From: an uncultured Tateyamaria sp.
GTDB lineage: Bacteria > Pseudomonadota > Alphaproteobacteria > Rhodobacterales > Rhodobacteraceae
Direction: 5' to 3'
Assembly (NCBI RefSeq): GCF_947503705.1
Contig: NZ_CANNES010000002.1
Location: forward strand, 372,001-436,000
Length of the DNA stretch: 64,000 nucleotides
A program made the translations under genes and the position numbers. Every line of letters starts with the position of its first letter. Positions within the stretch are counted from its first letter, which is position 1. Below are positions 1 through 64,000 of this stretch, piece by piece. The notes under the pieces are model-generated. The model had not been told where the DNA came from. It searched no databases and saw nothing but the letters and a program-made list of their open reading frames with translations.

Positions 1-486
1 CAGAACCAGACCGTGATCGCTGGCATCCTCGATCACCTGAGGCGCCCAGATAACGCCGCCGCCTGCATCGTCACCCCCAAGAATGGCCATGATCATCCCA
101 TAGTCGGTGCCGATATTCTCAAAGCCCCGGAAAATGCCGGTGGGAATGTTGATGATGTCGCCTTCCTCCAGCACGACCTCGCCCGCGTCGCCCCAACGGC
201 CCCAGAAAAACCGCCAACGGCCCGACAGGACAAAAAACACCTCGGCGGTGCGGTGCGAATGCAACGAGTTGCGGCATTTGGGTGGCTGACCCGCCGCCCC
301 GATGTTGAACCCATGCGGGATACCGATATGGACATGTTGGTCCGGACTTTCCGAGACGCCGCCACCAATGATGGTAAAATTCTCCTTTTGATCCGATCCA
401 GGCGTATGCGCGTCGATAAACGCGGTTTTGCAAGGCATCAGATCGCCGTAACGCACGATGCGCGGCTCCATCTCGGCGGGGGTCAT
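1..486 (-). CDS. Cupin-domain protein, truncated by window edge
   Basis: The minus-strand frame is open from an ATG at 486 to the first base of the window, so the gene is partial: 162 codons are visible and the stop is missing. The translation starts MTPAEMEPRIVRYGDLMPCK and contains a cupin-like core, LHSHRTAEVFFVLSGRWRFF, followed by EGDIINIPTGIFRGFEN, matching the two conserved cupin motifs (H-x-H ... E and the P-x-G-x-x-H-like second motif, here with F instead of H). Cupins of this size are metal-binding dioxygenases, isomerases or sensors; the substrate cannot be told. The start overlaps the stop of the upstream membrane-protein gene as ATGA, so the two are translationally coupled. This is the third gene of a minus-strand operon beginning near 1630. 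Confidence 0.8.
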   Translation of the reverse strand, partial: MTPAEMEPRIVRYGDLMPCKTAFIDAHTPGSDQKENFTIIGGGVSESPDQHVHIGIPHGFNIGAAGQPPKCRNSLHSHRTAEVFFVLSGRWRFFWGRWGDAGEVVLEEGDIINIPTGIFRGFENIGTDYGMIMAILGGDDAGGGVIWAPQVIEDASDHGLVL

Positions 487-1019
487 ATCGGGGTCCTTTC
501 AGGTGGTAAAAGCGGTTCGGGCAAAGGCGTGCGCGGGGTTGTGCCCGTCATCTCGGCGTGGATCCAGACCATGCGATCGCAAAACCAGACCTTGGGCAGC
601 ACTGTGGCTATCACACCGAGAAGCGTGGCCCAGGGGTTCAAAACGATCAGGCCATAGATCAGGGGCAGCAGGCCGAGGCCTGATAAGCCCGTCAGCACAT
701 GTGCCGCCCGGATGTGATGAGCGGCGACATCGTAGCGGTCGCGGGCCAAGAACACCCGCTCACCAAGTGTGGCGCGTGCGGCCCAAGACCCAAAGTCGGC
801 AGGCGGTGCGAAGGCACGCGGGTTGAAAAACGTCCAGAGGGCGGCCAGCAAAAAGACAGGCAGTGCCCACCAACCAATCCAGACCCGGCTCCAGATCGCA
901 AGGACCAGCAGCGGCAAACAGCTAAACCGCGTCCAAACGCTAAGCGGGTTGGCATGGCGGCGCCAGTCGGCGTCGCCCATACCCATCATCCGTTCTGCCA
1001 GCGCATAGACGTCTGCCAT
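483..1019 (-). CDS. DUF6653-like small membrane protein
   Basis: The 178-residue protein begins MADVYALAERMMGMGDADWRRHANPLSVWTRF (shown here as known family-like start: AERMMGMGDADWRRHANP), which resembles the conserved head of the DUF6653 family of unknown function. Hydrophobic stretches near residues 33-62 and 110-140 suggest about three or four membrane segments. A histidine pair (DVAAHHIRAAHVLTG) sits before the last membrane segment. The gene follows the PNPOx-like gene after only two bases and overlaps the cupin start by four bases, so all three are one transcript. No catalytic motif is visible. The family name is from memory and only moderately certain; that this is a real, coding, membrane-embedded protein is clear. 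Confidence 0.75.
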   Translation of the reverse strand: MADVYALAERMMGMGDADWRRHANPLSVWTRFSCLPLLVLAIWSRVWIGWWALPVFLLAALWTFFNPRAFAPPADFGSWAARATLGERVFLARDRYDVAAHHIRAAHVLTGLSGLGLLPLIYGLIVLNPWATLLGVIATVLPKVWFCDRMVWIHAEMTGTTPRTPLPEPLLPPERTPI

Positions 1020-1021
1020 TG

Positions 1022-1630
1022 CTATCCTCGCAACCTCGCGTTCTCGGCTTCCAGTTCAGCAATGCGCGCGTTGAGTTTTTTCATCTCAGGACCCACCAAT
1101 TGCGCAATCTCGGTAGCATCAAAGCGAGGTGTAATGAATTGCGGGCAGTTCCAGTCAAATGCGTCCAGCTTGATGGTCACCAACCGTTCAACCCGGCCTT
1201 GGCCCTCGACCGCCAGTTGTTCGGCCAAGGCCGGATCGTCAGCGGCGTTCTGAAAGGTCGCATGGCCTTGCAGCTTCATTCGGGCCTTGCGCGGATAATC
1301 CATCGCGAACAACGACACACGCGCATCGCCCGCCACGTTGCCTTCGGAAATATGCTGTTTGTTGCCGCGATAATCCGCAAAGCCAATCATGTGATCGTCC
1401 AGCACCTTGAGAAATCCCACAGGCCCGCCACGATGCTGAATATAGGGCCAACCAGTTTCGGACACGGACGCCATATAAATCGAGCTGCGGCTTTCCAGAA
1501 AAGCGATGTCATCAGGACCCAGCGCCCTGGTCCGCGGCCCATAGCTGCGGGCATACATCTCGCGCGATCCTTCGATGTCTTGCAGGGCCTGAACCGCAGG
1601 CGTGAACATCAATTCGTCATAGCGTTGCAT
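1022..1630 (-). CDS. Pyridoxamine 5'-phosphate oxidase-family (FMN-binding split barrel) protein
   Basis: This protein of 202 residues, starting MQRYDELMFTPAVQ, has the split-barrel core of the PNPOx-like family: FLESRSSIYMASVSETGWPY, the HRGGPVGF strand-turn and the DYRGNKQHISEGN segment that lines the flavin site in relatives. The C-terminus is a short coiled coil (ELEAENARLRG). Such proteins bind FMN and reduce or sense small molecules; the reaction is not predictable here. I chose the ATG at 1630 because AAGGAG lies seven bases upstream; a longer frame to 1702 would run through a palindromic operator and lacks a ribosome site. It is the first gene of the operon continuing into the DUF6653-like and cupin genes. 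Confidence 0.88.
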   Translation of the reverse strand: MQRYDELMFTPAVQALQDIEGSREMYARSYGPRTRALGPDDIAFLESRSSIYMASVSETGWPYIQHRGGPVGFLKVLDDHMIGFADYRGNKQHISEGNVAGDARVSLFAMDYPRKARMKLQGHATFQNAADDPALAEQLAVEGQGRVERLVTIKLDAFDWNCPQFITPRFDATEIAQLVGPEMKKLNARIAELEAENARLRG

Positions 1631-1675
1631 TGGAAACTCCTTTGGAACACCCGCAACAGACACGGGCACATCCAA

Positions 1676-1699
1676 ATTGGGAACCAATAGGTTCCCAAT
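1676..1699. promoter_or_regulatory. Perfect 10+10 bp palindromic operator candidate
   Basis: Arms ATTGGGAACC (1676-1685) and GGTTCCCAAT (1690-1699) are exact reverse complements around a 4-base spacer. The site lies 46 bases upstream of the PNPOx-like start on the minus strand, the position expected for a repressor or activator site of that operon. No regulator gene is next to it inside the window; the cognate factor could be encoded beyond the left edge. Confidence 0.65.
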
Positions 1700-1754
1700 C
1701 AAGACATCCCCGCCCCTTTCGCTTCATTGTTCCTAAAATATGCAAATCCCGACC

Positions 1755-2723
1755 TCAGCCCGTTTGCAGCAGTATCTGCTTCCAAATCGCTGTCTCATCA
1801 AAGAGCGCATATTCCCGACGCAAGCCCCAGGGGCCGAATTCGGCATGGGAAATCCCCAGCACATAAACCTCGGCCCCCGTGGGCGCGCCGAAGTAACCCC
1901 ACCCGTCATGCTTGCCATGCAAGCTCCAACGCAGGGCGGCACGCGGCGGCATCATCGGATCGTCTCGACCAATCTGGTGGTCGATGGTGAATGTTGCATC
2001 CGGGAACGACGCCCGCAGCCCCATCCAGAACCGATCAACTGGCGCCGTCCCGTGCCCGGTCACACCGCCAGGATACTCTGACTGTGCCGCCCGATCATAT
2101 TCGGCCGGGATCACTGCCATGTCCGCGCCCATAATCCGGGTCAGAATATCAGCGTATTTCGCGCCCCAAGCGTTGTCATTGCCGCGACCCTTGTATGGCC
2201 CCGGCTGATCAATTGCGGGGGTCAACGGGCGTACAGCGCTTTCCATACCACCCTCCCGTTCGATCAGATCGGCGGCATAGGCTTTGGCCTCCCACCCGAT
2301 CTGGTTCACGATGGCGGTCTGGTCGCGGATCAACCATTCATCGTTGATCTGATCGTTGATCGCATGACAGTCGGCAATGATCCGGTATTGCAGTTTCTTC
2401 CCGCTCGCCGGTCCATAAACGCCATCGGCAGTATGCGTAGCCGTGGACAGAATGCGGTGCGAGGACAACATCCCTTCCTCCGGCGTGCCGGACCAGATGA
2501 CATCCTCGCCCAAAAGCGCGCGGTCCGGGAACTCGGCCAGAGTGGCCATGGTGGCACCGATGACCTTTTCATTGCCGATGACAACAGAACCGGGCGAGCG
2601 CACCACGATGTCGGGGCTGTAATAATGGTGCAGGGTCGCGATGCCCCGGTCTTCCCAAATCTCCTTGGTAATGCCGATGATATAGTCGGGGAAATCTTTC
2701 CACCGGTTCGAGAAACCCTTCAT
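1755..2723 (-). CDS. Double-domain SnoaL/NTF2-like protein
   Basis: The 322-residue product (MKGFSNRWKDFPDYIIGITK) consists of two SnoaL-like (NTF2-fold) halves. The first, about residues 1-140, has the DFPDYIIGITKEIWEDRG helix, HHYYSPDIVVRSPG and the RIIADCHAINDQINDEWLIR strand pair; the second, about 180-320, has YDRAAQSEYPGG, RFWMGLRASFPDATFTIDH and a terminal ISHAEFGPWGLRREYALFDE strand. The family includes small hydrolases, dehydratases and cyclases, and also non-enzymatic binders. I chose the ATG at 2723, which overlaps the lacI stop as ATGA with AAGGA eight bases upstream, over one nine bases earlier. It is the last gene of the catabolic cluster and a distant paralogue of the genes at 4497 and 6975. 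Confidence 0.85.
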   Translation of the reverse strand: MKGFSNRWKDFPDYIIGITKEIWEDRGIATLHHYYSPDIVVRSPGSVVIGNEKVIGATMATLAEFPDRALLGEDVIWSGTPEEGMLSSHRILSTATHTADGVYGPASGKKLQYRIIADCHAINDQINDEWLIRDQTAIVNQIGWEAKAYAADLIEREGGMESAVRPLTPAIDQPGPYKGRGNDNAWGAKYADILTRIMGADMAVIPAEYDRAAQSEYPGGVTGHGTAPVDRFWMGLRASFPDATFTIDHQIGRDDPMMPPRAALRWSLHGKHDGWGYFGAPTGAEVYVLGISHAEFGPWGLRREYALFDETAIWKQILLQTG

Positions 2724-3739
2724 GAGGTCCATCCTTTGGGAATACGGGCCGAGCCGCGCAGGACGAGCGGGCCGTCCAACGCCACACGGCGGGGTTTGGT
2801 ATCAGGATCGGCGAGCCGGTCCATCAGAATATCAATCGTTGCGGTGACCATCTGGCCCGCAGGCTGGCGCACTGTGGTCAGATCATAGCTGGGCCAGGCT
2901 GACAGGGTGACATCGTCATAGCCCACCACCGACACATCGCTGGGGACGGACAGGCCCAGTTCGAACCGCAGCACGTCCATCACCGCAAAGGCCATGTGAT
3001 CATTGGCCACGAATACCGCATCTGGCCTGTCGGGACCGCAAAACATCTCGCGCGTAATCGTCTTGGCCTGTTCAAAGTCAAAGTTTGCTGCCTGTCGCGC
3101 CACAAGCGATTGCCCCGCTGCCTTCAGCCCCGCGACAAAACCTGCCTCGCGGTCCCGCTGGGTCGAGGCACCATCCCAGCCCGCGATATGCGCAATGCGA
3201 CTGTGACCACCCGCCACCAGAAACTCGGCAAGCTTGCGCCCACCGTGATAGTTGTCGGACGTCACGGCGGACAGCCGGTCATCATCCTGCGCCCGGTTGA
3301 ACAGAACAATGGGAATACCCGCCGCCTCACAGCGGCGCGTCAGGTCGTTGGACATGCCGACGCTGGCGGCGATGATCCCATCCACCTGGTAATCCAACAG
3401 TTCTTCCATCACCTCGTCCGCCTCAGCGCCCGAGTTCGAAGCCATAAAGACCAGCACGTGATAACCGCGATCCTGCAACTCACGGCTCAGCCGCTCCATC
3501 GCTTCCGGGTAGAATTGGTTTTCCAGATAGGCGACCACAAGGCCGACAATGCGCGAGCGTCCTGTGATCAAGCTACGCGCCAGAACGTTTGGGCGGTAGC
3601 CCAGTGCATCGGCGGCCCGGCGCACTTTGGCGGCTGTGCCTTTGGACACCGATGCACCGGGCGTGAACACACGGCTCACCGCCGAGCGCGAGACACCCGC
3701 CCGTTCGGCTACATCCAGCGCTGTCACCTTGTCGCCCAT
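2720..3739 (-). CDS. LacI-family transcriptional regulator
   Basis: This protein of 339 residues begins MGDKVTALDVAERAGVSRSA, a canonical LacI N-terminal helix-turn-helix followed by SRVFTPGASVSKGTAAKV and the hinge ALGYRPNVLARSL. The rest is a periplasmic-binding-protein-like sensor domain (GLVVAYLENQFYPEAMERL, VDGIIAAS, GHSRIAHIAG, DAVFVANDHMAFAVMDVL, SVVGYDDV, TTVRQPAGQM). The start at 3739 was chosen because the HTH begins there and the ATG overlaps the SDR stop by one base (TGATG); longer frames run through the SDR gene. Its position inside the operon suggests that it senses the transported compound or a pathway intermediate and binds the palindrome at 12368-12389. That pairing is an inference. 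Confidence 0.95.
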   Translation of the reverse strand: MGDKVTALDVAERAGVSRSAVSRVFTPGASVSKGTAAKVRRAADALGYRPNVLARSLITGRSRIVGLVVAYLENQFYPEAMERLSRELQDRGYHVLVFMASNSGAEADEVMEELLDYQVDGIIAASVGMSNDLTRRCEAAGIPIVLFNRAQDDDRLSAVTSDNYHGGRKLAEFLVAGGHSRIAHIAGWDGASTQRDREAGFVAGLKAAGQSLVARQAANFDFEQAKTITREMFCGPDRPDAVFVANDHMAFAVMDVLRFELGLSVPSDVSVVGYDDVTLSAWPSYDLTTVRQPAGQMVTATIDILMDRLADPDTKPRRVALDGPLVLRGSARIPKGWTS

Positions 3740-4500
3740 CAGTCTGCTGTCCAGCCTCCGTCGATCATCATCGCAGTGCCCGTCACCATGGCAGACGCGT
3801 CCGAGGCGAGGAATTGCACCGCGCCCATGATGTCGCTGACCTCGCCCACGCGGGGCAGTTTTATCTTGTCCATGATCCAGGCCAGTCGGTCCGGGTCGTT
3901 GAATGTGGGTTCGGTCAACGGTGTGCGAATGAAAGTGGGGCAGATCGTGTTGATCCGAATCCCCGCCTTGCCCCACTCGATGGCCATGGATTTCACCATC
4001 CCTTCAACCGCATGTTTCGAGGCACAATAGACAGCCCGATCAACGCCACCCACGTGACCCATCTGGCTGGAGATATGGATGATGGACCCCGGTTTACCTG
4101 CCGCCATCATCGCCTTGGCTGCATGAGTTGATAGGAAATAAGCGCCGCGCACGTTGATGTTCATCACCGCGTCATAGTCATCCGGCGCGGTCTGTGTCGC
4201 CGCACTGTGACGGGCCAATCCTGCCGAATTCAACACCACGTCAAATGGGTCCTCACAGGCCGCAGCCACAGCCGTCACATCCGTCTGATCCAGCGACAGC
4301 GCCTCGGCCGACCACCCTTCGGCCTGCATCGCATTCACGGCTTCCTGCAACACATCGGCGCGGCGTGCGGCGCAAACGACATGCGCCCCCGCCTCGGCCA
4401 ATGCCACAGCACATCCCAGACCAATACCGGAGGAGGCCCCGGTCACAAGGGCTCGTTTACCGCCAAGATCGAAGGACGGAGTACGTGGCAGGTCAGTCAT
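3739..4500 (-). CDS. SDR-family NAD(P)-dependent oxidoreductase
   Basis: A classical short-chain dehydrogenase/reductase of 253 residues. It shows the cofactor motif TGASSGIG near residue 20, NSAG near 90 (the usual NNAG with one change), a catalytic Ser in IIHISSQMG and the YCASK active-site Tyr-Lys near residue 160, ending MIDGGW as in many 3-oxoacyl-reductase-like SDRs. It probably oxidises a secondary alcohol or reduces a ketone in the catabolic pathway of this cluster. The start overlaps the upstream SnoaL gene by four bases (ATGA) and the stop overlaps lacI, so it is tightly coupled on both sides. The substrate is unknown. Confidence 0.93.
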   Translation of the reverse strand: MTDLPRTPSFDLGGKRALVTGASSGIGLGCAVALAEAGAHVVCAARRADVLQEAVNAMQAEGWSAEALSLDQTDVTAVAAACEDPFDVVLNSAGLARHSAATQTAPDDYDAVMNINVRGAYFLSTHAAKAMMAAGKPGSIIHISSQMGHVGGVDRAVYCASKHAVEGMVKSMAIEWGKAGIRINTICPTFIRTPLTEPTFNDPDRLAWIMDKIKLPRVGEVSDIMGAVQFLASDASAMVTGTAMMIDGGWTAD

Positions 4501-5543
4501 AGCGCCCGCCCCGTTTCCGGGTCAAAGCCCGCGCGCACCTTGTTGAACTCGCGCATCCGGGCAAAGACATCCACACCAATCTGGGCATACATATGCAACA
4601 GATCCACCATTACCCAATTCTCCCGGATCAAGCCGTTCTCTACCCGCCAAAAGTCCAACGAGCGCATCTCGATCTTTTTGTCCACAGGCGGAATGCCCAA
4701 CCAGCCGTCATGGCTGATGGTCTGGTACATGTCCGGCCAGCCGGTAACCGCAGCATAGTTCCGGTCACCAAAGAAATGGTAGGTAATCTCGTCCACATAG
4801 CGGCCCCGGTCCGGCATCCCGTTCAGGAACGGAATCTGGTGCCAGTTGCGAAAACCCTCGATGCCGCGCCCGGTGCCGATACCCGAAGGGCCGTACCACG
4901 TCATCTTGGGATGCCAGAAACGGTCCATCTCCATTACTTCGGGGCCGCCCTGGCTGGGGTGCCGCTTCATATGCTCCAGCATATCAATGATGTGTTGGCA
5001 GGTCGCCGCCCCCGCTGCCGGATCAAAGGGGCCAGGCACCAGACCGTCGCAGGTGGCGGGCCCGGGCACGTGCCATTCGCGGCCAAGGGACGGCACCATC
5101 GGCCAGGCACCCGCTTGCATCATCACTTCGGGGATGTCCCACAGGGCCTGCATCTCGACGATCTGACCATCTTTGATCTGATAGAATTCGTGAAAGCGCA
5201 TGTGCATGATGTGACCGGTGGGCGGAATATCCAACCAGGGAGCAACAAACGCACCCGTATAGTAACCGCCGCAACCGACCCAATCATTGCCCTCGGGCGT
5301 TGGCCCGGCCATCACGATATGATCCCGTCGCTCAAGATCGGGCACAGCAGACATCAGAGGCGCATAAGCCTTGTCTAGATAGGCATCCACACCCACCGTT
5401 GTCTCGAACGGAAAGGCGAGGCGAAACGCAACATCCGGCGCACAAACCGCCTTCATCGCCGCGCGCAAAGCGTCCAGATCAAAATCATACATGGCCGCCC
5501 GGATGGGGGCGACAAGTTCTTTGTTCCGCGAATGGGGATCCAT
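4497..5543 (-). CDS. Double-domain SnoaL-like (ester cyclase-like) protein
   Basis: The 348-residue product begins MDPHSRNKELVAPIRAAMYD. The first SnoaL-like domain spans about residues 1-160 (CAPDVAFRLAFPF, GCGGYYTGAF, MHMRFHEFYQIKDGQIVEMQ) and the second about 185-335 (MDRFWHPKMTWYGPSGIG, GIEGFRNWHQIPFLNGMPD, MRSLDFWRVENGLIRENWVM). The tail of the second domain, DFWRVENGLIRENWVMVDL..., matches the single-domain protein at 6975 nearly residue for residue, so the two are paralogues. SnoaL folds catalyse aldol-type ring closure, hydrolysis or dehydration, or act as binding proteins. Start at 5543 is supported by GGAACAGAG upstream and by the N-terminal domain beginning there. It lies between the dehydrogenase gene and the SDR. 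Confidence 0.88.
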   Translation of the reverse strand: MDPHSRNKELVAPIRAAMYDFDLDALRAAMKAVCAPDVAFRLAFPFETTVGVDAYLDKAYAPLMSAVPDLERRDHIVMAGPTPEGNDWVGCGGYYTGAFVAPWLDIPPTGHIMHMRFHEFYQIKDGQIVEMQALWDIPEVMMQAGAWPMVPSLGREWHVPGPATCDGLVPGPFDPAAGAATCQHIIDMLEHMKRHPSQGGPEVMEMDRFWHPKMTWYGPSGIGTGRGIEGFRNWHQIPFLNGMPDRGRYVDEITYHFFGDRNYAAVTGWPDMYQTISHDGWLGIPPVDKKIEMRSLDFWRVENGLIRENWVMVDLLHMYAQIGVDVFARMREFNKVRAGFDPETGRAL

Positions 5544-5579
5544 AGTCTCTGTTCCAAAAAATCTCTGCGGTGGTCGCCC

Positions 5580-5616
5580 GCCCTGCGCCAAAGGTTCAAG
5601 ACCGATGGCGCAGGGC
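5580..5616 (-). other. Intergenic stem-loop between dehydrogenase and SnoaL genes
   Basis: Arms GCCCTGCGCCA (5580-5590) and TGGCGCAGGGC (5606-5616) pair perfectly over 11 bases with a 15-base loop. It lies in the gap between the histidinol-dehydrogenase-like stop (5637) and the next start (5543). There is no T-run after it, so an mRNA stability or partial-attenuation element is likelier than a full terminator. Confidence 0.6.
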
Positions 5617-5636
5617 TGACCCCCGACATTTGCTAT

Positions 5637-6965
5637 TTATTCCGCCGCGTCACGCGCAGGCGCACCTTCGCCATAAGGTACATTGACACCGCCATAGCGG
5701 CGGACACGCAGATTGCATTGCTCGGCGTGTCCGACAAAACCTTCCAGCATACACAAGCGCGACCCGTAGGCGCCAATCGCTGCTGCGGCTTCGTCGGTCA
5801 GCACTTTCTGATAGGAGTGTGTTTTCAGGTACTTGCCGACCCAAAGCCCGCCCGTATAACGCCCGGCCTTTTTTGTGGGCAGGGTGTGATTGGTGCCAAT
5901 CACCTTGTCGCCATTGGCCACATTAGTGCGCGGACCAAGGAAAAGCGCACCGTAGCAGGTCATGTGCTCCAAGAACCAGTCGTCGCGATCGGTCATCACC
6001 TGCACGTGCTCGGACGCAACATCATCAGCCACGCCGAGCATCTCTTCGTATGTGTCGCACAGGATGATTTCACCATAGTCGTCCCACGACTTCGAGGCTG
6101 TATCTGCCGTCGGCAATATCTTGAGAATACGCGCGATTTCGGCTTGAGTCTCTTCGGCCAGTTTGCGCGAGTTGGTCAGCAGGACGGCGGGGGAGTTGTA
6201 GCCATGCTCGGCCTGACCCAAGAGGTCAGTGGCGCACATTTCGGCATCCACTGTTTCGTCGGCGATGACCATGGTTTCTGTCGGTCCCGCGAACAGATCG
6301 ATACCGACGCGGCCAAACAATTGCCGTTTGGCCTCGGCCACAAAAGCGTTACCTGGTCCCACCAGCATGTGGACAGGATCAATGGTCTCGGTTCCGATGG
6401 CCATGGCGCCCACCGCCTGGATGCCGCCCATGACATAAATTTCATGCGCGCCGCCCAGGTGCATTGCCGCGATCACCGCTGGGTTCGGCTTGCCTTGCCA
6501 CGGTGGAGTGGCAGCCACAATGCGCGGCACGCCTGCCACGCTGGCCGTTGCGACAGACATATGGGCCGAAGCCACCATCGGAAACTTGCCACCGGGCACA
6601 TAGCAACCCACGGATTGGACGGGGATATTCTTGTGCCCAAGGATCACGCCTGGCATCGTTTCAACTTCGATATCCAGCATCGAGTCGCGCTGCGCCTGGG
6701 CAAAATCACGCACCTGTTGTTGGGCAAACTTGATGTCTTCGAGTTCGCGAGGCGTAAGCTCGGCGATGAGGGCGTCAATCTCGGGCTGGGTCAGACGGAA
6801 AGACGGCGGTGAGTAGCTGTCGAATTTTTCAGACAGCGCACGCACAGCAGCGTCGCCATTAGCCTCGATATCGGCAAGGGTGCTTTCGACGATGGCGCGG
6901 GTTTTGGCGTCGTCTTCGGCGCGCTCTGCATCCGGCTTGCCGCGCTTGAGATATTCGATTGTCAT
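5637..6965 (-). CDS. Histidinol-dehydrogenase-family NAD(P)-dependent dehydrogenase
   Basis: The 442-residue enzyme is a full-length member of the HisD family. The residues used by HisD for zinc binding and catalysis are present at equivalent places: Gln251 and His254 in LLGQAEHG, the Glu319-His320 pair in ASEHVQV, Asp353 in NGDKV and His413 in EGFVGH. HisD-family members outside histidine synthesis, such as HpsN (sulfopropanediol 3-dehydrogenase), oxidise an alcohol in two steps to a carboxylate. No other his gene is nearby, and the setting (ABC importer, SDR, LacI) is catabolic, so I infer the oxidation of a hydroxylated substrate rather than histidinol. It starts nine bases after the SnoaL gene at 6975. 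Confidence 0.9.
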
Positions 6966-6974
6966 GTCTTCACC

Positions 6975-7505
6975 TTATGCTTGCGGACGCGGCGGAACCT
7001 TGTCGCCCCGATCAAAGGCTTCCCAGCCTTCGCCGTTGAATACATCGACGCCCAGTTGGGCCAGAACGTGCGGGAAGTCGACCATCACGTAGTTGTCCGT
7101 AATCCGACCGTCCTCGACCTTCCAAAAGTCCATGTACCTGATTTCGATACGCTTTCCAGACGCGGCCACCCCCATGAAGTCGCCAGCATGTGTGGCCTCC
7201 TGCCGACCGAAGGCCGCTGCCCATTCGCCCATGTAAAGCCGCGCTTCATCCACGCAGACCTTGTCCGAGAACGCCGCCTGGAAGGGGCGCTGCCAATTGT
7301 CCTGAAACTCTTGCAGGCCGTTTTTCGTGCCGCAACCGGTGTTGCCCATCCAGCGAAAAGACTGGGCAAAGAACTGGCCAATATCGTCGATGCGGTGATC
7401 GTTGAGGCCATCCACCATCCCTTCGATTACCGCGCGCGTGGCGTCGGTCTTGGACAAATCTGTGTCACGGGTCAGTACCGCCTGTTCGGGTCGGGATCCT
7501 TTCAT
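6975..7505 (-). CDS. Single-domain SnoaL-like protein
   Basis: A SnoaL/NTF2-fold protein of 176 residues. After an N-terminal helix (ATRAVIEGMVDGLNDHRIDD) come FFAQSFRWMGNTGCG, NGLQEFQDNWQRPFQAAFSD and the conserved C-terminal strands EIRYMDFWKVEDGRITDNYV then MVDFPHVLAQLGVDVF. This C-terminal part is closely similar to the second domain of the protein at 4497. The start is supported by AAAGGAG seven bases upstream; a long stem-loop ends directly against that ribosome site (7519-7565). It is the first gene after the ABC permeases and is followed after nine bases by the dehydrogenase, suggesting that the two act together. The reaction is unknown. Confidence 0.88.
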   Translation of the reverse strand: MKGSRPEQAVLTRDTDLSKTDATRAVIEGMVDGLNDHRIDDIGQFFAQSFRWMGNTGCGTKNGLQEFQDNWQRPFQAAFSDKVCVDEARLYMGEWAAAFGRQEATHAGDFMGVAASGKRIEIRYMDFWKVEDGRITDNYVMVDFPHVLAQLGVDVFNGEGWEAFDRGDKVPPRPQA

Positions 7506-7518
7506 CGGATACTCCTTT

Positions 7519-7565
7519 CATATTGAACTTGAAAACGCGTCGAACGATCGACGCAGTTCAATATG
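7519..7565 (-). promoter_or_regulatory. Nested stem-loop abutting a ribosome-binding site
   Basis: Outer arms CATATTGAACT (7519-7529) and AGTTCAATATG (7555-7565) are perfect complements; inner arms GCGTCGA (7537-7543) and TCGACGC (7548-7554) form a second helix. On the minus-strand transcript the structure ends directly before the AAAGGAG of the SnoaL gene at 7505, so its folding could affect translation of that gene. Confidence 0.65.
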
Positions 7566-7589
7566 AAGTCCCGGGGCAATCGGTTCAGC

Positions 7590-7611
7590 GCAGGATGCTG
7601 CTGCATCCTGC
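7590..7611 (-). other. Intergenic stem-loop downstream of permease gene
   Basis: Arms GCAGGATGC (7590-7598) and GCATCCTGC (7603-7611) pair perfectly with a TGCT loop. It lies 22 bases after the permease stop on the minus strand. No T-run follows, so it is probably a 3'-end stabiliser or processing site between the transporter and enzyme parts of the operon. Confidence 0.55.
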
Positions 7612-7632
7612 TGGATCGGGTTGCTTTGCTCA

Positions 7633-8784
7633 TCAGCCCTTTACAGCTCCTGCGGTGAGGCCTGACACGATCTGGCGTTGGAACACCATGACCAGGAGAA
7701 AGAGCGGGGCCGTGATCGAGACAGCTGCCGCCACCGCCTCGACCTGATCGGTGGTTGTGGTTTCTCGGTTGAAGTAGCCCGCGATGGCTGGAACCATCGT
7801 CTGGTTCTGCGCATCCAACAAAAGGGCCGTCACGAGGAAATCGTTGTAGCCAAGAAGGAAGCTGAACAGCCCTGTCGTGATCACGCCTGGCCACATGACT
7901 GGCATGATCACACGGCGGAAGGCCTGAAAATGTGAGCAGCCGTCAACGCGAGCGGCCTCGTCAAGCTCGGCCGGAATGTTCTGGAAGAAGCTGCGCAGCA
8001 TCCAGATCGTAAACGGTTGGTTGATTGCCACCAGCACCGCGATGATCGCCCAGGGCTGACCGTAAAGCGTCGGGCTAAGATCGCCCAGAATGGGCCGCAG
8101 AATCTCGGCCGAGTTGATGAACCAGGGCAGGTAGCCTGCCACGAGCACCGAATGCGGCAAGGCGCGGAATACCAGCGCCACGATCAACAGCCAGAACGCG
8201 AGATCAGAGCCGGAGCGCGCAAGCCCGTAGCCGGCCAGAGTGCCCACCGTTAGCGAAACCGTCACAACACCTGCCGTGACGATCATCGAATTCATGAAGT
8301 TGCGGTAAAACTGGTTTTCGCCCCAAACGGCCACGTAATGCTCGGTCGTGAGGCCGAGGATTGGCGTGCCAAGCGGCCCCGCGATGCTGTTTAGCGCGCC
8401 GGAAACATAGGGCAGCACACCAAAGAAAATCAGCACAAAGATCAAGCCGTAAACGGCCGCGCCAACAAGCCAGCCCAGCACGATGAAACCGGAGGGCGAG
8501 TATTGCTGCACCAATCCGGGCAGGCGGGTGAACGCCCAGCGGATTGCGAAATAGAGGACAACCAGACCAATCACGATGTCGAGAAGGCTGAGCCCGTTTC
8601 CGGCGGCACGCGTTGCAGGCCCGGTGATCACATCCCAGGCACTGGCGGCGAAGGCGTCGCGCGGGGACTTTACGCTCATCACCGCGATCCACACGATGGG
8701 GAAGGCCGCGATCAGGCACCAGAAGGCGAGGAAGGTGCCGGATGCAATTTTCAGCGACAGCGGTTGTGCGGTGGCTTTACTCAT
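7633..8784 (-). CDS. ABC transporter permease, MalG type (carbohydrate class)
   Basis: This inner-membrane permease has 383 residues. A first membrane helix lies at residues 15-37 (FLAFWCLIAAFPIVWIAVMS) and the binding-protein-dependent transport domain occupies about 150-375. The ATPase-contacting EAA loop is recognisable as EAARVDGCSHFQAFRRVIMP. An extra pair of hydrophobic stretches at about 60-130 makes it longer than the usual 270-300 residues of MalG. It pairs with the MalF-type permease at 8813, the ATPase at 11258 and the binding protein at 9947. The gap to the MalF-type gene is 28 bases. Substrates of this class are sugars, polyols or related hydroxylated compounds; the actual one is unknown. 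Confidence 0.92.
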   Translation of the reverse strand: MSKATAQPLSLKIASGTFLAFWCLIAAFPIVWIAVMSVKSPRDAFAASAWDVITGPATRAAGNGLSLLDIVIGLVVLYFAIRWAFTRLPGLVQQYSPSGFIVLGWLVGAAVYGLIFVLIFFGVLPYVSGALNSIAGPLGTPILGLTTEHYVAVWGENQFYRNFMNSMIVTAGVVTVSLTVGTLAGYGLARSGSDLAFWLLIVALVFRALPHSVLVAGYLPWFINSAEILRPILGDLSPTLYGQPWAIIAVLVAINQPFTIWMLRSFFQNIPAELDEAARVDGCSHFQAFRRVIMPVMWPGVITTGLFSFLLGYNDFLVTALLLDAQNQTMVPAIAGYFNRETTTTDQVEAVAAAVSITAPLFLLVMVFQRQIVSGLTAGAVKG

Positions 8785-8812
8785 GTGCGGTTCCCTTTTG
8801 GACAGACGGGCA

Positions 8813-9841
8813 TCAGTGTGCCCCCCCTTTGTGGTCGCGCCACGTGCGGCGCAGCGGCAGGATCAGCAGGACCACGATACCCACCATGGTCAGCATGGCG
8901 CTGGCAGCGGCTCGGCTGATGGCGCGGTTGCCCGCATCATCCGGCGTGAGGAAATCGAAGGTCAGCCATTGCAACGAGATCACGTGCGCCTGGCTGCGGA
9001 AGCCGATGATTTCATCAAAGACACGGTAGCAGTCCATCAGGTGAATCAGCGCGATAAAGATGATCAGCGGCATCAGGTGCGGCACGATCACATAGCGCAG
9101 CCGCTCGAACCGGGACGCGCCGTCAATGATGGCGCTTTCCAGCGTGTCCATGTTCACCGTTTGCAGCCCCGCGTAGAAGATCACGAAGGCAAAGGGAGCC
9201 ACGTGCCAAACCCGGTAGAAATACATTAGCAACTCGATGGTCCACGCTTGGGCAAACATCGCAATGTCCTGCCCGGTCCAGCGTTCGAGTGTAGCGGTGA
9301 GAATGCCGTCGCCGACAAAGAGCCAGTAGATCGACAACGACCCGATCACCGGCGTGATAATGAAGGGCAGAAGTGAGACAAAGATAACCGGACCACGCAG
9401 GCTTTTGGCCGCGTTATTGACCGCCAATGCGATCATCAGGCCTACGCCGATGACCAGCGGCAGCGTGACCAGCGTGAACATCAGTGTGAACCGCAGGGCC
9501 TTCCAAAAGTCGATTTGAAGGATATCTCGCCACTGGCCCGAGCCGATGGCCTCCCAAAACTTGTCCATTTGCAGGACGTTCTGGTAGCTTTGAAAGCCGA
9601 CCCAGGCGGTGGTGGTCTGGGTCTTGCCGGTCACCTCGTCGATGATGGGCACCGTTTTGACCTCGGTCGTACAGGTCTGGGTCAGGAAGCCAGGCGTGCA
9701 GGTTTCCACTTCGATCTGTTGCATAACCGGCTGGGTGATCTGGAACGACTGGATGAACACCGAGATCAGCGGCGCCGCAATAAAGAGCAGCATCATGAAA
9801 ACCGATGGGCCGACAAATGCGGCAAAGGTCTTGAACTTCAT
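8813..9841 (-). CDS. ABC transporter permease, MalF type
   Basis: A 342-residue permease beginning MKFKTFAAFVGPSVFMMLLF. A membrane helix at 5-27 is followed by a periplasmic segment containing a CTPGFLTQTC pair of cysteines (possible disulfide), then the transport domain from about 115 with five helices. The EAA-type loop reads ESAIIDGASRFERLRYVIVP. The start at 9841 is supported by GGAAGGA; the longer frame has no ribosome site. It forms the heterodimeric pore with the MalG-type permease and is separated from the upstream binding-protein gene by a hairpin-containing gap. Confidence 0.92.
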   Translation of the reverse strand: MKFKTFAAFVGPSVFMMLLFIAAPLISVFIQSFQITQPVMQQIEVETCTPGFLTQTCTTEVKTVPIIDEVTGKTQTTTAWVGFQSYQNVLQMDKFWEAIGSGQWRDILQIDFWKALRFTLMFTLVTLPLVIGVGLMIALAVNNAAKSLRGPVIFVSLLPFIITPVIGSLSIYWLFVGDGILTATLERWTGQDIAMFAQAWTIELLMYFYRVWHVAPFAFVIFYAGLQTVNMDTLESAIIDGASRFERLRYVIVPHLMPLIIFIALIHLMDCYRVFDEIIGFRSQAHVISLQWLTFDFLTPDDAGNRAISRAAASAMLTMVGIVVLLILPLRRTWRDHKGGAH

Positions 9842-9908
9842 CGTCTGTCCTTCCTGAAACAGGCAGTCCGCTTGGCGCAACCGTACCGGACATACGGCTG
9901 GGCAAAGC

Positions 9909-9936
9909 GGCTGGCCGGGGGCACCCCCGACCAGCC
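9909..9936 (-). other. Stem-loop after binding-protein gene
   Basis: Arms 9909-9920 and 9925-9936 (GGCTGGCCGGGG with CCCCGACCAGCC) pair over 12 positions with one G-U wobble around a 4-base loop. On the minus strand it follows the binding-protein stop (9947) and precedes the MalF-type start. Hairpins in this position in other ABC operons protect the upstream message and lower expression of the permeases; that role is inferred here. Confidence 0.6.
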
Positions 9937-9946
9937 TGAGATGTGA

Positions 9947-11164
9947 TCAGAGCACGCCGGCTTCTTTGGCCGATGTGGTGTAGGCTTCTTCGATCGCTTG
10001 CAGTGTCGCGGCCGCATCACGCTCGCCTGTGAGGAAGGCGGGCAACTCGTTGCCGAGTGCTGTGTGCAGCAGACCCATTTGCGTGGTCGAAGGATATGGC
10101 GGTGCCGATGGCGAAGCGGTGGCCGTCTCGATGGCGCCCTTGGCCAGGTCGCCCGGCACATAGCCGTTGATCAGCCAAATCGCCGCTTCGTTGTTGGCGG
10201 TGACCATGTCCTCGTCCAGGCCTTCCATCGCCAGACGGAAAGCGGCGTCAGCCTCTTCGTCCGTTATGTTGGCCGCGATCACGATACCGTCCCACCACAG
10301 GGTGGTTGCCGGTGCGCCGCCTTCAACGGCCACAGGTGCGCCCGCCATTGCGACCTTGCCCACGACCGAGCTTTCGCTTTCGTCGTTCATGGCACCGGCG
10401 CGACTGGCCCAGAGGTTCGCCATAGCGATCTTGCCCTGCTGGAATTGCTGCTGGACATAGGTGCTGTCGCTGACCAGGACTTCGGGGTCGGTATAGGCGA
10501 GCGTTTTCTGCATCGTGGCCAACGCGTTCATCCCTGCTTCGGAATTTACGGCGGTGGTGTTGTCGGCGTTAAAGAACGTGCCGCCAAAGCCGGGATACAT
10601 GTTCACGAATTCCTGGGCGAGGTTCCAGCCGGATTTCATTGTGGCCCCAATGGGGTAATCCACTACGCCTGCCTTTGCGATCACGTCAGCCGCAGCAAAG
10701 ACTTCATCCCAGGAGGTGGGCGTGTCGATGCCCAGATCGGCCAGGATATCGCTACGGTACATGAGGTGTTGGGTGTTGACCATCATGGCGATGGCCATTG
10801 TCTTGCCATCGACCTTGATCAGCTGGTTGGGCTGCAGGTTTGCGCCGTATTTCGCGACAAGATCGTCCAGAGGACGAATGGTGCCCGCATTCAGGAGCGG
10901 CGTGATGGTGCCGTTGGACACGCCACCGATGTGGTAGAGTGATGGGTTGGCCTCAAAGGCGGCAGGCTGCTTCGTGCGGAATTCCTGATCCAGCTCTGCT
11001 TGGAAGTTGCCGCACTCGGCCATGGCGTCTGTTACGGCTTTCCAGGCTTCAAAACCCGCTGTCAGCGACTTCAGCGGTACGGTGTTTTCGTAGCTGCATG
11101 CGGCAAATGCCGATGTGCCCAAAAGCGAGACCGCGCCCGCCAGTGCCAGTTTCTTCAAATACAT
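9947..11164 (-). CDS. Extracellular solute-binding protein, family 1
   Basis: The 405-residue precursor starts MYLKKLALAGAVSLLGTSAF with a signal peptide cleaved near AFA-A. The mature part has the family-1 fold: DQEFRTKQPAAFEANPSLYH, then PLDDLVAKYG, MMVNTQHLMYRSDILADLGI and TPTSWDEVFAAADVIAKAGV, as in sugar and polyol binders. It delivers the substrate to the two permeases. I chose the ATG at 11164 because GGGAG precedes it and the signal peptide starts there. Tight stem-loops lie both upstream (11226-11251) and downstream (9909-9936), setting this gene apart within the operon. The ligand is not predictable from the sequence. Confidence 0.93.
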   Translation of the reverse strand: MYLKKLALAGAVSLLGTSAFAACSYENTVPLKSLTAGFEAWKAVTDAMAECGNFQAELDQEFRTKQPAAFEANPSLYHIGGVSNGTITPLLNAGTIRPLDDLVAKYGANLQPNQLIKVDGKTMAIAMMVNTQHLMYRSDILADLGIDTPTSWDEVFAAADVIAKAGVVDYPIGATMKSGWNLAQEFVNMYPGFGGTFFNADNTTAVNSEAGMNALATMQKTLAYTDPEVLVSDSTYVQQQFQQGKIAMANLWASRAGAMNDESESSVVGKVAMAGAPVAVEGGAPATTLWWDGIVIAANITDEEADAAFRLAMEGLDEDMVTANNEAAIWLINGYVPGDLAKGAIETATASPSAPPYPSTTQMGLLHTALGNELPAFLTGERDAAATLQAIEEAYTTSAKEAGVL

Positions 11165-11225
11165 ATGCAAACTCCCTGTTGCGTTGTGCGCCAGTGCATC
11201 TTGCAAGTCTGCACTGGTCTGGTTG

Positions 11226-11251
11226 GCCCGGCCGGGTGCCCCCGGCCGGGC
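11226..11251 (-). other. Perfect GC-rich stem-loop between ATPase and binding-protein genes
   Basis: Arms GCCCGGCCGGG (11226-11236) and CCCGGCCGGGC (11241-11251) are exact complements with a TGCC loop. On the minus strand it lies just after the ATPase stop (11258) and 62 bases before the binding-protein start. No T-run follows. It may act as an RNA processing or stability boundary. Confidence 0.6.
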
Positions 11252-11257
11252 AGTTCT

Positions 11258-12304
11258 TCAGGCGATACGCTCGCCGGAATTGCTGTCAAAGGCGTGGCAA
11301 ATGCCAACCGGAATGGAGAAGGATACCGTGTCGCCAATCTGGGCGCGGAACTCCTTGTGCGTCTTGACCGACACCAATTGCCCGCCGGCACGTACTGTCA
11401 GCATGACCGCGTCGCCCAAAAGCTCGATGGTATAGATCGGGGCCGTGATCTGGCCCTCGCCGTCGGCCAGCGCTGCATCTTCGGCCCGGAACCCCAGGGT
11501 CACCTTGCCGTCGCCCGCAGGCAGACCCGAGATCGACACGTTATCACCGGTGAAGGTGCCACCCTTCATCTCGCCGTCCATCAGGTTCATGGCGGGCGAG
11601 CCGATAAAGCTGGCGACGAAGGTGTTGGCGGGATGATCATAGATTTCGGTGGGTGTGCCGACTTGTTGCACCTTGCCCTGCTTCATCACCACGACACGGT
11701 CGGCCAAGGTCATCGCCTCAATTTGGTCATGGGTCACATAGACGGTTGTCACTTTCAACTCGTGGCTGAGATTCTTGATCTGGGCACGGGTCGACACACG
11801 CAACTTGGCATCAAGGTTGGACAGGGGCTCGTCCATAAGGAAAACATTAGGTTCGCGCACAATGGCCCGCGCCAGGGCCACCCGCTGGCGCTGGCCACCT
11901 GATAGTTCCGCAGGCTTGCGGTGCAGAAACTCATCCAGCTCAACCATTGCGCTGGCGCGGCGCACCCGCTCATCGTGTTGCGCTTCGGGTACCTTGCGGA
12001 CTTTCAGAGGGAACCGGATGTTCTCGTACACGTTCATATGCGGGTAAAGACCGTAAGACTGGAACACCATCGCCACATCGCGGTCTTTGGGATCAAGGTC
12101 ATTGACCCGTTTGCCGTCGATCAGAATGTCGCCTTCTGTCGCGTCCTCAAGACCCGCGATCATGCGCATCGTCGTGGTCTTGCCACACCCTGAGGGGCCA
12201 AGCAGAACAAGGAACTCTTCGTTCCCGATGGTCAGGTCAAAGTTGTCGACGCCGACGAATGAGCCCCAACGCTTGTTGATATTGCGCAACTGAATTTCGG
12301 CCAT
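11258..12304 (-). CDS. ABC transporter ATP-binding protein, MalK/UgpC type
   Basis: This 348-residue ATPase begins MAEIQLRNINKRWGSFVGVD. It has Walker A LLGPSGCGKTT near residue 40, Q-loop FQSYGLYPHM, signature LSGGQRQRVALARA, Walker B VFLMDEPLSNLDA and the switch histidine in VTHDQIEA. A C-terminal TOBE domain (from about 235) is present, as in sugar/glycerol-phosphate importers, where it can dock regulators. Start 12304 was chosen because GGGGGACC lies upstream and the family starts there. It is the first gene of the catabolic operon, with the palindromic operator candidate 64 bases upstream. Confidence 0.94.
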   Translation of the reverse strand: MAEIQLRNINKRWGSFVGVDNFDLTIGNEEFLVLLGPSGCGKTTTMRMIAGLEDATEGDILIDGKRVNDLDPKDRDVAMVFQSYGLYPHMNVYENIRFPLKVRKVPEAQHDERVRRASAMVELDEFLHRKPAELSGGQRQRVALARAIVREPNVFLMDEPLSNLDAKLRVSTRAQIKNLSHELKVTTVYVTHDQIEAMTLADRVVVMKQGKVQQVGTPTEIYDHPANTFVASFIGSPAMNLMDGEMKGGTFTGDNVSISGLPAGDGKVTLGFRAEDAALADGEGQITAPIYTIELLGDAVMLTVRAGGQLVSVKTHKEFRAQIGDTVSFSIPVGICHAFDSNSGERIA

Positions 12305-12367
12305 CCGGTCCCCCACAGAAATGTGATGTCCTCACGCTAGTCAGCAGGTGCCGGACTTGGCAACTGT

Positions 12368-12389
12368 TTTTTGCACACGTGTGCAAAAA
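12368..12389. promoter_or_regulatory. 22-bp perfect palindrome, LacI-type operator candidate
   Basis: Arms TTTTTGCACAC (12368-12378) and GTGTGCAAAAA (12379-12389) are exact complements with a central CG, the hallmark of LacI-family operators. It lies 64 bases upstream of the ABC ATPase start, in the only sizeable gap (182 bases) ahead of the catabolic operon. The lacI gene at 2720-3739 belongs to the same cluster and is the natural candidate regulator. Confidence 0.75.
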
Positions 12390-12486
12390 TGCTGAAATCC
12401 TCTGATTCGAGGCTCATTTTTGCGTCGAGCTACGGCAATCTCATCCCACAGTCACGGCGAATCAATCCGCTCTCTGAGTGTAAAAA

Positions 12487-14637
12487 TCAGCGCGCGTACA
12501 GCTCTGCGGCAGCCTGAGCTATACCTGCGGCAGAGGGCAAAGTGGCCGCATAGGCCCGGCCAGTCGCGATAAAGCTGTCCTGCGCCGTGTAGCGGGCCAG
12601 TTTGCGATGGCCTGCTTCAAAGAGTGCGGTCATCACCCCCTCGGCCACCCCACCAGAACGGCGAGTTTCGTCTACAACAAGCACCGCATTGCACCCCCGC
12701 ACCGCAGCCAACACGGCATCAATCGGCAAGGGCGACAACCAACGTAAATCCACAATCCGCGCACCTGGCACTTCCGCTTGTTCGGCCAGGTAACGCCCGT
12801 TGCCAAAGGTCACGATGGCGACATCCGTGCCCGTTCCGTGAACGCCCACCGCACCCAGGTCAATCCGCTGCTCCGGCGCGGGGTACGTGCGCATCCAGGC
12901 CCCATCCCCCGGCGTCACATCCCGCATCGGGTAGAGGGCGATTGGCTCCACAAACACGCTCACGCGGTTCTCTTCGCGGGCTAAACGGTGGCATTCGCGC
13001 AGCATCATGGCCGCCTCTGCCCCATCGGACGGGCAGGCTACGATCAGACCCGGGATATCGCGCAAAACCGCCAAGGCATTATCGTTATGAAAATGCCCCC
13101 CGAAGCCCTTTTGGTAACCCAACCCCGCAATCCGCAGAACCATGGGATTGGTCCATTGCCCGTTAGAGAAAAACGGCAACGTCGCCGCCTCACCGCGCAA
13201 CTGGTCTTCTGCGTTGTGCAGGTAGGCAAGAAACTGGATTTCGGGCATCGGGATGAAGCCGTTATGGGCCATGCCGATTGCCAGGCCCAGAATGCTTTGT
13301 TCATCCAAAAGGGTGTCAATGACCCGCGCCGGGCCAAACCTGGCCTGCAACTTCTGGGTCACGCCATAAACGCCGCCCTTACGCCCCACATCCTCGCCCA
13401 TGACAACCGTTTCGGGATGAGCCAGCATCAGATCCGTCATCGCCCAGTTGATCAGGCGGGACATCGGCTGGGGCGTGTTCATCTGGGCCATGTCACTGCC
13501 AAAGGCGGCCTTGCGCGCCTCGGCGCTGGGGCCGTTGCGCTTAGAATGAACGCGGGGCGGCGGCACGATGGCCGACATGACGGCGGCGGCATCCGGCAAG
13601 GGCGCGGCATCAGCCACTCTTGCAGCCTCGGCGCGCACCCGGTCAAGAGTAGCGGTGTAGGTGTCGACGACGTCTTGGGGTGTCAGGTCCATTTGCAAGA
13701 GGCCTGCGGCGCTGCGCAAAAGCGGATCATTGGCTTCGTCCGCCTCGACCTCTGCCCGGGGCAGATAGCTGGTGGCGACATCCGCGCCGGCATGGCCATA
13801 AAGGCGCACGGTACTTAGGTGAAGCACAGCGGGCTTGCGCTGGGTCCGCACGAAATGCGCCGCCTCGGCTGTTGCACGGTAGGCATCCCACATGTCCAAC
13901 CCGTCGCCTTGGAAGTAAGCCAAACCGGGACGATGGCGCAGGCTGTTTTCCACCCAACCCGTGGGCGTTTTGGTCGAAATGCCAATCCCGTTGTCTTCGC
14001 AGATGAACAAAAGTGGCAAGGGCACACCCTGGACGCTGGTCCAACCGGCGGCATTGATCGCACCTTGGGCAGTGGAGTGGTTCAGGGATGCATCCCCAAA
14101 GCTTGCCACCGCAATCCCGTCTTTTGGCACGATCGCGCCCTCGGGCGAATTGCGACGCGCAAGACCCAAACCAAAGGCGGCCCCGACGGCCTTGGGCAGA
14201 TGGCTCGCGATAGTCGAGGTTTGGGGCGGGATGAACAGGTCACGACTGCCCAGCACCTTGTGGCGCCCGCCACTGGTCGGATCATCGGCGGCACAGGCAA
14301 AGCTGAGCAGCATGTCGCGGCACATATCCTGGCCCTTCTGGGCCGCCCGTGCCACCTGAAAGGCCCCATCGCGGTAGTGTAGAAAGGCAATGTCGTCCGG
14401 GCGCAGTGCATGGGCCACTGCTGCCATCCCTTCATGTCCGGAGGACCCGATCGTGTAGAATCCCTGCCCCGCCTTTTGCATTTCGCGGCTGACAATATCC
14501 AGAGCGCGGGTCAGGCATTGATAGGCAAACAGCGCGCTGGATGCCTCTGGATCAAGCCCATTCGGTATCACGTTAGGCAGATCGCGCGCCGCAACACGGC
14601 GCAAAAAGTTATCGTGAACAATCGAAACGCGGTCCAT
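12487..14637 (-). CDS. Thiamine-diphosphate-dependent E1 dehydrogenase, alpha and beta fused
   Basis: The 716-residue protein joins both E1 subunits of a 2-oxoacid dehydrogenase. Residues about 1-340 are alpha-like, with HEGMAAVAHALRPDD, RDGAFQVARA and the ThDP/Mg motif FGDASLNHSTAQGAIN ending in CEDNGIGIS. Residues about 385-716 are beta-like: INWAMTDLMLAHPETVVMGE, GVTQKLQARFG, DEQSILGLAIGMA, then IPGLIVACPSDGAEA and VVDETRRSGGVAEGV. The family includes branched-chain and acetoin-type E1 enzymes. No E2 or E3 gene is in the window. It lies on the same strand directly downstream of glutaryl-CoA dehydrogenase but is separated from it by a terminator-like repeat, so a shared pathway is only a possibility. 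Confidence 0.9.
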   Translation of the reverse strand: MDRVSIVHDNFLRRVAARDLPNVIPNGLDPEASSALFAYQCLTRALDIVSREMQKAGQGFYTIGSSGHEGMAAVAHALRPDDIAFLHYRDGAFQVARAAQKGQDMCRDMLLSFACAADDPTSGGRHKVLGSRDLFIPPQTSTIASHLPKAVGAAFGLGLARRNSPEGAIVPKDGIAVASFGDASLNHSTAQGAINAAGWTSVQGVPLPLLFICEDNGIGISTKTPTGWVENSLRHRPGLAYFQGDGLDMWDAYRATAEAAHFVRTQRKPAVLHLSTVRLYGHAGADVATSYLPRAEVEADEANDPLLRSAAGLLQMDLTPQDVVDTYTATLDRVRAEAARVADAAPLPDAAAVMSAIVPPPRVHSKRNGPSAEARKAAFGSDMAQMNTPQPMSRLINWAMTDLMLAHPETVVMGEDVGRKGGVYGVTQKLQARFGPARVIDTLLDEQSILGLAIGMAHNGFIPMPEIQFLAYLHNAEDQLRGEAATLPFFSNGQWTNPMVLRIAGLGYQKGFGGHFHNDNALAVLRDIPGLIVACPSDGAEAAMMLRECHRLAREENRVSVFVEPIALYPMRDVTPGDGAWMRTYPAPEQRIDLGAVGVHGTGTDVAIVTFGNGRYLAEQAEVPGARIVDLRWLSPLPIDAVLAAVRGCNAVLVVDETRRSGGVAEGVMTALFEAGHRKLARYTAQDSFIATGRAYAATLPSAAGIAQAAAELYAR

Positions 14638-14706
14638 GTAGCCTCTGTCGGAAAAGGGGTATTTAGCGTCCTACGGGGATATCTAGAGCCGAAGGAAGGG
14701 CTCTAT

Positions 14707-14738
14707 GCTTCTTTTGGCCAGAAATATCCTCGGGGGGG
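14707..14738 (-). repeat. 3'-end repeat, copy C (downstream of gcdH)
   Basis: Read on the minus strand this is CCCCCCGAGGATATTTCTGG followed by CCAAAAGAAGC. It aligns with the elements at 29359-29392 and 49021-49053 (shared GAGGATATTT(T)TG-CCA-AAGAA pattern). It lies about 35 bases after the glutaryl-CoA dehydrogenase stop, in the same orientation. A short inverted repeat, GGGGGC-AGACA-GCCCCC at about 14747-14763, lies between it and the stop. A transcription-termination or 3'-processing role is inferred. Confidence 0.55.
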
Positions 14739-14771
14739 CCGAAGGCGGGGGCAGACAGCCCCCTCCACCGT

Positions 14772-15995
14772 TTAAACGAATGCTTGCAAGCCCGTTTGGG
14801 CGCGCCCCAGGATCAATGCGTGCACATCGTGCGTCCCCTCATAGGTGTTCACCGTTTCAAGGTTCATCATGTGACGCATGACCTGGAATTCGCCGGATAT
14901 TCCGTTACCACCATGCATGTCGCGGGCGTTGCGCGCGATATCTAGGGCCTTGCCGCAATTGTTGCGCTTCACGATGGAGATCATTTCGGGTGCGGCTTGG
15001 GCCGCATCCATCAGACGTCCCACTTGCAACGAGGCTTGCAGGCCCAGCGCAATCTCAGTTTGCATATCGGCCAGCTTTTTCTGGAAAAGCTGCGTTTGCG
15101 CCAAAGGTTTGTCGAACTGCTTGCGGTCCAGCCCGTATTGACGGGCCGCGTGCCAGCAGAACTCGGCCGCGCCCATCGCGCCCCAGCTGATGCCATAGCG
15201 TGCGCGGTTCAGGCAGCCGAATGGGCCTTTAAGACCCTGCACATCGGGCAGCAACGCGTCCTCGCTCACGATGACATCCTTCATCACGATCTCACCGGTG
15301 ATGGAGGCGCGCAGGCTCAGCTTGTTTTCGATCTTGGGCGCGGACAGGCCCGCCATCCCTTTTTCCAAAACAAAGCCGCGGATCTTGCCGCCATGCGCTT
15401 CGGATTTCGCCCAAACCACAAACACATCCGCAATCGGCGCGTTGGAAATCCACATCTTGGCGCCGTTCAAGATATAACCGCCATCGACCGTCTTGGCGGT
15501 GGTTTTCATCCCCGCAGGATCTGAACCCGCGTCGGGTTCCGTCAGGCCGAAACAGCCGATCCATTCGCCTGACGCAAGTTTCGGAAGATACTTCTGGCGC
15601 TGCGCCTCGGAGCCGTAGGCGTAGATCGGATAGATCACGAGGCTTGATTGGACCGACATCATCGACCGATACCCCGAATCGATCCGTTCAACTTCCCGGG
15701 CAACGAGGCCGTAAGACACATACGAGCCTCCGAGCCCGCCATAGTCCTCAGGCAAGGTCACACCCAAGAGCCCCATGTCGCCCATTTCACGGAAAATCTC
15801 GGGCTCGGACGTCTCATTGGCAAAGGCGTCAATGACGCGGGGCGCAAGCTTTTCAGCGGCATAGGCGGCGGCAGAAGCCTGGATCATCCGCTCGTCTTCG
15901 GTCAGCTGATCCGCAAGGCGGAAGGGGTCGGCCCAGTCAAAGCTGCCCAAATCCGGTGCATCCTTCGCCTTCAGGATTTTTGTTTCTGCGTTCAT
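14772..15995 (-). CDS. gcdH: Glutaryl-CoA dehydrogenase
   Basis: This protein of 407 residues matches glutaryl-CoA dehydrogenase along its whole length. It has the acyl-CoA dehydrogenase signatures [20 protein letters not shown] and [20 protein letters not shown]. The catalytic base is Glu386 in [20 protein letters not shown], the typical GCDH C-terminus. It oxidises and decarboxylates glutaryl-CoA to crotonyl-CoA in lysine, tryptophan and benzoate breakdown, passing electrons to ETF. A LysR gene is divergently transcribed 100 bases away, the usual arrangement for a dedicated activator. It is probably monocistronic, given the terminator-like repeat downstream. Confidence 0.95.
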
Positions 15996-16032
15996 GCCGG
16001 CGCCCCTCTCAAGGATAGAAGTTTTGCGCAGT

Positions 16033-16078
16033 ATTGCAGAAAACAGGTCAGAGTTCTAACGATGGCTTGTTCTGCAAT
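16033..16078. promoter_or_regulatory. Divergent promoter region gcdH/lysR with spaced inverted repeat
   Basis: ATTGCAGAA (16033-16041) and TTCTGCAAT (16070-16078) are perfect complements separated by 28 bases. They lie in the gap between gcdH and the LysR gene. LysR regulators usually bind such gaps at two spaced sites, so this is a plausible binding region; the individual bases that matter are not resolved. Confidence 0.4.
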
Positions 16079-16095
16079 GCATGAGAAAAACTCAT

Positions 16096-16983
16096 ATGTT
16101 TACCCATCGGCGTTTCCTGCCTTCCATATCTGCCCTATTGGCGTTTGAGGCAGTTGCCCGGCTTGGATCGGCCACAACAGCTGCGCAGGAGTTATCGCTG
16201 ACGCAAAGTGCGATCAGCCGACAGCTCAAGACGTTGGAAGAACAGATTGGTGCCCGCCTTATTGCTCGCGAGGGCCGAGCCCTCGTGCTGACCCCGGCCG
16301 GGCGCGATTACGTGGAGCAGGTCCGCGATATCCTGATGCGTCTTGGGTCAGCGTCAGTTGCCGCTGGGGCCAATCCGTTGGGCGGAGCATTGAACCTTGC
16401 CATTCTGCCGGCCTTTGGCATGCATTGGCTGGCTCCACGTCTGGCTGATTTCGCCAATCGCCATCCTGAAGTCACGGTGAATCTGTCGACCCGTTTGGCC
16501 CCATTCGATTTTCGCGCCGAAGCCTTTGACGCCGCCATTCATTTCGGGCGTAAGGATTGGCCTGGAGCCAGCCACATGCACTTGATGCCCGAGAATGTGG
16601 TGGCAGTGGCCGCCCCAGGCAAAGTGCCCCAGGGATCAAGGCCACAGGATCTGGGGGATATGCCACTCTTGCATCTCGACACCCGGCCTAGAGCGTGGGC
16701 GCGTTGGTTCGCCGGGCATGGCTGCCCGCCGCCACAGACTGCCGGGATGGTATTTGACCAGTTTTCAACAATGGCACAGGCGGCCATTCACGGATTGGGC
16801 GTCGCTCTCTTGCCTGATTTTGTTGCGAGTGCGCATCTGAAAACCGGCGCGCTCGAACAACCCGTGGCGGACGCAGGCCAAAGCATTGGCGATTACTACC
16901 TGGTTTGGCCCAGCGAGCGGCCCGATCCGCCTAGCCTTCAGTCTTTCCGAAACTGGTTGTCAGCGCAGTTGTCGCACCCCTGA
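16096..16983 (+). CDS. LysR-family regulator, probably of glutarate/lysine catabolism
   Basis: The 295-residue protein begins MFTHRRFLPSISALLAFEAV. The helix-turn-helix covers residues 5-60 (ARLGSATTAAQELSLTQSAI followed by SRQLKTLEEQIGARLIARE). The effector domain follows, with LNLAILPAFGMHWLAPRLAD and FDQFSTMAQAAIHGLGVALL. The ATG at 16096 is preferred over 16081 because the domain begins here and GAGA precedes it; the earlier ATG has no ribosome site. Divergence from gcdH suggests it controls that gene, as GcdR-type regulators do. No other target is visible. The gene after it on the same strand has its own ribosome site and is probably separate. Confidence 0.9.
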   Translation: MFTHRRFLPSISALLAFEAVARLGSATTAAQELSLTQSAISRQLKTLEEQIGARLIAREGRALVLTPAGRDYVEQVRDILMRLGSASVAAGANPLGGALNLAILPAFGMHWLAPRLADFANRHPEVTVNLSTRLAPFDFRAEAFDAAIHFGRKDWPGASHMHLMPENVVAVAAPGKVPQGSRPQDLGDMPLLHLDTRPRAWARWFAGHGCPPPQTAGMVFDQFSTMAQAAIHGLGVALLPDFVASAHLKTGALEQPVADAGQSIGDYYLVWPSERPDPPSLQSFRNWLSAQLSHP

Positions 16984-17079
16984 TCGGTTACTCGCCCAAA
17001 TTCAGCCGCATTTTACACGTAAAAGGCTTGCATGCGAATCTGTCTCAGGGGTGGGGCCGACATCAAAAGGAGTGCTGCC

Positions 17080-17427
17080 ATGAAGCACAAATTCACCGCT
17101 TTGGCCGCCGCGGCCACAATGGCCATCGGCACGGTCGCACACGCGGCCGAACACAACATTCTGATTCTGCCCGATGCCTATTTTCCGGCAATCACCTATA
17201 TGGAGCCGGGCGATACCGTCCGCTTTACCAACGTCTCGGGGTCCAACCAGTCCATCATTGCGAAGAACAATGATTGGGTCATTGGCCCCATCGCACCCGA
17301 CAGTGAAGTGACCATGGTCATCGAAACTGGCGTGCAAAAGACGTTCTACAACAAAGATCTGACCAACGATGACGGCACCTATTCCGTCGAAGGCAAGATG
17401 AGCTTCAGCGCGGCACCGCTGAACTAA
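17080..17427 (+). CDS. Periplasmic cupredoxin-like protein without copper ligands
   Basis: This 115-residue precursor has a clear signal peptide, MKHKFTALAAAATMAIGTVA, cleaved at AHA-A. The mature 92 residues have the strand pattern of a cupredoxin (MEPGDTVRFTNVSGSNQSII, TMVIETGVQKTFYNKDL, YSVEGKMSFSA). No cysteine is present, and no histidine occurs at the positions expected for a type-1 copper centre. It may therefore bind something else or be purely structural. AAAGGAG eight bases upstream supports the start. It overlaps the convergent SRAP gene by four bases at the stops. TTTTAC-AC-GTAAAA at 17011-17024 is a small inverted repeat in its promoter region. Confidence 0.8.
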   Translation: MKHKFTALAAAATMAIGTVAHAAEHNILILPDAYFPAITYMEPGDTVRFTNVSGSNQSIIAKNNDWVIGPIAPDSEVTMVIETGVQKTFYNKDLTNDDGTYSVEGKMSFSAAPLN

Positions 17428-18101
17428 TCAGCATCTGACCAAGGTTCGATCAATTCCGGGCCCTCGGCCCGATTTGAGTTGACAGTTGTCGCAACCCGGT
17501 GCCAGGTCAGCGCATCATCCGGGGCTGCGTGCATCAGGCGCGCGGCCCCTTTGCCTTTTTCGCCCAGCCACAGCCCGATGTCGTCGGGTTCCAGGATCAC
17601 CGGCATCCGGTGGTGGATTGCAGACATGGGCGCGTTGGCGGCGGTCGTGACAATGGCAGCAGTGCGGATTTGGTCATCGTTGTCGCCCTTGCTGGCCCAG
17701 GATTGCCAGATCGCGGCAAAGGCGAGCGGTGCCCCATCGCTGCGGGTGATGTACCAAGGCAGCCGCGTATCCCCGTCCCGCGTCCATTCGTAAAACCCCG
17801 ACGCGACCATGACAGCCCGCCGTTCACGGCAGGCTGCTCGAAAGGCCGGTTTTTCCGCAATGGTTTCGGCCCGCGCGTTGATCAATAGCGGGCCGTCATT
17901 GGCCTTTTTGTACCAATGCGGGATAAATCCCCAACGCATTGGACCCAACCGTCGGCCATCGCCCTCATTCCGCAGCACGTGCACCGAGGTGGTCGGGCAG
18001 ACGTTGTAATTGGGCACATCCGGCAAATCATTGGCAGGCGTCGCCACAAAGAGTTGCGCCATCGCGTCAGCGGGCAGAGTTACGGCAAAGCGTCCACACA
18101 T
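17424..18101 (-). CDS. SRAP (SOS response-associated peptidase) protein, YedK/HMCES family
   Basis: A 225-residue protein with all hallmarks of the SRAP family. The catalytic Cys2 directly follows the initiator Met (MCGRF), and NARAETIAEKPAF, ASGFYEWTRDG and HHRMPVIL follow. Cys2 forms a thiazolidine crosslink with abasic sites in single-stranded DNA, shielding them during replication; the Glu and His of the last two motifs assist. Length is normal. The gene stands alone between a convergent small periplasmic protein gene and a 5'-nucleotidase gene. An SOS box is not visible in the short upstream sequence. Confidence 0.95.
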   Translation of the reverse strand: MCGRFAVTLPADAMAQLFVATPANDLPDVPNYNVCPTTSVHVLRNEGDGRRLGPMRWGFIPHWYKKANDGPLLINARAETIAEKPAFRAACRERRAVMVASGFYEWTRDGDTRLPWYITRSDGAPLAFAAIWQSWASKGDNDDQIRTAAIVTTAANAPMSAIHHRMPVILEPDDIGLWLGEKGKGAARLMHAAPDDALTWHRVATTVNSNRAEGPELIEPWSDAD

Positions 18102-18142
18102 CTGTTCAGATTAGTTGATCACGACCGATGCGCCAAAGGAAA

Positions 18143-18172
18143 AGCCCCACATGCAGCAAAGCATATGGGGCT
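18143..18172 (-). terminator. Intrinsic terminator of the 5'-nucleotidase gene
   Basis: Arms 18143-18154 and 18161-18172 pair over 12 positions (AGCCCCA... with ...TGGGGCT, one wobble) around AGCAAA. On the minus strand TTTTCCTTT follows, a good match to an intrinsic terminator. A second perfect hairpin, GGCGTACC-TATC-GGTACGCC (18189-18208), lies between it and the gene stop. Confidence 0.7.
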
Positions 18173-18218
18173 GATACAGGACCCGTAGGGCGTACCTATC
18201 GGTACGCCATCCGTGGAC

Positions 18219-19778
18219 TTATTTTGCAGTGATACGGCCATCTGTATAGGGCGTGAACGGCCCTTGAGCGGCAAGGTATTCGGCCGTCACATCCGCAAGA
18301 TCAGGGCCAAAGTCATAGGCGTTCATCGCATCGACAAACATCCCGTACCCATCCCCGCCATTGCGGACGTAGTTGTTGCTGACCACGCCATAGACCTTGT
18401 CCATCTCGATGGGCGCACCGCCCACCATGACGTCGCTGACCCGCTCGCCCGCAGGTTTGGATACGTCAAAGGCATAGCTCATCCCCGCCACTTGCGGGAA
18501 ACGACCTGCGCCGTCCTCGATCTGACCCACGCCGTTTTCCAGCGCTTCGATGACCGTGGCACCCGTGACCTGGAATGTGGACAACGTATTCTGGAAGGGC
18601 AGCACCGTCAGCACTTCGCCCATCGTGATAGGGCCTGCATCAATCGACGCCCGGATACCCCCGCCGTTCTGGATCGCGATCTCGATCCCCTGATCCGCGA
18701 CGCGGTCCAGCATCGCATCCGCAATCAGCGACCCCATGGAGCATTCCATGGCCCGGCATACGGACCGGTCGCCACCGATCACGTCTGCGGCCTCGGCCAC
18801 AACGCGGGTTTTCATCTCTTCGATCGGCGCGCCCATTTCGGCGATCCGCGCGAGGAAGGCCTCGTTCGGCGCCACAGAGGCATCCAGCACAATCGGATCA
18901 CCCGAGGCTGCCGTCACATTGCCCGCATCGTCAAAGGTCACCGTCAGGTGGCCCAGATACTTGGTGTAGGCATAGGCCTGCGCCACCGGCGTATCCCCAA
19001 CCATCGTGGGATAGGCAGGTGTTTCACCGTCATCGTTGGACATCAGCGTGTGGCTGTGCCCGCCGATCACCACGTCAATGCCCGGTACAGCCTCGGCAAT
19101 GGCAAGGTCTTTGTTCAGGCCCACGTGGTTCAGCGCAATGATGATGTCGACGCCTTCGCCTTCAAGCGTTGCAACATCAGCGGCCAGCGCCTCAATCTCG
19201 TCCTGGAACACAACGTTCGGACCGGGGCTTGAGGTCTCAACCGTGTCCGTCGCCAGGGCAGAAATCACGCCGATCTTTTTGCCACCGACCTCAAGCACCA
19301 CGTGGTTCTGCACACGGTCTTTCAGCAACGCCTCGCCGCTCAGGTCCAGGTTGCCGGAGATCACGGGGAAGGTCACCGCGTCGATGAAATCGGCCAGTTT
19401 GGGTGGGCCATCGTCGAACTCATGGTTGCCCACGGCCATTGCGTCATAGCCCATCTGTTCCATGAACTCGGCTTCGGCGGCCCCTTTGTAGGTCGTATAG
19501 AACAGCGACCCCTGGAACGGGTCACCCGCATCCAGAACCACAACGTTCTGATTGCCCAGGCTCGCCTTTTTCTCGTCGATGGCGGTTTTCACCCGCGCCA
19601 CACCGCCAAAGCATTTGCCTTCGGCTTCGCCCTCGGCGTTACAGGTCGAATCAAAACGGTTGATCGATTCAATCCGGCTGTGCATGTCGTTGGTGTGTAG
19701 AATGTGCAGCGTATAGTCAGCCATGGCCGTGCCAGCACTCAGTGCAAGCGTCGCGGCGCCCATCATCAGTCGGGTCAT
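18219..19778 (-). CDS. Periplasmic 5'-nucleotidase / metallophosphoesterase (UshA family)
   Basis: This 519-residue precursor starts with a signal peptide (MTRLMMGAATLALSAGTAMA). The metallophosphatase domain carries HTNDMHSR, DAGDPFQGS, GNHEFDDG, ALNHVG and GGHSH, which bind the two metals. The C-terminal 5'-nucleotidase domain has NGGGIRASIDAGPITMGEVL and NNYVRNGGDGYGMF for nucleotide binding. It releases phosphate and nucleosides from extracellular nucleotides, giving substrates for the salvage operon at 44971-49752. It is transcribed alone and ends at hairpins 18143-18208. Conserved cysteines (CNAEGEAEGKC) could form a disulfide near residues 46-56. Confidence 0.94.
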   Translation of the reverse strand: MTRLMMGAATLALSAGTAMADYTLHILHTNDMHSRIESINRFDSTCNAEGEAEGKCFGGVARVKTAIDEKKASLGNQNVVVLDAGDPFQGSLFYTTYKGAAEAEFMEQMGYDAMAVGNHEFDDGPPKLADFIDAVTFPVISGNLDLSGEALLKDRVQNHVVLEVGGKKIGVISALATDTVETSSPGPNVVFQDEIEALAADVATLEGEGVDIIIALNHVGLNKDLAIAEAVPGIDVVIGGHSHTLMSNDDGETPAYPTMVGDTPVAQAYAYTKYLGHLTVTFDDAGNVTAASGDPIVLDASVAPNEAFLARIAEMGAPIEEMKTRVVAEAADVIGGDRSVCRAMECSMGSLIADAMLDRVADQGIEIAIQNGGGIRASIDAGPITMGEVLTVLPFQNTLSTFQVTGATVIEALENGVGQIEDGAGRFPQVAGMSYAFDVSKPAGERVSDVMVGGAPIEMDKVYGVVSNNYVRNGGDGYGMFVDAMNAYDFGPDLADVTAEYLAAQGPFTPYTDGRITAK

Positions 19779-19930
19779 TTCAGGTCTCCCTTATTGGTTA
19801 TGGCGGCATCGTGCCCGCAAGTTCGCACCAGAGTCAAAGCCCCGTGATAAAAGGTGACGCAACGACTGCGCAAAACCGGGTGGCCAACCGCGGACTTGAC
19901 CAATTTGCAGGCGGCAGGCATCACGACCCC

Positions 19931-20275
19931 ATGTTGATTTTCAAGATTTTCCGAGGCCCCGAATGGGCCGCCTTGCGCAAGGATGGGACAACCACCGGCG
20001 CACCGATTGATGTGGCCGACGGCTATGTCCATTTCTCCACCGCCGCCCAGGCATCCGAGACCGCCGCCAAGCATTTTGCGGGCCAGGACGATCTGTTTCT
20101 GGTCGCGGTGGAGGCGGATGATTTGGGTGATGACCTCAAATGGGAAGTGTCGCGCGGCGATGCCCTGTTTCCGCATCTCTACCGCGAGATGCGGATTGGC
20201 GACGTTCATTGGGCTCAACCCTTGCCCTTGCAGAACGGCGTTCATCAGTTCCCGACAGGGGCGGGCTTCGAATGA
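19931..20275 (+). CDS. DUF952 family protein
   Basis: This 114-residue protein begins MLIFKIFRGPEWAALRKDGT and has the DUF952 landmarks: APIDVADGYVHFSTAAQASE followed by LVAVEADDL and a late FPHLYREM. The family is small and widespread, with an ADP-ribosyltransferase-like look, but no proven activity that I know. I chose the ATG at 19931, where the family begins; a longer frame to 19742 runs back into the nucleotidase gene. It overlaps the next start as ATGA and so leads the operon with the DUF1330 gene and pyrD. Confidence 0.88.
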   Translation: MLIFKIFRGPEWAALRKDGTTTGAPIDVADGYVHFSTAAQASETAAKHFAGQDDLFLVAVEADDLGDDLKWEVSRGDALFPHLYREMRIGDVHWAQPLPLQNGVHQFPTGAGFE

Positions 20276-20700
20276 CGCATGTCGATCCGACCCGCGCCCA
20301 GTTCGACGCTTTCAAGGGCCTCGACCGGGATCACCCCGTCGAAATGCTGAATCTCGTCCGATTTCGCGATTTGGCGAACTATCCCGGTGATCATGTGCTG
20401 GCACGCGACGGACTGACCGGGGCGGAAGCATATGGGCATTACGGCAAGCACAGCGGGCCGGTACTGCAAAAGGTTGGTGGCGAAATCATTTGGCGCGGCG
20501 GGTTTGAGGCGATGTTGATAGGCCCCGACGATGAGGCGTGGGATGCGCTCTTCATCGCCCGTTACCCAACCGCGCATGCTTTCCTAGCCATGGTTTCGGA
20601 CCCAGAATATCAGGCGGCGGTCGTGCACCGCCAGGCGGCGGTTGCCACATCGCGCTTGATCCGCTGCACACCGGCGGCGGGCGGGTCGGTTTTCGGATGA
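20272..20700 (+). CDS. DUF1330 family protein
   Basis: The 142-residue product starts [20 protein letters not shown]. It shows the dimeric ferredoxin-like features of DUF1330: [40 protein letters not shown] and [20 protein letters not shown] near the end. The role is unknown; relatives resemble monooxygenase-type and EthD-like dimers. Its start overlaps the DUF952 stop (ATGA) and its stop overlaps the pyrD start (ATGA), so the three proteins are made from one coupled message. A functional link to pyrimidine synthesis is not evident. Confidence 0.88.
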
Positions 20701-21740
20701 AGGCAACGCTTGAACAGATTGGCCTGAAGGCGCTGCGCCGGATTGATCCCGAGACGGCGCATGGGCTGGCCCTCACCGCGCTGCGCACGCCCTTTGTCGC
20801 CCTGCCCGGGCCGGTGACGTCGCCCCGGTTGCGAACCACAGTCGCAGGTCTCGACCTGCCCAACCCCGTGGGCCTCGCCGCAGGTTTCGACAAGAACGCA
20901 ACTGCCATCGCGCCGCTCAGCCGTGCAGGCTTTGGCTGGATTGAGGTCGGCGCGGCCACGCCGCTTGCCCAGCCTGGCAACCCCAAACCGCGACTATTTC
21001 GGCTGACCGAAGACGCGGCGGCCATCAACCGTTTCGGTTTTAACAATGACGGGATGGACGCGATTTGTGCCCGCCTTGCCCGCCGACCCGCAGGCGTTCC
21101 TGTGGGTCTGAACCTTGGCGCCAACAAGGACAGCAGCAGCAAGGCCGACGATTTCGCCCGCGTGCTGGAACATTGCCGCGATCATATCGACTTTGCGACC
21201 GTCAATGTCTCAAGCCCAAATACTGAAAAGCTGCGCGACCTGCAGGGGCCAATGGCCCTCGCCGCCTTGCTGGACGGGGTGATGCAGGTGCGGGGGCAAG
21301 TGCCCGTGTTCCTCAAAATCGCACCGGACCTGACAGATCAGGACCTCGCCGACATCGCCAAAGTTGCGCAAGACGCGCGGGTCAGCGCAATCATTACGAC
21401 CAACACAACGCTGGATCGTGATGGTCTCAATAGCCCGCTAGCGCGGGAAAAGGGGGGGCTCTCCGGCGCGCCGCTATTCGAGAAGTCAACACGGGTCCTG
21501 GCCAAGATGTACCGGCTGACTGACATCCCTCTAATCGGCGTGGGCGGCATCAGCAGCGCCCGCGACGCCTACGCAAAAATTCAGGCCGGTGCTTCGGCGG
21601 TGCAGCTTTATACCGGGCTTGTCTATGGCGGCCTTAGCCTTGCCGCGCGTATCGCCGAAGGGTTGGACGTCCTGCTTCAACAAGACGGTTACAGTTCAGT
21701 CGAAGACGCCGTCGGCACGAAATCAAAAGACTGGCTCTAG
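20697..21740 (+). CDS. pyrD: Dihydroorotate dehydrogenase (quinone), class 2
   Basis: This protein of 347 residues oxidises dihydroorotate to orotate using FMN, handing electrons to membrane quinone in pyrimidine synthesis. Class-2 features are an N-terminal amphipathic helix ([20 protein letters not shown]), then [44 protein letters not shown] with the catalytic Ser, KIAPDL, TNTT, GLSGAPL, GVGGI and [12 protein letters not shown]. The start overlaps the DUF1330 stop as ATGA. Together with carB at the right end, it is one of two de novo pyrimidine genes in the window. Confidence 0.96.
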
Positions 21741-21785
21741 CCCTTCATTGTTCCAAAGACACTGCCGGGGGTGAGCCGCGTCTTG

Positions 21786-21807
21786 GAAACACTCATCGGA
21801 GTGTTTC
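21786..21807. terminator. Hairpin between convergent pyrD and MATE genes
   Basis: Arms GAAACACT (21786-21793) and AGTGTTTC (21800-21807) pair perfectly with a 6-base loop, in the 92-base gap between the converging pyrD and MATE genes. A T-run is lacking on both strands, so termination here would not be of the simple intrinsic kind. Confidence 0.4.
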
Positions 21808-21832
21808 AGTGGCGAACGGGCTCTGCTCCGGT

Positions 21833-23167
21833 TCATCCACCGGCCCCACGCTCCAAAGCCGGATAGCGCACCCCCAACGTCACGCCCCGCGCAATGAACG
21901 AGATGAGCAAAGCGGCCCAGAGCCCGTGGTTCCCCATCACAGGCAGCAGCACAAAGATCGCTGCCCAATAGATCACAAAGCTGATCGCCATCATGTTGCG
22001 CATATCGCGACCCCGCGCAGCGCCGATGAATATCCCGTCCAACATCCACGCTGCACAGCCCACCAGCGGGGCCGCCACCATCCACCACAAATAGGTTCGC
22101 GCTGCGGCCTGCACATCGATATCTTTAGCCATTAAGTCGATGATCCAGGGCCCGGCCAACGCAAAGACCAGCGCCGTGGCGACGCAGATCACCATACCCC
22201 ACATCCCCGTCATCAACGCGCTTTTGCGCACCCGGGCCGGATCGCCGCGCCCATACGCCCGCGCAATCAGCGTTTCGGCGGCAAAGGCGAACCCGTCCAT
22301 TGCATAAGCGGTGATATACATGAACTGGATCAGCACCTCGTTGGCTGCCAGCGTCACATCGCCAAAACGCGCTCCGATAAAGACAAAGCTGGAAAAGATG
22401 ATCATTAGCATGGCCGACCGCAGCAGAATGTCGGTATTCAGCAGCGCCATCTTGATCAGCTTGGCCCGGTCAAAAACCTGCGCCCACACCCGCCAGGCAG
22501 GCCGGGCAAAGGCATCGCGGCAAAGCCACAGCGCAAGGGCTGCGCCCGACAACTCGGCGATCACCGTGGCAATCGCCACGCCCGGCACGCCCCATCCAAA
22601 TCCCAAAACAAAAACGAAATCGAGGATGATGTTCATCCCGTTCATCACCAGCTGGATCCAGAACACGCCTCCCGTCCGCTCCATCGCGATCAACCACCCG
22701 GTGAGCGCATAGATCGAGATGGCGGCGGGCGCCGTCCAGATGCGGATCGACAGATATTCCCGGGCCAGGTCCTCGACCTCGGTACTGGCCGGGGCCATTT
22801 GGAAGGCCGCCCAAAAGACTGGCCATTGCAGTAGGATCAACCCAATCCCACCCGCAAGCGCCACCATAAGCGCCCGAGTCAACCAGGCCGAAACCTCGTC
22901 ATCGTCGCCAGCCCCTGCGGCCTGTCCAACTAGGCCCACGGTCCCCATGCGCAGAAAACCAAAGATCCAAAAGACCGTCGTCAGGATGATTGCGCCAATG
23001 CCAACAGCGCCAATAGGGGCCGCCTCGCCCATCTGCCCCACCACGCCCACATCGACTGCGCCCAAGATCGGCACTGTCGCGTTTGAGAGCACAATGGGTA
23101 GCGCGATCCTGAGGACCCGTCGGTGCGTCAGTGGCGCAAGGGATGTTCCGGGGGTGGTAACGCTCAT
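21833..23167 (-). CDS. MATE-family efflux transporter (DinF-like)
   Basis: This 444-residue protein has about twelve membrane helices in two bundles. Its N-terminal half contains RRVLRIALPIVLSNATVPIL followed by GAVDVGVVGQMG and FGFLRMGTVGLVGQAAG, typical of the DinF-type branch of MATE sodium or proton antiporters. The second half repeats the pattern (DILLRSAMLMIIFSSFVFIG, AANEVLIQFMYITAYAMDGF). The substrate is unpredictable; relatives export cationic or toxic small molecules. It begins one base after the stop of a thioesterase gene, forming an operon with two thioesterases. Confidence 0.92.
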   Translation of the reverse strand: MSVTTPGTSLAPLTHRRVLRIALPIVLSNATVPILGAVDVGVVGQMGEAAPIGAVGIGAIILTTVFWIFGFLRMGTVGLVGQAAGAGDDDEVSAWLTRALMVALAGGIGLILLQWPVFWAAFQMAPASTEVEDLAREYLSIRIWTAPAAISIYALTGWLIAMERTGGVFWIQLVMNGMNIILDFVFVLGFGWGVPGVAIATVIAELSGAALALWLCRDAFARPAWRVWAQVFDRAKLIKMALLNTDILLRSAMLMIIFSSFVFIGARFGDVTLAANEVLIQFMYITAYAMDGFAFAAETLIARAYGRGDPARVRKSALMTGMWGMVICVATALVFALAGPWIIDLMAKDIDVQAAARTYLWWMVAAPLVGCAAWMLDGIFIGAARGRDMRNMMAISFVIYWAAIFVLLPVMGNHGLWAALLISFIARGVTLGVRYPALERGAGG

Positions 23168-23168
23168 C

Positions 23169-23669
23169 CTAACGGCGCTGCGGCATCACAAAATGCCCCG
23201 TCGCCTGCGCAAAGAGCTTGTCGCGATTGTCTTGCCAACCTTCCACATGAACAGAGGCATAGCGCCGACCGGCCCGGATCACCCGCGCCCGCGCATAGGC
23301 GTCACGTGGCAGGCCGGAACGCAAGTAATCGACTGAAAAATCCACCGTCTTGGGTAGGCGCGGCAAACGCGTGCCTTGAGACGGATCAAAATCGAGGCTG
23401 CCGCTTTCGATGTCTTCCCACAAGTAGGACCAGCTCAGGGTGATTACCGCCGTGACCTCCAAGAAGGCGGCCGTAACGCCACCGTGCAAGGCAGGCAGTA
23501 GCGGGTTGCCGATCAACTTCTTGTCAAAAGGCAGCACGCCCGTCAGCTCATCACCACGCCGATCAAAACTCATCCCGAGATACTGGATATAGGGCACGCC
23601 CCCCACCAGAGCGCGCAGTGCATCGTCACGGCGCTGTTTTACGATCTGTACCGGTTCGGGACGTTTCAT
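23169..23669 (-). CDS. Hotdog-fold thioesterase (PaaI type) 1
   Basis: This 166-residue hotdog protein contains the PaaI-like segment LLPALHGGVTAAFLEVTAVI, where an HGG(V/A) motif precedes the long central helix, and a closing strand pair DFSVDYLRSGLPRDAYARAR. Such enzymes hydrolyse acyl-CoA or aryl-CoA thioesters and often free CoA from stalled intermediates. The usual Asp/Glu of the central helix is represented by Glu in FLEVT. It overlaps the second thioesterase upstream by four bases (ATGA) and is followed by the MATE gene. Confidence 0.87.
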   Translation of the reverse strand: MKRPEPVQIVKQRRDDALRALVGGVPYIQYLGMSFDRRGDELTGVLPFDKKLIGNPLLPALHGGVTAAFLEVTAVITLSWSYLWEDIESGSLDFDPSQGTRLPRLPKTVDFSVDYLRSGLPRDAYARARVIRAGRRYASVHVEGWQDNRDKLFAQATGHFVMPQRR

Positions 23670-24088
23670 CGCTTGCCCTCGACGGTGAAAGCACCTGTCG
23701 CGGTGGCCACCGGATTGTCGGTATCGTCATCCGTTGCCGTGGCCCGCACAAACGCGACGGATCGTGTCACGTGGTAGCAAACGGCACGCGTTGTAATCGG
23801 CTGGCCGGGCGTGGCTGCACGCATGTAATCAATGCGCAAATCGATCGTCGCCGTACCCCCGCCATTTTCCGGATGGCACATCACAGCCGCCCCGCAGCAG
23901 GTATCCATCAGGGCCGACACTGCCCCACCACTGATCACGCCCGTCTCGGGATCGCCAATCAGGCGTTCATCATACGGCATGGTAATAACCGCCTCGCCCG
24001 CGTCCATTTTGGCCAGCGTCATCGACAGGTCCTGCGCATGTGGGATCGCCTCGATGAATTGGCGGGCGAGCTTGAGTTTGTCAGGCAT
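23666..24088 (-). CDS. Hotdog-fold thioesterase (PaaI type) 2
   Basis: The 140-residue protein (MPDKLKLARQFIEAIPHAQD) is a second, divergent hotdog thioesterase. It has GVISGGAVSALMDTCCGAAV, in which Ser replaces His of the HGG motif and Asp is the helix acid, and IDLRIDYMRAATPGQPITTR, typical of the family. With its partner it probably forms a pair acting on acyl-CoA esters. Start 24088 matches the family start, with a GGAAG somewhat far upstream. It is divergent from the MerR gene at 24209, which may control it. Confidence 0.85.
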   Translation of the reverse strand: MPDKLKLARQFIEAIPHAQDLSMTLAKMDAGEAVITMPYDERLIGDPETGVISGGAVSALMDTCCGAAVMCHPENGGGTATIDLRIDYMRAATPGQPITTRAVCYHVTRSVAFVRATATDDDTDNPVATATGAFTVEGKR

Positions 24089-24208
24089 GGGGCAGCGACT
24101 TCCTTGACGCGGATACAGCGAAGTTATGAGCGCCACGGCCGGTCGGAGCAAGCATCTGTTGCTCTTGGCGCGCCTCGCGCTTAGGATTCGCGTAGGGAGA
24201 GAGAATGC

Positions 24209-24583
24209 ATGGCTGACGACCGTCTAAGCTTTAAGGAGATGTGCGCGCAGTTCGACGTGACGCCGCGCACCCTTCGCTATTACGAATATATCGAGCTGCT
24301 GCAGCCCGAGCGCGAGGGCCGATCCCGGTTCTACAGTCCCCGCGACCGCGCACGGATGAAACTGATCCTGCGGGGCCGCAAATTCGGCTTTCAGCTAGAG
24401 GACATCCGCCAGTGGCTGTTGATCTACGAGCATGAGGGCACAGAGGCACAGATGCGTGCGTGGATCGAATTGGCCAATGGGCAACTGGGCGAATTGGCCG
24501 AACAGCGCAGGCAACTCGACGAGGCTATCGACGAATTACAAGACCTGCGCGACAGCGTCGCAAAAGAGATCGGCACAACCTGA
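24209..24583 (+). CDS. MerR-family regulator 1
   Basis: A 124-residue MerR-type protein. The winged helix is at residues 6-75 (FKEMCAQFDVTPRTLRYYEY followed by FYSPRDRARMKLILRGRKFG and FQLEDIRQWL). The C-terminal coiled coil (ELANGQLGELAEQRRQLDEA) serves for dimerisation. No metal-binding cysteines are present, so it belongs with the metabolite-sensing branch that regulates acyl-CoA catabolism. It is strongly similar to the second MerR at 25589. A GGGAGAGAG sequence precedes the ATG. It is divergent from the thioesterase-MATE operon and leads into the nucleotidyltransferase gene 23 bases later. Confidence 0.9.
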   Translation: MADDRLSFKEMCAQFDVTPRTLRYYEYIELLQPEREGRSRFYSPRDRARMKLILRGRKFGFQLEDIRQWLLIYEHEGTEAQMRAWIELANGQLGELAEQRRQLDEAIDELQDLRDSVAKEIGTT

Positions 24584-24606
24584 ATTATTGAGCAGAGGCG
24601 AAGGAC

Positions 24607-25413
24607 ATGCAGCATCAAACCGTGATTGCAACCATCGCCAATGCTCTGCAGGACACGCCCGGCATCAGGGCCCTGTTTCTGAGCGGGAGCCACGCATCAG
24701 GCCATGCAGATGATTACAGTGATGTCGATTTTGTGTTGGTAGCTGACGATGGGGCCAGCGACGCGGTGGCGGCTCTCTGGCGCGATGCGGTGGCGCAGAC
24801 CGGCGAGATCGTGTTGTGGTGGGACAGGTTGACCAGGCCCGCATTGATCAATGCAATCACGGCGGATTGGACGCGCACCGATGTCATAGTCCTGAAACCG
24901 GACCAGATGGGCCATCACAACCAAGCAGGTTTGAAACCTGTTTTTGACCCTGACGATCTGCACTCTGGTTTGGCGCAAGCGGCCCCGCCGCGGGGCACCA
25001 GCCCAGCCCGCCTGAAATACCAGTTCGAAGAGTTCATTCGCATCATCGGCCTGCTGCATCTGGCTGAGGGGCGCGCCGAGTTTATCAACGGTGTGCTGGG
25101 TGTATTCCATCTGCGCAACCTACTGGTCGAATTGATGATCGAGGAAACCGGCGCGCCCGATCGTGGCGGTCAATTGAACCTGAACCGATTGATTACCGAC
25201 GAACAAAAGGCGGTTCTGACCGCCCTGCCCCCGGCGATACCCGAACGGGACGCGATGATTGATGCCCACCTGGCCTATGCTAAGGCGTACCTCCCCCGGG
25301 CGCGCAAGTTGGCTGCGGCGCGCGGCATTGATTGGCCCGAACGCTTTGAAGAGGTGACTTGGGCGCAGCTGAACCGGACGCTTTCGGTCACCCGGCCTTA
25401 CGACCTGCAATAG
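24607..25413 (+). CDS. Nucleotidyltransferase-domain protein
   Basis: This 268-residue protein carries a Pol-beta-type nucleotidyltransferase core at its N-terminus. LFLSGSHASGHADDYSDVDF contains the GS motif and the D-x-D metal pair, followed by a third acidic strand. The remainder is helical (YQFEEFIRIIGLLHLAEGRA, GVFHLRNLLVELMIEE), resembling the C-terminal helical domain of aminoglycoside adenylyltransferase-like proteins. Target molecule and nucleotide are unknown; resistance is not implied. It sits between two MerR genes and has AGGCGAAGGAC before its start. Confidence 0.8.
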   Translation: MQHQTVIATIANALQDTPGIRALFLSGSHASGHADDYSDVDFVLVADDGASDAVAALWRDAVAQTGEIVLWWDRLTRPALINAITADWTRTDVIVLKPDQMGHHNQAGLKPVFDPDDLHSGLAQAAPPRGTSPARLKYQFEEFIRIIGLLHLAEGRAEFINGVLGVFHLRNLLVELMIEETGAPDRGGQLNLNRLITDEQKAVLTALPPAIPERDAMIDAHLAYAKAYLPRARKLAAARGIDWPERFEEVTWAQLNRTLSVTRPYDLQ

Positions 25414-25458
25414 CGACTGCGGGCACGCGCGACGGTGGTTTATCGCCGATGCCCGTGG

Positions 25459-25524
25459 TTGACGTGCTTGAACATCACGTCAACATATCAAGTGACGCAA
25501 CGTACAACTTACGTCAACGTTAGG
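25459..25524 (+). promoter_or_regulatory. Promoter-operator region of MerR 2 with ACGT repeats
   Basis: TTGACGT (25459-25465) and ACGTCAA (25477-25483) form a perfect inverted repeat, and TTACGTCAACGTTA lies at 25509-25522. TTGACG could serve as a -35 element with CATATC (25484-25489) as a weak -10, giving a 19-base spacer. Long spacers with an operator inside are typical of MerR-type promoters. The exact transcription start is uncertain. Confidence 0.5.
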
Positions 25525-25588
25525 TGCCTGTTGCATCGAATCCCGCGATTGCCCATGTCACCATCGTAACAGCCAGACGAGTGATCCC

Positions 25589-25990
25589 ATGAGTGATAAA
25601 ACACTGACGATCCGCCAAATGTGCGAAGCCTTCAATGTAACCCCGCGCACCTTGCGGTTTTACGAGGCCAAGGAATTGCTTTTCCCCGTGCGGGAAGGCC
25701 AGAAACGCCTGTTCACCAAACGCGACCGCGCGCGTCTCAAACTGATCCTGCGCGGCAAGCGCTTTGGTTTCAGCCTTGAAGAGATCCGCCAGCTTTTGGA
25801 CCTGTATCATATGGGGGACCAGCAACAGACTCAGCTGGCCCGCACCTACGAGATCGCGCGCGACCGCCTGGCTGACATGGAGCTTCAGCGTGACGAACTG
25901 AACGAGGCCATCGACGACCTCAAGAACCAGCTCAAGTGGGGTGAAAAGATGATCGCCTCGATGAATGTGACCAAGAACGCGGCCGAATAA
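25589..25990 (+). CDS. MerR-family regulator 2 (fatty-acid catabolism type)
   Basis: This 133-residue MerR protein reads [20 protein letters not shown] followed by [20 protein letters not shown] and [20 protein letters not shown], then a long dimerisation helix ([20 protein letters not shown]). It is the paralogue of the protein at 24209. MerR members without cysteine ligands placed before acyl-CoA dehydrogenase genes (LiuR-like) respond to CoA esters. Its location 107 bases ahead of the FadE-like gene suggests control of the beta-oxidation set. ACGT-rich repeats upstream may be its own operator. Confidence 0.92.
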
Positions 25991-26051
25991 CACGGCGCAC
26001 CGAACTCGTGCGATCGACGCCGCGCCAGGCGCTGATCCACAGCCCCCAAAA

Positions 26052-26067
26052 GGCCGCGTACGCGGCC
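26052..26067 (+). other. 16-bp perfect palindrome in the FadE-like leader
   Basis: GGCCGCGT (26052-26059) and ACGCGGCC (26060-26067) are exact complements without spacer. The element lies 30 bases upstream of the acyl-CoA dehydrogenase start. It may fold into a short mRNA hairpin or be a protein site; no function is assigned. Confidence 0.4.
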
Positions 26068-26097
26068 CCACCAGTTGACGACCTAGGGAGAGAGACC

Positions 26098-27879
26098 ATG
26101 CCCAGCTACACGCCCCCCACCAAAGACATGCAATTCATCCTGCACGATGTGCTGAACATCACCGGCAGCGATATTCCAGGCTACGACGAACTTGAGGCCG
26201 ATTTCACCTCTGCCATCCTGGAGGAAGCGGGCAAGCTGACCTCCGAAGTGCTCGCCCCTCTGAACGTGGTTGGCGACAAGGAAGGCTGCCGGTTGGAAAA
26301 CGGCGTTGTCTGTACACCTACCGGGTTCAAGGACGCGTTCGAGCAGGTCAAGGAAGGCGGTTGGCCCGGTCTGGACATGCCCGAGGAGTTTGGTGGCCAG
26401 AACATGCCCTATGTCATCGGCACTGCCGTAGGCGAGATGTTCAGCTCGGCCAACATGGCCTTCACCATGTATCAGGGACTAACCCACGGTGCGGCTTCAG
26501 CCATCCTGGCGCACGGTTCGCAGCAGCAAAAAGAGACCTATCTGCCCAAGATGGTGTCCTGCGAATGGACCGGCACCATGAACCTGACGGAGCCTCATTG
26601 CGGCACTGATCTGGGCCTGATGCGCACCAAGGCGGAACCACAGGAAGATGGTACTTTCAAAATCTCCGGCCAAAAGATCTTTATCTCTGCCGGTGAGCAC
26701 GACATGTCCGACAACATCATCCATCTTGTGCTGGCCAAGATCGTTGGCGGGCCTGAGGGGATCAAGGGTGTGTCGCTCTTCATCGTGCCCAAATTCTTGG
26801 TGAACGAAGACGGTTCACTGGGTGCCCGCAACGGCGTGGCCGTTGGCAACATCGAAGAGAAGATGGGCATCCACGGCAACTCTACCTGTGTGATGAACTA
26901 TGACGGGGCCGTGGGCTACCTGATTGGCGAAGAACACAAGGGTATGCGCGCCATGTTTACAATGATGAACGAGGCCCGCATCGGCGTCGGCATGCAGGGT
27001 CTGTCCCAGGCCGAGGTCGCCTACCAGAACGCGCTGGACTATGCCAAGGACCGCCTTCAAGGACGCGACGTGACCGGCACCAAGAACCCCGATGGGCCTG
27101 CCGATCCGCTGATCGTGCACCCCGATATCCGTCGCTCGCTGATGGACCAGAAATCCTTTGCCGAGGGCGCGCGCGCTTTCATCCTGTGGAGTGCGACGAT
27201 GATCGATGCCGCGCATCGAGGCAAAGACGAGACAGCCGATGGCATCGTGTCGTTGCTCACACCCATCATCAAAGGGTTCCTGACCGATCAAGGCTATGAC
27301 ATGACGATCAAGGCCCAGCAGGTCTATGGCGGTCATGGCTACATCGAGGAATGGGGCATGTCGCAATACACCCGCGACGCCCGTATCGCGATGATCTATG
27401 AAGGCGCAAATGGCGTGCAGGCGCTGGACCTTGTGGGGCGCAAGCTGGCGCAGGACGGCGGCAAGCACGTGATGGCGTTCTTTGAAATGGTCAAAACCTT
27501 CATCAAAGAGAACGCAGGTCAGGACGAAGCCTATGACAAAGAGTTTCTTGAGCCGCTCAAAGCCGCGTCCAAGGATCTGCAAGCGGCCGGCATGTACTTC
27601 ATGCAACAGGGGATGAAGAACCCCAACAATGCGCTGTCAGGCTCTTATGACTTTATGCACATGTTTGGCCATGTTTGCCTGGGGCTGATGTGGGCGCGGA
27701 TGGGTAAAGCATCGCGGGCGGCACTGGCGAACGGCACCTCGGACCCCGAGTTCCACGAGACCAAGCTGGCCACGGGGCGCTACTACATGGCGCGCCAACT
27801 GCCCGCTACGGCGTTGCACCTGACCCGCATCCAGACCGGCGGCGACACCGTGATGGCGCTGGAGGCGGCAAACTTCTAA
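26098..27879 (+). CDS. Acyl-CoA dehydrogenase, long form (FadE/DmdC-like)
   Basis: The 593-residue flavoenzyme belongs to the large acyl-CoA dehydrogenase branch with an extra C-terminal domain (about residues 460-593). The FAD-binding signatures are [20 protein letters not shown] and [20 protein letters not shown]; the catalytic base is Glu435 in [19 protein letters not shown]. This branch includes long-chain dehydrogenases and DmdC, the methylmercaptopropionyl-CoA dehydrogenase of DMSP breakdown; the sequence alone does not separate the two. The beta-oxidation neighbours favour a fatty-acid role. Start 26098 is supported by GGGAGAGAG and family alignment; a frame from 26008 would add a tail of atypical composition. 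Confidence 0.92.
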
Positions 27880-27887
27880 CGTGGTGT

Positions 27888-27905
27888 GGCGGGGTGAACC
27901 CCGCC
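27888..27905 (+). other. Intergenic hairpin after FadE-like gene
   Basis: GGCGGGG (27888-27894) and CCCCGCC (27899-27905) pair perfectly with a TGAA loop in the 48-base gap ahead of the small gene at 27928. No T-run follows, so it may modulate rather than stop transcription. Confidence 0.45.
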
Positions 27906-27927
27906 CTGCCGCAATCCGGAGAGACAT

Positions 27928-28140
27928 GTGCCCAAACGTTTTCGCCTCACCCGCCGCTTTCCCGTCGCCATGACCGAAGACGGCTATCGCCGCCTCAAAC
28001 GGTTCGCAAGCGATGCGGGACTGGACGAAGGCGAGGCACTGTCCTTCCTTTTTGAGAATTTCGATAGCGTCATGAATGACGAAAACCTGACGGCGCGCCT
28101 GCGTCTGTTCAATGCCGAGTTGGAGGCGCGCAAACGCTAA
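27928..28140 (+). CDS. Small basic protein of unknown function in beta-oxidation operon
   Basis: This gene encodes 70 residues and starts at GTG with GGAGAGA just upstream; an ATG two bases earlier is in another frame. The product (MPKRFRLTRRFPVAMTEDGY, then RRLKRFASDAGLDEGEALSF) has a basic N-terminus and looks all-helical. I do not recognise the family. The pattern of a basic strand followed by a helix pair recalls ribbon-helix-helix-like DNA-binding proteins, but this is weak. Codon use is like that of its neighbours. It lies 48 bases after the FadE-like gene and 24 before the LCAD-like gene, clearly inside the operon. Confidence 0.7.
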   Translation: MPKRFRLTRRFPVAMTEDGYRRLKRFASDAGLDEGEALSFLFENFDSVMNDENLTARLRLFNAELEARKR

Positions 28141-28164
28141 GCGCACCGTTCGGGGAGGAATGAA

Positions 28165-29322
28165 ATGAAAGATCCCGGAATCGCCCCAGTGGGCTGGATG
28201 ACGGACGAACACCAGATGATCGCCGACATGACCGCGCAGTTCATCACCAATGAATGGGCACCACATTTTGAGCGTTGGCGCAAGCAGGGCGAGATGGATC
28301 GCTCCACATGGGCGCAGGCGGGCGAATTGGGGCTGCTCTGCCCCTCGATCCCCGAGGAATACGGTGGTGCGGGTGGCGACTTCGGCCACGAGGCTGCGAT
28401 CCTGATCGAAGCCTCCCGCGCCAATCTGGCATCTTGGGGACACGGCATCCATTCGGGCATCGTGGCCCATTATGTCCTGGCGTACGGCACAGACGAACAA
28501 AAAGAACGCTGGCTGCCCAAGATGGTGACCGGCGAACTGGTCGGCGCATTGGCGATGACCGAGCCGTCGACGGGCTCGGACGTGCAAGCGATCAAGACCC
28601 GCGCAATCCGCGAAGGCAACGCCTACAAGCTCAATGGCTCCAAGACGTTCATCACCAACGGGCAACACGCCAACCTGATCATCGTCGCGGCCAAGACGGA
28701 CCCGTCGCTCGGATCCAAAGGCGTGTCTCTGGTGGTGGTGGAAACCGACGACGCCCCCGGCTTTGCCCGCGGTCGCAACCTGGAAAAGATCGGGATGCAC
28801 GCGGCGGACACGTCCGAGCTGTTCTTCGACAACGTGGAAATCGCGCCCGAGAATATTCTGGGCGGCGAAGAGGGTCAGGGGTTCATCCAGCTGATGTCGC
28901 AATTGCCCCAAGAACGCATGGTCATCGCCTGCGCCGCTGTGGGTGCCATGGAAGGGGCCGTCAGTCGGACCATCGCTTACGCGCAAGAACGCGAAGCCTT
29001 CGGTGGTCCGATCATGCAATTCCAGAACACGCGATTCAAACTGGCTGAGGCCAAGACCAAGACGATGGTCAGCCGGTCCTTCTTTGATGAATGCATGGCC
29101 GAACATCTGCGTGGCGACCTGACGGTGGATAAGGCCGCCATGTGCAAATACTGGACCACGGATACTCAGGCCTGGGTCCTCGATGAATGCCTACAATTGC
29201 ATGGCGGGTACGGGTTCATGCAGGAATACGCGATTGGCGAGATGTGGACCGATGCGCGGGTGCAGCGGATCTATGGCGGGACCAATGAAATCATGAAGGA
29301 ATTGATTGCGAGGGCGTTTTGA
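28165..29322 (+). CDS. Acyl-CoA dehydrogenase, LCAD-like
   Basis: This 385-residue enzyme has the FAD signatures [17 protein letters not shown] and [20 protein letters not shown]. The C-terminal site where most family members carry the catalytic Glu reads [17 protein letters not shown], with Gly371 in place of Glu. Instead, Glu250 in LPQERMVIA occupies the position used by long-chain acyl-CoA dehydrogenase and isovaleryl-CoA dehydrogenase. The C-terminal [13 protein letters not shown] is that of mammalian LCAD. It probably acts on long or branched acyl-CoA. GGGAGGAATG precedes its start. Transcription of this group probably ends at the repeat element 29359-29392. Confidence 0.93.
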
Positions 29323-29358
29323 ATCTCAAGAACAAAGCTCTCGCCAAATCTGTTGGAG

Positions 29359-29392
29359 CCTCCGGCGGGAGTATTTTTGAAGAAAAGAATCG
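29359..29392 (+). repeat. 3'-end repeat, copy A (terminator-like)
   Basis: CCTCCGGCGGGAGTATTTTT (29359-29378) followed by GAAGAAAAGAATCG. A short CTCC/GGAG stem precedes TATTTTTG, giving a weak intrinsic-terminator look. It begins 36 bases after the LCAD-like stop. The same pattern recurs at 49021-49053 and, inverted, at 14707-14738. Confidence 0.6.
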
Positions 29393-29619
29393 AGGGCAGG
29401 TCCACCGCTCCGCCCGGCCTGATATCGGGATTGACCCTGCAAGGCGGGACGTTGGGGCTTCTCCTCTTGCGGTCATCGGCTCTCCAGCCTGTACCGCGCT
29501 GACAAAAAGGTATGATTCTGGTTAACAACACGTGAAGTAAAGCAGGACTTCGGCTTCTTCTCTTTTTAAATACTCAAAACTCAACAGCGCCCTTCCGCGC
29601 GCCGATCGGAGAAACGGAC

Positions 29620-30252
29620 ATGACCCTGAAACTGCATTGCTTTGGCGAAAGCGGAAATTCTTACAAGGCAGCCCTGGCGCTTGAGTTGTCAGAGTTGGAC
29701 TGGGACCCCGTATTTGTCGATTTCTTTGGCGGCGCATCGCGCAGCGAGGCGTTTCGCGCCTTGAATCCTATGGGCGAGGCGCCTCTTTTGGTGGATGGGG
29801 ATCGCAAGATCAGCCAATCGGGTGTCATTCAGCAATATATCAGCGACAAGACTGGCAAGTTCAACGGCGAGGGTGATGACCGCTATGAGGTGTTGCGCTG
29901 GGTATTGTGGGACAATCACAAGCTCAGCTCAATGTGCGGCATGACCCGTTTTCTCATGAACTTCCTGCCGGAGGACAAGCGCCCAGCGGAAGTGATCGCT
30001 TTCAACCTGGGCCGCCTCAAAGGGGCCTATACCGTTCTGGAAGCTCACCTGGAGGGTCGAGACTGGATTGTCGGAAACGCGCCGACCAATGCCGACATCA
30101 GTTGTTGCGGTTACCTCTATTACCCTGAGCCCTTTGGCTTTGACCGAGCGGAATGGTCCAATATTGATCGGTGGTTAAGCAACATTTCGTCCCTTCCCGG
30201 ATGGAAAGCCCCCTATGATCTCATGCCCGGTTCCCCCGCCGACCGAGCGTAA
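29620..30252 (+). CDS. Glutathione S-transferase-like protein
   Basis: This 210-residue protein has an N-terminal thioredoxin-like domain (LKLHCFGESGNSYKAALALE) with the GST cis-proline segment NPMGEAPLLVDGDRKISQSG and the SQS glutathione contact. An all-helical C-terminal domain contains LEGRDWIVGNAPTNADISCC, the conserved N-capping region. Ser12 or Ser14 could activate glutathione. The substrate is unknown. It stands between the two halves of the beta-oxidation region with its own upstream gap of 297 bases, and a GGAGAAACGGAC sequence ahead of the start. Confidence 0.88.
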   Translation: MTLKLHCFGESGNSYKAALALELSELDWDPVFVDFFGGASRSEAFRALNPMGEAPLLVDGDRKISQSGVIQQYISDKTGKFNGEGDDRYEVLRWVLWDNHKLSSMCGMTRFLMNFLPEDKRPAEVIAFNLGRLKGAYTVLEAHLEGRDWIVGNAPTNADISCCGYLYYPEPFGFDRAEWSNIDRWLSNISSLPGWKAPYDLMPGSPADRA

Positions 30253-30369
30253 CTGGGCTGGTTTACCTAAACCGCCGCAACGTCACCCTTGATTGGACCG
30301 ACCGGTCCACCCCACTTGATAGCCAAGACACCACACGCAAGACCGCCCCTGGCGAAAGGACCGCACACC

Positions 30370-31581
30370 ATGACCGAAGCCTATATCTATGACGCGCTGC
30401 GCACCCCCCGCGGCAAGGGACGCAAAGACGGCAGCCTTCACGAAGTGACGGCGCTCCGCCTGAGCGCCCAGACCTTGAACGCTGTCAAAGAGCGCAACAA
30501 CCTGGATGGCCACGCGGTCGAGGATGTGATTTGGGGCAACGTGACCCAGGTGATGGAGCAGGGCGGCTGTCTGGCCCGTTCGGCCGTCTTGGCCTCGGAT
30601 CTGGACGAACGCATTCCCGGCTTGGCCATCAACCGCTTTTGTGCCTCCGGAATGGAGGCGGTGAACCTGGCCGCCAACCAGGTCAAGGGCGGCGCCGGTG
30701 AGGCCTATATCGCAGGCGGTGTCGAGATGATGGGCCGCGTGGCCATGGGGTCTGACGGGGCGGCCATTGCGGCTGATCCGTCCATCGCCATGGACAGCTA
30801 TTTTGTACCCCAAGGCATCAGCGCGGACATCATCGCCACCGAATACGGGTTTAGCCGCGATGACGCCGATCACCTCGCCATGGTCAGCCAACAGCGTGCA
30901 AAGGCCGCCTGGGATGCAGGTCGCTTTGACAAGAGCGTCATCACCGTCAAGGACGTCAACGGCCTCGCCATTCTGGACCATGACGAATACATGCGCCCCC
31001 AAACCGACATGCAGTCGCTGGGCGGCCTAAACCCTGCCTTCCAGGCCATGGGCGAGGTCATGCCCGGCTTCGACAAGGTCGCGCTTATGAAATACCCCCA
31101 CCTTGAGCGGATCAACCACATCCACCACGCGGGCAATTCGTCGGGCATCGTGGATGGCTCGGCCGCCGTTCTGATCGGCAACAAGGAGTTTGGCGAGAAA
31201 TGGGGCCTCAAACCCCGTGCCCGCATCCGCGCCACCGCCAAGATCGGGACCGATCCCACCATCATGCTGACCGGCCCTGTGCCCGTGACCGAAAAAATCC
31301 TGAAGGATCACGGCATGGACATCAGCGACATCGACCTCTTTGAGGTGAACGAGGCGTTTGCCTCTGTTGTGCTTCGCTTCATGCAGGCCTTCAACGTGGA
31401 CCACGACAAGGTCAACGTGAACGGGGGCTCGATCGCGATGGGCCACCCTCTGGGCGCCACGGGGGCCATCATCATCGGAACCTTGTTGGACGAGCTTGAG
31501 CGCGCTGACAAAGAGGTCGGCCTGGCCACTCTTTGTATCGCATCGGGTATGGGTGCGGCGACAATCATCGAACGGGTGTAA
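30370..31581 (+). CDS. fadA: 3-ketoacyl-CoA thiolase / acetyl-CoA acyltransferase
   Basis: A 403-residue thiolase. The nucleophilic Cys91 lies in [18 protein letters not shown], and the acid-base pair is His359 in [15 protein letters not shown] and Cys389 in [10 protein letters not shown]. It cleaves 3-ketoacyl-CoA with CoA in the last step of each beta-oxidation round and works with FadB, encoded two genes downstream. The start at 30370 is the family start, with GGCGAAAGGA upstream. A TGGACC-GACC-GGTCCA inverted repeat at 30294-30309 lies in the leader and may be a binding site. The next gene starts five bases after the stop. Confidence 0.95.
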
Positions 31582-31585
31582 CGGC

Positions 31586-32524
31586 GTGACAGACGCCCGC
31601 AGGATTTATCAAGACATGCTCGACCGCACAACGGACGCTTTGATGTCGCGAAATCCCGCGGGCTATGCCCAACATGTGACCTACCCCTACGAAGTGCGCA
31701 CCGTTGACGGAGTTGTTGTCTGCACCTCGGACGAAGAGTTCCGCACCCTTTTCAACGGATTTGTCCAAGAGCTGGATGCCTTGAACGTGACCCAATACAC
31801 CCGCACCTGTGATACGGCGAAGTTTGTGACTGCGAACCATATCTCGGGCTATCACACAACGCGTGTTGAGGCGCGTGGCACCGAGGTTCTGGCCCCGTTC
31901 CTGACCCGCCTTAGCCTGTATCGCGGGCGCGATGACGTTTGGAAGGCCAGCATTAGCGACACCTCGTTGCGCAGTGCCGACTGGCAGATCATTCCCGACT
32001 GGCTCGAACAACAATCCGGCTTTTCCATACGGGGCCGTGCGTCCGAAGATCAACAGCGCCTGCATCTGTTCCAGACAATACTGGACCGCATCAGTGCCGC
32101 CTTTCTGAGCAAGGACCCAGATGGCTGGTTGAACTGCACCAGCCTGCCGTTTCACATGATCACCCGCCAGGGCGTCGAAACCTTTGACACCGAAGAAAAA
32201 GTACGCCGCGATTTCGAGATCTATTGCCAGGAGTTTGAAATACACGGCATCACAGACATCGTCCGCGAGGCAAAAACCGCCGAGATCATAGATGGCGACC
32301 AAATGGTTGGCACCTATAGGACCCATATCCTACGCGGCGCGAACCACGTCGTCCCGCCGTGGGATGCATCCATGACACTGCGCTGCGAAAACGGCCTGTG
32401 GCGTGTGACAACAGTCATGCGCGCCATTGGGCACTTGAACTGGTCGGCCCTCAACCCAGCCGACATCGAAGACGTTCCACAAGACACTACCAATGACACT
32501 CCGAAGAAGGGAGATCACCAATGA
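31586..32524 (+). CDS. Tandem NTF2/SnoaL-like protein between fadA and fadB
   Basis: This gene encodes about 312 residues; the likely GTG start at 31586 lies five bases after fadA, with a later ATG at 31616 as the alternative. The protein is an internal duplication. The first half has YQDMLDRTTDALMSRNPAGY, FNGFVQELDALNVTQYTRTC and PFLTRLSLYRGRDDVWKASI; the second has FQTILDRISAAFLSKDPDGW, IYCQEFEIHGITDIVREAKT and PPWDASMTLRCENGLWRVTT. Each half has an NTF2-like alpha-beta pattern. I know no function for it. The stop overlaps the fadB start as ATGA, so translation is coupled to FadB, suggesting a role in the beta-oxidation complex or hydrolysis of an intermediate. Confidence 0.8.
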   Translation: MTDARRIYQDMLDRTTDALMSRNPAGYAQHVTYPYEVRTVDGVVVCTSDEEFRTLFNGFVQELDALNVTQYTRTCDTAKFVTANHISGYHTTRVEARGTEVLAPFLTRLSLYRGRDDVWKASISDTSLRSADWQIIPDWLEQQSGFSIRGRASEDQQRLHLFQTILDRISAAFLSKDPDGWLNCTSLPFHMITRQGVETFDTEEKVRRDFEIYCQEFEIHGITDIVREAKTAEIIDGDQMVGTYRTHILRGANHVVPPWDASMTLRCENGLWRVTTVMRAIGHLNWSALNPADIEDVPQDTTNDTPKKGDHQ

Positions 32525-34722
32525 CCGATTTCACAATGACCAAAGACGCCGAGGGCGTCGCCACCATCACCTGGGATGTGGCGGACAAATCCATGAACGT
32601 GATGTCTTTCGAGGGCCTTGAACTGCTCAATGACCTTGTGGACGACGCCTTGGCCGACGATGCGGTCAAGGGCATCGTGATCACCTCGGGCAAGGACACG
32701 TTCGCGGGCGGCATGGACCTGAACCTGCTGGCCAAGATGAAGGAAAGTGCGGGCGACGATGCCGCCAAAGGCCTTTTTGAAGGCACGATGAAAATGCACG
32801 GCCTCCTGCGCAAGATCGAACTTGCGGGCATGGACCCAAAGACACAGAAGGGCGGCAAGCCGATTGCGTCGGCCATCCCGGGCACTGCTGTTGGCATCGG
32901 CCTGGAACTGCCTCTGGCCACGCACCGCACCTTTGTGGCCAACAACCCCAAGGCGCGCCTCGGCCTGCCTGAAATTTTGGTTGGTATCTTCCCCGGGGCC
33001 GGTGGCACCACGCGTCTGACCCGTATGTTGGGTGCCATGGGCGCATCGCCCTTTTTGCTGGAAGGCAAGCTGAGCGCCCCTGAGGCTGCCAAGAAGGCGG
33101 GCCTGATACACGAAGTCTCTGATGATCCGATGGCTGACGCCCGCGCCTGGGTGCTGAGCGCCAAGGATGCCGATCTGGTCAAACCCTGGGACGCCAAAGG
33201 TTACAAAATGCCCGGTGGCGCGCCGTACCACCCAGCCGGTTTCATGACCTTTGTCGGGGCGGCCGCCATGGTCAACGGCAAGACCCAAGGGGTCTATCCT
33301 GCGGCCAAAGCCCTGCTGAGCGCCGTGTACGAGGGCGCGCTGGTGCCCTTCGACACCGCACTGAAAATCGAGGCGCGCTGGTTCACCAACGTTTTGCTGA
33401 ACCCATCCTCCGGAGCGATGATCCGTTCACTCTTCCTCAACAAAGAAGCCTTGGAAAAAGGGGCAGTGCGCCCGGCGGGCATCCCGGATCAACGGGTCAA
33501 GAAACTGGGCGTCTTGGGCGCCGGTCTGATGGGGGCTGGCATCGCGCTGGTATCTGCGCAGGCAGGCATCGAAGTCGTGTTGATCGACCGTGACCAAGAG
33601 GCCGCGGACAGGGGCAAGAACTACACCGAAAAATACCTGGAAAAAGGTATGGCTCGGCGCAAGGTCACCCAACAGAAGGCAGACGCCATGCTGGGTCTGA
33701 TCACGGCGACGCCCGATCTGGACGCACTGAAGGGCTGCGACCTGATCATCGAGGCCGTGTTCGAAGACCCCGCCGTAAAGGCGGAGATCACCGCCAAGGT
33801 CGAAGCGGTAATCCCAGAGGATTGCATCTTTGCTTCCAACACCTCTACCCTGCCGATCTCGGAACTGGCCAAAGCGTCCAAGAACCAGGACCAGTTTATC
33901 GGCATTCACTTCTTCTCGCCCGTCGAAAAGATGTTGTTGGTTGAGATCATCAAGGGCGCCAACACTGGCGACCGGGCCGTGGCCAAGGCGCTGGACTACG
34001 TCCGCCAGATCAAGAAGACACCGATCGTCGTCAACGACACGCGGTTCTTCTATGCCAACCGCTGCATCATTCCTTACGTCAATGAAGGGGCGCGGATGGT
34101 CACCGAAGGGGTTGAACCAGCGTTGATCGAGAACGCGGCCAAGCTGGTCGGCATGCCCCTTGGGCCCCTGCAACTGACCGACGAAACCGCGATTGATCTG
34201 GGTGCCAAGATTGCGCGCGCGACAATGGCCGCGATGGGTGACGCCTATCCAAAATCCGGGGCCGACGATCTGATCTTTTGGCTGGAGGAAGAGGGGCGCC
34301 TGGGCCGCAAGGCTAATGCCGGGTTCTACAGCTATGACGACAAGGGCAAGCGCACCGGTCTTTGGGATGGTCTGGGCGAAAAGTACCCTGCCGCCGAGGA
34401 TCAACCTGACCTGACTGAAGTGCAGCATCGCCTGCTGTTCAGCCAGGTCCTTGAGGCAGTTCGCGCGCTCGAAGAGAATGTGCTAATGGACATCCGCGAG
34501 GGCGACGTAGGTGCGATCCTCGGCTGGGGTTTTGCCCCATGGTCGGGTGGCCCGTTCAGTTGGTTGGACATCATGGGCGCGCCATACGCCGCTGAACGGT
34601 GCGACCAGCTGGAAGCCAAATTCGGTGAGCGGTTCAAGTGCCCCGCTCTGCTGCGTGAAATGGCGGAAAAGGGTCAAAGCTTTTACGGTCGCTTTGGTCC
34701 AGAATCAGCCAAAGCCGCTTAA
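32521..34722 (+). CDS. fadB: Fatty-acid oxidation multifunctional protein (enoyl-CoA hydratase / 3-hydroxyacyl-CoA dehydrogenase)
   Basis: This 733-residue fusion has an N-terminal crotonase domain whose catalytic acids are Glu129 (GIGLE) and Glu151 (GLPEILVGIFPGAGG). An NAD-binding Rossmann domain follows (LGVLGAGLMGAGIALVSAQA), with the catalytic His in IGIHFFSPVEKMLLVEII, and then two C-terminal dehydrogenase domains. It hydrates 2-enoyl-CoA and oxidises L-3-hydroxyacyl-CoA, feeding FadA. Length and order match FadB/FadJ. The start overlaps the tandem NTF2-like gene (ATGA). A strong intrinsic terminator follows at 34748-34776. Confidence 0.96.
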   Translation: MTDFTMTKDAEGVATITWDVADKSMNVMSFEGLELLNDLVDDALADDAVKGIVITSGKDTFAGGMDLNLLAKMKESAGDDAAKGLFEGTMKMHGLLRKIELAGMDPKTQKGGKPIASAIPGTAVGIGLELPLATHRTFVANNPKARLGLPEILVGIFPGAGGTTRLTRMLGAMGASPFLLEGKLSAPEAAKKAGLIHEVSDDPMADARAWVLSAKDADLVKPWDAKGYKMPGGAPYHPAGFMTFVGAAAMVNGKTQGVYPAAKALLSAVYEGALVPFDTALKIEARWFTNVLLNPSSGAMIRSLFLNKEALEKGAVRPAGIPDQRVKKLGVLGAGLMGAGIALVSAQAGIEVVLIDRDQEAADRGKNYTEKYLEKGMARRKVTQQKADAMLGLITATPDLDALKGCDLIIEAVFEDPAVKAEITAKVEAVIPEDCIFASNTSTLPISELAKASKNQDQFIGIHFFSPVEKMLLVEIIKGANTGDRAVAKALDYVRQIKKTPIVVNDTRFFYANRCIIPYVNEGARMVTEGVEPALIENAAKLVGMPLGPLQLTDETAIDLGAKIARATMAAMGDAYPKSGADDLIFWLEEEGRLGRKANAGFYSYDDKGKRTGLWDGLGEKYPAAEDQPDLTEVQHRLLFSQVLEAVRALEENVLMDIREGDVGAILGWGFAPWSGGPFSWLDIMGAPYAAERCDQLEAKFGERFKCPALLREMAEKGQSFYGRFGPESAKAA

Positions 34723-34747
34723 GGTACTGATCGAAAAAATTTAAAAC

Positions 34748-34776
34748 GCCGCTGGGTATAACCTGGCGGCTTTTTT
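34748..34776 (+). terminator. Intrinsic terminator after fadB
   Basis: GCCGCTGGG (34748-34756) and CCTGGCGGC (34762-34770) pair over nine positions with two G-U wobbles around TATAA. A run of six T (34771-34776) and CGTTTT follow. It is 25 bases after the fadB stop and is the clearest intrinsic terminator in the window. Confidence 0.9.
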
Positions 34777-34780
34777 CGTT

Positions 34781-35293
34781 TTACAAAACGATATATGAGT
34801 AAAAGCGGGTTTGCGGCGTGGACAGACGATCCACCACCTCAAACCCGCATTTGAACAAAACGCCCGAGGATGCGGGGTGATCAAATTCCACGCCTGCCAG
34901 CACCGTGATGTTGTGGCCCGGCGGAATGGCTGTCAACAGACCCCGGATCACTTCGGTGGCGTAACCGCGCCCCCACACAGGGTCGGCCAGCATATAGCCT
35001 AAATGCAGTGTTCCGTCCTCTTCAGAGGCGATGATCAACAGCCCTACCAGTACTCCGGATGCAGCTTCCAACACAGAAAACACATCGCTTTCCTCCGCGC
35101 GGGCGCGGACCCAATCGGCGATATGCCCGGTCCCGTGCGGCAAATGCAGGGGTTCGGGTAGCGGCGCCAACACATTTGGCGTCAGAACATAGGCCAAATC
35201 CTGTTCTAACGCCGCGCGCCGATCCGGGTCTGACAGAATCCCACGCCAGGCGGTGACCCGTAATCGCTGTGTGGTGAAATCCGGGATCTGCAT
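34781..35293 (-). CDS. GNAT-family N-acetyltransferase
   Basis: This 170-residue protein begins MQIPDFTTQRLRVTAWRGIL, the start typical of RimJ/RimL-like GNATs. The acetyl-CoA pyrophosphate loop is LADPVWGRGYATEVIRGLLT, preceded by the strand GVLVGLLIIASEEDGTLHLG and followed by AGVEFDHPASSGVLFKCGFE, where the Asn/His of the usual N-x-S-x-x-x-x-E-K-x-G-F motif is varied. The acceptor is unknown. GGGAGG lies seven bases before the ATG at 35293; the upstream extension to 35329 has no ribosome site. It converges with fadB. Confidence 0.9.
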   Translation of the reverse strand: MQIPDFTTQRLRVTAWRGILSDPDRRAALEQDLAYVLTPNVLAPLPEPLHLPHGTGHIADWVRARAEESDVFSVLEAASGVLVGLLIIASEEDGTLHLGYMLADPVWGRGYATEVIRGLLTAIPPGHNITVLAGVEFDHPASSGVLFKCGFEVVDRLSTPQTRFYSYIVL

Positions 35294-35370
35294 GGCATCC
35301 TCCCTGTCATCAACCGGACTATACCACAAACGAAGATAAAAAAGGACGACCGTTTTGGGTCAACCTGCCT

Positions 35371-35456
35371 GGGTGGACCTGTTCGGTCCCTGCACCCGGC
35401 GACTGCGCCGCTGTTGGGAACGGTGCGCCGGTGTGACCGGCAACCGGGTGCAGAGG
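35371..35456. ncRNA. Structured intergenic element, possible RNA (unassigned)
   Basis: A compact three-way junction can be drawn. P1 pairs TGCACCCGG (35391-35399) with CCGGGTGCA (35444-35452) and extends toward CCC/GGG. P2 pairs GCGCCG (35405-35410) with CGGTGC (35421-35426). P3 pairs GCCGGT (35427-35432) with ACCGGC (35436-35441) and follows P2 without a gap. A small hairpin GGACC-TGTTC-GGTCC (35375-35389) flanks it. It lies between the Hint gene stop and the GNAT gene. The strand cannot be decided; on the minus strand a T-rich run occurs at about 35337-35345. I could not match it to a known RNA family. Confidence 0.4.
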
Positions 35457-35499
35457 GGGGAAGGCGCGTTGTGATTGTCAGCGCGCCAAAACGAAAAAC

Positions 35500-36141
35500 T
35501 CAGGCGGCCATCTGGTCCTCGACCATCATGCATTCGACCAAAAAGGCCGCCTCACGGGCAGGCACCAACTCATAGCTGTGCGTCTCACATCCCAACTGAT
35601 CAAGGCGCAGGTGCGCTCGGGGGCAGTGGATCAGCGCGCCACCTTCGGCATAAATCACCTGCTCATCCGCAAAGACCAATACGATCACTTCGATCTGCGT
35701 GCGCGGCGGGGTGCGCCGAATACCACGAAACCCGTCAAGCGCCTTCGCGGGGATGACAGCAAACGGGTCGCCCTGCGCATCGCAGGCCGCGTCGCTCTCG
35801 ATCAGAACACCTTGGTCCGGCAGTAGCTCAAGGTCGGCACTGTTGCCCAAGGCCCCTGCGGGCACATACACAGAGGCATAGGCGGCGGGGATCATCATGT
35901 CAGCCACCCAGAACACCTCGCGGCGTACTTCGATCAGGGGGCGCAGGCCATTGTCAAATGTCAGAACCATGTCACCGGGAGCCAACGCCTCAACCGCGCG
36001 CCAGCCCATCGCTGTCGCAATCCGTGTGCCGGACAGCAGGCCGCGCGTCTTCATCACGGACCCGTCGCAGGCACCCGAGGTGTCGGCCATGCGTCGTGGT
36101 GCAGTCTTGTTCATCCATCCAAACATCAGATCCATCCCCAT
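35500..36141 (-). CDS. Hint-domain (hedgehog/intein-like) protein without splice cysteine
   Basis: The 213-residue protein contains a Hint module from about residue 33 onward: GLLSGTRIATAMGWRAVEAL, then APGDMVLTFDNGLRPLIEVR, and later SADLELLPDQGVLIESDAAC and EGGALIHCPRAHLRLDQLGC. In active Hint domains the first residue of the module is Cys or Ser. Here the site reads RGLLSGT, so the usual nucleophile is missing or shifted to Ser37. Proteins of this kind are common in Rhodobacterales and often attached to secreted adhesins; this one has no partner domain. Its function is unknown. A GGAACC sequence precedes the start. Confidence 0.82.
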   Translation of the reverse strand: MGMDLMFGWMNKTAPRRMADTSGACDGSVMKTRGLLSGTRIATAMGWRAVEALAPGDMVLTFDNGLRPLIEVRREVFWVADMMIPAAYASVYVPAGALGNSADLELLPDQGVLIESDAACDAQGDPFAVIPAKALDGFRGIRRTPPRTQIEVIVLVFADEQVIYAEGGALIHCPRAHLRLDQLGCETHSYELVPAREAAFLVECMMVEDQMAA

Positions 36142-36334
36142 GGTTCCGGCGCTTACCAGCAGCAGCGCCTGTTGCGTTCGATGAAACCAATTGCAGTGAT
36201 TCTCGGGGCAGAGACGGGCCGCGAAAGAGGCGGAAATCGGGCACTGTTGCGAATTTCCCGATCAATCCATTTAGCGTACTGTGGATTTGTGAAGGTTTTG
36301 CGACAATCGCGGGGGCCGAACGCCCGCTGGCCTG

Positions 36335-36976
36335 TCAGTCAAAGCTGTAGCCGAATCTTTCGATGTCTTCGCCACAGTCCTCAGCAACCGCCTGGCGGGC
36401 CATATCCGAGTAATACGTGCGAAAATCGGCATCCCGGTCAGAGGTATTGGCCCGCGGCAGCGCAAGGGCAAAGCCGAGATGGTCCCAAAGCGGCTGGGCA
36501 TCCTGTTCCAATGTCTCGATCCGGATATAGGCATTGCAGCGCTCTTGCCCCGAAACGTCCGTCATATAATGGCGCGCGGGGCTCGCCTGCATTGAGGCGC
36601 GCACCTGCCCTGCTTGCACGAAATCCTCAAACGGCAGCTGCCCGGCCAGCGCCACGGCGGGATGATCAAACCTCTGGCCCCGAAGCCAGTGGTAGTAACT
36701 GACCATCCTGTCCCAAGGATTGCGCACCAAGGTAAAGGCAAAGAGCCCATCAAGCGTCGGCACCAGCCCATCGATATCCGCCAGGGTACTGTGCTTCCAA
36801 AGCCGCCCCCGGCTCTGCACATCCTTGAGCCGCCGCCTGCGCTTGAGTGCCTTGGGCGTATCACCCAGCATGATGTCGTCCTTCATCGCGCGCCCTTCAA
36901 GCGCGAGCGCCATAGCGGTTCCGCCCGTTTTGGGGGCGTGGACAAAAACATATTGGCGGCCGAGCGAAAGGATCAT
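36335..36976 (-). CDS. Sulfotransferase-family protein
   Basis: This 213-residue protein has the PAPS-binding features of the sulfotransferase family 2. A 5'-phosphosulfate loop lies near the N-terminus (YVFVHAPKTGGTAMALALEG) and a 3'-phosphate motif near residue 85 (FTLVRNPWDRMVSYYHWLRG). It would transfer sulfate to a hydroxyl group of a glycan or other acceptor, which is not identifiable. It lies 193 bases upstream of the Hint gene on the same strand and is probably transcribed separately. No signal peptide is visible, so it should be cytoplasmic. Confidence 0.88.
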   Translation of the reverse strand: MILSLGRQYVFVHAPKTGGTAMALALEGRAMKDDIMLGDTPKALKRRRRLKDVQSRGRLWKHSTLADIDGLVPTLDGLFAFTLVRNPWDRMVSYYHWLRGQRFDHPAVALAGQLPFEDFVQAGQVRASMQASPARHYMTDVSGQERCNAYIRIETLEQDAQPLWDHLGFALALPRANTSDRDADFRTYYSDMARQAVAEDCGEDIERFGYSFD

Positions 36977-37046
36977 GCGCCCAGTCTAGCGGGCGTTGCG
37001 CTCGGGTCCATCCGTGGCATTTGCATATTTCTGGAACAATGAAAAA

Positions 37047-37961
37047 TCATTGGTTTGCGCTGCGCAGGGCGATGATGACCCCTGCGAGTGCGATCAGGAC
37101 GATGCCCACCCCTTGCGCCCATGTGATCGTCTGTCCCAAGAGCCACCAACCAAAGACGGGGCCGAAGATCATCACCGCATATTCAAACACCGCCACGTGG
37201 CTGGCCTCGCCCAATTGATAGGCCTTGTTCAGCAAGCCAACACCCACCACTGCACCCAAGACCTGAATCAGCAGGTAAGGCAGCGCTGCATCAATGGGCC
37301 AGACCCAACCCCGAGTGAGAAAGGCCATCCCCCCAGCTCCGACCTCTGGCTGGATCACGGTCAGCGCGCTCAGCATGACTGCCCCCAATGCGCCTTGGGC
37401 GAGGAATATCCCCAGCAGCAGCGTCAGGGTGCTTTCCCCTTCGCAAAGTGCGCGTGTGGCGACGACACCGGAAGCATAGAGCAGTCCACCGAGCACGGGC
37501 ATGACGATGATCCACCCCAAGCTACCCCCAGATGGGCCCAGAACCACCAGGATGCCCAAGAAACCCACAGCAACCGCCGCGATCCGCCATGGTCCGATCC
37601 GTTGGCCGAGCACAAAAGCCGTGATCAGCAGCACAAAGATGGGCGAGGTGAAAAGGCCCGCCAGCGCCAGCGCAATCGGCATGAAGGCAAGTGCGCTGAA
37701 ATAGCAAAACATGCCCAGCGCGATCAGCAGGCTGCGCCCGGCCACCTCGCCAAACCGCCGTGGGCGCACCGTCCCGAAGCCCAACGCTGACAAAAGCAAC
37801 ACCAACGGCGCCGCTAACAGCATCCGCACCAACAGGAACTGCCAGACCGAGATGGTTTGGGCGATCACCGCCACGTAAATGTCGATCAGTCCGATGATCC
37901 CCATGGCCCCGATCATGCTGAGCGCAGCCGCGACCGGGCGCGTTTGAGGGGCCGTGTACAT
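37047..37961 (-). CDS. EamA/DMT-family transporter
   Basis: This 304-residue inner-membrane protein has ten predicted helices in two EamA halves. The first half runs from ALSMIGAMGIIGLIDIYVAV to AAVAVGFLGILVVLGPSGGS; the second from WIIVMPVLGGLLYASGVVAT to TWAQGVGIVLIALAGVIIAL. Members export amino acids, nucleobases or other metabolites; the substrate is not predictable. I chose the second of two adjacent ATGs because GGAAAG is better spaced to it. A longer frame to 38066 would overlap the divergent acyl-CoA ligase gene and lacks membrane character. Confidence 0.88.
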   Translation of the reverse strand: MYTAPQTRPVAAALSMIGAMGIIGLIDIYVAVIAQTISVWQFLLVRMLLAAPLVLLLSALGFGTVRPRRFGEVAGRSLLIALGMFCYFSALAFMPIALALAGLFTSPIFVLLITAFVLGQRIGPWRIAAVAVGFLGILVVLGPSGGSLGWIIVMPVLGGLLYASGVVATRALCEGESTLTLLLGIFLAQGALGAVMLSALTVIQPEVGAGGMAFLTRGWVWPIDAALPYLLIQVLGAVVGVGLLNKAYQLGEASHVAVFEYAVMIFGPVFGWWLLGQTITWAQGVGIVLIALAGVIIALRSANQ

Positions 37962-38031
37962 CATCTCTTTCCAATTTGAATTTGCCCGGCCATAAGTTTC
38001 GGCCAAAGGGACCGAAGCCGGGGAGGGCGCA

Positions 38032-39660
38032 ATGGGTTGGATGGCAGATGAGACGGGTCTGGACAAGACCGAAGCGAATTACGTGGCACTCACGCCCTTG
38101 TCGCATTTGCGCCGCGCGGCGCAGGTCTTTGCCACCCATACGGCTGTGATCTATGGGCCGCACCGTGTTACTTATGCCCAGTATCATGACCGTTGCTCCC
38201 GCCTGGCATCGGCTTTGGCCGGGATGGGCGTTGTACCCGGCGATGTGGTCGCCACCTTGATCCCGAACCTGCCTGCGCAGGCGGAGGCACATTTTGGCGT
38301 GCCTGCCTGCGGTGCCGTTCTCAACACGATCAACACCCGCCTCGACGTGGATACGGTTGCGTATATTTTTAGCCATGGTGGGGCAAAGGTTGTGATGGTT
38401 GACCCGCAGTTCCTTGAGCTGGCTGAGGCAGCAATTGCCAAGATGGCAGGTTCGGCCCCTCAGGTTATCGAAGTGGCGGACGCCGCCCACGGCTGGCCGG
38501 CAAGCGGGCGCTACCCCGAGTATGAGGATGTTCTGGCCACTGCCGACGCTGACTTTGATTGGATCATGCCAAAGGACGAATGGGAAAGCCTCGCACTGAA
38601 CTACACCTCAGGCACCACTGGGCGGCCCAAGGGCGTCGTCTATCACCACCGCGGCGCTTATTTGATGACCATGGGCACGGTGATCAGTTGGAGGATGCAG
38701 CTGAACCCGGTCTTTATGGCCATCGTACCGCTGTTTCACTGCAACGGGTGGAACCACACGTGGATGATGCCACTGTTGGGGGGGACCCTGGTTTGTTGTC
38801 GCGATATTGCGGCAAAGCCCATCTATGACGCTATCGCCGACGAAGGGGTCACCCATTTCGGCGGTGCACCTATCGTGTTGAACATGCTGGTCAACGCGGA
38901 TGACGGCGATCGACGCCCCTTCGATCATGTCGTCGAAGTGTTCACCGCAGGCGCTCCCCCTGCCCCTGCAACTTTGGGCAAGGTCGAGGCGTTGGGCTTT
39001 AACGTCACGCAAGTTTACGGCCTGACTGAAACCTATGGCCACGTGACGGAATGCGTCTGGCGCGGCGCAGATTGGGATGGCTTGCCACAGGACGAAAAGG
39101 CAACGATCAAGGCCCGACAGGGCGTGGCCTTTCCGATGATGGAACATATCACGGTTATGGATGCAGACATGGCACAGATCCCCATGGACGGATCGGCCCA
39201 GGGCGAGATCATGGTGCGTGGCAACTCGGTGATGAAAGGGTATCTCAAGAACCCTGATGCGACGGCCGAAGCGTTTGAGGGCGGCTATTTCCATTCCGGC
39301 GACATCGCGGTTCAGCACCCTGACGGCTATATCCAGATCGCGGACCGGGCCAAGGACATCATCATCTCGGGCGGCGAAAACATCAGCTCGGTCGAGGTTG
39401 AGGGCGTGTTGATGGGTCACCCGGATGTGAACCTGGCCGCCGTTGTGGCCAAGCCGGACGACAAGTGGGGCGAGGTGCCTTGCGCTTTTGTCGAGCTGAA
39501 GCCGGGCACTGCCCCAACCGAGGCGGACTTGATCGCCTTCAGCCGCGAAACCCTCGCGGGCTTCAAGGCCCCCAAACAGGTTGTGTTTCAAGACCTGCCC
39601 AAGACGTCGACCGGCAAAATCCAGAAGTTTGAGCTGCGAAAGTTGGCTCAAGACCTCTGA
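38032..39660 (+). CDS. Acyl-CoA synthetase (AMP-binding ligase, DmdB/medium-chain type)
   Basis: The 542-residue ligase carries NYTSGTTGRPKGVVYHHRGA (phosphate-binding loop), FTAGAPPAP, VYGLTETYGHVT and the hinge IADRAKDIIISGGENISSVE. The catalytic lysine in KTSTGKIQKFELRKLAQDL ends the small domain. It activates a carboxylate to its AMP and then CoA ester. The sequence fits the group that includes DmdB (methylmercaptopropionate-CoA ligase) and medium/short-chain ligases; the substrate is undetermined. GGGGAGGG lies six bases before the ATG. It diverges from the EamA gene and is followed by the CsbD-like gene. Confidence 0.93.
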   Translation: MGWMADETGLDKTEANYVALTPLSHLRRAAQVFATHTAVIYGPHRVTYAQYHDRCSRLASALAGMGVVPGDVVATLIPNLPAQAEAHFGVPACGAVLNTINTRLDVDTVAYIFSHGGAKVVMVDPQFLELAEAAIAKMAGSAPQVIEVADAAHGWPASGRYPEYEDVLATADADFDWIMPKDEWESLALNYTSGTTGRPKGVVYHHRGAYLMTMGTVISWRMQLNPVFMAIVPLFHCNGWNHTWMMPLLGGTLVCCRDIAAKPIYDAIADEGVTHFGGAPIVLNMLVNADDGDRRPFDHVVEVFTAGAPPAPATLGKVEALGFNVTQVYGLTETYGHVTECVWRGADWDGLPQDEKATIKARQGVAFPMMEHITVMDADMAQIPMDGSAQGEIMVRGNSVMKGYLKNPDATAEAFEGGYFHSGDIAVQHPDGYIQIADRAKDIIISGGENISSVEVEGVLMGHPDVNLAAVVAKPDDKWGEVPCAFVELKPGTAPTEADLIAFSRETLAGFKAPKQVVFQDLPKTSTGKIQKFELRKLAQDL

Positions 39661-39726
39661 TCTCGGAACCGAATGCCATGTCCCTGTGTTGTGTCATCAA
39701 CGCAATAAAACATGGAAGTACCAGAC

Positions 39727-39936
39727 ATGTATTGGGATGCCATCAAGGGCAATTTGAGACAGGTTGCGAGTTCGATCAGGACCAAATGGTGCGATTTGAC
39801 CCAAGGCGGGCCGCAACGGGTCAAGGGCGATGCTAAGGTTCTCGCTGACCAGGTCCATGGCCGTGCTGGTATCGCCAAGGACAAGGCACAACGGCAAGTC
39901 GACGCCTTTGTCGTCGAGCAAAAAACCAAGTTCTGA
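39727..39936 (+). CDS. CsbD-like small stress protein
   Basis: The 69-residue product (MYWDAIKGNLRQVASSIRTK, then WCDLTQGG and KGDAKVLADQVHGRAGIAKD) matches the CsbD pattern: an N-terminal W-D-x-I-x-G-N, a central K-W, a second G-x-x-x-x-L-x-x-x-V repeat and a terminal A-x-x-Q-V-D-x-F. CsbD proteins are abundant small general-stress proteins of unknown biochemical role. The start at 39727 is supported by GGAAG nine bases upstream and by the family. A bidirectional terminator hairpin follows at 39958-39987. Confidence 0.8.
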   Translation: MYWDAIKGNLRQVASSIRTKWCDLTQGGPQRVKGDAKVLADQVHGRAGIAKDKAQRQVDAFVVEQKTKF

Positions 39937-39957
39937 ACCCAGTTCGCCAAACGAAAA

Positions 39958-39987
39958 TGCCGCACCTCTGAAGGCAGAGGTGCGGCA
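39958..39987. terminator. Bidirectional terminator between csbD-like gene and prpE
   Basis: TGCCGCACCTCTG (39958-39970) and CAGAGGTGCGGCA (39975-39987) form a perfect 13-bp stem with an AAGG loop. On the minus strand TTTTCGTTT follows, a strong signal for prpE. On the plus strand only CTCATTTGTT follows, weaker for the CsbD-like gene. Confidence 0.88.
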
Positions 39988-40012
39988 CTCATTTGTTCGA
40001 GCCTTGGTCCGC

Positions 40013-41902
40013 CTAGTCCTTGGCGTATCCGATGGTCTGCAACGCCACTTTGATCTCGTCCAATATCGCCGGGTCGTCGATTGTCGCGGGCATCTTGAAC
40101 GCTTCGCTGTCTGCAATCTTGACCACGGTTCCGCGCAAAATCTTGCCCGATCGTGTTTTGGGCAAACGGTCCACGACCACAGCCTGTTTGAATGCGGCAA
40201 CCGGTCCGATCTGGTCGCGGACGCGTTTGACGCATTCGGCCACTATCTCGTCGTGAGGGCGGTTCACGCCGTTGGTCAGACACAAGAGCCCCACGGGCGA
40301 CTGCCCCTTGAGCGCATCAGTTACACCCACAACCGCACATTCGGCCACATCCGCGTGGCCTGCCAGTACCTCTTCCATTGCACCCGTACTCAGCCTGTGG
40401 CCGGCCACATTGATCACGTCATCGGTGCGCGCCATGATGTAAAGGTATCCGTCCTCGTCCATCATCCCCGCATCGCCCGTTTCGTAATAACCGGGAAAGG
40501 TGGTCAGGTAGGACTTGCGAAACCGGTCATCGGCATTCCACAGCGTGGGCAGCGTGCCAGGCGGCAAGGGCAGCTTGATCGCGATAGCGCCCAGTTCGCC
40601 CGCGGCCACGGGGTGGGCCGCCTCATCCAGAATCTGGACGTCAAAACCGGGCATCGCCACAGTGGGCGAACCGATCTTGACCGGGAGCGCCTCAAGGCCC
40701 GCAGGGTTACCGGCGATGGTAAAGCCTGTCTCGGTCTGCCACCAGTGGTCATAGACCGGCACACCAAGGATATCCTGCGCCCATTCGATGGTGTCCGGGT
40801 CAGCCCGTTCACCGGCCAAGTAGAGCGCGCGCAAACCGCTCAGGTCGTATTTCTGACGCTCCAACCCCTTTGGGTCTTCGCGTTTCACGGCGCGAATGGC
40901 CGTGGGTGCAGTAAAGAAGGATTTGACGTCATGTTCGGCAATCACCCGCCAGAACGTGCCTGCATCGGGAGTACCTACGGGCTTGCCTTCGAACACGATG
41001 GTGGTGTTGCCGTGGATCAGCGGTGCATAGCAGATATAGGAATGGCCCACGACCCAGCCCACGTCAGAAGCGGCCCAAAACACTTCGCCCGGGTCGACCT
41101 GATAGATGTTTTTCATCGTCCAGTTCAACGCCACCAGATGGCCCGCTGTCGGGCGCACAACGCCTTTGGGCGCGCCGGTGGTGCCAGAGGTATATAGGAT
41201 ATAAGCCGGGTGATTGCCTGCAACTGGCACGCACTCGGCCGGTTTCACGCCCTCTTGGCAGGCATGCCAGTCCACGTCCCGATCAGTCAGGTCGCAGGGG
41301 TGTTGATCACGCTGAAGGATCACACAGACATCGGGTTTGTGATCGGCCATCTCGATGGCCCCGTCCAGCAGTGGCTTATAGGCCACGACCCGGCCTGGTT
41401 CGAGGCCACATGAGGCCGCAATGATCGCCTTGGGCGTGCAATCGTCGATCCGCACGGCAAGTTCGTTTGCCGCAAAACCACCAAAGACCACGGAATGGAC
41501 CGCCCCGATACGGGCACAGGCCAGCATGGCCACAAGCGCCTCGGACACCATTGGCATATAGATGATCACGCGGTCGCCCGTTGCTACACCCTGGGCCAAC
41601 AAAGCCCCGGCAAGCGACGCCACCTGGCCTTTCAATTCGGCATAGGTGGTCTTGGACTGCGTACCGGTGATGGGGCTGTCATGGATGATGGCGACCTGAT
41701 CGGCGCGCCCGCGCTCGACATGGCGGTCCACGGCGTTCCAGCACGTGTTCACACGCGCATCGGCGAACCATTCATAGAAATCGTTGCCCCGGTCGAACAA
41801 GGCAGTGGCGGGCGGTTCAACCCAATCAATCGCCTGCGCCTGCTTCAGCCAATATCCCTCAGGATCCGACTTCCAACCTTCATATTCCGCGCGATAACTC
41901 AT
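40013..41902 (-). CDS. prpE: Propionyl-CoA synthetase
   Basis: This 629-residue AMP-forming ligase aligns along its length with PrpE: the N-terminal ACS domain (YRAEYEGWKSDPEGYWLKQA), ILYTSGTTGAPKGVVRPTAG, WWQTETGFTIAGNP, ARTDDVINVAGHRLSTGAME and the catalytic Lys in PKTRSGKILRGTVV. It makes propionyl-CoA from propionate, CoA and ATP. The start at 41902 has GGGAGGAG six bases upstream. Six TGCAAA half sites lie within about 110 bases upstream (41995-42119), matching the kind of site used by the short-chain fatty acyl-CoA regulator PccR/ScfR in Rhodobacter. Transcription ends at 39958-39987. Confidence 0.95.
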   Translation of the reverse strand: MSYRAEYEGWKSDPEGYWLKQAQAIDWVEPPATALFDRGNDFYEWFADARVNTCWNAVDRHVERGRADQVAIIHDSPITGTQSKTTYAELKGQVASLAGALLAQGVATGDRVIIYMPMVSEALVAMLACARIGAVHSVVFGGFAANELAVRIDDCTPKAIIAASCGLEPGRVVAYKPLLDGAIEMADHKPDVCVILQRDQHPCDLTDRDVDWHACQEGVKPAECVPVAGNHPAYILYTSGTTGAPKGVVRPTAGHLVALNWTMKNIYQVDPGEVFWAASDVGWVVGHSYICYAPLIHGNTTIVFEGKPVGTPDAGTFWRVIAEHDVKSFFTAPTAIRAVKREDPKGLERQKYDLSGLRALYLAGERADPDTIEWAQDILGVPVYDHWWQTETGFTIAGNPAGLEALPVKIGSPTVAMPGFDVQILDEAAHPVAAGELGAIAIKLPLPPGTLPTLWNADDRFRKSYLTTFPGYYETGDAGMMDEDGYLYIMARTDDVINVAGHRLSTGAMEEVLAGHADVAECAVVGVTDALKGQSPVGLLCLTNGVNRPHDEIVAECVKRVRDQIGPVAAFKQAVVVDRLPKTRSGKILRGTVVKIADSEAFKMPATIDDPAILDEIKVALQTIGYAKD

Positions 41903-41994
41903 GGTGGTCTCCTCCCTCATGCCGCTGGGTCAGGCATACGAAAGACCAGGGCGCCCGGGCAAGGTCACGCGCGCCCCAGACGACAGAATGCCGC

Positions 41995-42119
41995 GCAAAA
42001 TTTGCAAAAACTACTGAACAAGGTCTGCAAATATTTGCAAAGCCCCTAAAAATACGCAGAAAACTGGAAACATCGTCAGCCTTTGCAAATCTGCAAAGCG
42101 CCAACTGCAAATTTCGCAG
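41995..42119 (-). promoter_or_regulatory. Array of TTTGCAAA-type half sites upstream of prpE
   Basis: TGCAAA occurs six times on the plus strand: 42003, 42026, 42036, 42084, 42092 and 42106 (start positions). Three of these are full TTTGCAAA (42001, 42034, 42082). Two pairs are close direct repeats, 42024-42041 and 42082-42097. Chance would give far fewer than one in this length. TTTGCAAA repeats are the reported site of PccR/ScfR regulators controlling propionyl-CoA assimilation in Rhodobacter sphaeroides. No scfR gene is in the window. Confidence 0.65.
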
Positions 42120-42156
42120 AAAATGGGCGTCGTCATCGATCCGTGCGCCGCTCGGC

Positions 42157-42405
42157 TCACCGGACGTCCAACCACTCTGATCGGATCGCCGCGACGCAAT
42201 CGAGGTCATCCGTGGCCGAGCAACTGACAGGGCGTGGACGGGCATACACGGTCCGACGTTCAAATGTGGTGTCGCCGCGCGCGATTTCGCGGGTCACGGA
42301 TCGATAAATATCACCCTGATAGTTGAATGTGCCTTCGCGTTCACTCACGACTTCTTCGCACGCGGCGAGGGTGAACATCATCAAAATAGGAACACCGAAA
42401 CGCAT
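42157..42405 (-). CDS. Small lipoprotein of unknown function
   Basis: This 82-residue precursor has a lipoprotein signal, MRFGVPILMMFTLAAC, with the lipobox LAAC at residues 13-16, so Cys16 is the likely lipid anchor. The mature part (EEVVSEREGTFNYQGDIYRS) is short and acidic, and two more cysteines (PVSCSATDDLDCVA) may form a disulfide. I do not recognise the family. GGAGGAAATCAA directly before the ATG is a strong ribosome site, and codon use is normal. It lies between the prpE promoter region and maeB, both on the same strand. Confidence 0.78.
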   Translation of the reverse strand: MRFGVPILMMFTLAACEEVVSEREGTFNYQGDIYRSVTREIARGDTTFERRTVYARPRPVSCSATDDLDCVAAIRSEWLDVR

Positions 42406-42461
42406 TTGATTTCCTCCAATTCAAGCAAAAGAATGCCAAAATTAGATACCAAGGCCGTCAG

Positions 42462-42483
42462 ATTCTCAAACTTTTTTGAGAAT
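42462..42483 (-). terminator. Hairpin downstream of maeB
   Basis: ATTCTCAAA (42462-42470) and TTTGAGAAT (42475-42483) pair perfectly around CTTT, 35 bases after the maeB stop on the minus strand. The minus-strand loop is AAAG and no long T-run follows, so termination may be partial or factor-assisted. Confidence 0.5.
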
Positions 42484-42518
42484 TCGCAGCCTCTGGCGTG
42501 CCAGTTTCACTGACCTGC

Positions 42519-44792
42519 CTATCCGTAATGCGTCACTGGGGTTCCGGCAACGGCCGACATATTCAACAGCCCCCGCGCCGTGATCGAGGGGCTGACGATA
42601 TGCGCTCGATTGCCCATTCCCATCAAGATCGGGCCAACCTCCAGCCCGCCGCCTTTCATCTTGAGAATATTGCGCACGCCCGATGCCGCATCCGCATGGG
42701 CAAAGACCAGCACATTGGCAGGTCCCTGCATCCGGTTGCCTGGAAACAAACGCTGACGCAGCTCGGGGTCGAGGGCTGTGTCGATGTTCATCTCGCCCTC
42801 ATAGCAAAAATCGTGACCTTGGGCGTCAAGGATGCGGATCGCCTCGCGCAAGCGCCAGCCAGAGCCATCGCCTTGATTTCCGAACTGTGATTGCGAGCAA
42901 AAGGCCACGTTGGGTTCCACCCCAAACCGGCGCACGTGACGGGCGGCACCGACTGCGATCTCGGCAATCTCTGCGGGTTTTGGATGCAGGTGGACCTGCG
43001 TGTCCGCCACAAAGAGCGGCCCATCCTCAAGGATCATCATGCTAAGCGCACCAACAGGATGATACGCCTCGCGCCCCAGAACCTGTGTGATGTAGTTCAG
43101 ATGCCAGCGGAACTCACCAAAGGTACCGCAAATCAGGCTATCCGCCTCTTCGCGATGGACCATCACGGCACCGATGGCGGTGGTATTGGTGCGCATGATC
43201 GCACGGGCCAGGTCGGGCGTCACACCGCGCCGACACATCAGGCTATGATAGGTTTCCCAGTAATCGCGATAGCGCGGGTCGTTTTCCGGGTTTACCAGAT
43301 CGACATTCCCGCCGACGTTGAGGGTCAAACCAGCCCGCTCGATCCGCGCCTCAATCACTTCGGGTCGGCCGATCAGGATGGGTCGCTCGGTGGTTTCCTC
43401 CAGCATGGCCTGCGCGGCACGCAAGACCCGTTCATCCTCACCCTCAGCAAAGACGATGCGGCGCGCACGGGCGCGGGCGGCCTCAAACACCGGGCGCATC
43501 AACAGCGCAGATTTAAAGACCGAGCCATCAAGCCTTTCCTTGTAGGCGTCCAAATCCTCGATGGGGCGCGTCGCTACACCTGTGTCCATCGCGGCCTGCG
43601 CCACCGCAGAACTGACGATGCCCACAAGTCGCGGATCAAAAGGTTTCGGGATCAGATAATCGGCCCCGAATGTCAGTTGTTCGCCTTGATAGGCAGCGGC
43701 GGCCTCAGCGCTGGTGGTGGCTCGGGCAAGGGCGGCAATGCCGTCGATACAGGCCAACTGCATCTCATCATTAATGGTAGTGGCACCCACATCCAGTGCC
43801 CCCCGAAAGATGAATGGAAAGCACAACACATTGTTGACCTGATTGGGAAAGTCGCTGCGCCCCGTCGCGATGATGGCATCCGGAGCGGCGGCGCGGGCAT
43901 CCTCCGGCAGGATCTCGGGTGTTGGATTGGCCAACGCAAAGATGATGGGCCTCTTGGCCATCTGTTTCACGTGCTCTGGCTTGAGCACGTTGGGACCGGA
44001 AAGGCCAAGAAAAAGGTCTGCCCCCGCGATCACGTCATCCAATGTGCGCAAATCGGTGTCTTGAGCAAAGGCGGCCTTGGACGGATTCATGTCCTCGGCC
44101 CGGCCCTCGTATACCAACCCGTGAATATCGCACAGCCAAACGTTTTCACGTTTGACGCCCATCTTGAGGAGCATGTTCAGACAGGCAATTCCCGCCGCCC
44201 CACCACCGGTCGAGACAATCTTGATGTCTTCAAATTTCTTGCCCGCCACGTGCAGCGCATTTTTGGCCGCGGCCCCCACAACGATGGCTGTGCCGTGCTG
44301 GTCGTCATGGAAAACAGGGATGTTCATCCGCTCGCGGCATATCCGCTCAACCACGAAACAGTCGGGCGCTTTGATGTCCTCAAGGTTAATAGCCCCGAAT
44401 GAAGGCTCCATCGCGCAAACGATATCCGCCAGCTTTTCAGGGTCGGATTCGTCCAATTCAATGTCAAAACAGTCGATAGAGGCGAATTTCTTGAAGAGCA
44501 CCGCCTTGCCCTCCATTACCGGTTTGGAGGCCAGCGCACCGATATTGCCCAGACCCAGAACAGCCGTCCCGTTGGTTACCACCGCCACCAGATTGCCCCG
44601 CGCGGTAAAGCGGGCTGCGTTGCTGGGATCGTCCTTGATCTCAAGGCAGGCTTCGGCCACGCCCGGCGAATAGGCCCGCGCCAGATCACGACCATTGGCC
44701 ATGGGCTTGGTCGCTCTGATCTCAAGCTTACCGGGTTTGGGAAATTCGTGATAATCGAGAGCTGCCTGGCGCAGGTTCGGTTGGTCGGACAT
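42519..44792 (-). CDS. maeB: NADP-dependent malic enzyme, MaeB type
   Basis: This 757-residue protein has an N-terminal malic-enzyme part (about 1-430), with YSPGVAEACLEIKDDPSNAA, VFHDDQHGTAIVVGAAAKNA and VSTGGGAAGIACLNMLLKMG. The C-terminal part (about 435-757) is phosphotransacetylase-like: ARRIVFAEGEDERVLRAAQA, VMVHREEADSLICG, NVLVFAHADAASGVRNILK. It converts malate to pyruvate and CO2 with NADP; the PTA-like domain is regulatory, commonly by acetyl-CoA, and lacks transacetylase activity in studied cases. It supplies pyruvate and NADPH during growth on C2/C3 acids and fatty acids. Inverted repeats at 44813-44830 and 44849-44877 lie upstream. Confidence 0.96.
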   Translation of the reverse strand: MSDQPNLRQAALDYHEFPKPGKLEIRATKPMANGRDLARAYSPGVAEACLEIKDDPSNAARFTARGNLVAVVTNGTAVLGLGNIGALASKPVMEGKAVLFKKFASIDCFDIELDESDPEKLADIVCAMEPSFGAINLEDIKAPDCFVVERICRERMNIPVFHDDQHGTAIVVGAAAKNALHVAGKKFEDIKIVSTGGGAAGIACLNMLLKMGVKRENVWLCDIHGLVYEGRAEDMNPSKAAFAQDTDLRTLDDVIAGADLFLGLSGPNVLKPEHVKQMAKRPIIFALANPTPEILPEDARAAAPDAIIATGRSDFPNQVNNVLCFPFIFRGALDVGATTINDEMQLACIDGIAALARATTSAEAAAAYQGEQLTFGADYLIPKPFDPRLVGIVSSAVAQAAMDTGVATRPIEDLDAYKERLDGSVFKSALLMRPVFEAARARARRIVFAEGEDERVLRAAQAMLEETTERPILIGRPEVIEARIERAGLTLNVGGNVDLVNPENDPRYRDYWETYHSLMCRRGVTPDLARAIMRTNTTAIGAVMVHREEADSLICGTFGEFRWHLNYITQVLGREAYHPVGALSMMILEDGPLFVADTQVHLHPKPAEIAEIAVGAARHVRRFGVEPNVAFCSQSQFGNQGDGSGWRLREAIRILDAQGHDFCYEGEMNIDTALDPELRQRLFPGNRMQGPANVLVFAHADAASGVRNILKMKGGGLEVGPILMGMGNRAHIVSPSITARGLLNMSAVAGTPVTHYG

Positions 44793-44812
44793 GGTGCCTC
44801 CCTGGCAAAATA

Positions 44813-44877
44813 TGGTTTAGCGTTAAACCAGTTTTGACGCAGGGGCAAATTGTGATCGGTGCGGGTTTGATCACAAT
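44813..44877. promoter_or_regulatory. Divergent control region with two inverted repeats (maeB / salvage operon)
   Basis: TGGTTTA (44813-44819) and TAAACCA (44824-44830) form a perfect 7+7 repeat. ATTGTGATC (44849-44857) and GATCACAAT (44869-44877) form a perfect 9+9 repeat with an 11-base spacer. Both lie between divergent maeB and the VOC-bicupin gene. The spacing of the second does not fit CRP; a GntR- or LacI-class regulator is possible. Confidence 0.5.
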
Positions 44878-44970
44878 CCAATGTGCGCTGTCCCGCTTCG
44901 TTGCAGTCCGTTCACGCATTGCATCCCTCACCACCTTTGCGTTTATTTGGCGCGAAGAAGGAGGATCCGC

Positions 44971-46074
44971 ATGTCTGAGATACGGGCCGAGATACGCCTG
45001 CCCACCAATGAATTGCGCGACGACATTCCCTTTTTCACAAAGGTATTGGGGATGCGGATGGACATGATCTATCCCGCCGATGACCCGAGCGTCGCGGTGT
45101 TTTCAGGCCATGGCCTACGTGTTCGCATCGAGGCTGGCGCGAACGAGCCGCCCGGCACCTTGCGCATTCTGACAGACGATCCCAATGGGTTTGCTGACGG
45201 CGTGCGTGAACTGACCGCCCCAAATGGCACGCGTGTCGAGATCGCAGAACTGAACCCGCCCCTGGTTTTGCCCGACACCATCCACAGCTTTGTCGTCCGC
45301 CGCCTCGCCGACCAGGCCCCTTGGGTTATTGGCCGCGCGGGCATGCACTATCGCGATCTGATCCCGGATCGTCTGGGCGGTTCAATCATCGCAAGCCACA
45401 TCCGCATCCCCGATGGCGGCCCAGTGCCCGATATGGTGCATTACCACACGGTCGGGTTTCAATTGATCTTTTGCTACCGAGGCTGGGTGGACCTCGTCTA
45501 TGAAGATCAGGGGGAGCCCTTCCGTCTCCACGCAGGCTGTTGCGTGATCCAACCGCCCGAAATCCGGCACCGGGTTTTGTATGCCAGCGACAATATCGAA
45601 GTGATCGAGATTGGCGTGCCAGCCGAACATGTCACCACCATTGACCACGAGATGAATCTGCCCAACGGTCCGGCCAACCCGGACCGCCGGTTTCAGGGTC
45701 AACGCTTTGTCCACCACAAGGTGGACGAGGCCACTTGGGCCCCTTTCCGCCTGCCGGGGTTTGCGGCCCGTGACACCGGGATCAGCGATGGCACACAAGG
45801 GGTCGCTGGTGTTCAGGTGGCCAAACGCAGTGACGGCCCGACGGCATGGGCAGTTCATGACAGCGACATCCTGTTCACCTTTGTGATGGAGGGCACAATG
45901 ACCCTTGAGGGGGAGGGCCGCGATCCTTTCCCCCTGTCACCCGGCGACGCCTTTGTTATTCCACCCGGGATGGCAACGCGCTATGCAGAGCCTTCGACTG
46001 ATTTGGAACTGCTGGAGGTGTCACTGCCGGGCCGCTTTACGACCCATATGCAGACGCCAAAGGACGGGACATGA
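44971..46074 (+). CDS. VOC-like plus double-cupin protein, first gene of salvage operon
   Basis: This protein of 367 residues appears to join three modules. The first is a glyoxalase/VOC-like domain at 1-95 (RLPTNELRDDIPFFTKVLGM, HGLRVRIEAGANEPPGTLRI). The second is a cupin at about 130-235 (HYHTVGFQLIFCYRGWVDLV, HAGCCVIQPPEIRHRVLYAS). The third is another cupin at about 275-360 (AVHDSDILFTFVMEGTMTLE, SPGDAFVIPPGMATRYAEPS). Both cupins retain some metal-site histidines. I do not know the function; the place ahead of cdd-deoA-deoB suggests a step in nucleoside or purine-derivative degradation. AAGGAGGA six bases ahead of the ATG at 44971 sets the start. Confidence 0.82.
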   Translation: MSEIRAEIRLPTNELRDDIPFFTKVLGMRMDMIYPADDPSVAVFSGHGLRVRIEAGANEPPGTLRILTDDPNGFADGVRELTAPNGTRVEIAELNPPLVLPDTIHSFVVRRLADQAPWVIGRAGMHYRDLIPDRLGGSIIASHIRIPDGGPVPDMVHYHTVGFQLIFCYRGWVDLVYEDQGEPFRLHAGCCVIQPPEIRHRVLYASDNIEVIEIGVPAEHVTTIDHEMNLPNGPANPDRRFQGQRFVHHKVDEATWAPFRLPGFAARDTGISDGTQGVAGVQVAKRSDGPTAWAVHDSDILFTFVMEGTMTLEGEGRDPFPLSPGDAFVIPPGMATRYAEPSTDLELLEVSLPGRFTTHMQTPKDGT

Positions 46075-46083
46075 GGACCTGAC

Positions 46084-46482
46084 ATGAGTGCTTTGAAAGA
46101 TGCCGCTATGGCTGTGCGCGAGAACGCCCATGCGCCCTATTCCAACTTTCAGGTGGGTGCCGCGATCCGCGCGGCCTCTGGCACTGTTTATGTGGGCTGC
46201 AACGTCGAAAATGTGGCCTATCCCGAAGGGACCTGTGCCGAAGCGGGCGCAATTGCGGCCATGGCGGCGGCAGGCGAATACCGGATCACAGAGGCCTATG
46301 TGGTCGCAGGCAGCCCCATGCCCGTGACCCCCTGCGGCGGATGCCGCCAGAAACTGGCTGAATTCGGTGCGGGCGACGTGGTTGTAACCATGGCCACGAC
46401 GGGGGGCATTGAGCAGTCGATGACCCTCGCCGAGTTGCTGCCCGGCGCTTTCACCACGGCCCACATGGATGGCGAGGCATGA
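46084..46482 (+). CDS. cdd: Cytidine deaminase
   Basis: This protein of 132 residues is the short, tetrameric type. The zinc ligands are Cys51 in GTCAEAGAI, with Glu53 as the proton shuttle, and Cys84 and Cys87 in TPCGGCRQ. The substrate-binding segment NAHAPYSNFQVGAA is also present. It deaminates cytidine and deoxycytidine to uridine and deoxyuridine in salvage. The gene starts nine bases after the VOC-bicupin gene, and its stop overlaps deoA (ATGA). Together with deoA, deoB and upp it funnels nucleosides to bases and pentose phosphates. Confidence 0.96.
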   Translation: MSALKDAAMAVRENAHAPYSNFQVGAAIRAASGTVYVGCNVENVAYPEGTCAEAGAIAAMAAAGEYRITEAYVVAGSPMPVTPCGGCRQKLAEFGAGDVVVTMATTGGIEQSMTLAELLPGAFTTAHMDGEA

Positions 46483-47786
46483 GCAACGCCCGCGCCATCA
46501 TCGCCAAGCTGCGCCAACGCCAGACGCCCAACCGCGAAGAACTGAATTGGTTCGCTCAAGGTTTGGCTGATGGTACCGTGACCGACGCACAATCAGGGGC
46601 CTTTGCCATGGCCGTATGCCTGAACGGGCTGGGCGATGTGGGCCGTGTGGCCCTCACCATGGCGATGCGTGACAGTGGGCGCGTACTAGAGTGGGATCTG
46701 CCCGGGCCAGTCCTCGACAAACACTCCACCGGCGGCGTTGGGGATTGCGTGAGCCTCGTGCTGGCCCCCGCCATGGCGGCTTGTGGCGCTTATGTGCCGA
46801 TGATTTCCGGGCGTGGACTGGGCCATACAGGCGGCACGCTGGACAAGTTGGACGCGATCCCCGGCGTCAGCACGCAACTGAGCGAGCGCCGCTTGCGCGA
46901 CACCATTGCCAAGGCGGGCTGCGCCATTGTAGGCGCATCCGCCGATATCGCCCCTGCGGACAAACGGCTTTATGCGGTGCGCGATGTGACCGCCACGGTG
47001 GAAAGCCTTGACCTGATCACGGCCTCGATCCTGTCCAAGAAGCTGGCGGCGGGCCTCGATGGCTTGGTGCTGGACGTCAAAACCGGTTCTGGCGCGTTCA
47101 TGAAGGACATGGACGAGGCGCGCGGCCTTGCCGAAGCATTGGTCAAAACCGCCAATGCCGCAGGGTGCAAAACCACCGCCCTGATCACTGACATGAGCCA
47201 ACCGCTGGCCCCCGCCCTTGGCAATGCCTTGGAAGTGGCCGAGGTGATGCGAGTTCTGACGGGCCGTGCGGCGGGTCCCCTGGTCGAGATTGCAGCCGCC
47301 CTCGGCGGCGTTCTGCTGGCCAATGGTGGATTGGCAAAGGACGTGCAGGCGGGCGCTGATGCCATTGCGGCAGTCATCAAGGATGGGCGCGCGGCTGAAC
47401 GGTTCGGGGCCATGGTCGCGGCGATGGGTGGGCCAGTGCAATTTGTTGAAAACTGGCCGCGCTTTCTGCCAGAGGCGACCGTCATCCGCGAAGTCAGCGC
47501 TCAAAGCACGGCTTTTATCACCGCCATTGATGGCGAGGCTCTTGGCCTCGCAGTCGTGGACCTGGGAGGTGGCCGCGCAGTGGAAAGCGACCAGATCAAC
47601 CCGGCTGTGGGCTTGTCGGACGTGGTGCGTCTGGGCAGCAAAGTGGCCAAGGGCCAGCCTTTGGCCGTCATTCACGCCGCCCGCCCGGCAGATGCGGATC
47701 GGGCCGAGGCTGCGCTGCGGCGCGCGATTTCCACTGGGCCGCTGGCCCCCGCAACCCCAGACCTGATCGCGGATCGGATCGGCTGA
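46479..47786 (+). CDS. deoA: Thymidine phosphorylase
   Basis: This 435-residue enzyme has the phosphate-binding sequence [13 protein letters not shown] at residue 81, [20 protein letters not shown], and [20 protein letters not shown] of the pyrimidine phosphorylase family. It splits thymidine or deoxyuridine with phosphate into the base and deoxyribose-1-phosphate. The start overlaps the cdd stop as ATGA and the stop shares one base with the deoB start (TGATG), so it is coupled on both sides. Length is normal for the proteobacterial enzyme. Confidence 0.96.
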
Positions 47787-48955
47787 TGGCGCGCGCGTTC
47801 CTCGTGGTCATGGACTCCGTCGGTATCGGCGGGGCACCGGACGCAGGCGACTATTTCAATGGGGATGTCCCGGACACCGGCGCAAACACACTGGGCCATA
47901 TTGCCGAGGCTTGTGCAGCAGGTCAGGCCAATGAGGGGCGCAGCGGCCCGCTGTACCTGCCGCATCTGGAACGACTGGGCCTTTGGGATGCGATGGCGCT
48001 GGCGGCGGGTGAAACCGTTGCGCCGGGCCCCTTTGGAGCGGCGACAGAGGTATCGCGCGGCAAGGACACGCCATCCGGCCATTGGGAACTAGCCGGGGTG
48101 CCCGTGCCTTGGGACTGGCACTATTTCCCAGATACTCAGCCTGCTTTTCCCAAAGACGTGGTCGCGGCTGTTTGCACGGCTGCGGGCACCTCGGGGATAT
48201 TGGGCAATTGCCATGCTTCGGGCACCGAGATCATTGCCCGGCATGGGGTGGCCCACATAGAGACTGGCGAACCCATTTGCTATACCTCGGCGGACTCTGT
48301 GTTTCAGATTGCCGCTCACGAAGAACACTTTGGCCTCGACCGGCTTTTGCGCCTGTGTGAAGCCGTCGCGCCCATGCTGCATGAGATGCGCGTCGGTCGG
48401 GTCATTGCGCGGCCTTTCATCGGCACGCCCGGCGCCTTTGAGCGGACAGCACACCGCCGCGACTATGCCATCGCACCACCCGCGCCAGTCCTCAGCAATT
48501 GGGTGCAGGACGCAGGCCACCATGTTTTTGGGGTTGGGAAGGTTGGCGATATCTTTTCCATGCAAGGGTTTGACGAGGTCCGCAAAGGGCCCGATGCCAC
48601 GTTGATGGAGCATCTGTCTGACCTCGTGGACACAGCCGAAGAGGGTAGTCTCACCTTTGCCAATTTTGTCGAGTTTGACAGCCTCTACGGCCACCGACGT
48701 GATGTGGCGGGCTATGCCCGGCATCTGGAGTGGTTTGACGCGGCCCTGAGCAAGGTGCTGGCCCGGATGCGCCCGGACGACATGATGGTTTTGACAGCAG
48801 ATCACGGCAATGACCCGACCTGGGTGGGCACCGATCATACCCGCGAACGGGTGCCCGTTTTGGTGTCTGGTGGTCACGAAAGCGCGTTGGGGCCTTTGGG
48901 CTTTGTCGATGTGGCGTCCATCGTGGCGCGCCATCTGAGCGTTTCACCAAAATGA
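47786..48955 (+). CDS. deoB: Phosphopentomutase
   Basis: The 389-residue protein begins [20 protein letters not shown], the metal-binding head of the alkaline-phosphatase-fold mutases. Further metal sites are [13 protein letters not shown] and [20 protein letters not shown]. It converts (deoxy)ribose-1-phosphate to the 5-phosphate, which links nucleoside breakdown to central carbon. The start overlaps the deoA stop by one base. Two hairpins, GCGCC-TGAC-GGCGC (48956-48969) and GAGGGG/CCCCTC (49001-49019), followed by the repeat at 49021 suggest an operon end here. Confidence 0.96.
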
Positions 48956-49019
48956 GCGCCTGACGGCGCACATGATTTTTGCCGCGCATCCGCGCGGGAT
49001 GAGGGGCTGTCTACCCCTC
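48956..49019 (+). terminator. Hairpins after deoB
   Basis: GCGCC-TGAC-GGCGC (48956-48969) directly after the stop is followed at 48975 by ATTTTT. GAGGGG (49001-49006) pairs with CCCCTC (49014-49019). The first has an intrinsic-terminator look with a short stem; the second precedes the repeat element. Confidence 0.55.
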
Positions 49020-49020
49020 A

Positions 49021-49053
49021 AACACCCCGAGGATATTTTTGACCAGAAGAAAC
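49021..49053 (+). repeat. 3'-end repeat, copy B (downstream of deoB)
   Basis: AACACCCCGAGGATATTTTT (49021-49040) followed by GACCAGAAGAAAC. It matches copy C at 14707-14738 most closely and copy A at 29359-29392 in plan. It lies 65 bases after the deoB stop in the same orientation, between deoB and upp. Confidence 0.6.
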
Positions 49054-49119
49054 CACCCCGTTGTTTCTGGCGCGCGGACGCGGCACAAGGGGGCCGATTT
49101 TGCACAAGGAGCGCATGCC

Positions 49120-49752
49120 ATGTCTGACCATCTCACGATCGTTGATCACCCTCTGGTTCAGCACAAACTGACCATCATGCGCGATCGTGACACGCCCACC
49201 GCAGTGTTTCGCCAGCTTTTGCGCGAGATCAGCCAGTTGTTGGCCTATGAGGTGACCCGAGGCTTGGAGATGACCACCAAGCGCATCAACACACCCATGG
49301 CAGAGATGGACGCCCCCACACTGGCCGGCAAAAAGCTGGCGCTGATTTCGATCCTGCGCGCGGGCAATGGGCTACTGGATGGCGTGTTGGAGTTGATCCC
49401 CTCGGCCCGCGTGGGATTTGTCGGTCTTTACCGGGATGAAGAGACCCTGCAGCCGGTACAGTATTACTTCAAAGTGCCCGAAGCGATGGAAGACCGCGTC
49501 GTCATTGCCGTCGATCCGATGCTCGCCACTGGTAATTCTTCGGCGGCGGCGATTGACCTGCTCAAGCAGAGTGGGGCAACGAATATCCGCTTTTTGTGCC
49601 TGCTGGCCGCACCTGAGGGAATCGCCCGCATGAAAGAAGCGCATCCGGACGTGCCCATCGTCACAGCGGCGGTCGATGAGCGGTTGAACGAGGTCGGTTA
49701 CATCGTTCCAGGCCTGGGCGATGCCGGCGATCGCATGTTTGGCACCAAATAG
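49120..49752 (+). CDS. upp: Uracil phosphoribosyltransferase
   Basis: This 210-residue enzyme joins uracil and PRPP to UMP. Recognised parts are [40 protein letters not shown], the PRPP loop [20 protein letters not shown] and the uracil-binding end [19 protein letters not shown] chose the ATG at 49120 as the family start with AAGGAG upstream; the in-frame extension to 49039 reads into repeat sequence. It completes the salvage set but is probably transcribed apart from deoB, given the hairpins and repeat between them. Confidence 0.96.
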
Positions 49753-49819
49753 CGCCCCTTCCGCTTTACTCAGAGCGTGCTTTCAGGCATCGTTCCTCCC
49801 ATATCTTGTGGGGGATATG

Positions 49820-51208
49820 ATGAAAGTTACAAGAGTTGTTGCCGTTGCTGTTACAATAGCATCGTTTGGGGTTGGTTTGTCTCATGCGCAAAACCTGCGC
49901 GATGTGCAGGCCCCGGCAGAGTTTCCGCCCGCCTCGTACAAAGGCACCCAATATGTGGACAGCAAGGGTTGTGTCTATATTCGCGCGGGCATTGACGGCA
50001 ATGTCACCTGGGTGCCGCGCGTCAACCGCCAACGCCAGTTGTTGTGTGGTCAGACCCCGAGCCGTGTAGCGCAAGGCGCGCCCGCAGCAGCCCCAGCGGC
50101 TGCTGCACCTGTTCAGATCACTGTGGCCCCGCCCGCACCTGCCCCCGCGGCCCAAGCGCCTGCGCCCCGGGTCGCCACCGCTCCTGCGGCCAAGCCCGCG
50201 CCTGTCAAACCGGCGCCGACCCCACGGGTTTCGACCACCCCCGCGCCCAAGCCTGCCCCCCGCGTCGTTGTGCGTCGTCCAGCGGTAGTGGCCCCAGTCG
50301 CGCGCCCCACGCCAGCACCCAAAGTGGTCAAGGCCCCACCGGCAAAAGCAGCACCTCAACCCCGCACAGTGGCCAAAACTGACACGGTGCGCACCCGGCA
50401 AGCCGCTTGTCCGGGTGCGTCGCCCATCAGCCAACGCTATATCAATTCGGGCACCGATCTGCCGGTTCGCTGTGGCCCACAGACCATTCGGCCCGTTGCA
50501 GATGCCGCCACCACTGCAACGGCTGGCACCGTTGTGACCCAACAGACCCGAGTTGTGCCCCGCCATGTCTATGACAACCGCCGCGCCGACACCGTCACCC
50601 AACCGCCCGCCGGATATCGTGCCGTCTGGGAGGATGATCGGTTGAATCCGCGCCGTGCGGAACAGACCCTTGAAGGGATTGCACGCAGCCGTCTGATCTG
50701 GACCCAGACTGTGCCCCGGCGTCTGATTGAGCGTAACACCGGCCGTGATGTGACCAGCACCGTGGCCCTCGTCTATCCCTATACCGATATGGCCACGCAA
50801 CAGCGTGATCTGGGCACCGTCACAATCGTCCGCCGTGACGGTCTGTTGATGAAACGGATTGTGCGCAATGGATCAGCGCCCGTCAGACAGCCCACCGTGT
50901 CCACCCGCTCTGCTCCGGCGCCGGTAATCCAACCCAAAGCGAAAGCGCAGGCACAACCGGCTAAGCCAAAGGCTGTGACCCGTGGACAATATGTTCAGGT
51001 TGGTATGTTTGGCAGTGACGCCAATGCCAAGGCTGCGGCCCAGCGTTTGGCCAGGACCGGATTGCCCGCCCGTATGGGCACCCTCAAGCGTGGCGGCAAA
51101 TCCTATCGCCTGGTGTTGGCAGGGCCCTTCGATAGCGCCGAAAAGACACGGCGCGCTTTGGGACAGGCGCGGCAAGCCGGGTTCAACGACGCCTTTGTGC
51201 GCAAGTGA
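49820..51208 (+). CDS. SPOR-domain periplasmic protein with Ala/Pro-rich linker
   Basis: The 462-residue precursor has a signal peptide (MKVTRVVAVAVTIASFGVGL, cleaved after SHA). A short Cys-containing module follows (FPPASYKGTQYVDSKGCVYI, RQRQLLCGQTPSR), then about 110 residues of Ala/Pro/Lys-rich linker, a middle region with paired cysteines (QAACPGASPI, PVRCGPQTI) and a C-terminal SPOR domain from about 385 (GQYVQVGMFGSDANAKAAAQ). SPOR domains bind peptidoglycan stripped of stem peptides, typically at division sites. Of two adjacent ATGs I took the second, with GGGG at proper spacing. It converges with the next gene, two bases away. Confidence 0.88.
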   Translation: MKVTRVVAVAVTIASFGVGLSHAQNLRDVQAPAEFPPASYKGTQYVDSKGCVYIRAGIDGNVTWVPRVNRQRQLLCGQTPSRVAQGAPAAAPAAAAPVQITVAPPAPAPAAQAPAPRVATAPAAKPAPVKPAPTPRVSTTPAPKPAPRVVVRRPAVVAPVARPTPAPKVVKAPPAKAAPQPRTVAKTDTVRTRQAACPGASPISQRYINSGTDLPVRCGPQTIRPVADAATTATAGTVVTQQTRVVPRHVYDNRRADTVTQPPAGYRAVWEDDRLNPRRAEQTLEGIARSRLIWTQTVPRRLIERNTGRDVTSTVALVYPYTDMATQQRDLGTVTIVRRDGLLMKRIVRNGSAPVRQPTVSTRSAPAPVIQPKAKAQAQPAKPKAVTRGQYVQVGMFGSDANAKAAAQRLARTGLPARMGTLKRGGKSYRLVLAGPFDSAEKTRRALGQARQAGFNDAFVRK

Positions 51209-51210
51209 CC

Positions 51211-52224
51211 TCAGCTTTCGCAAATCGCCTGCAACTGTAGCCACTGGGCGTCGCGCATGATGGGGTCCGGCACTGTGCCACCCATTGGATCGGCCTCGAT
51301 CAGATCAAGCGTTTCCTCGCCTGAGATGTCGCGCGCGCGCGCGTAGGGCGTGCTGCGCACTTGCGCGTCGGCAAAGGCTGGAAGCAAGTCTTCGGCGGGC
51401 ACAAAAGCCATCGGATTGGCAAGCCGTGCCTCGGCAAATGCGTCAAGCGCGCGTTCAGGCATCACCCCCGTCGTCAACAGCGTTGCCGTGGCCCGCGTAC
51501 CTGCATGTTCGAGCACCTGACGCAACGGATGGACGGCCGTGCTCCGCACCTTCTCGGCCAGAACATAGCCTGCGGCGACATCAGGTTCTTCGAAATCCTC
51601 AACGAGCGCGCGGTTCAACAGAACCGTGCCTCCGGGCAATGACAGCGCCTCGCGCACACCGCCGGGCAGGATTACAACGCGGGCAACGCCAGTGCGGCCT
51701 GCCAGCGCCTTGAGCGCAGGTGCGGCTTCGGTACTGCGGCACGGGGGGCCCGAGACCCGTTCGATCCGCGCCAGCAGGGCGATGCCGATTTCGGCCTCTT
51801 TCACCGGCGGTACGACCCTGAGCGCATGTTCAACCAACGCACCCGGCAACCAGAAGATTGCCAGCGCCGCCACGGCAGAGCCTGACAAAGCAGCCCCCAA
51901 CCAGCGCAACCGCCCGGGCCGTGGGCGTGCCTTGGCTACGGCCTTGCGCAAAGTGTCAATCGCAGTGATCATTTCCGCCTCAGCAGCGTCAAGATCGAGT
52001 GTTTCGTCCGGGTCGCCATCTGGGAAAAAGGTGGCGCCTGTGCCCTCGGGCGGCGCCCTTTCGATGGCCGCCAGTGACCAATGGGTGAGAGCTGTGTCAT
52101 TCAGATCCGAGATCACAAGCGTCGCATCCCCGATGGACACGACGACTTCGCGCCGTTGCGCGGTCGGGCTGGGGCGCCACAGGCCCGTCGCTTCGAGCCG
52201 ATCATATTTGCTGAGTGCTGTCAT
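51211..52224 (-). CDS. Degenerate M48-peptidase-like membrane protein
   Basis: This protein of 337 residues has an N-terminal Bcl-like segment (REVVVSIGDATLVISDLNDT), one membrane helix at about 110-135 (WLGAALSGSAVAALAIFWLP) and a C-terminal domain. The stretch VREALSLPGGTVLLNRALVE followed by DVAAGYVLAEKVRST strongly recalls M48 zinc peptidases, whose PGG-strand leads into the HExxH helix. Here that helix reads LAEKVRST, so both zinc histidines and the catalytic Glu position are altered; the protein is probably not a peptidase. The ATG at 52224 is preferred to a TTG nine bases earlier. The neighbours give no functional clue. Confidence 0.75.
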   Translation of the reverse strand: MTALSKYDRLEATGLWRPSPTAQRREVVVSIGDATLVISDLNDTALTHWSLAAIERAPPEGTGATFFPDGDPDETLDLDAAEAEMITAIDTLRKAVAKARPRPGRLRWLGAALSGSAVAALAIFWLPGALVEHALRVVPPVKEAEIGIALLARIERVSGPPCRSTEAAPALKALAGRTGVARVVILPGGVREALSLPGGTVLLNRALVEDFEEPDVAAGYVLAEKVRSTAVHPLRQVLEHAGTRATATLLTTGVMPERALDAFAEARLANPMAFVPAEDLLPAFADAQVRSTPYARARDISGEETLDLIEADPMGGTVPDPIMRDAQWLQLQAICES

Positions 52225-52340
52225 GCGTGCCAACTGCTCGGGTCTTAATGCCCAGTGGGTAAGCGTAGCACGCGCGCCTCAGCAGGCCAAGCGATCACGC
52301 AGTGCCAGCCGTGGCGGACCAATGGGTACGCCTAACAGCG

Positions 52341-53549
52341 TTACCGCAATCCGTTGTCGTTTGCCTCGGCTCGTTCGCCTGGTTCCGGCGTCAGACCGTA
52401 CGGTGCAGCAATCCGCCAGACATGATCAGGCACCATGTTCTTCATTTTGGCGGGCATCGCTTGGCGCAGATGCAGGATCGTCTCCGCGGCTTTCATCTCG
52501 ACCCGAGTGCGCGCAAATTCCAGCCCCCGCGGCCCCGTGCGCGGCTGCAACCAACTGACGATGGGGCGGACCCAGTTCGGCATCCTACGCAACGGCAACC
52601 CGCCTGCCGCACGGGCGGTGTTGGCGATGAACCCTTTGACAGCCGCCTGCCGTTTGCCGCGTGACCCGACGGGTTCAAGAACGATCCGGTCGCCGAGGCT
52701 TTGCAGCATCTCGGCCCCACGCGCGTTGCGCACGATCACCCATTGATCGCCCTCGCCAGCCATATACCCCACCGTGATGTCCGCCAGCACATTGGTGTAG
52801 TCCACGCAGGTGCGGCACGTGAGTGGGAAGAAATCTGAAGCCAAGTCAGAGATAGGCAATTGAAGAAAGGGGATCAGCCGCTCCCGCCCGTCATCAAAGC
52901 GGATTTCGACGCGGTAGTCGGCCCGAAACTCAAGATAGCTGATGCTGTCAGGATCTTCGTCCAGCAAGCTTAGGAAGGTGTGAAAATTTTCGGTTGTGGT
53001 GTTGTCAGAACAGGGCGTACCAATGACGTAGAGGCGGTCGAAACCAAGGTCAGCTTCGAGTTTGCGCAGTGCATAGACTTGGCATGGTATACCTATGACG
53101 GCGAGGCGGGCAAAGCCGCGCTCCTGAGCCTCTTCCAGCAAAGCCAGCAAGGGGGCATAGCCCATGCGCATGCCGCGTGCACGGCTCATATCGGCGGCCT
53201 CGGTGATCAAGGCGGGTTGGGGTTTCCAGCGGTCCTTGGCATCGGGCACCATTGTCAGAACCGCATCGACCTTGCCGGTTGCCAGCAGGTCAGCCGCCAA
53301 CCCCGTCGTGATCCCCGTCCATTGCGCGCCTTTGGCCGGGGTAGCCATCCGGGCGCGATGCATCGCCTGCACAGGGCCAAAAAACAGCTCGTCCCCCTGC
53401 CCGCGCGCGCGACCGTGCACGACCTGTTCCATCGCCGGATAGTTGGGCTTGATAAACTGGCATGCCGCTCCGCATGCCGACGGATCGGCCATGCGCGAGA
53501 CACCGCAATCGGTGCACAAACTGCGCGGCGCCGGGTCGCGCAGGCTCAT
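52341..53549 (-). CDS. F420 hydrogenase beta-subunit (FrhB)-family flavo-iron-sulfur protein
   Basis: This protein of 402 residues contains the two FrhB domains. Cysteine groups suitable for Fe-S clusters are CTDCGVSRMADPSACGAACQ near the N-terminus, GIPCQVYALRKL and GTPCSDNTTT in the middle, and LTCRTCVDYTNVLADITVGY near residue 265. Relatives include FrhB, the divinyl-chlorophyllide reductase BciB and uncharacterised bacterial reductases. No F420 or bacteriochlorophyll genes are in the window, so the electron donor is unknown. Its start overlaps the NAD kinase stop as ATGA, a tight coupling that may point to NADP(H)-linked chemistry. Confidence 0.87.
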   Translation of the reverse strand: MSLRDPAPRSLCTDCGVSRMADPSACGAACQFIKPNYPAMEQVVHGRARGQGDELFFGPVQAMHRARMATPAKGAQWTGITTGLAADLLATGKVDAVLTMVPDAKDRWKPQPALITEAADMSRARGMRMGYAPLLALLEEAQERGFARLAVIGIPCQVYALRKLEADLGFDRLYVIGTPCSDNTTTENFHTFLSLLDEDPDSISYLEFRADYRVEIRFDDGRERLIPFLQLPISDLASDFFPLTCRTCVDYTNVLADITVGYMAGEGDQWVIVRNARGAEMLQSLGDRIVLEPVGSRGKRQAAVKGFIANTARAAGGLPLRRMPNWVRPIVSWLQPRTGPRGLEFARTRVEMKAAETILHLRQAMPAKMKNMVPDHVWRIAAPYGLTPEPGERAEANDNGLR

Positions 53550-54307
53550 GTGAATTGTTCCGAGATCAAACGCTCTTCGAGCCCGTGGCCCGGGTCGAAA
53601 AGGATGCGATGGGATATGCTGGGCTCTGATCGTATCTCGACCGCCGCCACACTGTCAAAAGACCGCGAATCCGCCTCGGCCATTACTGGGCGCTTGTCGA
53701 TCTCAAGCACGTCAAAGCGGACATGGGCCGTCTTTGGCAAAAGCGCCCCACGCCACCTGCGGGGGCGAAAGGCGGCCACAGCGGTGAGCGCGAGCACATC
53801 AGAGCCAATGGGTAAAACCGGCCCGTGCGCCGAATAATTATAGGCTGTTGAGCCCGCAGGTGTTGCAACCAGCGCACCATCACAGACCAGTTCGTCCATC
53901 CGCAGCCGACCATCGACGGTGATCCGCAGCTTGGCCGCTTGGGGACCTGCACGCAGCAGCGACACCTCGTTGATGGCCAGCGCCTTGTGCGCATAGCCGT
54001 TCTTGTCCCACGCTGTCATCGACAGGGGGTTGATTTCGGCCTCTTCTGCGGCATGCAAACGGTCGGTCAGCCCGCTTTCGGCATATTCGTTCATCAAAAA
54101 GCCGATTGTGCCCCGGTTCATACCGTAAACAGGCACGCTGAGGTGTTCGGTGTCGTGCAAGGTTTGCAGCATAAAACCATCGCCACCCAAGGCCACAATG
54201 ACCTCTGCCTCGTCCAACGGAACGTTGCCATAGCGCCCAATCAGGGTGGCCCGTGCCGTCTGGGCCACGGCCGCCCGGCTGGCCGCAAAGGCGATCCTGA
54301 GGCTCAT
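53546..54307 (-). CDS. nadK: NAD kinase
   Basis: The 253-residue kinase has the catalytic GGDG at residues 41-44, a Gly-rich [14 protein letters not shown], the AINEVSLLR strand and the [15 protein letters not shown] loop that grips NAD. It phosphorylates NAD to NADP and so controls the cell's NADP pool. The protein is short, about 250 residues as usual in alphaproteobacteria, and lacks the longer N-terminal extension of other NadKs. Its stop overlaps the start of the FrhB-family gene. It diverges from glyA; the 176-base gap between them contains the hairpin GTTTCC-GATA-GGAAAC (54423-54438). Confidence 0.95.
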
Positions 54308-54422
54308 TCACGTTTCCTATTGCCGACGTTCTGCGCCAAAAGAACCATATAATTTCGCAGCTTACCAGCGTTGCCGCATCTTCCGCTCACAAAGTCGCTT
54401 TACATCCTTTGCCATCGCTGCG

Positions 54423-54438
54423 GTTTCCGATAGGAAAC
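54423..54438 (+). other. Small hairpin in the glyA leader
   Basis: GTTTCC (54423-54428) and GGAAAC (54433-54438) pair perfectly with a GATA loop, 46 bases upstream of the glyA start. The gap holds no recognisable riboswitch. The hairpin may lie in the mRNA leader or mark a protein site. Confidence 0.35.
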
Positions 54439-54483
54439 GGCGCAAGTTTACACCGATTCATGCCCCCGAAAAGGAGAGTGTCG

Positions 54484-55779
54484 ATGAATGCGACGCACCG
54501 CACCGATGGTTTTTTCACCCAGTCCCTGGCCGACCGTGATCCCGAGCTGTTTGGCACGATCCGCGATGAGCTGGGCCGCCAGCGCGACGAGATCGAGTTG
54601 ATCGCATCCGAGAATATCGTGTCCCAAGCCGTGCTTGAGGCGCAAGGGTCGGTGATGACCAACAAATACGCCGAGGGTTATCCAGGCCGTCGCTATTATG
54701 GTGGTTGCCAGTATGTGGATGTCGCCGAAACACTGGCGATCGAGCGGGCCAAGCAGCTTTTCGATTGTGGCTTTGCCAACGTCCAGCCGAACTCGGGCTC
54801 TCAGGCCAACCAGGGTGTGTTTCAGGCACTCTTGCAACCTGGCGACACTATCCTCGGCATGTCGCTGGACGCAGGCGGCCACCTGACCCACGGCGCCAAG
54901 CCCAACCAGTCGGGCAAGTGGTTCAACGCCATCCAATATGGCGTGCGTCGCGACACCCTCGACATCGACTATGACCAGATGGAAGCGCTGGCGCTTGAGC
55001 ACAAACCCCAGATGATCATCGCGGGCGGTTCGGCCATTCCGCGCCAGATCGACTTTGTCCGCATCCGCGAGATTGCGGACAAGGTGAGTGCCTATGTGCT
55101 TGCCGACGTGGCTCACTTTGCCGGTTTGATCGCCGCTGGATTGTACCCCAACCCGATGCCCCATGTGCATGCGGCGACCACCACAACCCACAAGACCCTG
55201 CGCGGCCCCCGTGGCGGCATGATCCTGACCAATGACGAGGCCCTGGCCAAGAAGTTCAACTCGGCCATTTTCCCCGGCATTCAGGGCGGCCCGCTGATGC
55301 ATGTGATCGCGGCCAAGGCTGTGGCCTTTGGCGAGGCGTTGGACCCGTCCTTCAAGCTATACCAAGAGCAGGTGATCAAGAACGCCCAGGCATTGGCCGA
55401 TCAGCTGCACAAGGGCGGGTTGGACACCGTGACCCACGGCACCGACACGCATCTGATGCTTGTCGACCTGCGCCCCAAAGGGGTCAAGGGCAACGCCACC
55501 GAGAAGGCCCTGGGCCGTGCCCATATCACCTGCAACAAGAATGGTGTGCCCTTTGACGACGAAAAACCGATGATCACATCCGGTATCCGTCTGGGATCGC
55601 CTGCGGGCACGACCCGCGGATTTGGCGAACCTGAATTCCGCCAGATCGGGGACTGGATCAACCAGATCGTGGACGGCTTGGCCGCGAATGGTGAGGACGG
55701 CAATAGCGCGGTCGAAGATCGTGTAAAGGCCGAGGTTGGCGCTTTGTGTGCCCGCTTCCCACTCTATCCAAACCTATAA
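54484..55779 (+). CDS. glyA: Serine hydroxymethyltransferase
   Basis: This 431-residue PLP enzyme converts serine and tetrahydrofolate to glycine and methylene-THF. It has [40 protein letters not shown] and the PLP lysine Lys237 in [15 protein letters not shown]. An ATG at 54484 with AAGGAGAG upstream is the family start; the open frame to 54409 is not used by relatives. It stands alone between divergent nadK and convergent urtE. ACCCCGC/GCGGGGT (55788-55815) could form a stem after the stop. Confidence 0.96.
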
Positions 55780-55787
55780 GATTTCGG

Positions 55788-55815
55788 ACCCCGCGATGCG
55801 CTGGCATGGCGGGGT
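55788..55815 (+). terminator. Stem between glyA and urtE
   Basis: ACCCCGC (55788-55794) pairs with GCGGGGT (55809-55815) over seven bases with a 14-base loop. It lies nine bases after glyA and before the convergent urtE stop. No clear T-run follows on either strand, so its terminator role is only moderately likely. Confidence 0.4.
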
Positions 55816-55825
55816 TCGCCCCTGA

Positions 55826-56521
55826 CTACAGCGCCAGATCCTGCATCAACTCTTCTTTGGAATAGGCATCCTTGGCAACCCGCCGTTTGACGCGCCCCCC
55901 TTCCATCAACACAAAATCATCGCCCAGCGCATAAGCGAAATCGGCGTTCTGTTCGACCAGGACGATGGCCATCTCGCCTTGGGTCCTGAGCAGGCGCAAA
56001 GCATCGCCAATTTGGTCTATGACATTGGGCTGAATGCCCTCGGTCGGCTCGTCCAACAACAGAACCTTGGGCCGCGTTATCAGCGCCCGCGCGATGGCGA
56101 GTTGCTGCTGCTGGCCGCCGGATAGGTCGCCACCGCGCCGCGCCTGCATGTCACGCAGCACCGGAAAGAGGTCAAAGATGTGGTCCGGCACGCCGTGATC
56201 CGCCTTGGGCAAGCAGGCAAAACCGGTCTCAAGGTTTTCCTGCACGCTCATCATCGGGAACACTTCGCGCCCTTGCGGGACATAGGCGATGCCTGCGCGC
56301 GCGGCGTCAAAGGCGGTGACCGTGCGCATCGGTTTGGCATCTACCTGCACCGCGCCGCCAGAGGCCGGGTGCCGCCCCGCGACGGCCTTGAGCAGGCTCG
56401 TCTTACCCACCCCGTTATTGCCCATCAGAGCCGTAATCTGCCCCTGTTTGGCAGCAAAGGAGATGTCATAAAGGATCTGGCTTTGCCCGTAGTGCAGATC
56501 AAGATTTGCAACATCAAGCAT
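55826..56521 (-). CDS. urtE: Urea ABC transporter ATPase UrtE
   Basis: This 231-residue ATPase resembles LivF/UrtE. Walker A is MGNNGVGKTSLLKAVAGRHP, the signature LSGGQQQQLAIARALITRP and Walker B VLLLDEPTEGIQPNVIDQIG; EGIQ is typical of UrtE. It drives urea uptake together with UrtD. The ATG at 56521 lies inside the last codons of urtD, an eight-base overlap, and begins MLDVANLDLHYGQSQILYDI as in the family. It is the last gene of the minus-strand operon urtABCDE. Confidence 0.94.
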   Translation of the reverse strand: MLDVANLDLHYGQSQILYDISFAAKQGQITALMGNNGVGKTSLLKAVAGRHPASGGAVQVDAKPMRTVTAFDAARAGIAYVPQGREVFPMMSVQENLETGFACLPKADHGVPDHIFDLFPVLRDMQARRGGDLSGGQQQQLAIARALITRPKVLLLDEPTEGIQPNVIDQIGDALRLLRTQGEMAIVLVEQNADFAYALGDDFVLMEGGRVKRRVAKDAYSKEELMQDLAL

Positions 56522-57263
56522 GGGCACGCCCCAGGTAAACGTCGACAACCGTCTTGTTCGAGGTGACATGATCGAGGCTGCCTTCGGCGAGCACAGACCC
56601 TTCATGCAAAACCGTCACTTTGCACCCCAATCTGCGCACAAATTCCATGTCATGTTCGACCACGACAACGGCGCGCGTCTCGGCCGCGCGGCGCAGAATG
56701 TCTGTGGTTTTCTCGCGCTCCTCCACCGTCATGCCCGCCGCCGGTTCATCGACCAAAAGCAGCTTGGGGTCCTGAGCCAGCAGCATCCCGATCTCAAGCC
56801 ATTGCTTTTGGCCGTGACTCAACTCGCCTGCCGTGCGGGTCAGTTGATCGCTCAGGCCGATCTCGGTCGCGATCTCTTCGATCCGGGCGGCGTTCTCGGG
56901 CGTCTTTTTATGCATCAAAACGGCAAACGGCCCACGCGGGTTTTTCAGCGCCATAGCGAGGTTCTGGCGCACGGTCTGATCCTCAAACACGGTGGGTTTC
57001 TGGAATTTACGGCCAATGCCCTCACGGGCAATCTGGCTTTCGGACATGCCCAGCAGCGAGGTGTTCTTGTCACCCCAGATCACGCTGCCCTCGTCCGGCT
57101 TTGTCTTGCCCGTCACGATGTCCATGAACGTGGTCTTGCCCGCCCCGTTCGGCCCGATGATGGCGCGCAGCTCGGCCTCGGCGAACTGGACCGACAGGTT
57201 GTTGATCGCGCGAAAGCCGTCGAATGTGACTGTGACGCCAGAGACCTCCAAAAGCGTACTCAT
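56514..57263 (-). CDS. urtD: Urea ABC transporter ATPase UrtD
   Basis: A 249-residue LivG-type ATPase. Walker A is IGPNGAGKTTFMDIVTGKTK; the Q-loop is in GRKFQKPTVFEDQTVRQNLA. The signature reads LSHGQKQWLEIGMLLAQDPK, where H replaces the second G of LSGGQ, as is normal in UrtD. Walker B is LLLVDEPAAGMTVEE. It overlaps urtC by four bases and urtE by eight. With UrtE it powers the urea importer. Confidence 0.95.
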   Translation of the reverse strand: MSTLLEVSGVTVTFDGFRAINNLSVQFAEAELRAIIGPNGAGKTTFMDIVTGKTKPDEGSVIWGDKNTSLLGMSESQIAREGIGRKFQKPTVFEDQTVRQNLAMALKNPRGPFAVLMHKKTPENAARIEEIATEIGLSDQLTRTAGELSHGQKQWLEIGMLLAQDPKLLLVDEPAAGMTVEEREKTTDILRRAAETRAVVVVEHDMEFVRRLGCKVTVLHEGSVLAEGSLDHVTSNKTVVDVYLGRAHA

Positions 57264-58426
57264 GGCTGTTTCCTCACCAGATAGTCAAAGAGCCCGCCGA
57301 TGCCCTTTGGGAAGAAGAGCGTGACGGCGACAAAAGACACGCCAAGCAGTACAAGCCACCAATCCGTCCATTGGATCGTGTAGAACCCTAGGTTTATAGG
57401 CGGTGCCCCACCGCCGGTGAACCAACTGGAGAGCAGCGAGACGAACGCCGCGCCGATGACCGCGCCATAAAGCCGCCCGCGCCCGCCGATGGCCACCCAA
57501 ACAGCTAGGTAAATGGAAGCGATGGGTGCGATCTCTCCGGGGTTGATGATGCCCGCTTGCGGGTAATAGAGCGCGCCCGCGATGCCAGCCACGATGGCCG
57601 TGATGGTGAAGATGAAAAGCTTGTAGCTTTCCACGTGATATCCCAGAAACCGCACGCGCGCCTCATTGTCTCTGATCCCTTTGACGACGCTTCCCATCTT
57701 GCCAGACACAATCCAGGCGAAGAACACGTAGCCAGCGGCCAGCGCAAAGGCAGAGGCGAGGAAGAAGACGATGGAGATGGTCGCCTGCGGCGTGTCCTCG
57801 AACCCGGGGATGTTTTGCAGGCCCGAGAGGCCGTTGTTGCCGCGCAAGCCGCTATCATTCTGAAACAGGTAAAGGGCGAGGGCGAGCGTCATCGCCTGCG
57901 TCAGAATCGACAGGTAAACGCCCGTAACCCGGCTGCGGAAGGCCAACCAGCCAAAGACCAGCGCGAGGAGGCCCGGAACGAGAACAACCATCAGCAGCTG
58001 CAGAAACAGGCTGTCGGCAAAACCCCAGATCATGGGAAATTCCGAACTGCCCACCACGCCGAAAATCTGATTGCCGATGGCGTCCGATATTTCCTGCGGT
58101 GTAGGCGGGATGGTCTGGGCCATTAGGTTCGGCACCACGATGGCCTCCGTCCGCGCATACATCAGCCACATGCCGATGGCGTATCCGCCGATCCCGAAAA
58201 AGGCGAAATGGCCAAGCGACAGTATCCCGCAATAGCCCCAGACCACGTCCATAGCGATGGCAATGAGGCAAAGGCAGAGCGTCTTGCCCAGCGTCTTGAC
58301 GAAAGAGGTGGAGATCAGGCCGACCCCCGTCGCCTCGGACATCAGCGTTACGATGGCCGTGAACAAGCCCAGAGCGGCAAGGAACCACAAGACTGAAGGA
58401 TTACGGGCGATGAAGGTGTTTTGCAT
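57260..58426 (-). CDS. urtC: Urea ABC transporter permease UrtC
   Basis: This 388-residue permease has about ten membrane helices of the LivM type and starts MQNTFIARNPSVLWFLAALG. Conserved parts include AMDVVWGYCGILSLGHFAFF, SRVTGVYLSILTQAMTLALA, NNGLSGLQNIPGF and AIGGRGRLYGAVIGAAFVSL. The insertion between helices with TPQEISDAIGNQIFGVVGSS is typical of UrtC compared with plain LivM. The start at 58426 lies just after the urtB stop; the frame to 58462 overlaps urtB. It pairs with UrtB. Confidence 0.94.
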   Translation of the reverse strand: MQNTFIARNPSVLWFLAALGLFTAIVTLMSEATGVGLISTSFVKTLGKTLCLCLIAIAMDVVWGYCGILSLGHFAFFGIGGYAIGMWLMYARTEAIVVPNLMAQTIPPTPQEISDAIGNQIFGVVGSSEFPMIWGFADSLFLQLLMVVLVPGLLALVFGWLAFRSRVTGVYLSILTQAMTLALALYLFQNDSGLRGNNGLSGLQNIPGFEDTPQATISIVFFLASAFALAAGYVFFAWIVSGKMGSVVKGIRDNEARVRFLGYHVESYKLFIFTITAIVAGIAGALYYPQAGIINPGEIAPIASIYLAVWVAIGGRGRLYGAVIGAAFVSLLSSWFTGGGAPPINLGFYTIQWTDWWLVLLGVSFVAVTLFFPKGIGGLFDYLVRKQP

Positions 58427-58430
58427 GGGA

Positions 58431-60356
58431 TCAGTCCGCCGCCGCCCGTCCCTTGAGGGCAATGATGCCCTTGGGTCGGAATTGGATGAAAAGGATGATG
58501 AAAAGGATCATATAGGTCTGTGCCGCCAGCGTGTTGGACGGGTTCAACCACTCGATCCCTTTTTGCAGGAAACCGATCATCGATGCCCCCAAGAGCGTCC
58601 CCCAGACATTGCCGACCCCGCCGACAACGACCGTCATAAAAGATTGGACGATATAGTCGGTGCCCATTTCAGACGTCACCTTGGCATAAAGCCCGATGGC
58701 CACGCCCGCGATGCCAGCGATACCTGACCCAAGGCCAAAGGTCAGCATATTGATCCGATCGGGATTGATACCCATGGAGGCGGCCATACCGGGGTTTTGC
58801 GTGACGGCGCGGACTTCCAGCCCCAGCCGGGTCCGTTTCAGAACGTAAAGAATGAGGGCAAGGAACAAGAGTGCCAGAATGAAGATTGCGATGCGGATAT
58901 AGCTGATCTGGATTACGTCAGAGATGACCCACGCCCCGTCGAGCCAACCGGGTGAGGTCAACGGGCGGGCCTGGGTGCCAAAGATGTTCTTGGCCAGTTG
59001 TTGCAATGCGATTGAGATGCCGAAGGTGGCCAACAGCGTCTCCAACGGGCGGTGATAGAGGTGGCGGATCACCAACCGCTCCATCGAAACACCTGCGCCG
59101 AAGGTGATTGCAAAGGCCAGCGGCAGCGCCACGATGATCGACAAAGTGTAATCCGGGATGAACAGCTGGACGACATAGCCTGTGTAAGCCCCCATCATGA
59201 TGAATTCACCATGCGCCATATTGATGACGCCCATCACGCCAAAGGTGATGGCAAGGCCGATGGCCGCGAGGAAATAGATCGACGCAAGCGACAACCCGTC
59301 CAGCGCCAGATCCGCGGCCTGAGCAAAGGCGACGCGCTGCTCGACGGACGCCAGTGCCGCCTCGGCTGCCGCAGTAATCGTTGGGTCAGCTTCGTCATAA
59401 GTCTCAAAGAACACATGAGCCGCGATTGCCGCATCACGATCCGAAACAGTGACCAACGAGGCAACCAGCCCAGCATCCGCCAGTTGGGCATAGGCCGCCT
59501 CGCGCATTTGATCCGTACCAAGCTGGGCAACAGGAACATCACCAACACGCCCTTCGACCACATTTGCCTCAAGGGCAGCGCGGATCACATCTGGAGGCGT
59601 GCGTGACGGCGCAAGCTCAGCCTCGACCAATTGTGCATAAAACCCATCAGGGTCAATCATCGGATCAAGAACACGGGCGATGTTACCTTCAGGCTCAGAC
59701 GCGCTGACCCCCGGTTCGGTCGTGAGAATTTGGTTCAACACGCTGCGCGCCTCGACACTGGTGTCGCTGGACAGGCTGTTGATTGCAGCGATCCTGTCGG
59801 CGGGGTCGTCCGCAAAACGCGCGGAAAGGAAGTTTGCAAGTTGGACTTTGCGGGCCTTGAGCGCTGCGTCAGGTTCGCCCTCAATGGACGCCAGGAGAGG
59901 GGCAAGCTGGGCCGCCTCGGGCCTGCGGGCAATGGAGGCGACGGCGGTTTCGCGACGCCCAAGATCAGGGTCGCTGAGCTGGAATTGGACAAGGGCCGTG
60001 CCAATGACCCTACGTACGCCGCCATTGGGGCGGATTTGGGTGAATTCGGATTTTAGGGCGAAGCTCGCCGCGCCTGTGTCGATATCCGTCAGGGCCAGAT
60101 CATCGCCATCGGCATCGCCGATAAAGAACTGACCGTCATCACGCTGCCAAACGTTGCGGGCCGACCATTGTTCCAGAAAGACCGGGACTTGGGGCAGACC
60201 AGAAGCCACCAGATCATCCAGAGCCACACTGACAGACCGGCGAGAAGGCTTGGCGATTTCATCGGCGTGGACCTGCAAGATATCTTGCACGGTCTGAGCC
60301 TGCGCGGAAACGAATGTGCCTAGCCAGACGGCAAGGGCGAGAACGAGATAGCGCAT
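58431..60356 (-). CDS. urtB: Urea ABC transporter permease UrtB
   Basis: This protein of 641 residues has a signal peptide (MRYLVLALAVWLGTFVSAQA) and a periplasmic region of about 325 residues rich in short helices (SIARRPEAAQLAPLLASIEG, AAINSLSSDTSVEARSVLNQ), resembling HEAT-like repeats. The LivH-type membrane domain follows from about 350 (LASIYFLAAIGLAITFGVMG, NMAHGEFIMMGAYTGYVVQL, SMGINPDRINMLTFGLGSGI). The long extension is usual in proteobacterial UrtB. It is separated from urtA by a hairpin-containing gap of 64 bases and touches urtC. Confidence 0.94.
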   Translation of the reverse strand: MRYLVLALAVWLGTFVSAQAQTVQDILQVHADEIAKPSRRSVSVALDDLVASGLPQVPVFLEQWSARNVWQRDDGQFFIGDADGDDLALTDIDTGAASFALKSEFTQIRPNGGVRRVIGTALVQFQLSDPDLGRRETAVASIARRPEAAQLAPLLASIEGEPDAALKARKVQLANFLSARFADDPADRIAAINSLSSDTSVEARSVLNQILTTEPGVSASEPEGNIARVLDPMIDPDGFYAQLVEAELAPSRTPPDVIRAALEANVVEGRVGDVPVAQLGTDQMREAAYAQLADAGLVASLVTVSDRDAAIAAHVFFETYDEADPTITAAAEAALASVEQRVAFAQAADLALDGLSLASIYFLAAIGLAITFGVMGVINMAHGEFIMMGAYTGYVVQLFIPDYTLSIIVALPLAFAITFGAGVSMERLVIRHLYHRPLETLLATFGISIALQQLAKNIFGTQARPLTSPGWLDGAWVISDVIQISYIRIAIFILALLFLALILYVLKRTRLGLEVRAVTQNPGMAASMGINPDRINMLTFGLGSGIAGIAGVAIGLYAKVTSEMGTDYIVQSFMTVVVGGVGNVWGTLLGASMIGFLQKGIEWLNPSNTLAAQTYMILFIILFIQFRPKGIIALKGRAAAD

Positions 60357-60383
60357 GTGCGGCAGGCCTTTGGGGTATTGAAC

Positions 60384-60413
60384 GCGCGGGGCAGCACAAC
60401 AGCCGCCCCGCGC
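60384..60413 (-). other. Perfect stem-loop between urtA and urtB
   Basis: GCGCGGGGC (60384-60392) and GCCCCGCGC (60405-60413) are exact complements with a 12-base loop. On the minus strand it directly follows the urtA stop (60421) and precedes urtB. No T-run follows. Its place mirrors the hairpin after the binding-protein gene at 9947. Confidence 0.65.
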
Positions 60414-60420
60414 AAAACGT

Positions 60421-61707
60421 TTAGTAGTTCGAAGTCAACTGAACGCAGGTCTCGGTTTCGGTGTTGTACATGCCGCAACCCAGCTCTTTCCAATCCGACG
60501 TCAGAACGGCAGAAGCAGGCAGGAAATCGGTCCAGGCATCGCCGGGCACTTCGGCCGTTTGGCTGATGATGTCGAACTGACCTTCGGCTGTGATCTCGCC
60601 AATCAGGACAGGCTTGGCCAAGTGATGGTTGGGCAACATGACGGCGGTGCCGCCGGTCAAGTTCGGGAATTCCTGGCCATACATTTCGGCACGAACCGCA
60701 TCCACATCCGTAGTGCCCGCCGCTGTGACTGCGTTGATCCACATGTTGAAGCCGATGTAGTGAGCCTCCATCGGGTCATTGGTCACGCGCTCTTCGCCGG
60801 CAAATGCTTTCCACGCTTCGATGAACTCGGCGTTGGCTTCGGATTCAGCCGACTGGAAATAGTTCCAGGCCGCCAGGTGACCGACAAGGTTCGAGGTGTC
60901 GAGGCCGGACAGCTCTTCTTCACCCACGGAGAAGGCCACGACAGGAATGTCGTCGGCGGAAATGTCAGCCGCCGCAAGTTCTTTGTAGAACCCGATATTG
61001 GCGTCACCGTTGATCGTCGAGATCACGCCAACCTGCTTGCCATCCTCACCCAGGGCCACAACGTCGCCCACAATGGTCGCCCAGTCGGAATGGCCAAATG
61101 GCGTGTAGTTCACAAAGATATCGTCGGCGGCAATGCCCTTGTCCTGCAGATACTGCTCAAGGATATTGTTGGTTGTGCGAGGATAGACATAGTCGGTGCC
61201 CAAGAGCGCGAATTTCTCGACGCCCAGTTCCTCAAGGAAGTAATCCACCGCAGGGATCGCCTGCTGGTTGGGGGCGGCACCGGTGTAGAATACGTTGCGC
61301 GAGCTTTCCTCGCCCTCGTATTGCACGGGGTAAAACATCAGGCCGTTCAATTCCTCAAGAACCGGCAGCGCGGATTTGCGCGACACCGATGTCCAGGAGC
61401 CGAAGATCACATCAACCTCGGACACGGTCAGCAACTCGCGGGCTTTTTCGGCAAAGAGGGGCCAGTCAGAGGCGGGGTCGACGACCACGGCCTCAATCTC
61501 GCAACCCAGAACACCGCCCTTGGCGTTTTGCTGTTCGATCAGCATCAGCATGGTGTCTTTGAGTGTCGTTTCGGAGATCGCCATGGTGCCGGACAGCGAA
61601 TGCAGCACGCCGACCTTAACAGGGTCTGCGCATTCGGCGGCCACGAGGCTGGTTGAGGCCAGCAGTGCGCCCGTCACGTAAGAGGTAAGTTTCAGCTTTT
61701 GAGCCAT
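60421..61707 (-). CDS. urtA: Urea ABC transporter substrate-binding protein UrtA
   Basis: The 428-residue precursor has a signal peptide (MAQKLKLTSYVTGALLASTS, cleaved at VAA-E) and the type-I periplasmic binding fold of the Leu/amide binding family. Typical UrtA sequences are VKVGVLHSLSGTMAISETTL, GGVLGCEIEAVVVDPASDWP, GLMFYPVQYEGEESSRNVFY and ALLGTDYVYPRTTNNILEQY. The last of these is near-invariant in UrtA. It binds urea and presents it to UrtB/UrtC. No urease genes are in the window. Transcription probably begins in the 383-base gap upstream. Confidence 0.95.
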   Translation of the reverse strand: MAQKLKLTSYVTGALLASTSLVAAECADPVKVGVLHSLSGTMAISETTLKDTMLMLIEQQNAKGGVLGCEIEAVVVDPASDWPLFAEKARELLTVSEVDVIFGSWTSVSRKSALPVLEELNGLMFYPVQYEGEESSRNVFYTGAAPNQQAIPAVDYFLEELGVEKFALLGTDYVYPRTTNNILEQYLQDKGIAADDIFVNYTPFGHSDWATIVGDVVALGEDGKQVGVISTINGDANIGFYKELAAADISADDIPVVAFSVGEEELSGLDTSNLVGHLAAWNYFQSAESEANAEFIEAWKAFAGEERVTNDPMEAHYIGFNMWINAVTAAGTTDVDAVRAEMYGQEFPNLTGGTAVMLPNHHLAKPVLIGEITAEGQFDIISQTAEVPGDAWTDFLPASAVLTSDWKELGCGMYNTETETCVQLTSNY

Positions 61708-62090
61708 GATTTATCAGGTCCCTGTTGTCGCTGCGGGGACCAAAGACGGCACAACAGCCGCTTTTGTCTACGACCCATCAGGTGTAGTCTGGGCCCGCAA
61801 CAGTGATGTTGTAGTCGCGCGGTGGAGGTAATCTGCCAGGATGATCCGCCGCGCGGCGTTCGTACCCGTCGTTGGGCTCCATACCCTCTGCTTATGCCAC
61901 GCGACATGACTAGCGACGGGATGGGCATGACCGCATCAAAGCCCGCATTTGCCTAAATGAATGCCTCAAAAAGGGCCGTTCGCCTATAAATTGAGCAACG
62001 CAAAAGCGTTAGATCGGCCCATTTTGGCCAACGACTGAGACAAACGAGTCGGTATGGCGTCAGATACAGTCACCTGAAACCCCACGCGTC
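61708..62090 (-). other. Long gap upstream of urtA
   Basis: This 383-base stretch between urtA and the VOC gene has no convincing gene on either strand. It is less GC-rich around 61950-62010 and contains a small hairpin AACGC-AAAA-GCGTT (61997-62010). The urtA promoter is expected here, but I could not fix a -35/-10 pair or an NtrC-type site. GGGACC about a dozen bases before the urtA ATG is its likely ribosome site. Confidence 0.5.
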
Positions 62091-62474
62091 TTAACCCGCG
62101 TTCGCAAAATCCACATGGATATGGTTGCCGTCGGGATCCCGGATATTGAACGCGATCAGCCCCGTTTCCTGAGACTCGGAACGCCGAAATGGCGTGGCTG
62201 TTTCGGTCAAACGTGCGGCAAACGCCTCGGGCACCCCAGAGGCGGTAAATGCAAAATGCTCAAGCTTGAGCGACAGCTCTGATCCTGCCCCGGGCGCGCC
62301 GTCCACTTCGACCAGATGCACGGCTGCCGTGTCGCCTGCATACATCCAGGCCCCGCCAAAACCGAAATCGGGCCGTTCGCCGCGGCGCAGCCCTAGAATA
62401 TCTCGGTACCATGCAATCATCGCGTCCAGCTGTGCGGTGCGCAGGTTCACATGATCCAGTTTTTCAATCTGCAT
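62091..62474 (-). CDS. VOC-family (glyoxalase-like) protein
   Basis: This protein of 127 residues has the paired beta-alpha-beta modules of the VOC fold: LDHVNLRTAQLDAMIAWYRD with His8, then AAVHLVEVDG, LKLEHFAFTASGVPEAFAAR and a C-terminal DPDGNHIHVDF. Candidate metal ligands are His8, the Glu of HLVE, His in LEHFAF and the terminal Asp/His region. The reaction is unknown; VOC proteins include glyoxalase I, dioxygenases and fosfomycin-type thioltransferases. It starts three bases after the thioredoxin-like gene and shares its operon. Confidence 0.88.
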   Translation of the reverse strand: MQIEKLDHVNLRTAQLDAMIAWYRDILGLRRGERPDFGFGGAWMYAGDTAAVHLVEVDGAPGAGSELSLKLEHFAFTASGVPEAFAARLTETATPFRRSESQETGLIAFNIRDPDGNHIHVDFANAG

Positions 62475-62477
62475 CTC

Positions 62478-63032
62478 TTAAGTCTTCCATTTGATCGAAC
62501 AGCCAATGGACGGCGTCTGTTCCCTTGGCCCCTGCTCCGTTTTCGCGATTTGCACCATCGCATCGTACAACTCGCGCGGTTGCCCATCCGGCGGTGGTTC
62601 CAATTTGGATGCATCCAGACGGCCACGGTATTGCAGGCCCATATCCCGGCCAAAGCCAAAGAAATCCGGCGTACAAACGGCGCCATAGGCGTGCGCCACG
62701 GATTGGTCGACATCATGCAGATAGGGAAAGGGGAAATCGCGCTCTTGCGCCATCTTGCCCATGTTCTCAAAACTGTCAGCCGGATAGGCTACCGGATCAT
62801 TAGAGCAAATTGCGGCCACGCCGATTCCGTGCTCTTGAACGTCGCGCACGTCACGGATGAGCCGGTCGAGGATGGCAATCACGAAGGGGCAGTGATTGCA
62901 GATGAACAGGATCAGCATTCCATTCGGCCCCGCCACGTCACCTCGCGAATAAGTCCGTCCATCGGTAGCCAGCAAGGCAAATTCCGGCGCGGGCCAGTCA
63001 CAGTCGCAGATCGGCGGGGTCAGTGCGGCCAT
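62478..63032 (-). CDS. Thioredoxin-like (AhpC/TSA-type) protein
   Basis: This protein of 184 residues has a thioredoxin fold with the N-terminal module PAPEFALLATDGRTYSRGDV and the active-site stretch ILFICNHCPFVIAILDRLIR, where the C-N-H-C pair corresponds to the thioredoxin CxxC. The cis-proline region VCTPDFFGFG follows. The CNHCPF motif marks a group of uncharacterised thioredoxin-family proteins common in marine bacteria. Further N-terminal cysteines (PPICDCDW) are present. It is cytoplasmic, having no signal peptide, and precedes the VOC gene. Confidence 0.88.
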   Translation of the reverse strand: MAALTPPICDCDWPAPEFALLATDGRTYSRGDVAGPNGMLILFICNHCPFVIAILDRLIRDVRDVQEHGIGVAAICSNDPVAYPADSFENMGKMAQERDFPFPYLHDVDQSVAHAYGAVCTPDFFGFGRDMGLQYRGRLDASKLEPPPDGQPRELYDAMVQIAKTEQGPREQTPSIGCSIKWKT

Positions 63033-63111
63033 GGCATGTCCTGTTACATGATGCGGATTGGGCTGAGGCCGTCACTGTGCCAAGCCGGGTCGCAACAATC
63101 AACGGGGCAGC

Positions 63112-64000
63112 CTAGCCCTGCAGCGCCTTGACACCCACATCGCCCTGTGCCTGTTCACGGATCGCAAGCGCTGCCGCATGGGCACCTGCGGCGGTGGTGA
63201 AGTAAGGGATCCGGTCATAGAGCGCGATAGAGCGGATGGATTTGCTGTCCTCGACGGCCTGCGCGCCCTCGGTGGTGTTGATCACAAGCTGCACGCCACC
63301 GTCCTTCATCGTGTCGGTGACATCGGGGCGTCCCTCATAGACCTTGTTGACGGTGCCGCAGGGCACATCATTTTCGATCAACCATTTGGCCGTGCCGCGC
63401 GTGGCAATCATGGTAAAGCCAAGCTCTGTCAGGATTTTCGTAGCATCCAGCAATTGCGGGGTCTTGTCCGCATCCTTGATCGACACGAATGCACAGCCTT
63501 CGCCGGGCAGGACCATTCCCGCCCCCATCTGCGCCTTGAGGAAGGCGCGGCCAAAAGTCCGGTCCCAGCCCATGACCTCACCTGTCGATCGCATTTCTGG
63601 CCCCAGGATCGTATCGACACCGGGGAAACGGGCAAAGGGCAGAACCGCCTCTTTGACCGAGAACCACGGCATATTCGGATCGGCCAGCGTCAGCGGGTCG
63701 GCCAGCGGTAAGGTGCTGTCATAGCTTGCATCGGCATCATAAGGCGCGCGCTGCGGGAAGTTGGTCAACGGCTCACCGGCCATGACCCGCGCTGCGATGG
63801 ATGCGATGGCGCTGTCGGTAGATTTGGCAACAAACGGCACCGTGCGCGAGGCGCGTGGGTTAACCTCGATCAGGAAAATCTCAGACCCTTGAATGGCAAA
63901 TTGCACGTTCATTAGGCCGACCACGTTCAGGGCTTTGGCCAAGGCGTGAGTCTGCACTTCGATCTCTGCGATCAGGTCCTTGCTGAGCGAATATGGCGGC
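63112..64000 (-). CDS. carB: Carbamoyl-phosphate synthase large chain, C-terminal part (cut by window edge)
   Basis: The minus-strand frame is open from the right edge to a stop at 63112, giving about 296 residues of the C-terminus. Before the first internal Met-like codon the frame reads PPYSLSKDLIAEIEVQTHAL, the well-known carB sequence, so the gene continues beyond 64000. The end of the second ATP-grasp half has SEIFLIEVNPRASRTVPFVA and the MGS-like allosteric domain has GEGCAFVSIKDADKTPQLLD and GVQLVINTTEGAQAVEDSKS. CarB makes carbamoyl phosphate for pyrimidine and arginine synthesis. Confidence 0.96.
   Translation of the reverse strand, partial: PPYSLSKDLIAEIEVQTHALAKALNVVGLMNVQFAIQGSEIFLIEVNPRASRTVPFVAKSTDSAIASIAARVMAGEPLTNFPQRAPYDADASYDSTLPLADPLTLADPNMPWFSVKEAVLPFARFPGVDTILGPEMRSTGEVMGWDRTFGRAFLKAQMGAGMVLPGEGCAFVSIKDADKTPQLLDATKILTELGFTMIATRGTAKWLIENDVPCGTVNKVYEGRPDVTDTMKDGGVQLVINTTEGAQAVEDSKSIRSIALYDRIPYFTTAAGAHAAALAIREQAQGDVGVKALQG

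Follow-up and report, generated by a model that had tools for sequence, protein, structure and literature searches.

Gene content and extent of the operon

The window, meaning the whole 64,000-nucleotide stretch of uncultured Tateyamaria sp. DNA that was analysed, carries ten genes between positions 1755 and 12389, all open and all on the minus strand. The classes assigned to them in the initial annotation agree with an open reading frame (ORF) check and with a Pfam search, which returned SnoaL/SnoaL_2, LacI, SDR, Histidinol_dh, SBP_bac_1, ABC_tran and two BPD_transp_1 matches. Several starts are internal to the listed ORFs, and the likely starts (ATPase, 12304; solute-binding protein, 11164; permease 1, 9841; snoB, 5543; lacI, 3739) were picked by eye from homologues and confirmed to be open. 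On the right stand the ATPase of an ABC importer of the UgpC/MalK type (11258-12304 in ORF 11258-12316; PRK11650 above cut-off), an extracellular solute-binding protein (9947-11164 in ORF 9947-11206; SBP_bac_1) and two BPD_transp_1 permeases, permease 1 (8813-9841 in ORF 8813-9880) and permease 2 (7633-8784, also recognised by locus comparison). SBP_bac_1, two BPD permeases and a UgpC/MalK-type ATPase in one operon identify a CUT1 carbohydrate ABC importer. To their left, all with Pfam matches, follow SnoaL-C (6975-7505, 176 aa), a dehydrogenase of the histidinol dehydrogenase superfamily termed HisD-X (5637-6965), SnoaL-B (4497-5543 in ORF 4497-5591), an SDR dehydrogenase (3739-4500), a LacI-family regulator (2720-3739 in ORF 2720-3976) and SnoaL-A (1755-2732). 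The SnoaL/SnoaL_2 matches fall in 1755-2732, 4497-5591 and 6975-7505; SnoaL-A and SnoaL-B have two domains each, and SnoaL-C has one.

The run had been placed at 1755-12389, and its ten genes and its right end, which falls at a palindrome, held, but its left end did not: the operon passes position 1755 and continues leftward across the window edge with six further genes, in the order PPOX flavoprotein, DUF6653, bicupin, SAM-methyltransferase, MetE-like and RraA-like. The PPOX-type FMN flavoprotein (1022-1702, minus strand, likely start 1630) is 80% identical to a relative's PPOX-family protein (L040), the DUF6653 protein (483-1019, minus strand) has a homologue in L065, and positions 1-486 encode on the minus strand the N-terminal part of the bicupin, recognised by its homologues, whose whole gene runs from 486 to -476 and is split by the edge. 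In locus L074 the bicupin, methyltransferase, MetE-like and RraA-like genes, which in our genome reach beyond the edge, lie at 17525-18487, 16929-17534, 15791-16912 and 15095-15784, respectively. Most of these four genes was invisible in the window on which the initial annotation was based.

Conservation was assessed in at least 80 loci fetched with SnoaL-B, whose presence in them therefore follows from the fetch itself; in alignment A1, the L024 row, a wrong-strand translation with 22% identity, fed the fetch pattern and a profile. Among the SnoaL-B matches listed, and at gene thresholds of our choosing, SnoaL-A is present in 79 of 80 loci, SnoaL-C in 77, the cupin in 76, the MetE-like gene in 74, the RraA-like gene in 65, the methyltransferase in 33, the PPOX-type gene in 24 and DUF6653 in 14. 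Comparison of gene order, as the initial annotation had proposed, thus did not find SnoaL genes to be missing from the orthologous clusters, and the phylogenetic profile described below agrees. Because most of the 80 loci among the matches listed repeat the gene set and its order, the locus is not a chance assembly. The whole operon seems to comprise about 16 genes and to be a conserved, single-switch unit in a host with marine relatives. Two genes upstream of the palindrome were rejected as members, a fused E1 gene (12487-14637; 16 of the 80 loci among the matches listed) and a glutaryl-CoA-dehydrogenase-like gene (14772-15995; 20 of 80, likewise).

A single predicted LacI operator

A perfect 20-bp palindrome resembling a LacI-type operator, TTTTGCACACGTGTGCAAAA, occupies positions 12369-12388, 64 bases upstream of where the ATPase gene probably starts; it coincides with the right end given for the run (12389), and the operon begins behind it. 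Its 18-base core is the sole such site in its own genome when up to two mismatches are allowed. Of 78 regions, counting that of the window, 73 have the motif TTGCANNCGNNTGCAA ahead of the ATPase gene, compared with 0 of 15600 base-shuffled regions. Of 149 family genomes, 7 have the pattern TTTTGCANACGTNTGCAAAA, with one site apiece and our own among them, and neither this pattern nor the 18-base core revealed further regulon members in the own genome or in the genes read beside two of the seven sites. The regulator has both a helix-turn-helix and a ligand-binding domain, and the palindromic site at its own operon has a central CG, as expected of a LacI-type protein and its predicted operator. 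Comparison of the loci shows a conserved unit, predicted to be one LacI-controlled operon with one putative operator.

HisD-X represents a separate dehydrogenase subfamily

HisD-X matches Histidinol_dh (PF00815, E 2e-132) and is of the Zn/NAD type by homology. It had been described as retaining every catalytic residue, and each of them (Gln251, His254, Glu319-His320, Asp353 and His413) does align with its counterpart in CpHpsN (Gln248, His251, Glu318-His319, Asp352 and His411); the same superfamily residues are kept in 135 of 135 HisD-X rows. HpsN, the sulfopropanediol 3-dehydrogenase that acts in the HpsO/HpsN step of 2,3-dihydroxypropanesulfonate (DHPS) catabolism and oxidises R-DHPS to sulfolactate, is the closest solved structure by sequence match (8v35, E 1e-113, versus 4e-59 for E. 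coli HisD, 1k75), and is 45-49% identical to HisD-X. According to PMC11382572, for CpHpsN, His126 of the HpsN motif GRY[A/S]H binds the sulfonate, Lys353 touches it, and HisD proteins mostly carry Leu at the 126 position. HpsN Lys353 is retained in all 135 HisD-X rows. His126, however, is replaced by Met or Leu in 135 of 135, the window protein reading GKFPM instead of GRY[A/S]H, although groups were named by motif in the tree and residue comparison and motif counts inside them are true by construction. An independent count gave the same picture: all 135 distinct rows with at least 60% identity have GK[F/Y]P[M/L], versus none of 20 rows with 40-60% identity (16 GRY[S/A]H and 4 GRYP[I/L]). In a tree of 68 HisD-X rows, those left when the 135 were thinned at 90% identity, with long branches flagged and a single HisD row on a very long branch, the HisD-X and HpsN clades are separate (support 99/85 and 100/100); bootstrap values are unsettled and no root is claimed.

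One explanation would make the operon a variant of the DHPS pathway, with HisD-X acting as HpsN, the SDR as HpsO and the ABC system as a DHPS importer. The proximity to 8v35 and the retained lysine, a sulfonate contact in CpHpsN, fit this explanation, as does the presence of HpsO (8wwf, E 1e-38) among the relatives of the SDR; moreover, according to PMC11131964, Roseobacteraceae use HpsO/HpsN, so that an SDR partner and a catabolic setting are common to both enzymes. Nevertheless, the sulfonate-binding histidine is lost throughout HisD-X, a GRYSH-type HpsN gene already exists elsewhere in the same genome (L003), and no HpsP or sulfolactate enzyme was found among the genes identified at the locus. 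The SDR is nearer to KduD and to 2-deoxygluconate and gluconate dehydrogenases, all sugar-acid enzymes, than to HpsO. HisD-X also keeps different company from HpsN, namely SnoaL, cupin, RraA-like and MetE-like proteins and a CUT1 importer. Membership in HpsN was rejected on motif and tree; grouping with an HpsN clade whose pathway explains the neighbours, by which the proposal of the initial annotation would have fallen, was not observed, and we regard a DHPS route as highly improbable.

Automatic naming would instead make HisD-X a misplaced histidine-biosynthesis gene in a sugar operon, since it passes the TIGR00069 hisD cut-off (425.6 versus 243.8 bits). HisD and HisD-X share superfamily and catalytic residues, and at the HpsN-126 position HisD mostly has Leu, where HisD-X has Met or Leu. 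They differ at HpsN-353, which is Lys in HisD-X and Tyr in the sole HisD row compared, and HisD-X lies among catabolic neighbours. A second HisD-family gene in the genome (C2:492279-493496) has the stronger PF00815 match (E 4e-167 versus 2e-132), and HpsN matches HisD-X better than E. coli HisD does; a biosynthetic role, as implied by the automatic name, was not adopted, being very improbable. The alignments and tree show HisD-X to be a separate dehydrogenase subfamily with a catalytic site that is, as judged from its residues, intact and of the alcohol-to-acid type. It is distinct from HpsN and from the second HisD of the genome and appears to be a third subfamily of the superfamily.

SnoaL proteins and partner enzymes

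The structure model of SnoaL-B (pLDDT 92), Pfam and Foldseek all point to a tandem SnoaL fold. The fold lies closest to those of polyether epoxide hydrolases and of SnoaL cyclases; its best Foldseek matches were the polyether epoxide hydrolases MonBI/MonBII and Lsd19 (E 6e-12), which likewise have two SnoaL-type domains per chain, and Asp152 and Asp330 are invariant in SnoaL alignment A2. SnoaL-B stands in a catabolic operon and differs from these proteins, with only about 15% identity and whole-chain TM scores of 0.3-0.4, so that either the domain arrangement differs or one domain only aligns. The bicupin model was built from L126, the window's own gene being split, and has modest confidence (pLDDT 80); its predicted neighbours include quercetin 2,4-dioxygenase and salicylate 1,2-dioxygenase, with oxalate decarboxylase about as good. 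Of the metal-binding histidines in the usual cupin motif the bicupin lacks the fourth, in place of which Arg120 is invariant in 22 rows. Other members of the MetE family alkylate or methylate a thiol; no more than 45 of 73 MetE-like proteins showed a His-x-Cys pattern, and searching the PDB by sequence with the cupin and with the MetE-like protein returned weak matches only. The roles given to these two proteins below are guesses.

The fold neighbours of SnoaL-B, which are polyketide and polyether enzymes, and the two dioxygenases near the modelled bicupin would fit a pathway that breaks down an aromatic or polyketide-like natural product, in which SnoaL is a cyclase or lyase and the bicupin a ring-cleaving dioxygenase. 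We consider this improbable: oxalate decarboxylase is about an equal match to a cupin model of modest confidence, no further oxygenase was recognised among the operon genes, and the CUT1 importer, the LacI regulator, the KduD-like SDR and the GarL/HpaI-like aldolase of relatives indicate carbohydrate-like compounds. In some distant relatives this HpcH aldolase takes the place of RraA beside the same genes, and some exchange both transporter and aldolase (RraA or HpcH) yet retain HisD-X, SDR and cupin. Many relatives encode a lactonase-like alpha/beta hydrolase, for which no gene was seen in the operon of the window; lactonase-like partners in relatives include a PcaD-like hydrolase and an L-fucono-1,5-lactonase-like amidohydrolase.

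Co-occurrence of SnoaL, cupin and HisD-X

In a profile of 398 genomes of the phylum, with E-value limits of our choosing, HisD-X was found in 31, defined as those whose best place has at least 63% identity, and SnoaL-A in 23, every one of which also has cupin and HisD-X (Fisher 2e-36 and 6e-31, genomes treated as independent). The same holds for 7 of 7 SnoaL-A genomes outside the family (4e-14 and 2e-11, on the same assumption of independence). By sequence comparison SnoaL-A is, within the 398 genomes searched, restricted to genomes with bicupin and HisD-X. In four of the 23 (G278, G303, G333 and G408) cupin and HisD-X are widely separated or lie on different contigs. Twenty of the 31 HisD-X places were read, picked by eye for spread, as were the plasmid regions. 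SnoaL and cupin occupy the same 11 of these 20 loci, and in the other nine neither turned up within 8 kb, which makes SnoaL a feature of one version of the pathway and not of every HisD-X locus. To this extent the undescribed LacI-controlled catabolic system proposed in the initial annotation has to be narrowed; otherwise the system is supported, with the proposed conversion of an alcohol to an acid and the SnoaL-type step as candidate chemistry, and no description of the gene cluster was found in the open-licence PMC literature, judged by title and the start of the abstract.

Vibrio pelagius, Halobellus limi and Phaeobacter piscinae each have, in the regions that were read, SnoaL and an ABC importer but no HisD-X, and five of the 80 loci among the SnoaL-B matches listed (L170, L183, L199, L203 and L204) have no HisD at the usual place beside SnoaL-B. 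These regions suggest that two modules may be involved, in which importer, SnoaL and MetE-like proteins serve a methylated or cyclic compound and HisD-X, SDR, aldolase and cupin a downstream product, with SnoaL acting on a larger molecule that yields the HisD-X substrate. Some regions read have HisD-X and SDR with TAXI-TRAP or MFS transporters and no SnoaL, as such an arrangement would allow, and a Klebsiella plasmid region has HisD-X, SDR and cupin but no SnoaL, which weakens the argument from co-occurrence and indicates that SnoaL is not needed everywhere. Against two modules, SnoaL-A is seen in the profile only with cupin and HisD-X, and the shared loci suggest that SnoaL serves the HisD-X route itself; we consider the two-module arrangement somewhat unlikely. 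The Vibrio pelagius set adjoins sarcosine oxidase, and that of Halobellus limi has a MetE-like gene.

Discussion

Our favoured reading, to which we give close to an even chance, is that the LacI-controlled operon imports a small sugar- or polyol-like compound, probably one with a carboxylate group, and breaks it down. In its best form, a small anionic diol would be oxidised to a 2-oxoacid and then cleaved by an aldolase, with both order and substrate inferred. The compound would be taken up by the CUT1 importer and opened, hydrated or dehydrated by the two-domain SnoaL proteins and the bicupin to give a terminal diol, possibly with help from the lactonase-like hydrolase in many relatives. HisD-X would then convert R-CHOH-CH2OH to a 2-hydroxyacid with 2 NAD+, Lys354 holding the acidic group, and the SDR would produce the 2-oxoacid, which the RraA-like aldolase (GarL/HpaI-like HpcH in some relatives) would cleave or decarboxylate to central metabolites. 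The MetE-like protein may transfer a methyl or other alkyl group to a thiol. The pair of dehydrogenases makes sense because an aldolase is encoded in the half of the operon beyond the window. More speculative, and unlikely as a whole, is the idea of an undescribed pathway, present in numerous marine Rhodobacterales and a few distant bacteria, in which an imported polyol of cyclic or epoxide type, or something similar, is opened by the two-domain epoxide-hydrolase-like SnoaL proteins together with a thiol transferase of MetE type, and in which a third functional class of the HisD superfamily oxidises the diol to an acid for the aldolase. Substrates considered from chemistry alone and, for want of direct evidence, not adopted were pantoate, pyridoxine, betaine-lipid head groups, aryl-glycerols and isoprene-derived epoxydiols.

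The operon resembles the non-phosphorylative sugar-acid pathways that end with an HpcH/HpaI aldolase (GarL, RhmA) or an aldolase of the RraA/LigK type in its LacI regulator, KduD-like SDR and pyruvate-type aldolase family, and its relatives share their lactonase-like hydrolases. It differs in that no IlvD- or enolase-type sugar-acid dehydratase is among the genes identified, and HisD-X, SnoaL and the bicupin are not known to belong to such pathways.

HisD-X is labelled histidinol dehydrogenase in databases, its score passing TIGR00069, or could have its function copied from HpsN, and it appears to be neither; counting it as either one would inflate histidine or DHPS metabolism in genome surveys. 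With one operator, one binding protein and few enzymes, the substrate should be directly findable in culturable relatives such as Ruegeria and Tateyamaria. The pathway looks real and common to many species, and its substrate may be a nutrient for marine and plant-associated bacteria.

Extent and layout of the operon

The ten minus-strand genes of the initial annotation are real, and their family assignments were upheld by Pfam and NCBIfam; two of the three SnoaL proteins (SnoaL-A, 1755-2732; SnoaL-B, 4497-5543; SnoaL-C, 6975-7505) carry two SnoaL domains by Pfam. The left limit placed at 1755, however, was wrong. Contig sequence left of the window was inspected, and the gene run extends, in order, through genes for a PPOX flavoprotein, DUF6653, a bicupin that begins at 486 and crosses the window's left edge, a SAM-methyltransferase, and MetE-like and RraA-like proteins. 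Overlaps of 4, 1 and 13 bases join snoB-sdr, sdr-lacI and lacI-snoA, respectively, and no other computed intergenic gap exceeds 127 bases, which is the spacing of one transcription unit. Upstream of the palindrome described below, 12487-15995 holds two further genes, one for a fused two-subunit E1 dehydrogenase and one that is glutaryl-CoA-dehydrogenase-like; they were left out of the operon since they are neighbours in a minority of loci.

Conservation among relatives

Of 101 related genomes, 31 gave a match to SnoaL-B or a paralogue. Scanning named genomes with SnoaL-B gave 80 loci, out of at least 551 confirmed relatives, from Tateyamaria, Roseobacter, Sulfitobacter, Ruegeria, Roseibium, Shimia and others; Tateyamaria and other Roseobacteraceae were the closest titled relatives among the matches listed. 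By thresholds of our own choosing, the 80 loci listed contain the importer (ATPase, SBP and each permease, 78), LacI (78), SDR (77), HisD (74), cupin (76), MetE-like (74), RraA-like (65), methyltransferase (33), PPOX (24) and DUF6653 (14) genes, as well as a divergent SnoaL (57), an extra SnoaL (12), a GMC oxidoreductase (9) and a GST (7). An alpha/beta hydrolase is present in 43 loci, and none was seen in the window's own operon. The initial concern that the SnoaL genes might be absent from most orthologous clusters was not borne out, as SnoaL-A is found in 79 and SnoaL-C in 77 of the 80. The operon is also plasmid-borne, for example in Ruegeria conchae, and its location near relaxase or transposase genes in Paracoccus alcaliphilus (p77023, 77 kb; L069) and Octadecabacter arcticus (pOA238_160, 160 kb; L211) suggests spread by plasmids.

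Phylogenetic profiles, all over the same 398 genomes, recovered HisD-X (the operon's HisD-superfamily dehydrogenase, 5637-6965) in 31 genomes, cupin in 24, SnoaL-A in 23 and MetE-like (at least 60% identity) in 16. Every one of the 23 SnoaL-A genomes has both cupin and HisD-X; cupin occurs without SnoaL-A and HisD-X in one genome, and HisD-X without SnoaL-A in eight. Restricted to genomes outside the window's family, the overlap is 7/7 (Fisher 4e-14 for cupin and 2e-11 for HisD-X, with genomes treated as independent, though related). For four of the 23 (G278, G303, G333, G408), the cupin is distant from HisD-X or is on a different contig. Across 20 HisD-X loci, the 11 in which SnoaL was found within 8 kb are also the 11 in which cupin was; the other genes found near HisD-X are SDR (16), LacI and a transporter (15 each), aldolase and alpha/beta hydrolase (10 each), MetE-like (5) and amidase (3). 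The window's genome has another SnoaL-type gene (G000:C8:13108-14142; L060), sharing 33% identity with SnoaL-B along most of its length.

A predicted operator

A perfect 20-base palindrome, TTTTGCACACGTGTGCAAAA, stands at 12369-12388, ahead of the ATPase gene. Its 18-base core has a single site genome-wide when up to two mismatches are allowed, and a reversed control pattern of the core had 0 matches in the same genome. A degenerate form, TTGCANNCGNNTGCAA, precedes the ATPase gene in 73 of 78 regions, made up of the window and 77 loci; 15600 base-shuffled regions gave 0 matches. When the 80 loci were pooled, 94 of its 97 occurrences fell no more than 250 bases ahead of the ATPase gene, and 45 of those 94 sites also precede a divergent two-domain SnoaL gene. 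Of 149 family genomes, 7 contain a 20-base pattern with two free positions, at one site apiece. From this distribution, which is as expected of a LacI-type regulator with one target, we infer a predicted binding site.

HisD-X is distinct from HpsN

The best solved relatives of HisD-X are HpsN proteins, the 2,3-dihydroxypropanesulfonate (DHPS) 3-dehydrogenases (8v35, E 1e-113), with E. coli HisD far behind (4e-59). Matches at E of 1e-100 or below in the 398 phylum genomes form two identity bands, 63-100% (31 genomes) and 45-49%. In all 135 distinct sequences at 60% identity or more, GK[F/Y]P[M/L] replaces the GRYAH of CpHpsN, the characterised reference; at 40-60% identity (n=20), 16 have GRY[S/A]H and 4 have GRYP[I/L]. 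Among 157 sequences compared, the catalytic residues Gln248, His251, Glu318, His319, Asp352 and His411 (CpHpsN numbers) are kept in 135/135 HisD-X sequences, as in HpsN. So is Lys353, which touches the sulfonate in CpHpsN according to PMC11382572. In contrast, HpsN His126 is replaced in HisD-X by Met (121) or Leu (14; n=135). HisD-X would thus be expected to oxidise alcohol to acid, on a substrate that Lys354 and the altered pocket residue Met130 in the window's protein suggest to be anionic, non-sulfonate and non-imidazole.

A 90-row tree, with unsettled bootstrap and no root claimed, separates HisD-X (99/85), HpsN (100/100) and GRYP[I/L] (100/99). In this tree the dehydrogenase does not group with HpsN, a grouping that the initial annotation had allowed for. 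The GRYP[I/L] sequences, from three family f85 genomes (L105, L106, L107) and L232, are a further HisD-like group, and in L105-L107 the gene adjoins SnoaL genes and HisD-X. The window's genome also has a further HisD-family gene and a separate HpsN-type gene with a GRYSH motif, cut by a contig end (L003; G000:C5:4-1005), so genes for DHPS use may be located elsewhere in it.

SnoaL-B, cupin and MetE-like proteins

The SnoaL-B model (46 rows, pLDDT 92) best matched the two-domain polyether epoxide hydrolases MonBI/MonBII (E 6e-12) and Lsd19, followed by single-domain SnoaL cyclases and hydroxylases. The hydrolases and SnoaL-B each have two domains, yet the whole-chain TM is just 0.3-0.4. None of the 46 rows varies at Asp152 or Asp330 (364-residue ORF numbering), which lie one per half. 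The cupin, modelled from the L126 sequence (pLDDT 80), comes out as a bicupin, with quercetin dioxygenase, oxalate decarboxylase and salicylate 1,2-dioxygenase as structural neighbours (TM about 0.4-0.5); it has an HxHx3E motif but carries an invariant Arg120 at the position of the usual fourth ligand His. The MetE-like proteins conserve the tested Cys motif in 73/73 but the His-x-Cys pattern in only 45/73; both patterns relate to the MetE family's Zn site.

Distant relatives and the proposed pathway

Some distant relatives have the same enzymes with different transporters and a different aldolase. On a Klebsiella michiganensis plasmid, LacI, HisD-X and SDR stand with MFS, an alpha/beta hydrolase, cupin and an aldolase/citrate-lyase-family protein, and no SnoaL was seen in the region inspected. 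In Novosphingobium sp. EMRT-2, HisD-X and SDR are accompanied by an aldolase/citrate-lyase-family protein and an amidase, and a second HisD-like gene lies nearby together with cupin, hydrolase and SnoaL. Sinorhizobium medicae ml29 combines a UgpC-type importer and LacI with SDR, cupin, RraA, amidase, hydrolase and SnoaL; its HisD-X match spans 73% of the query. L105-L107 combine HisD-X and the second HisD-like gene with SDR, alpha/beta hydrolase, HpcH, cupin, MFS and SnoaL. Plasmids of Sulfitobacter, Alloyangia, Antarctobacter and Marinovum carry TAXI-TRAP, HisD-X and SDR, with the aldolase/citrate-lyase-family protein on three of the four and no SnoaL seen in the regions inspected. In the Alloyangia and Antarctobacter plasmids (L212, L214) the HisD-X/SDR genes are followed by a nadA-aspartate oxidase-nadC set for NAD synthesis, and in L067 and L215 by NAD(P) transhydrogenase genes.

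RraA and HpcH are distinct enzyme families with similar 2-oxoacid substrates. Two HpcH proteins scanned scored highest with HpaI and GarL, the scanned alpha/beta hydrolases resembled PcaD-type lactonases, and a Ruegeria amidohydrolase resembled L-fucono-1,5-lactonase, all below curated cut-offs. The SDR was closest to 2-deoxygluconate and gluconate dehydrogenases; HpsO, the SDR partner of HpsN, ranked lower. Together with the relatives' gene sets, the aldolase, lactonase-like and SDR matches suggest a sugar-acid-like route from diol through hydroxyacid and oxoacid to aldolase cleavage, in which HisD-X would convert diol to hydroxyacid, the SDR would convert hydroxyacid to oxoacid, and the aldolase would act last.

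One pathway or two modules

SnoaL genes and an ABC importer also occur without HisD-X in the regions inspected of Vibrio pelagius (L070), Halobellus limi (L071, an archaeon) and Phaeobacter piscinae (L208). There, the importer and several SnoaL genes adjoin sarcosine oxidase and purU, MetE-like and GcvT-like genes, and a selenium-binding-protein (SBP56) gene, respectively. HisD is absent in six of the 80 loci: in L187 the contig ends just before SnoaL-B, and in L170, L183, L199, L203 and L204 no HisD lies at the usual place beside SnoaL-B (the L203 locus ends soon past the SnoaL-B region). In L166 HisD is present elsewhere within the locus. The regions without HisD-X and these five loci indicate that SnoaL and HisD-X may serve separate steps or compounds. 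They also favour two modules within one operon, importer/SnoaL/MetE-like and HisD-X/SDR/aldolase/cupin, which we nevertheless consider rather unlikely. The Klebsiella plasmid, with cupin and no SnoaL in the region inspected, also counts against the main reading. These cases slightly weaken that reading, of one LacI-controlled operon for uptake and catabolism of a small sugar/polyol-like compound, which we hold at just short of even confidence, and slightly strengthen the two-module alternative.

A literature search of open-licence papers found none on this gene cluster. The cluster is a conserved, locally regulated, predicted catabolic operon with a distinct HisD-superfamily subfamily, and the operon finding rests on firmer ground than the initial annotation could know.
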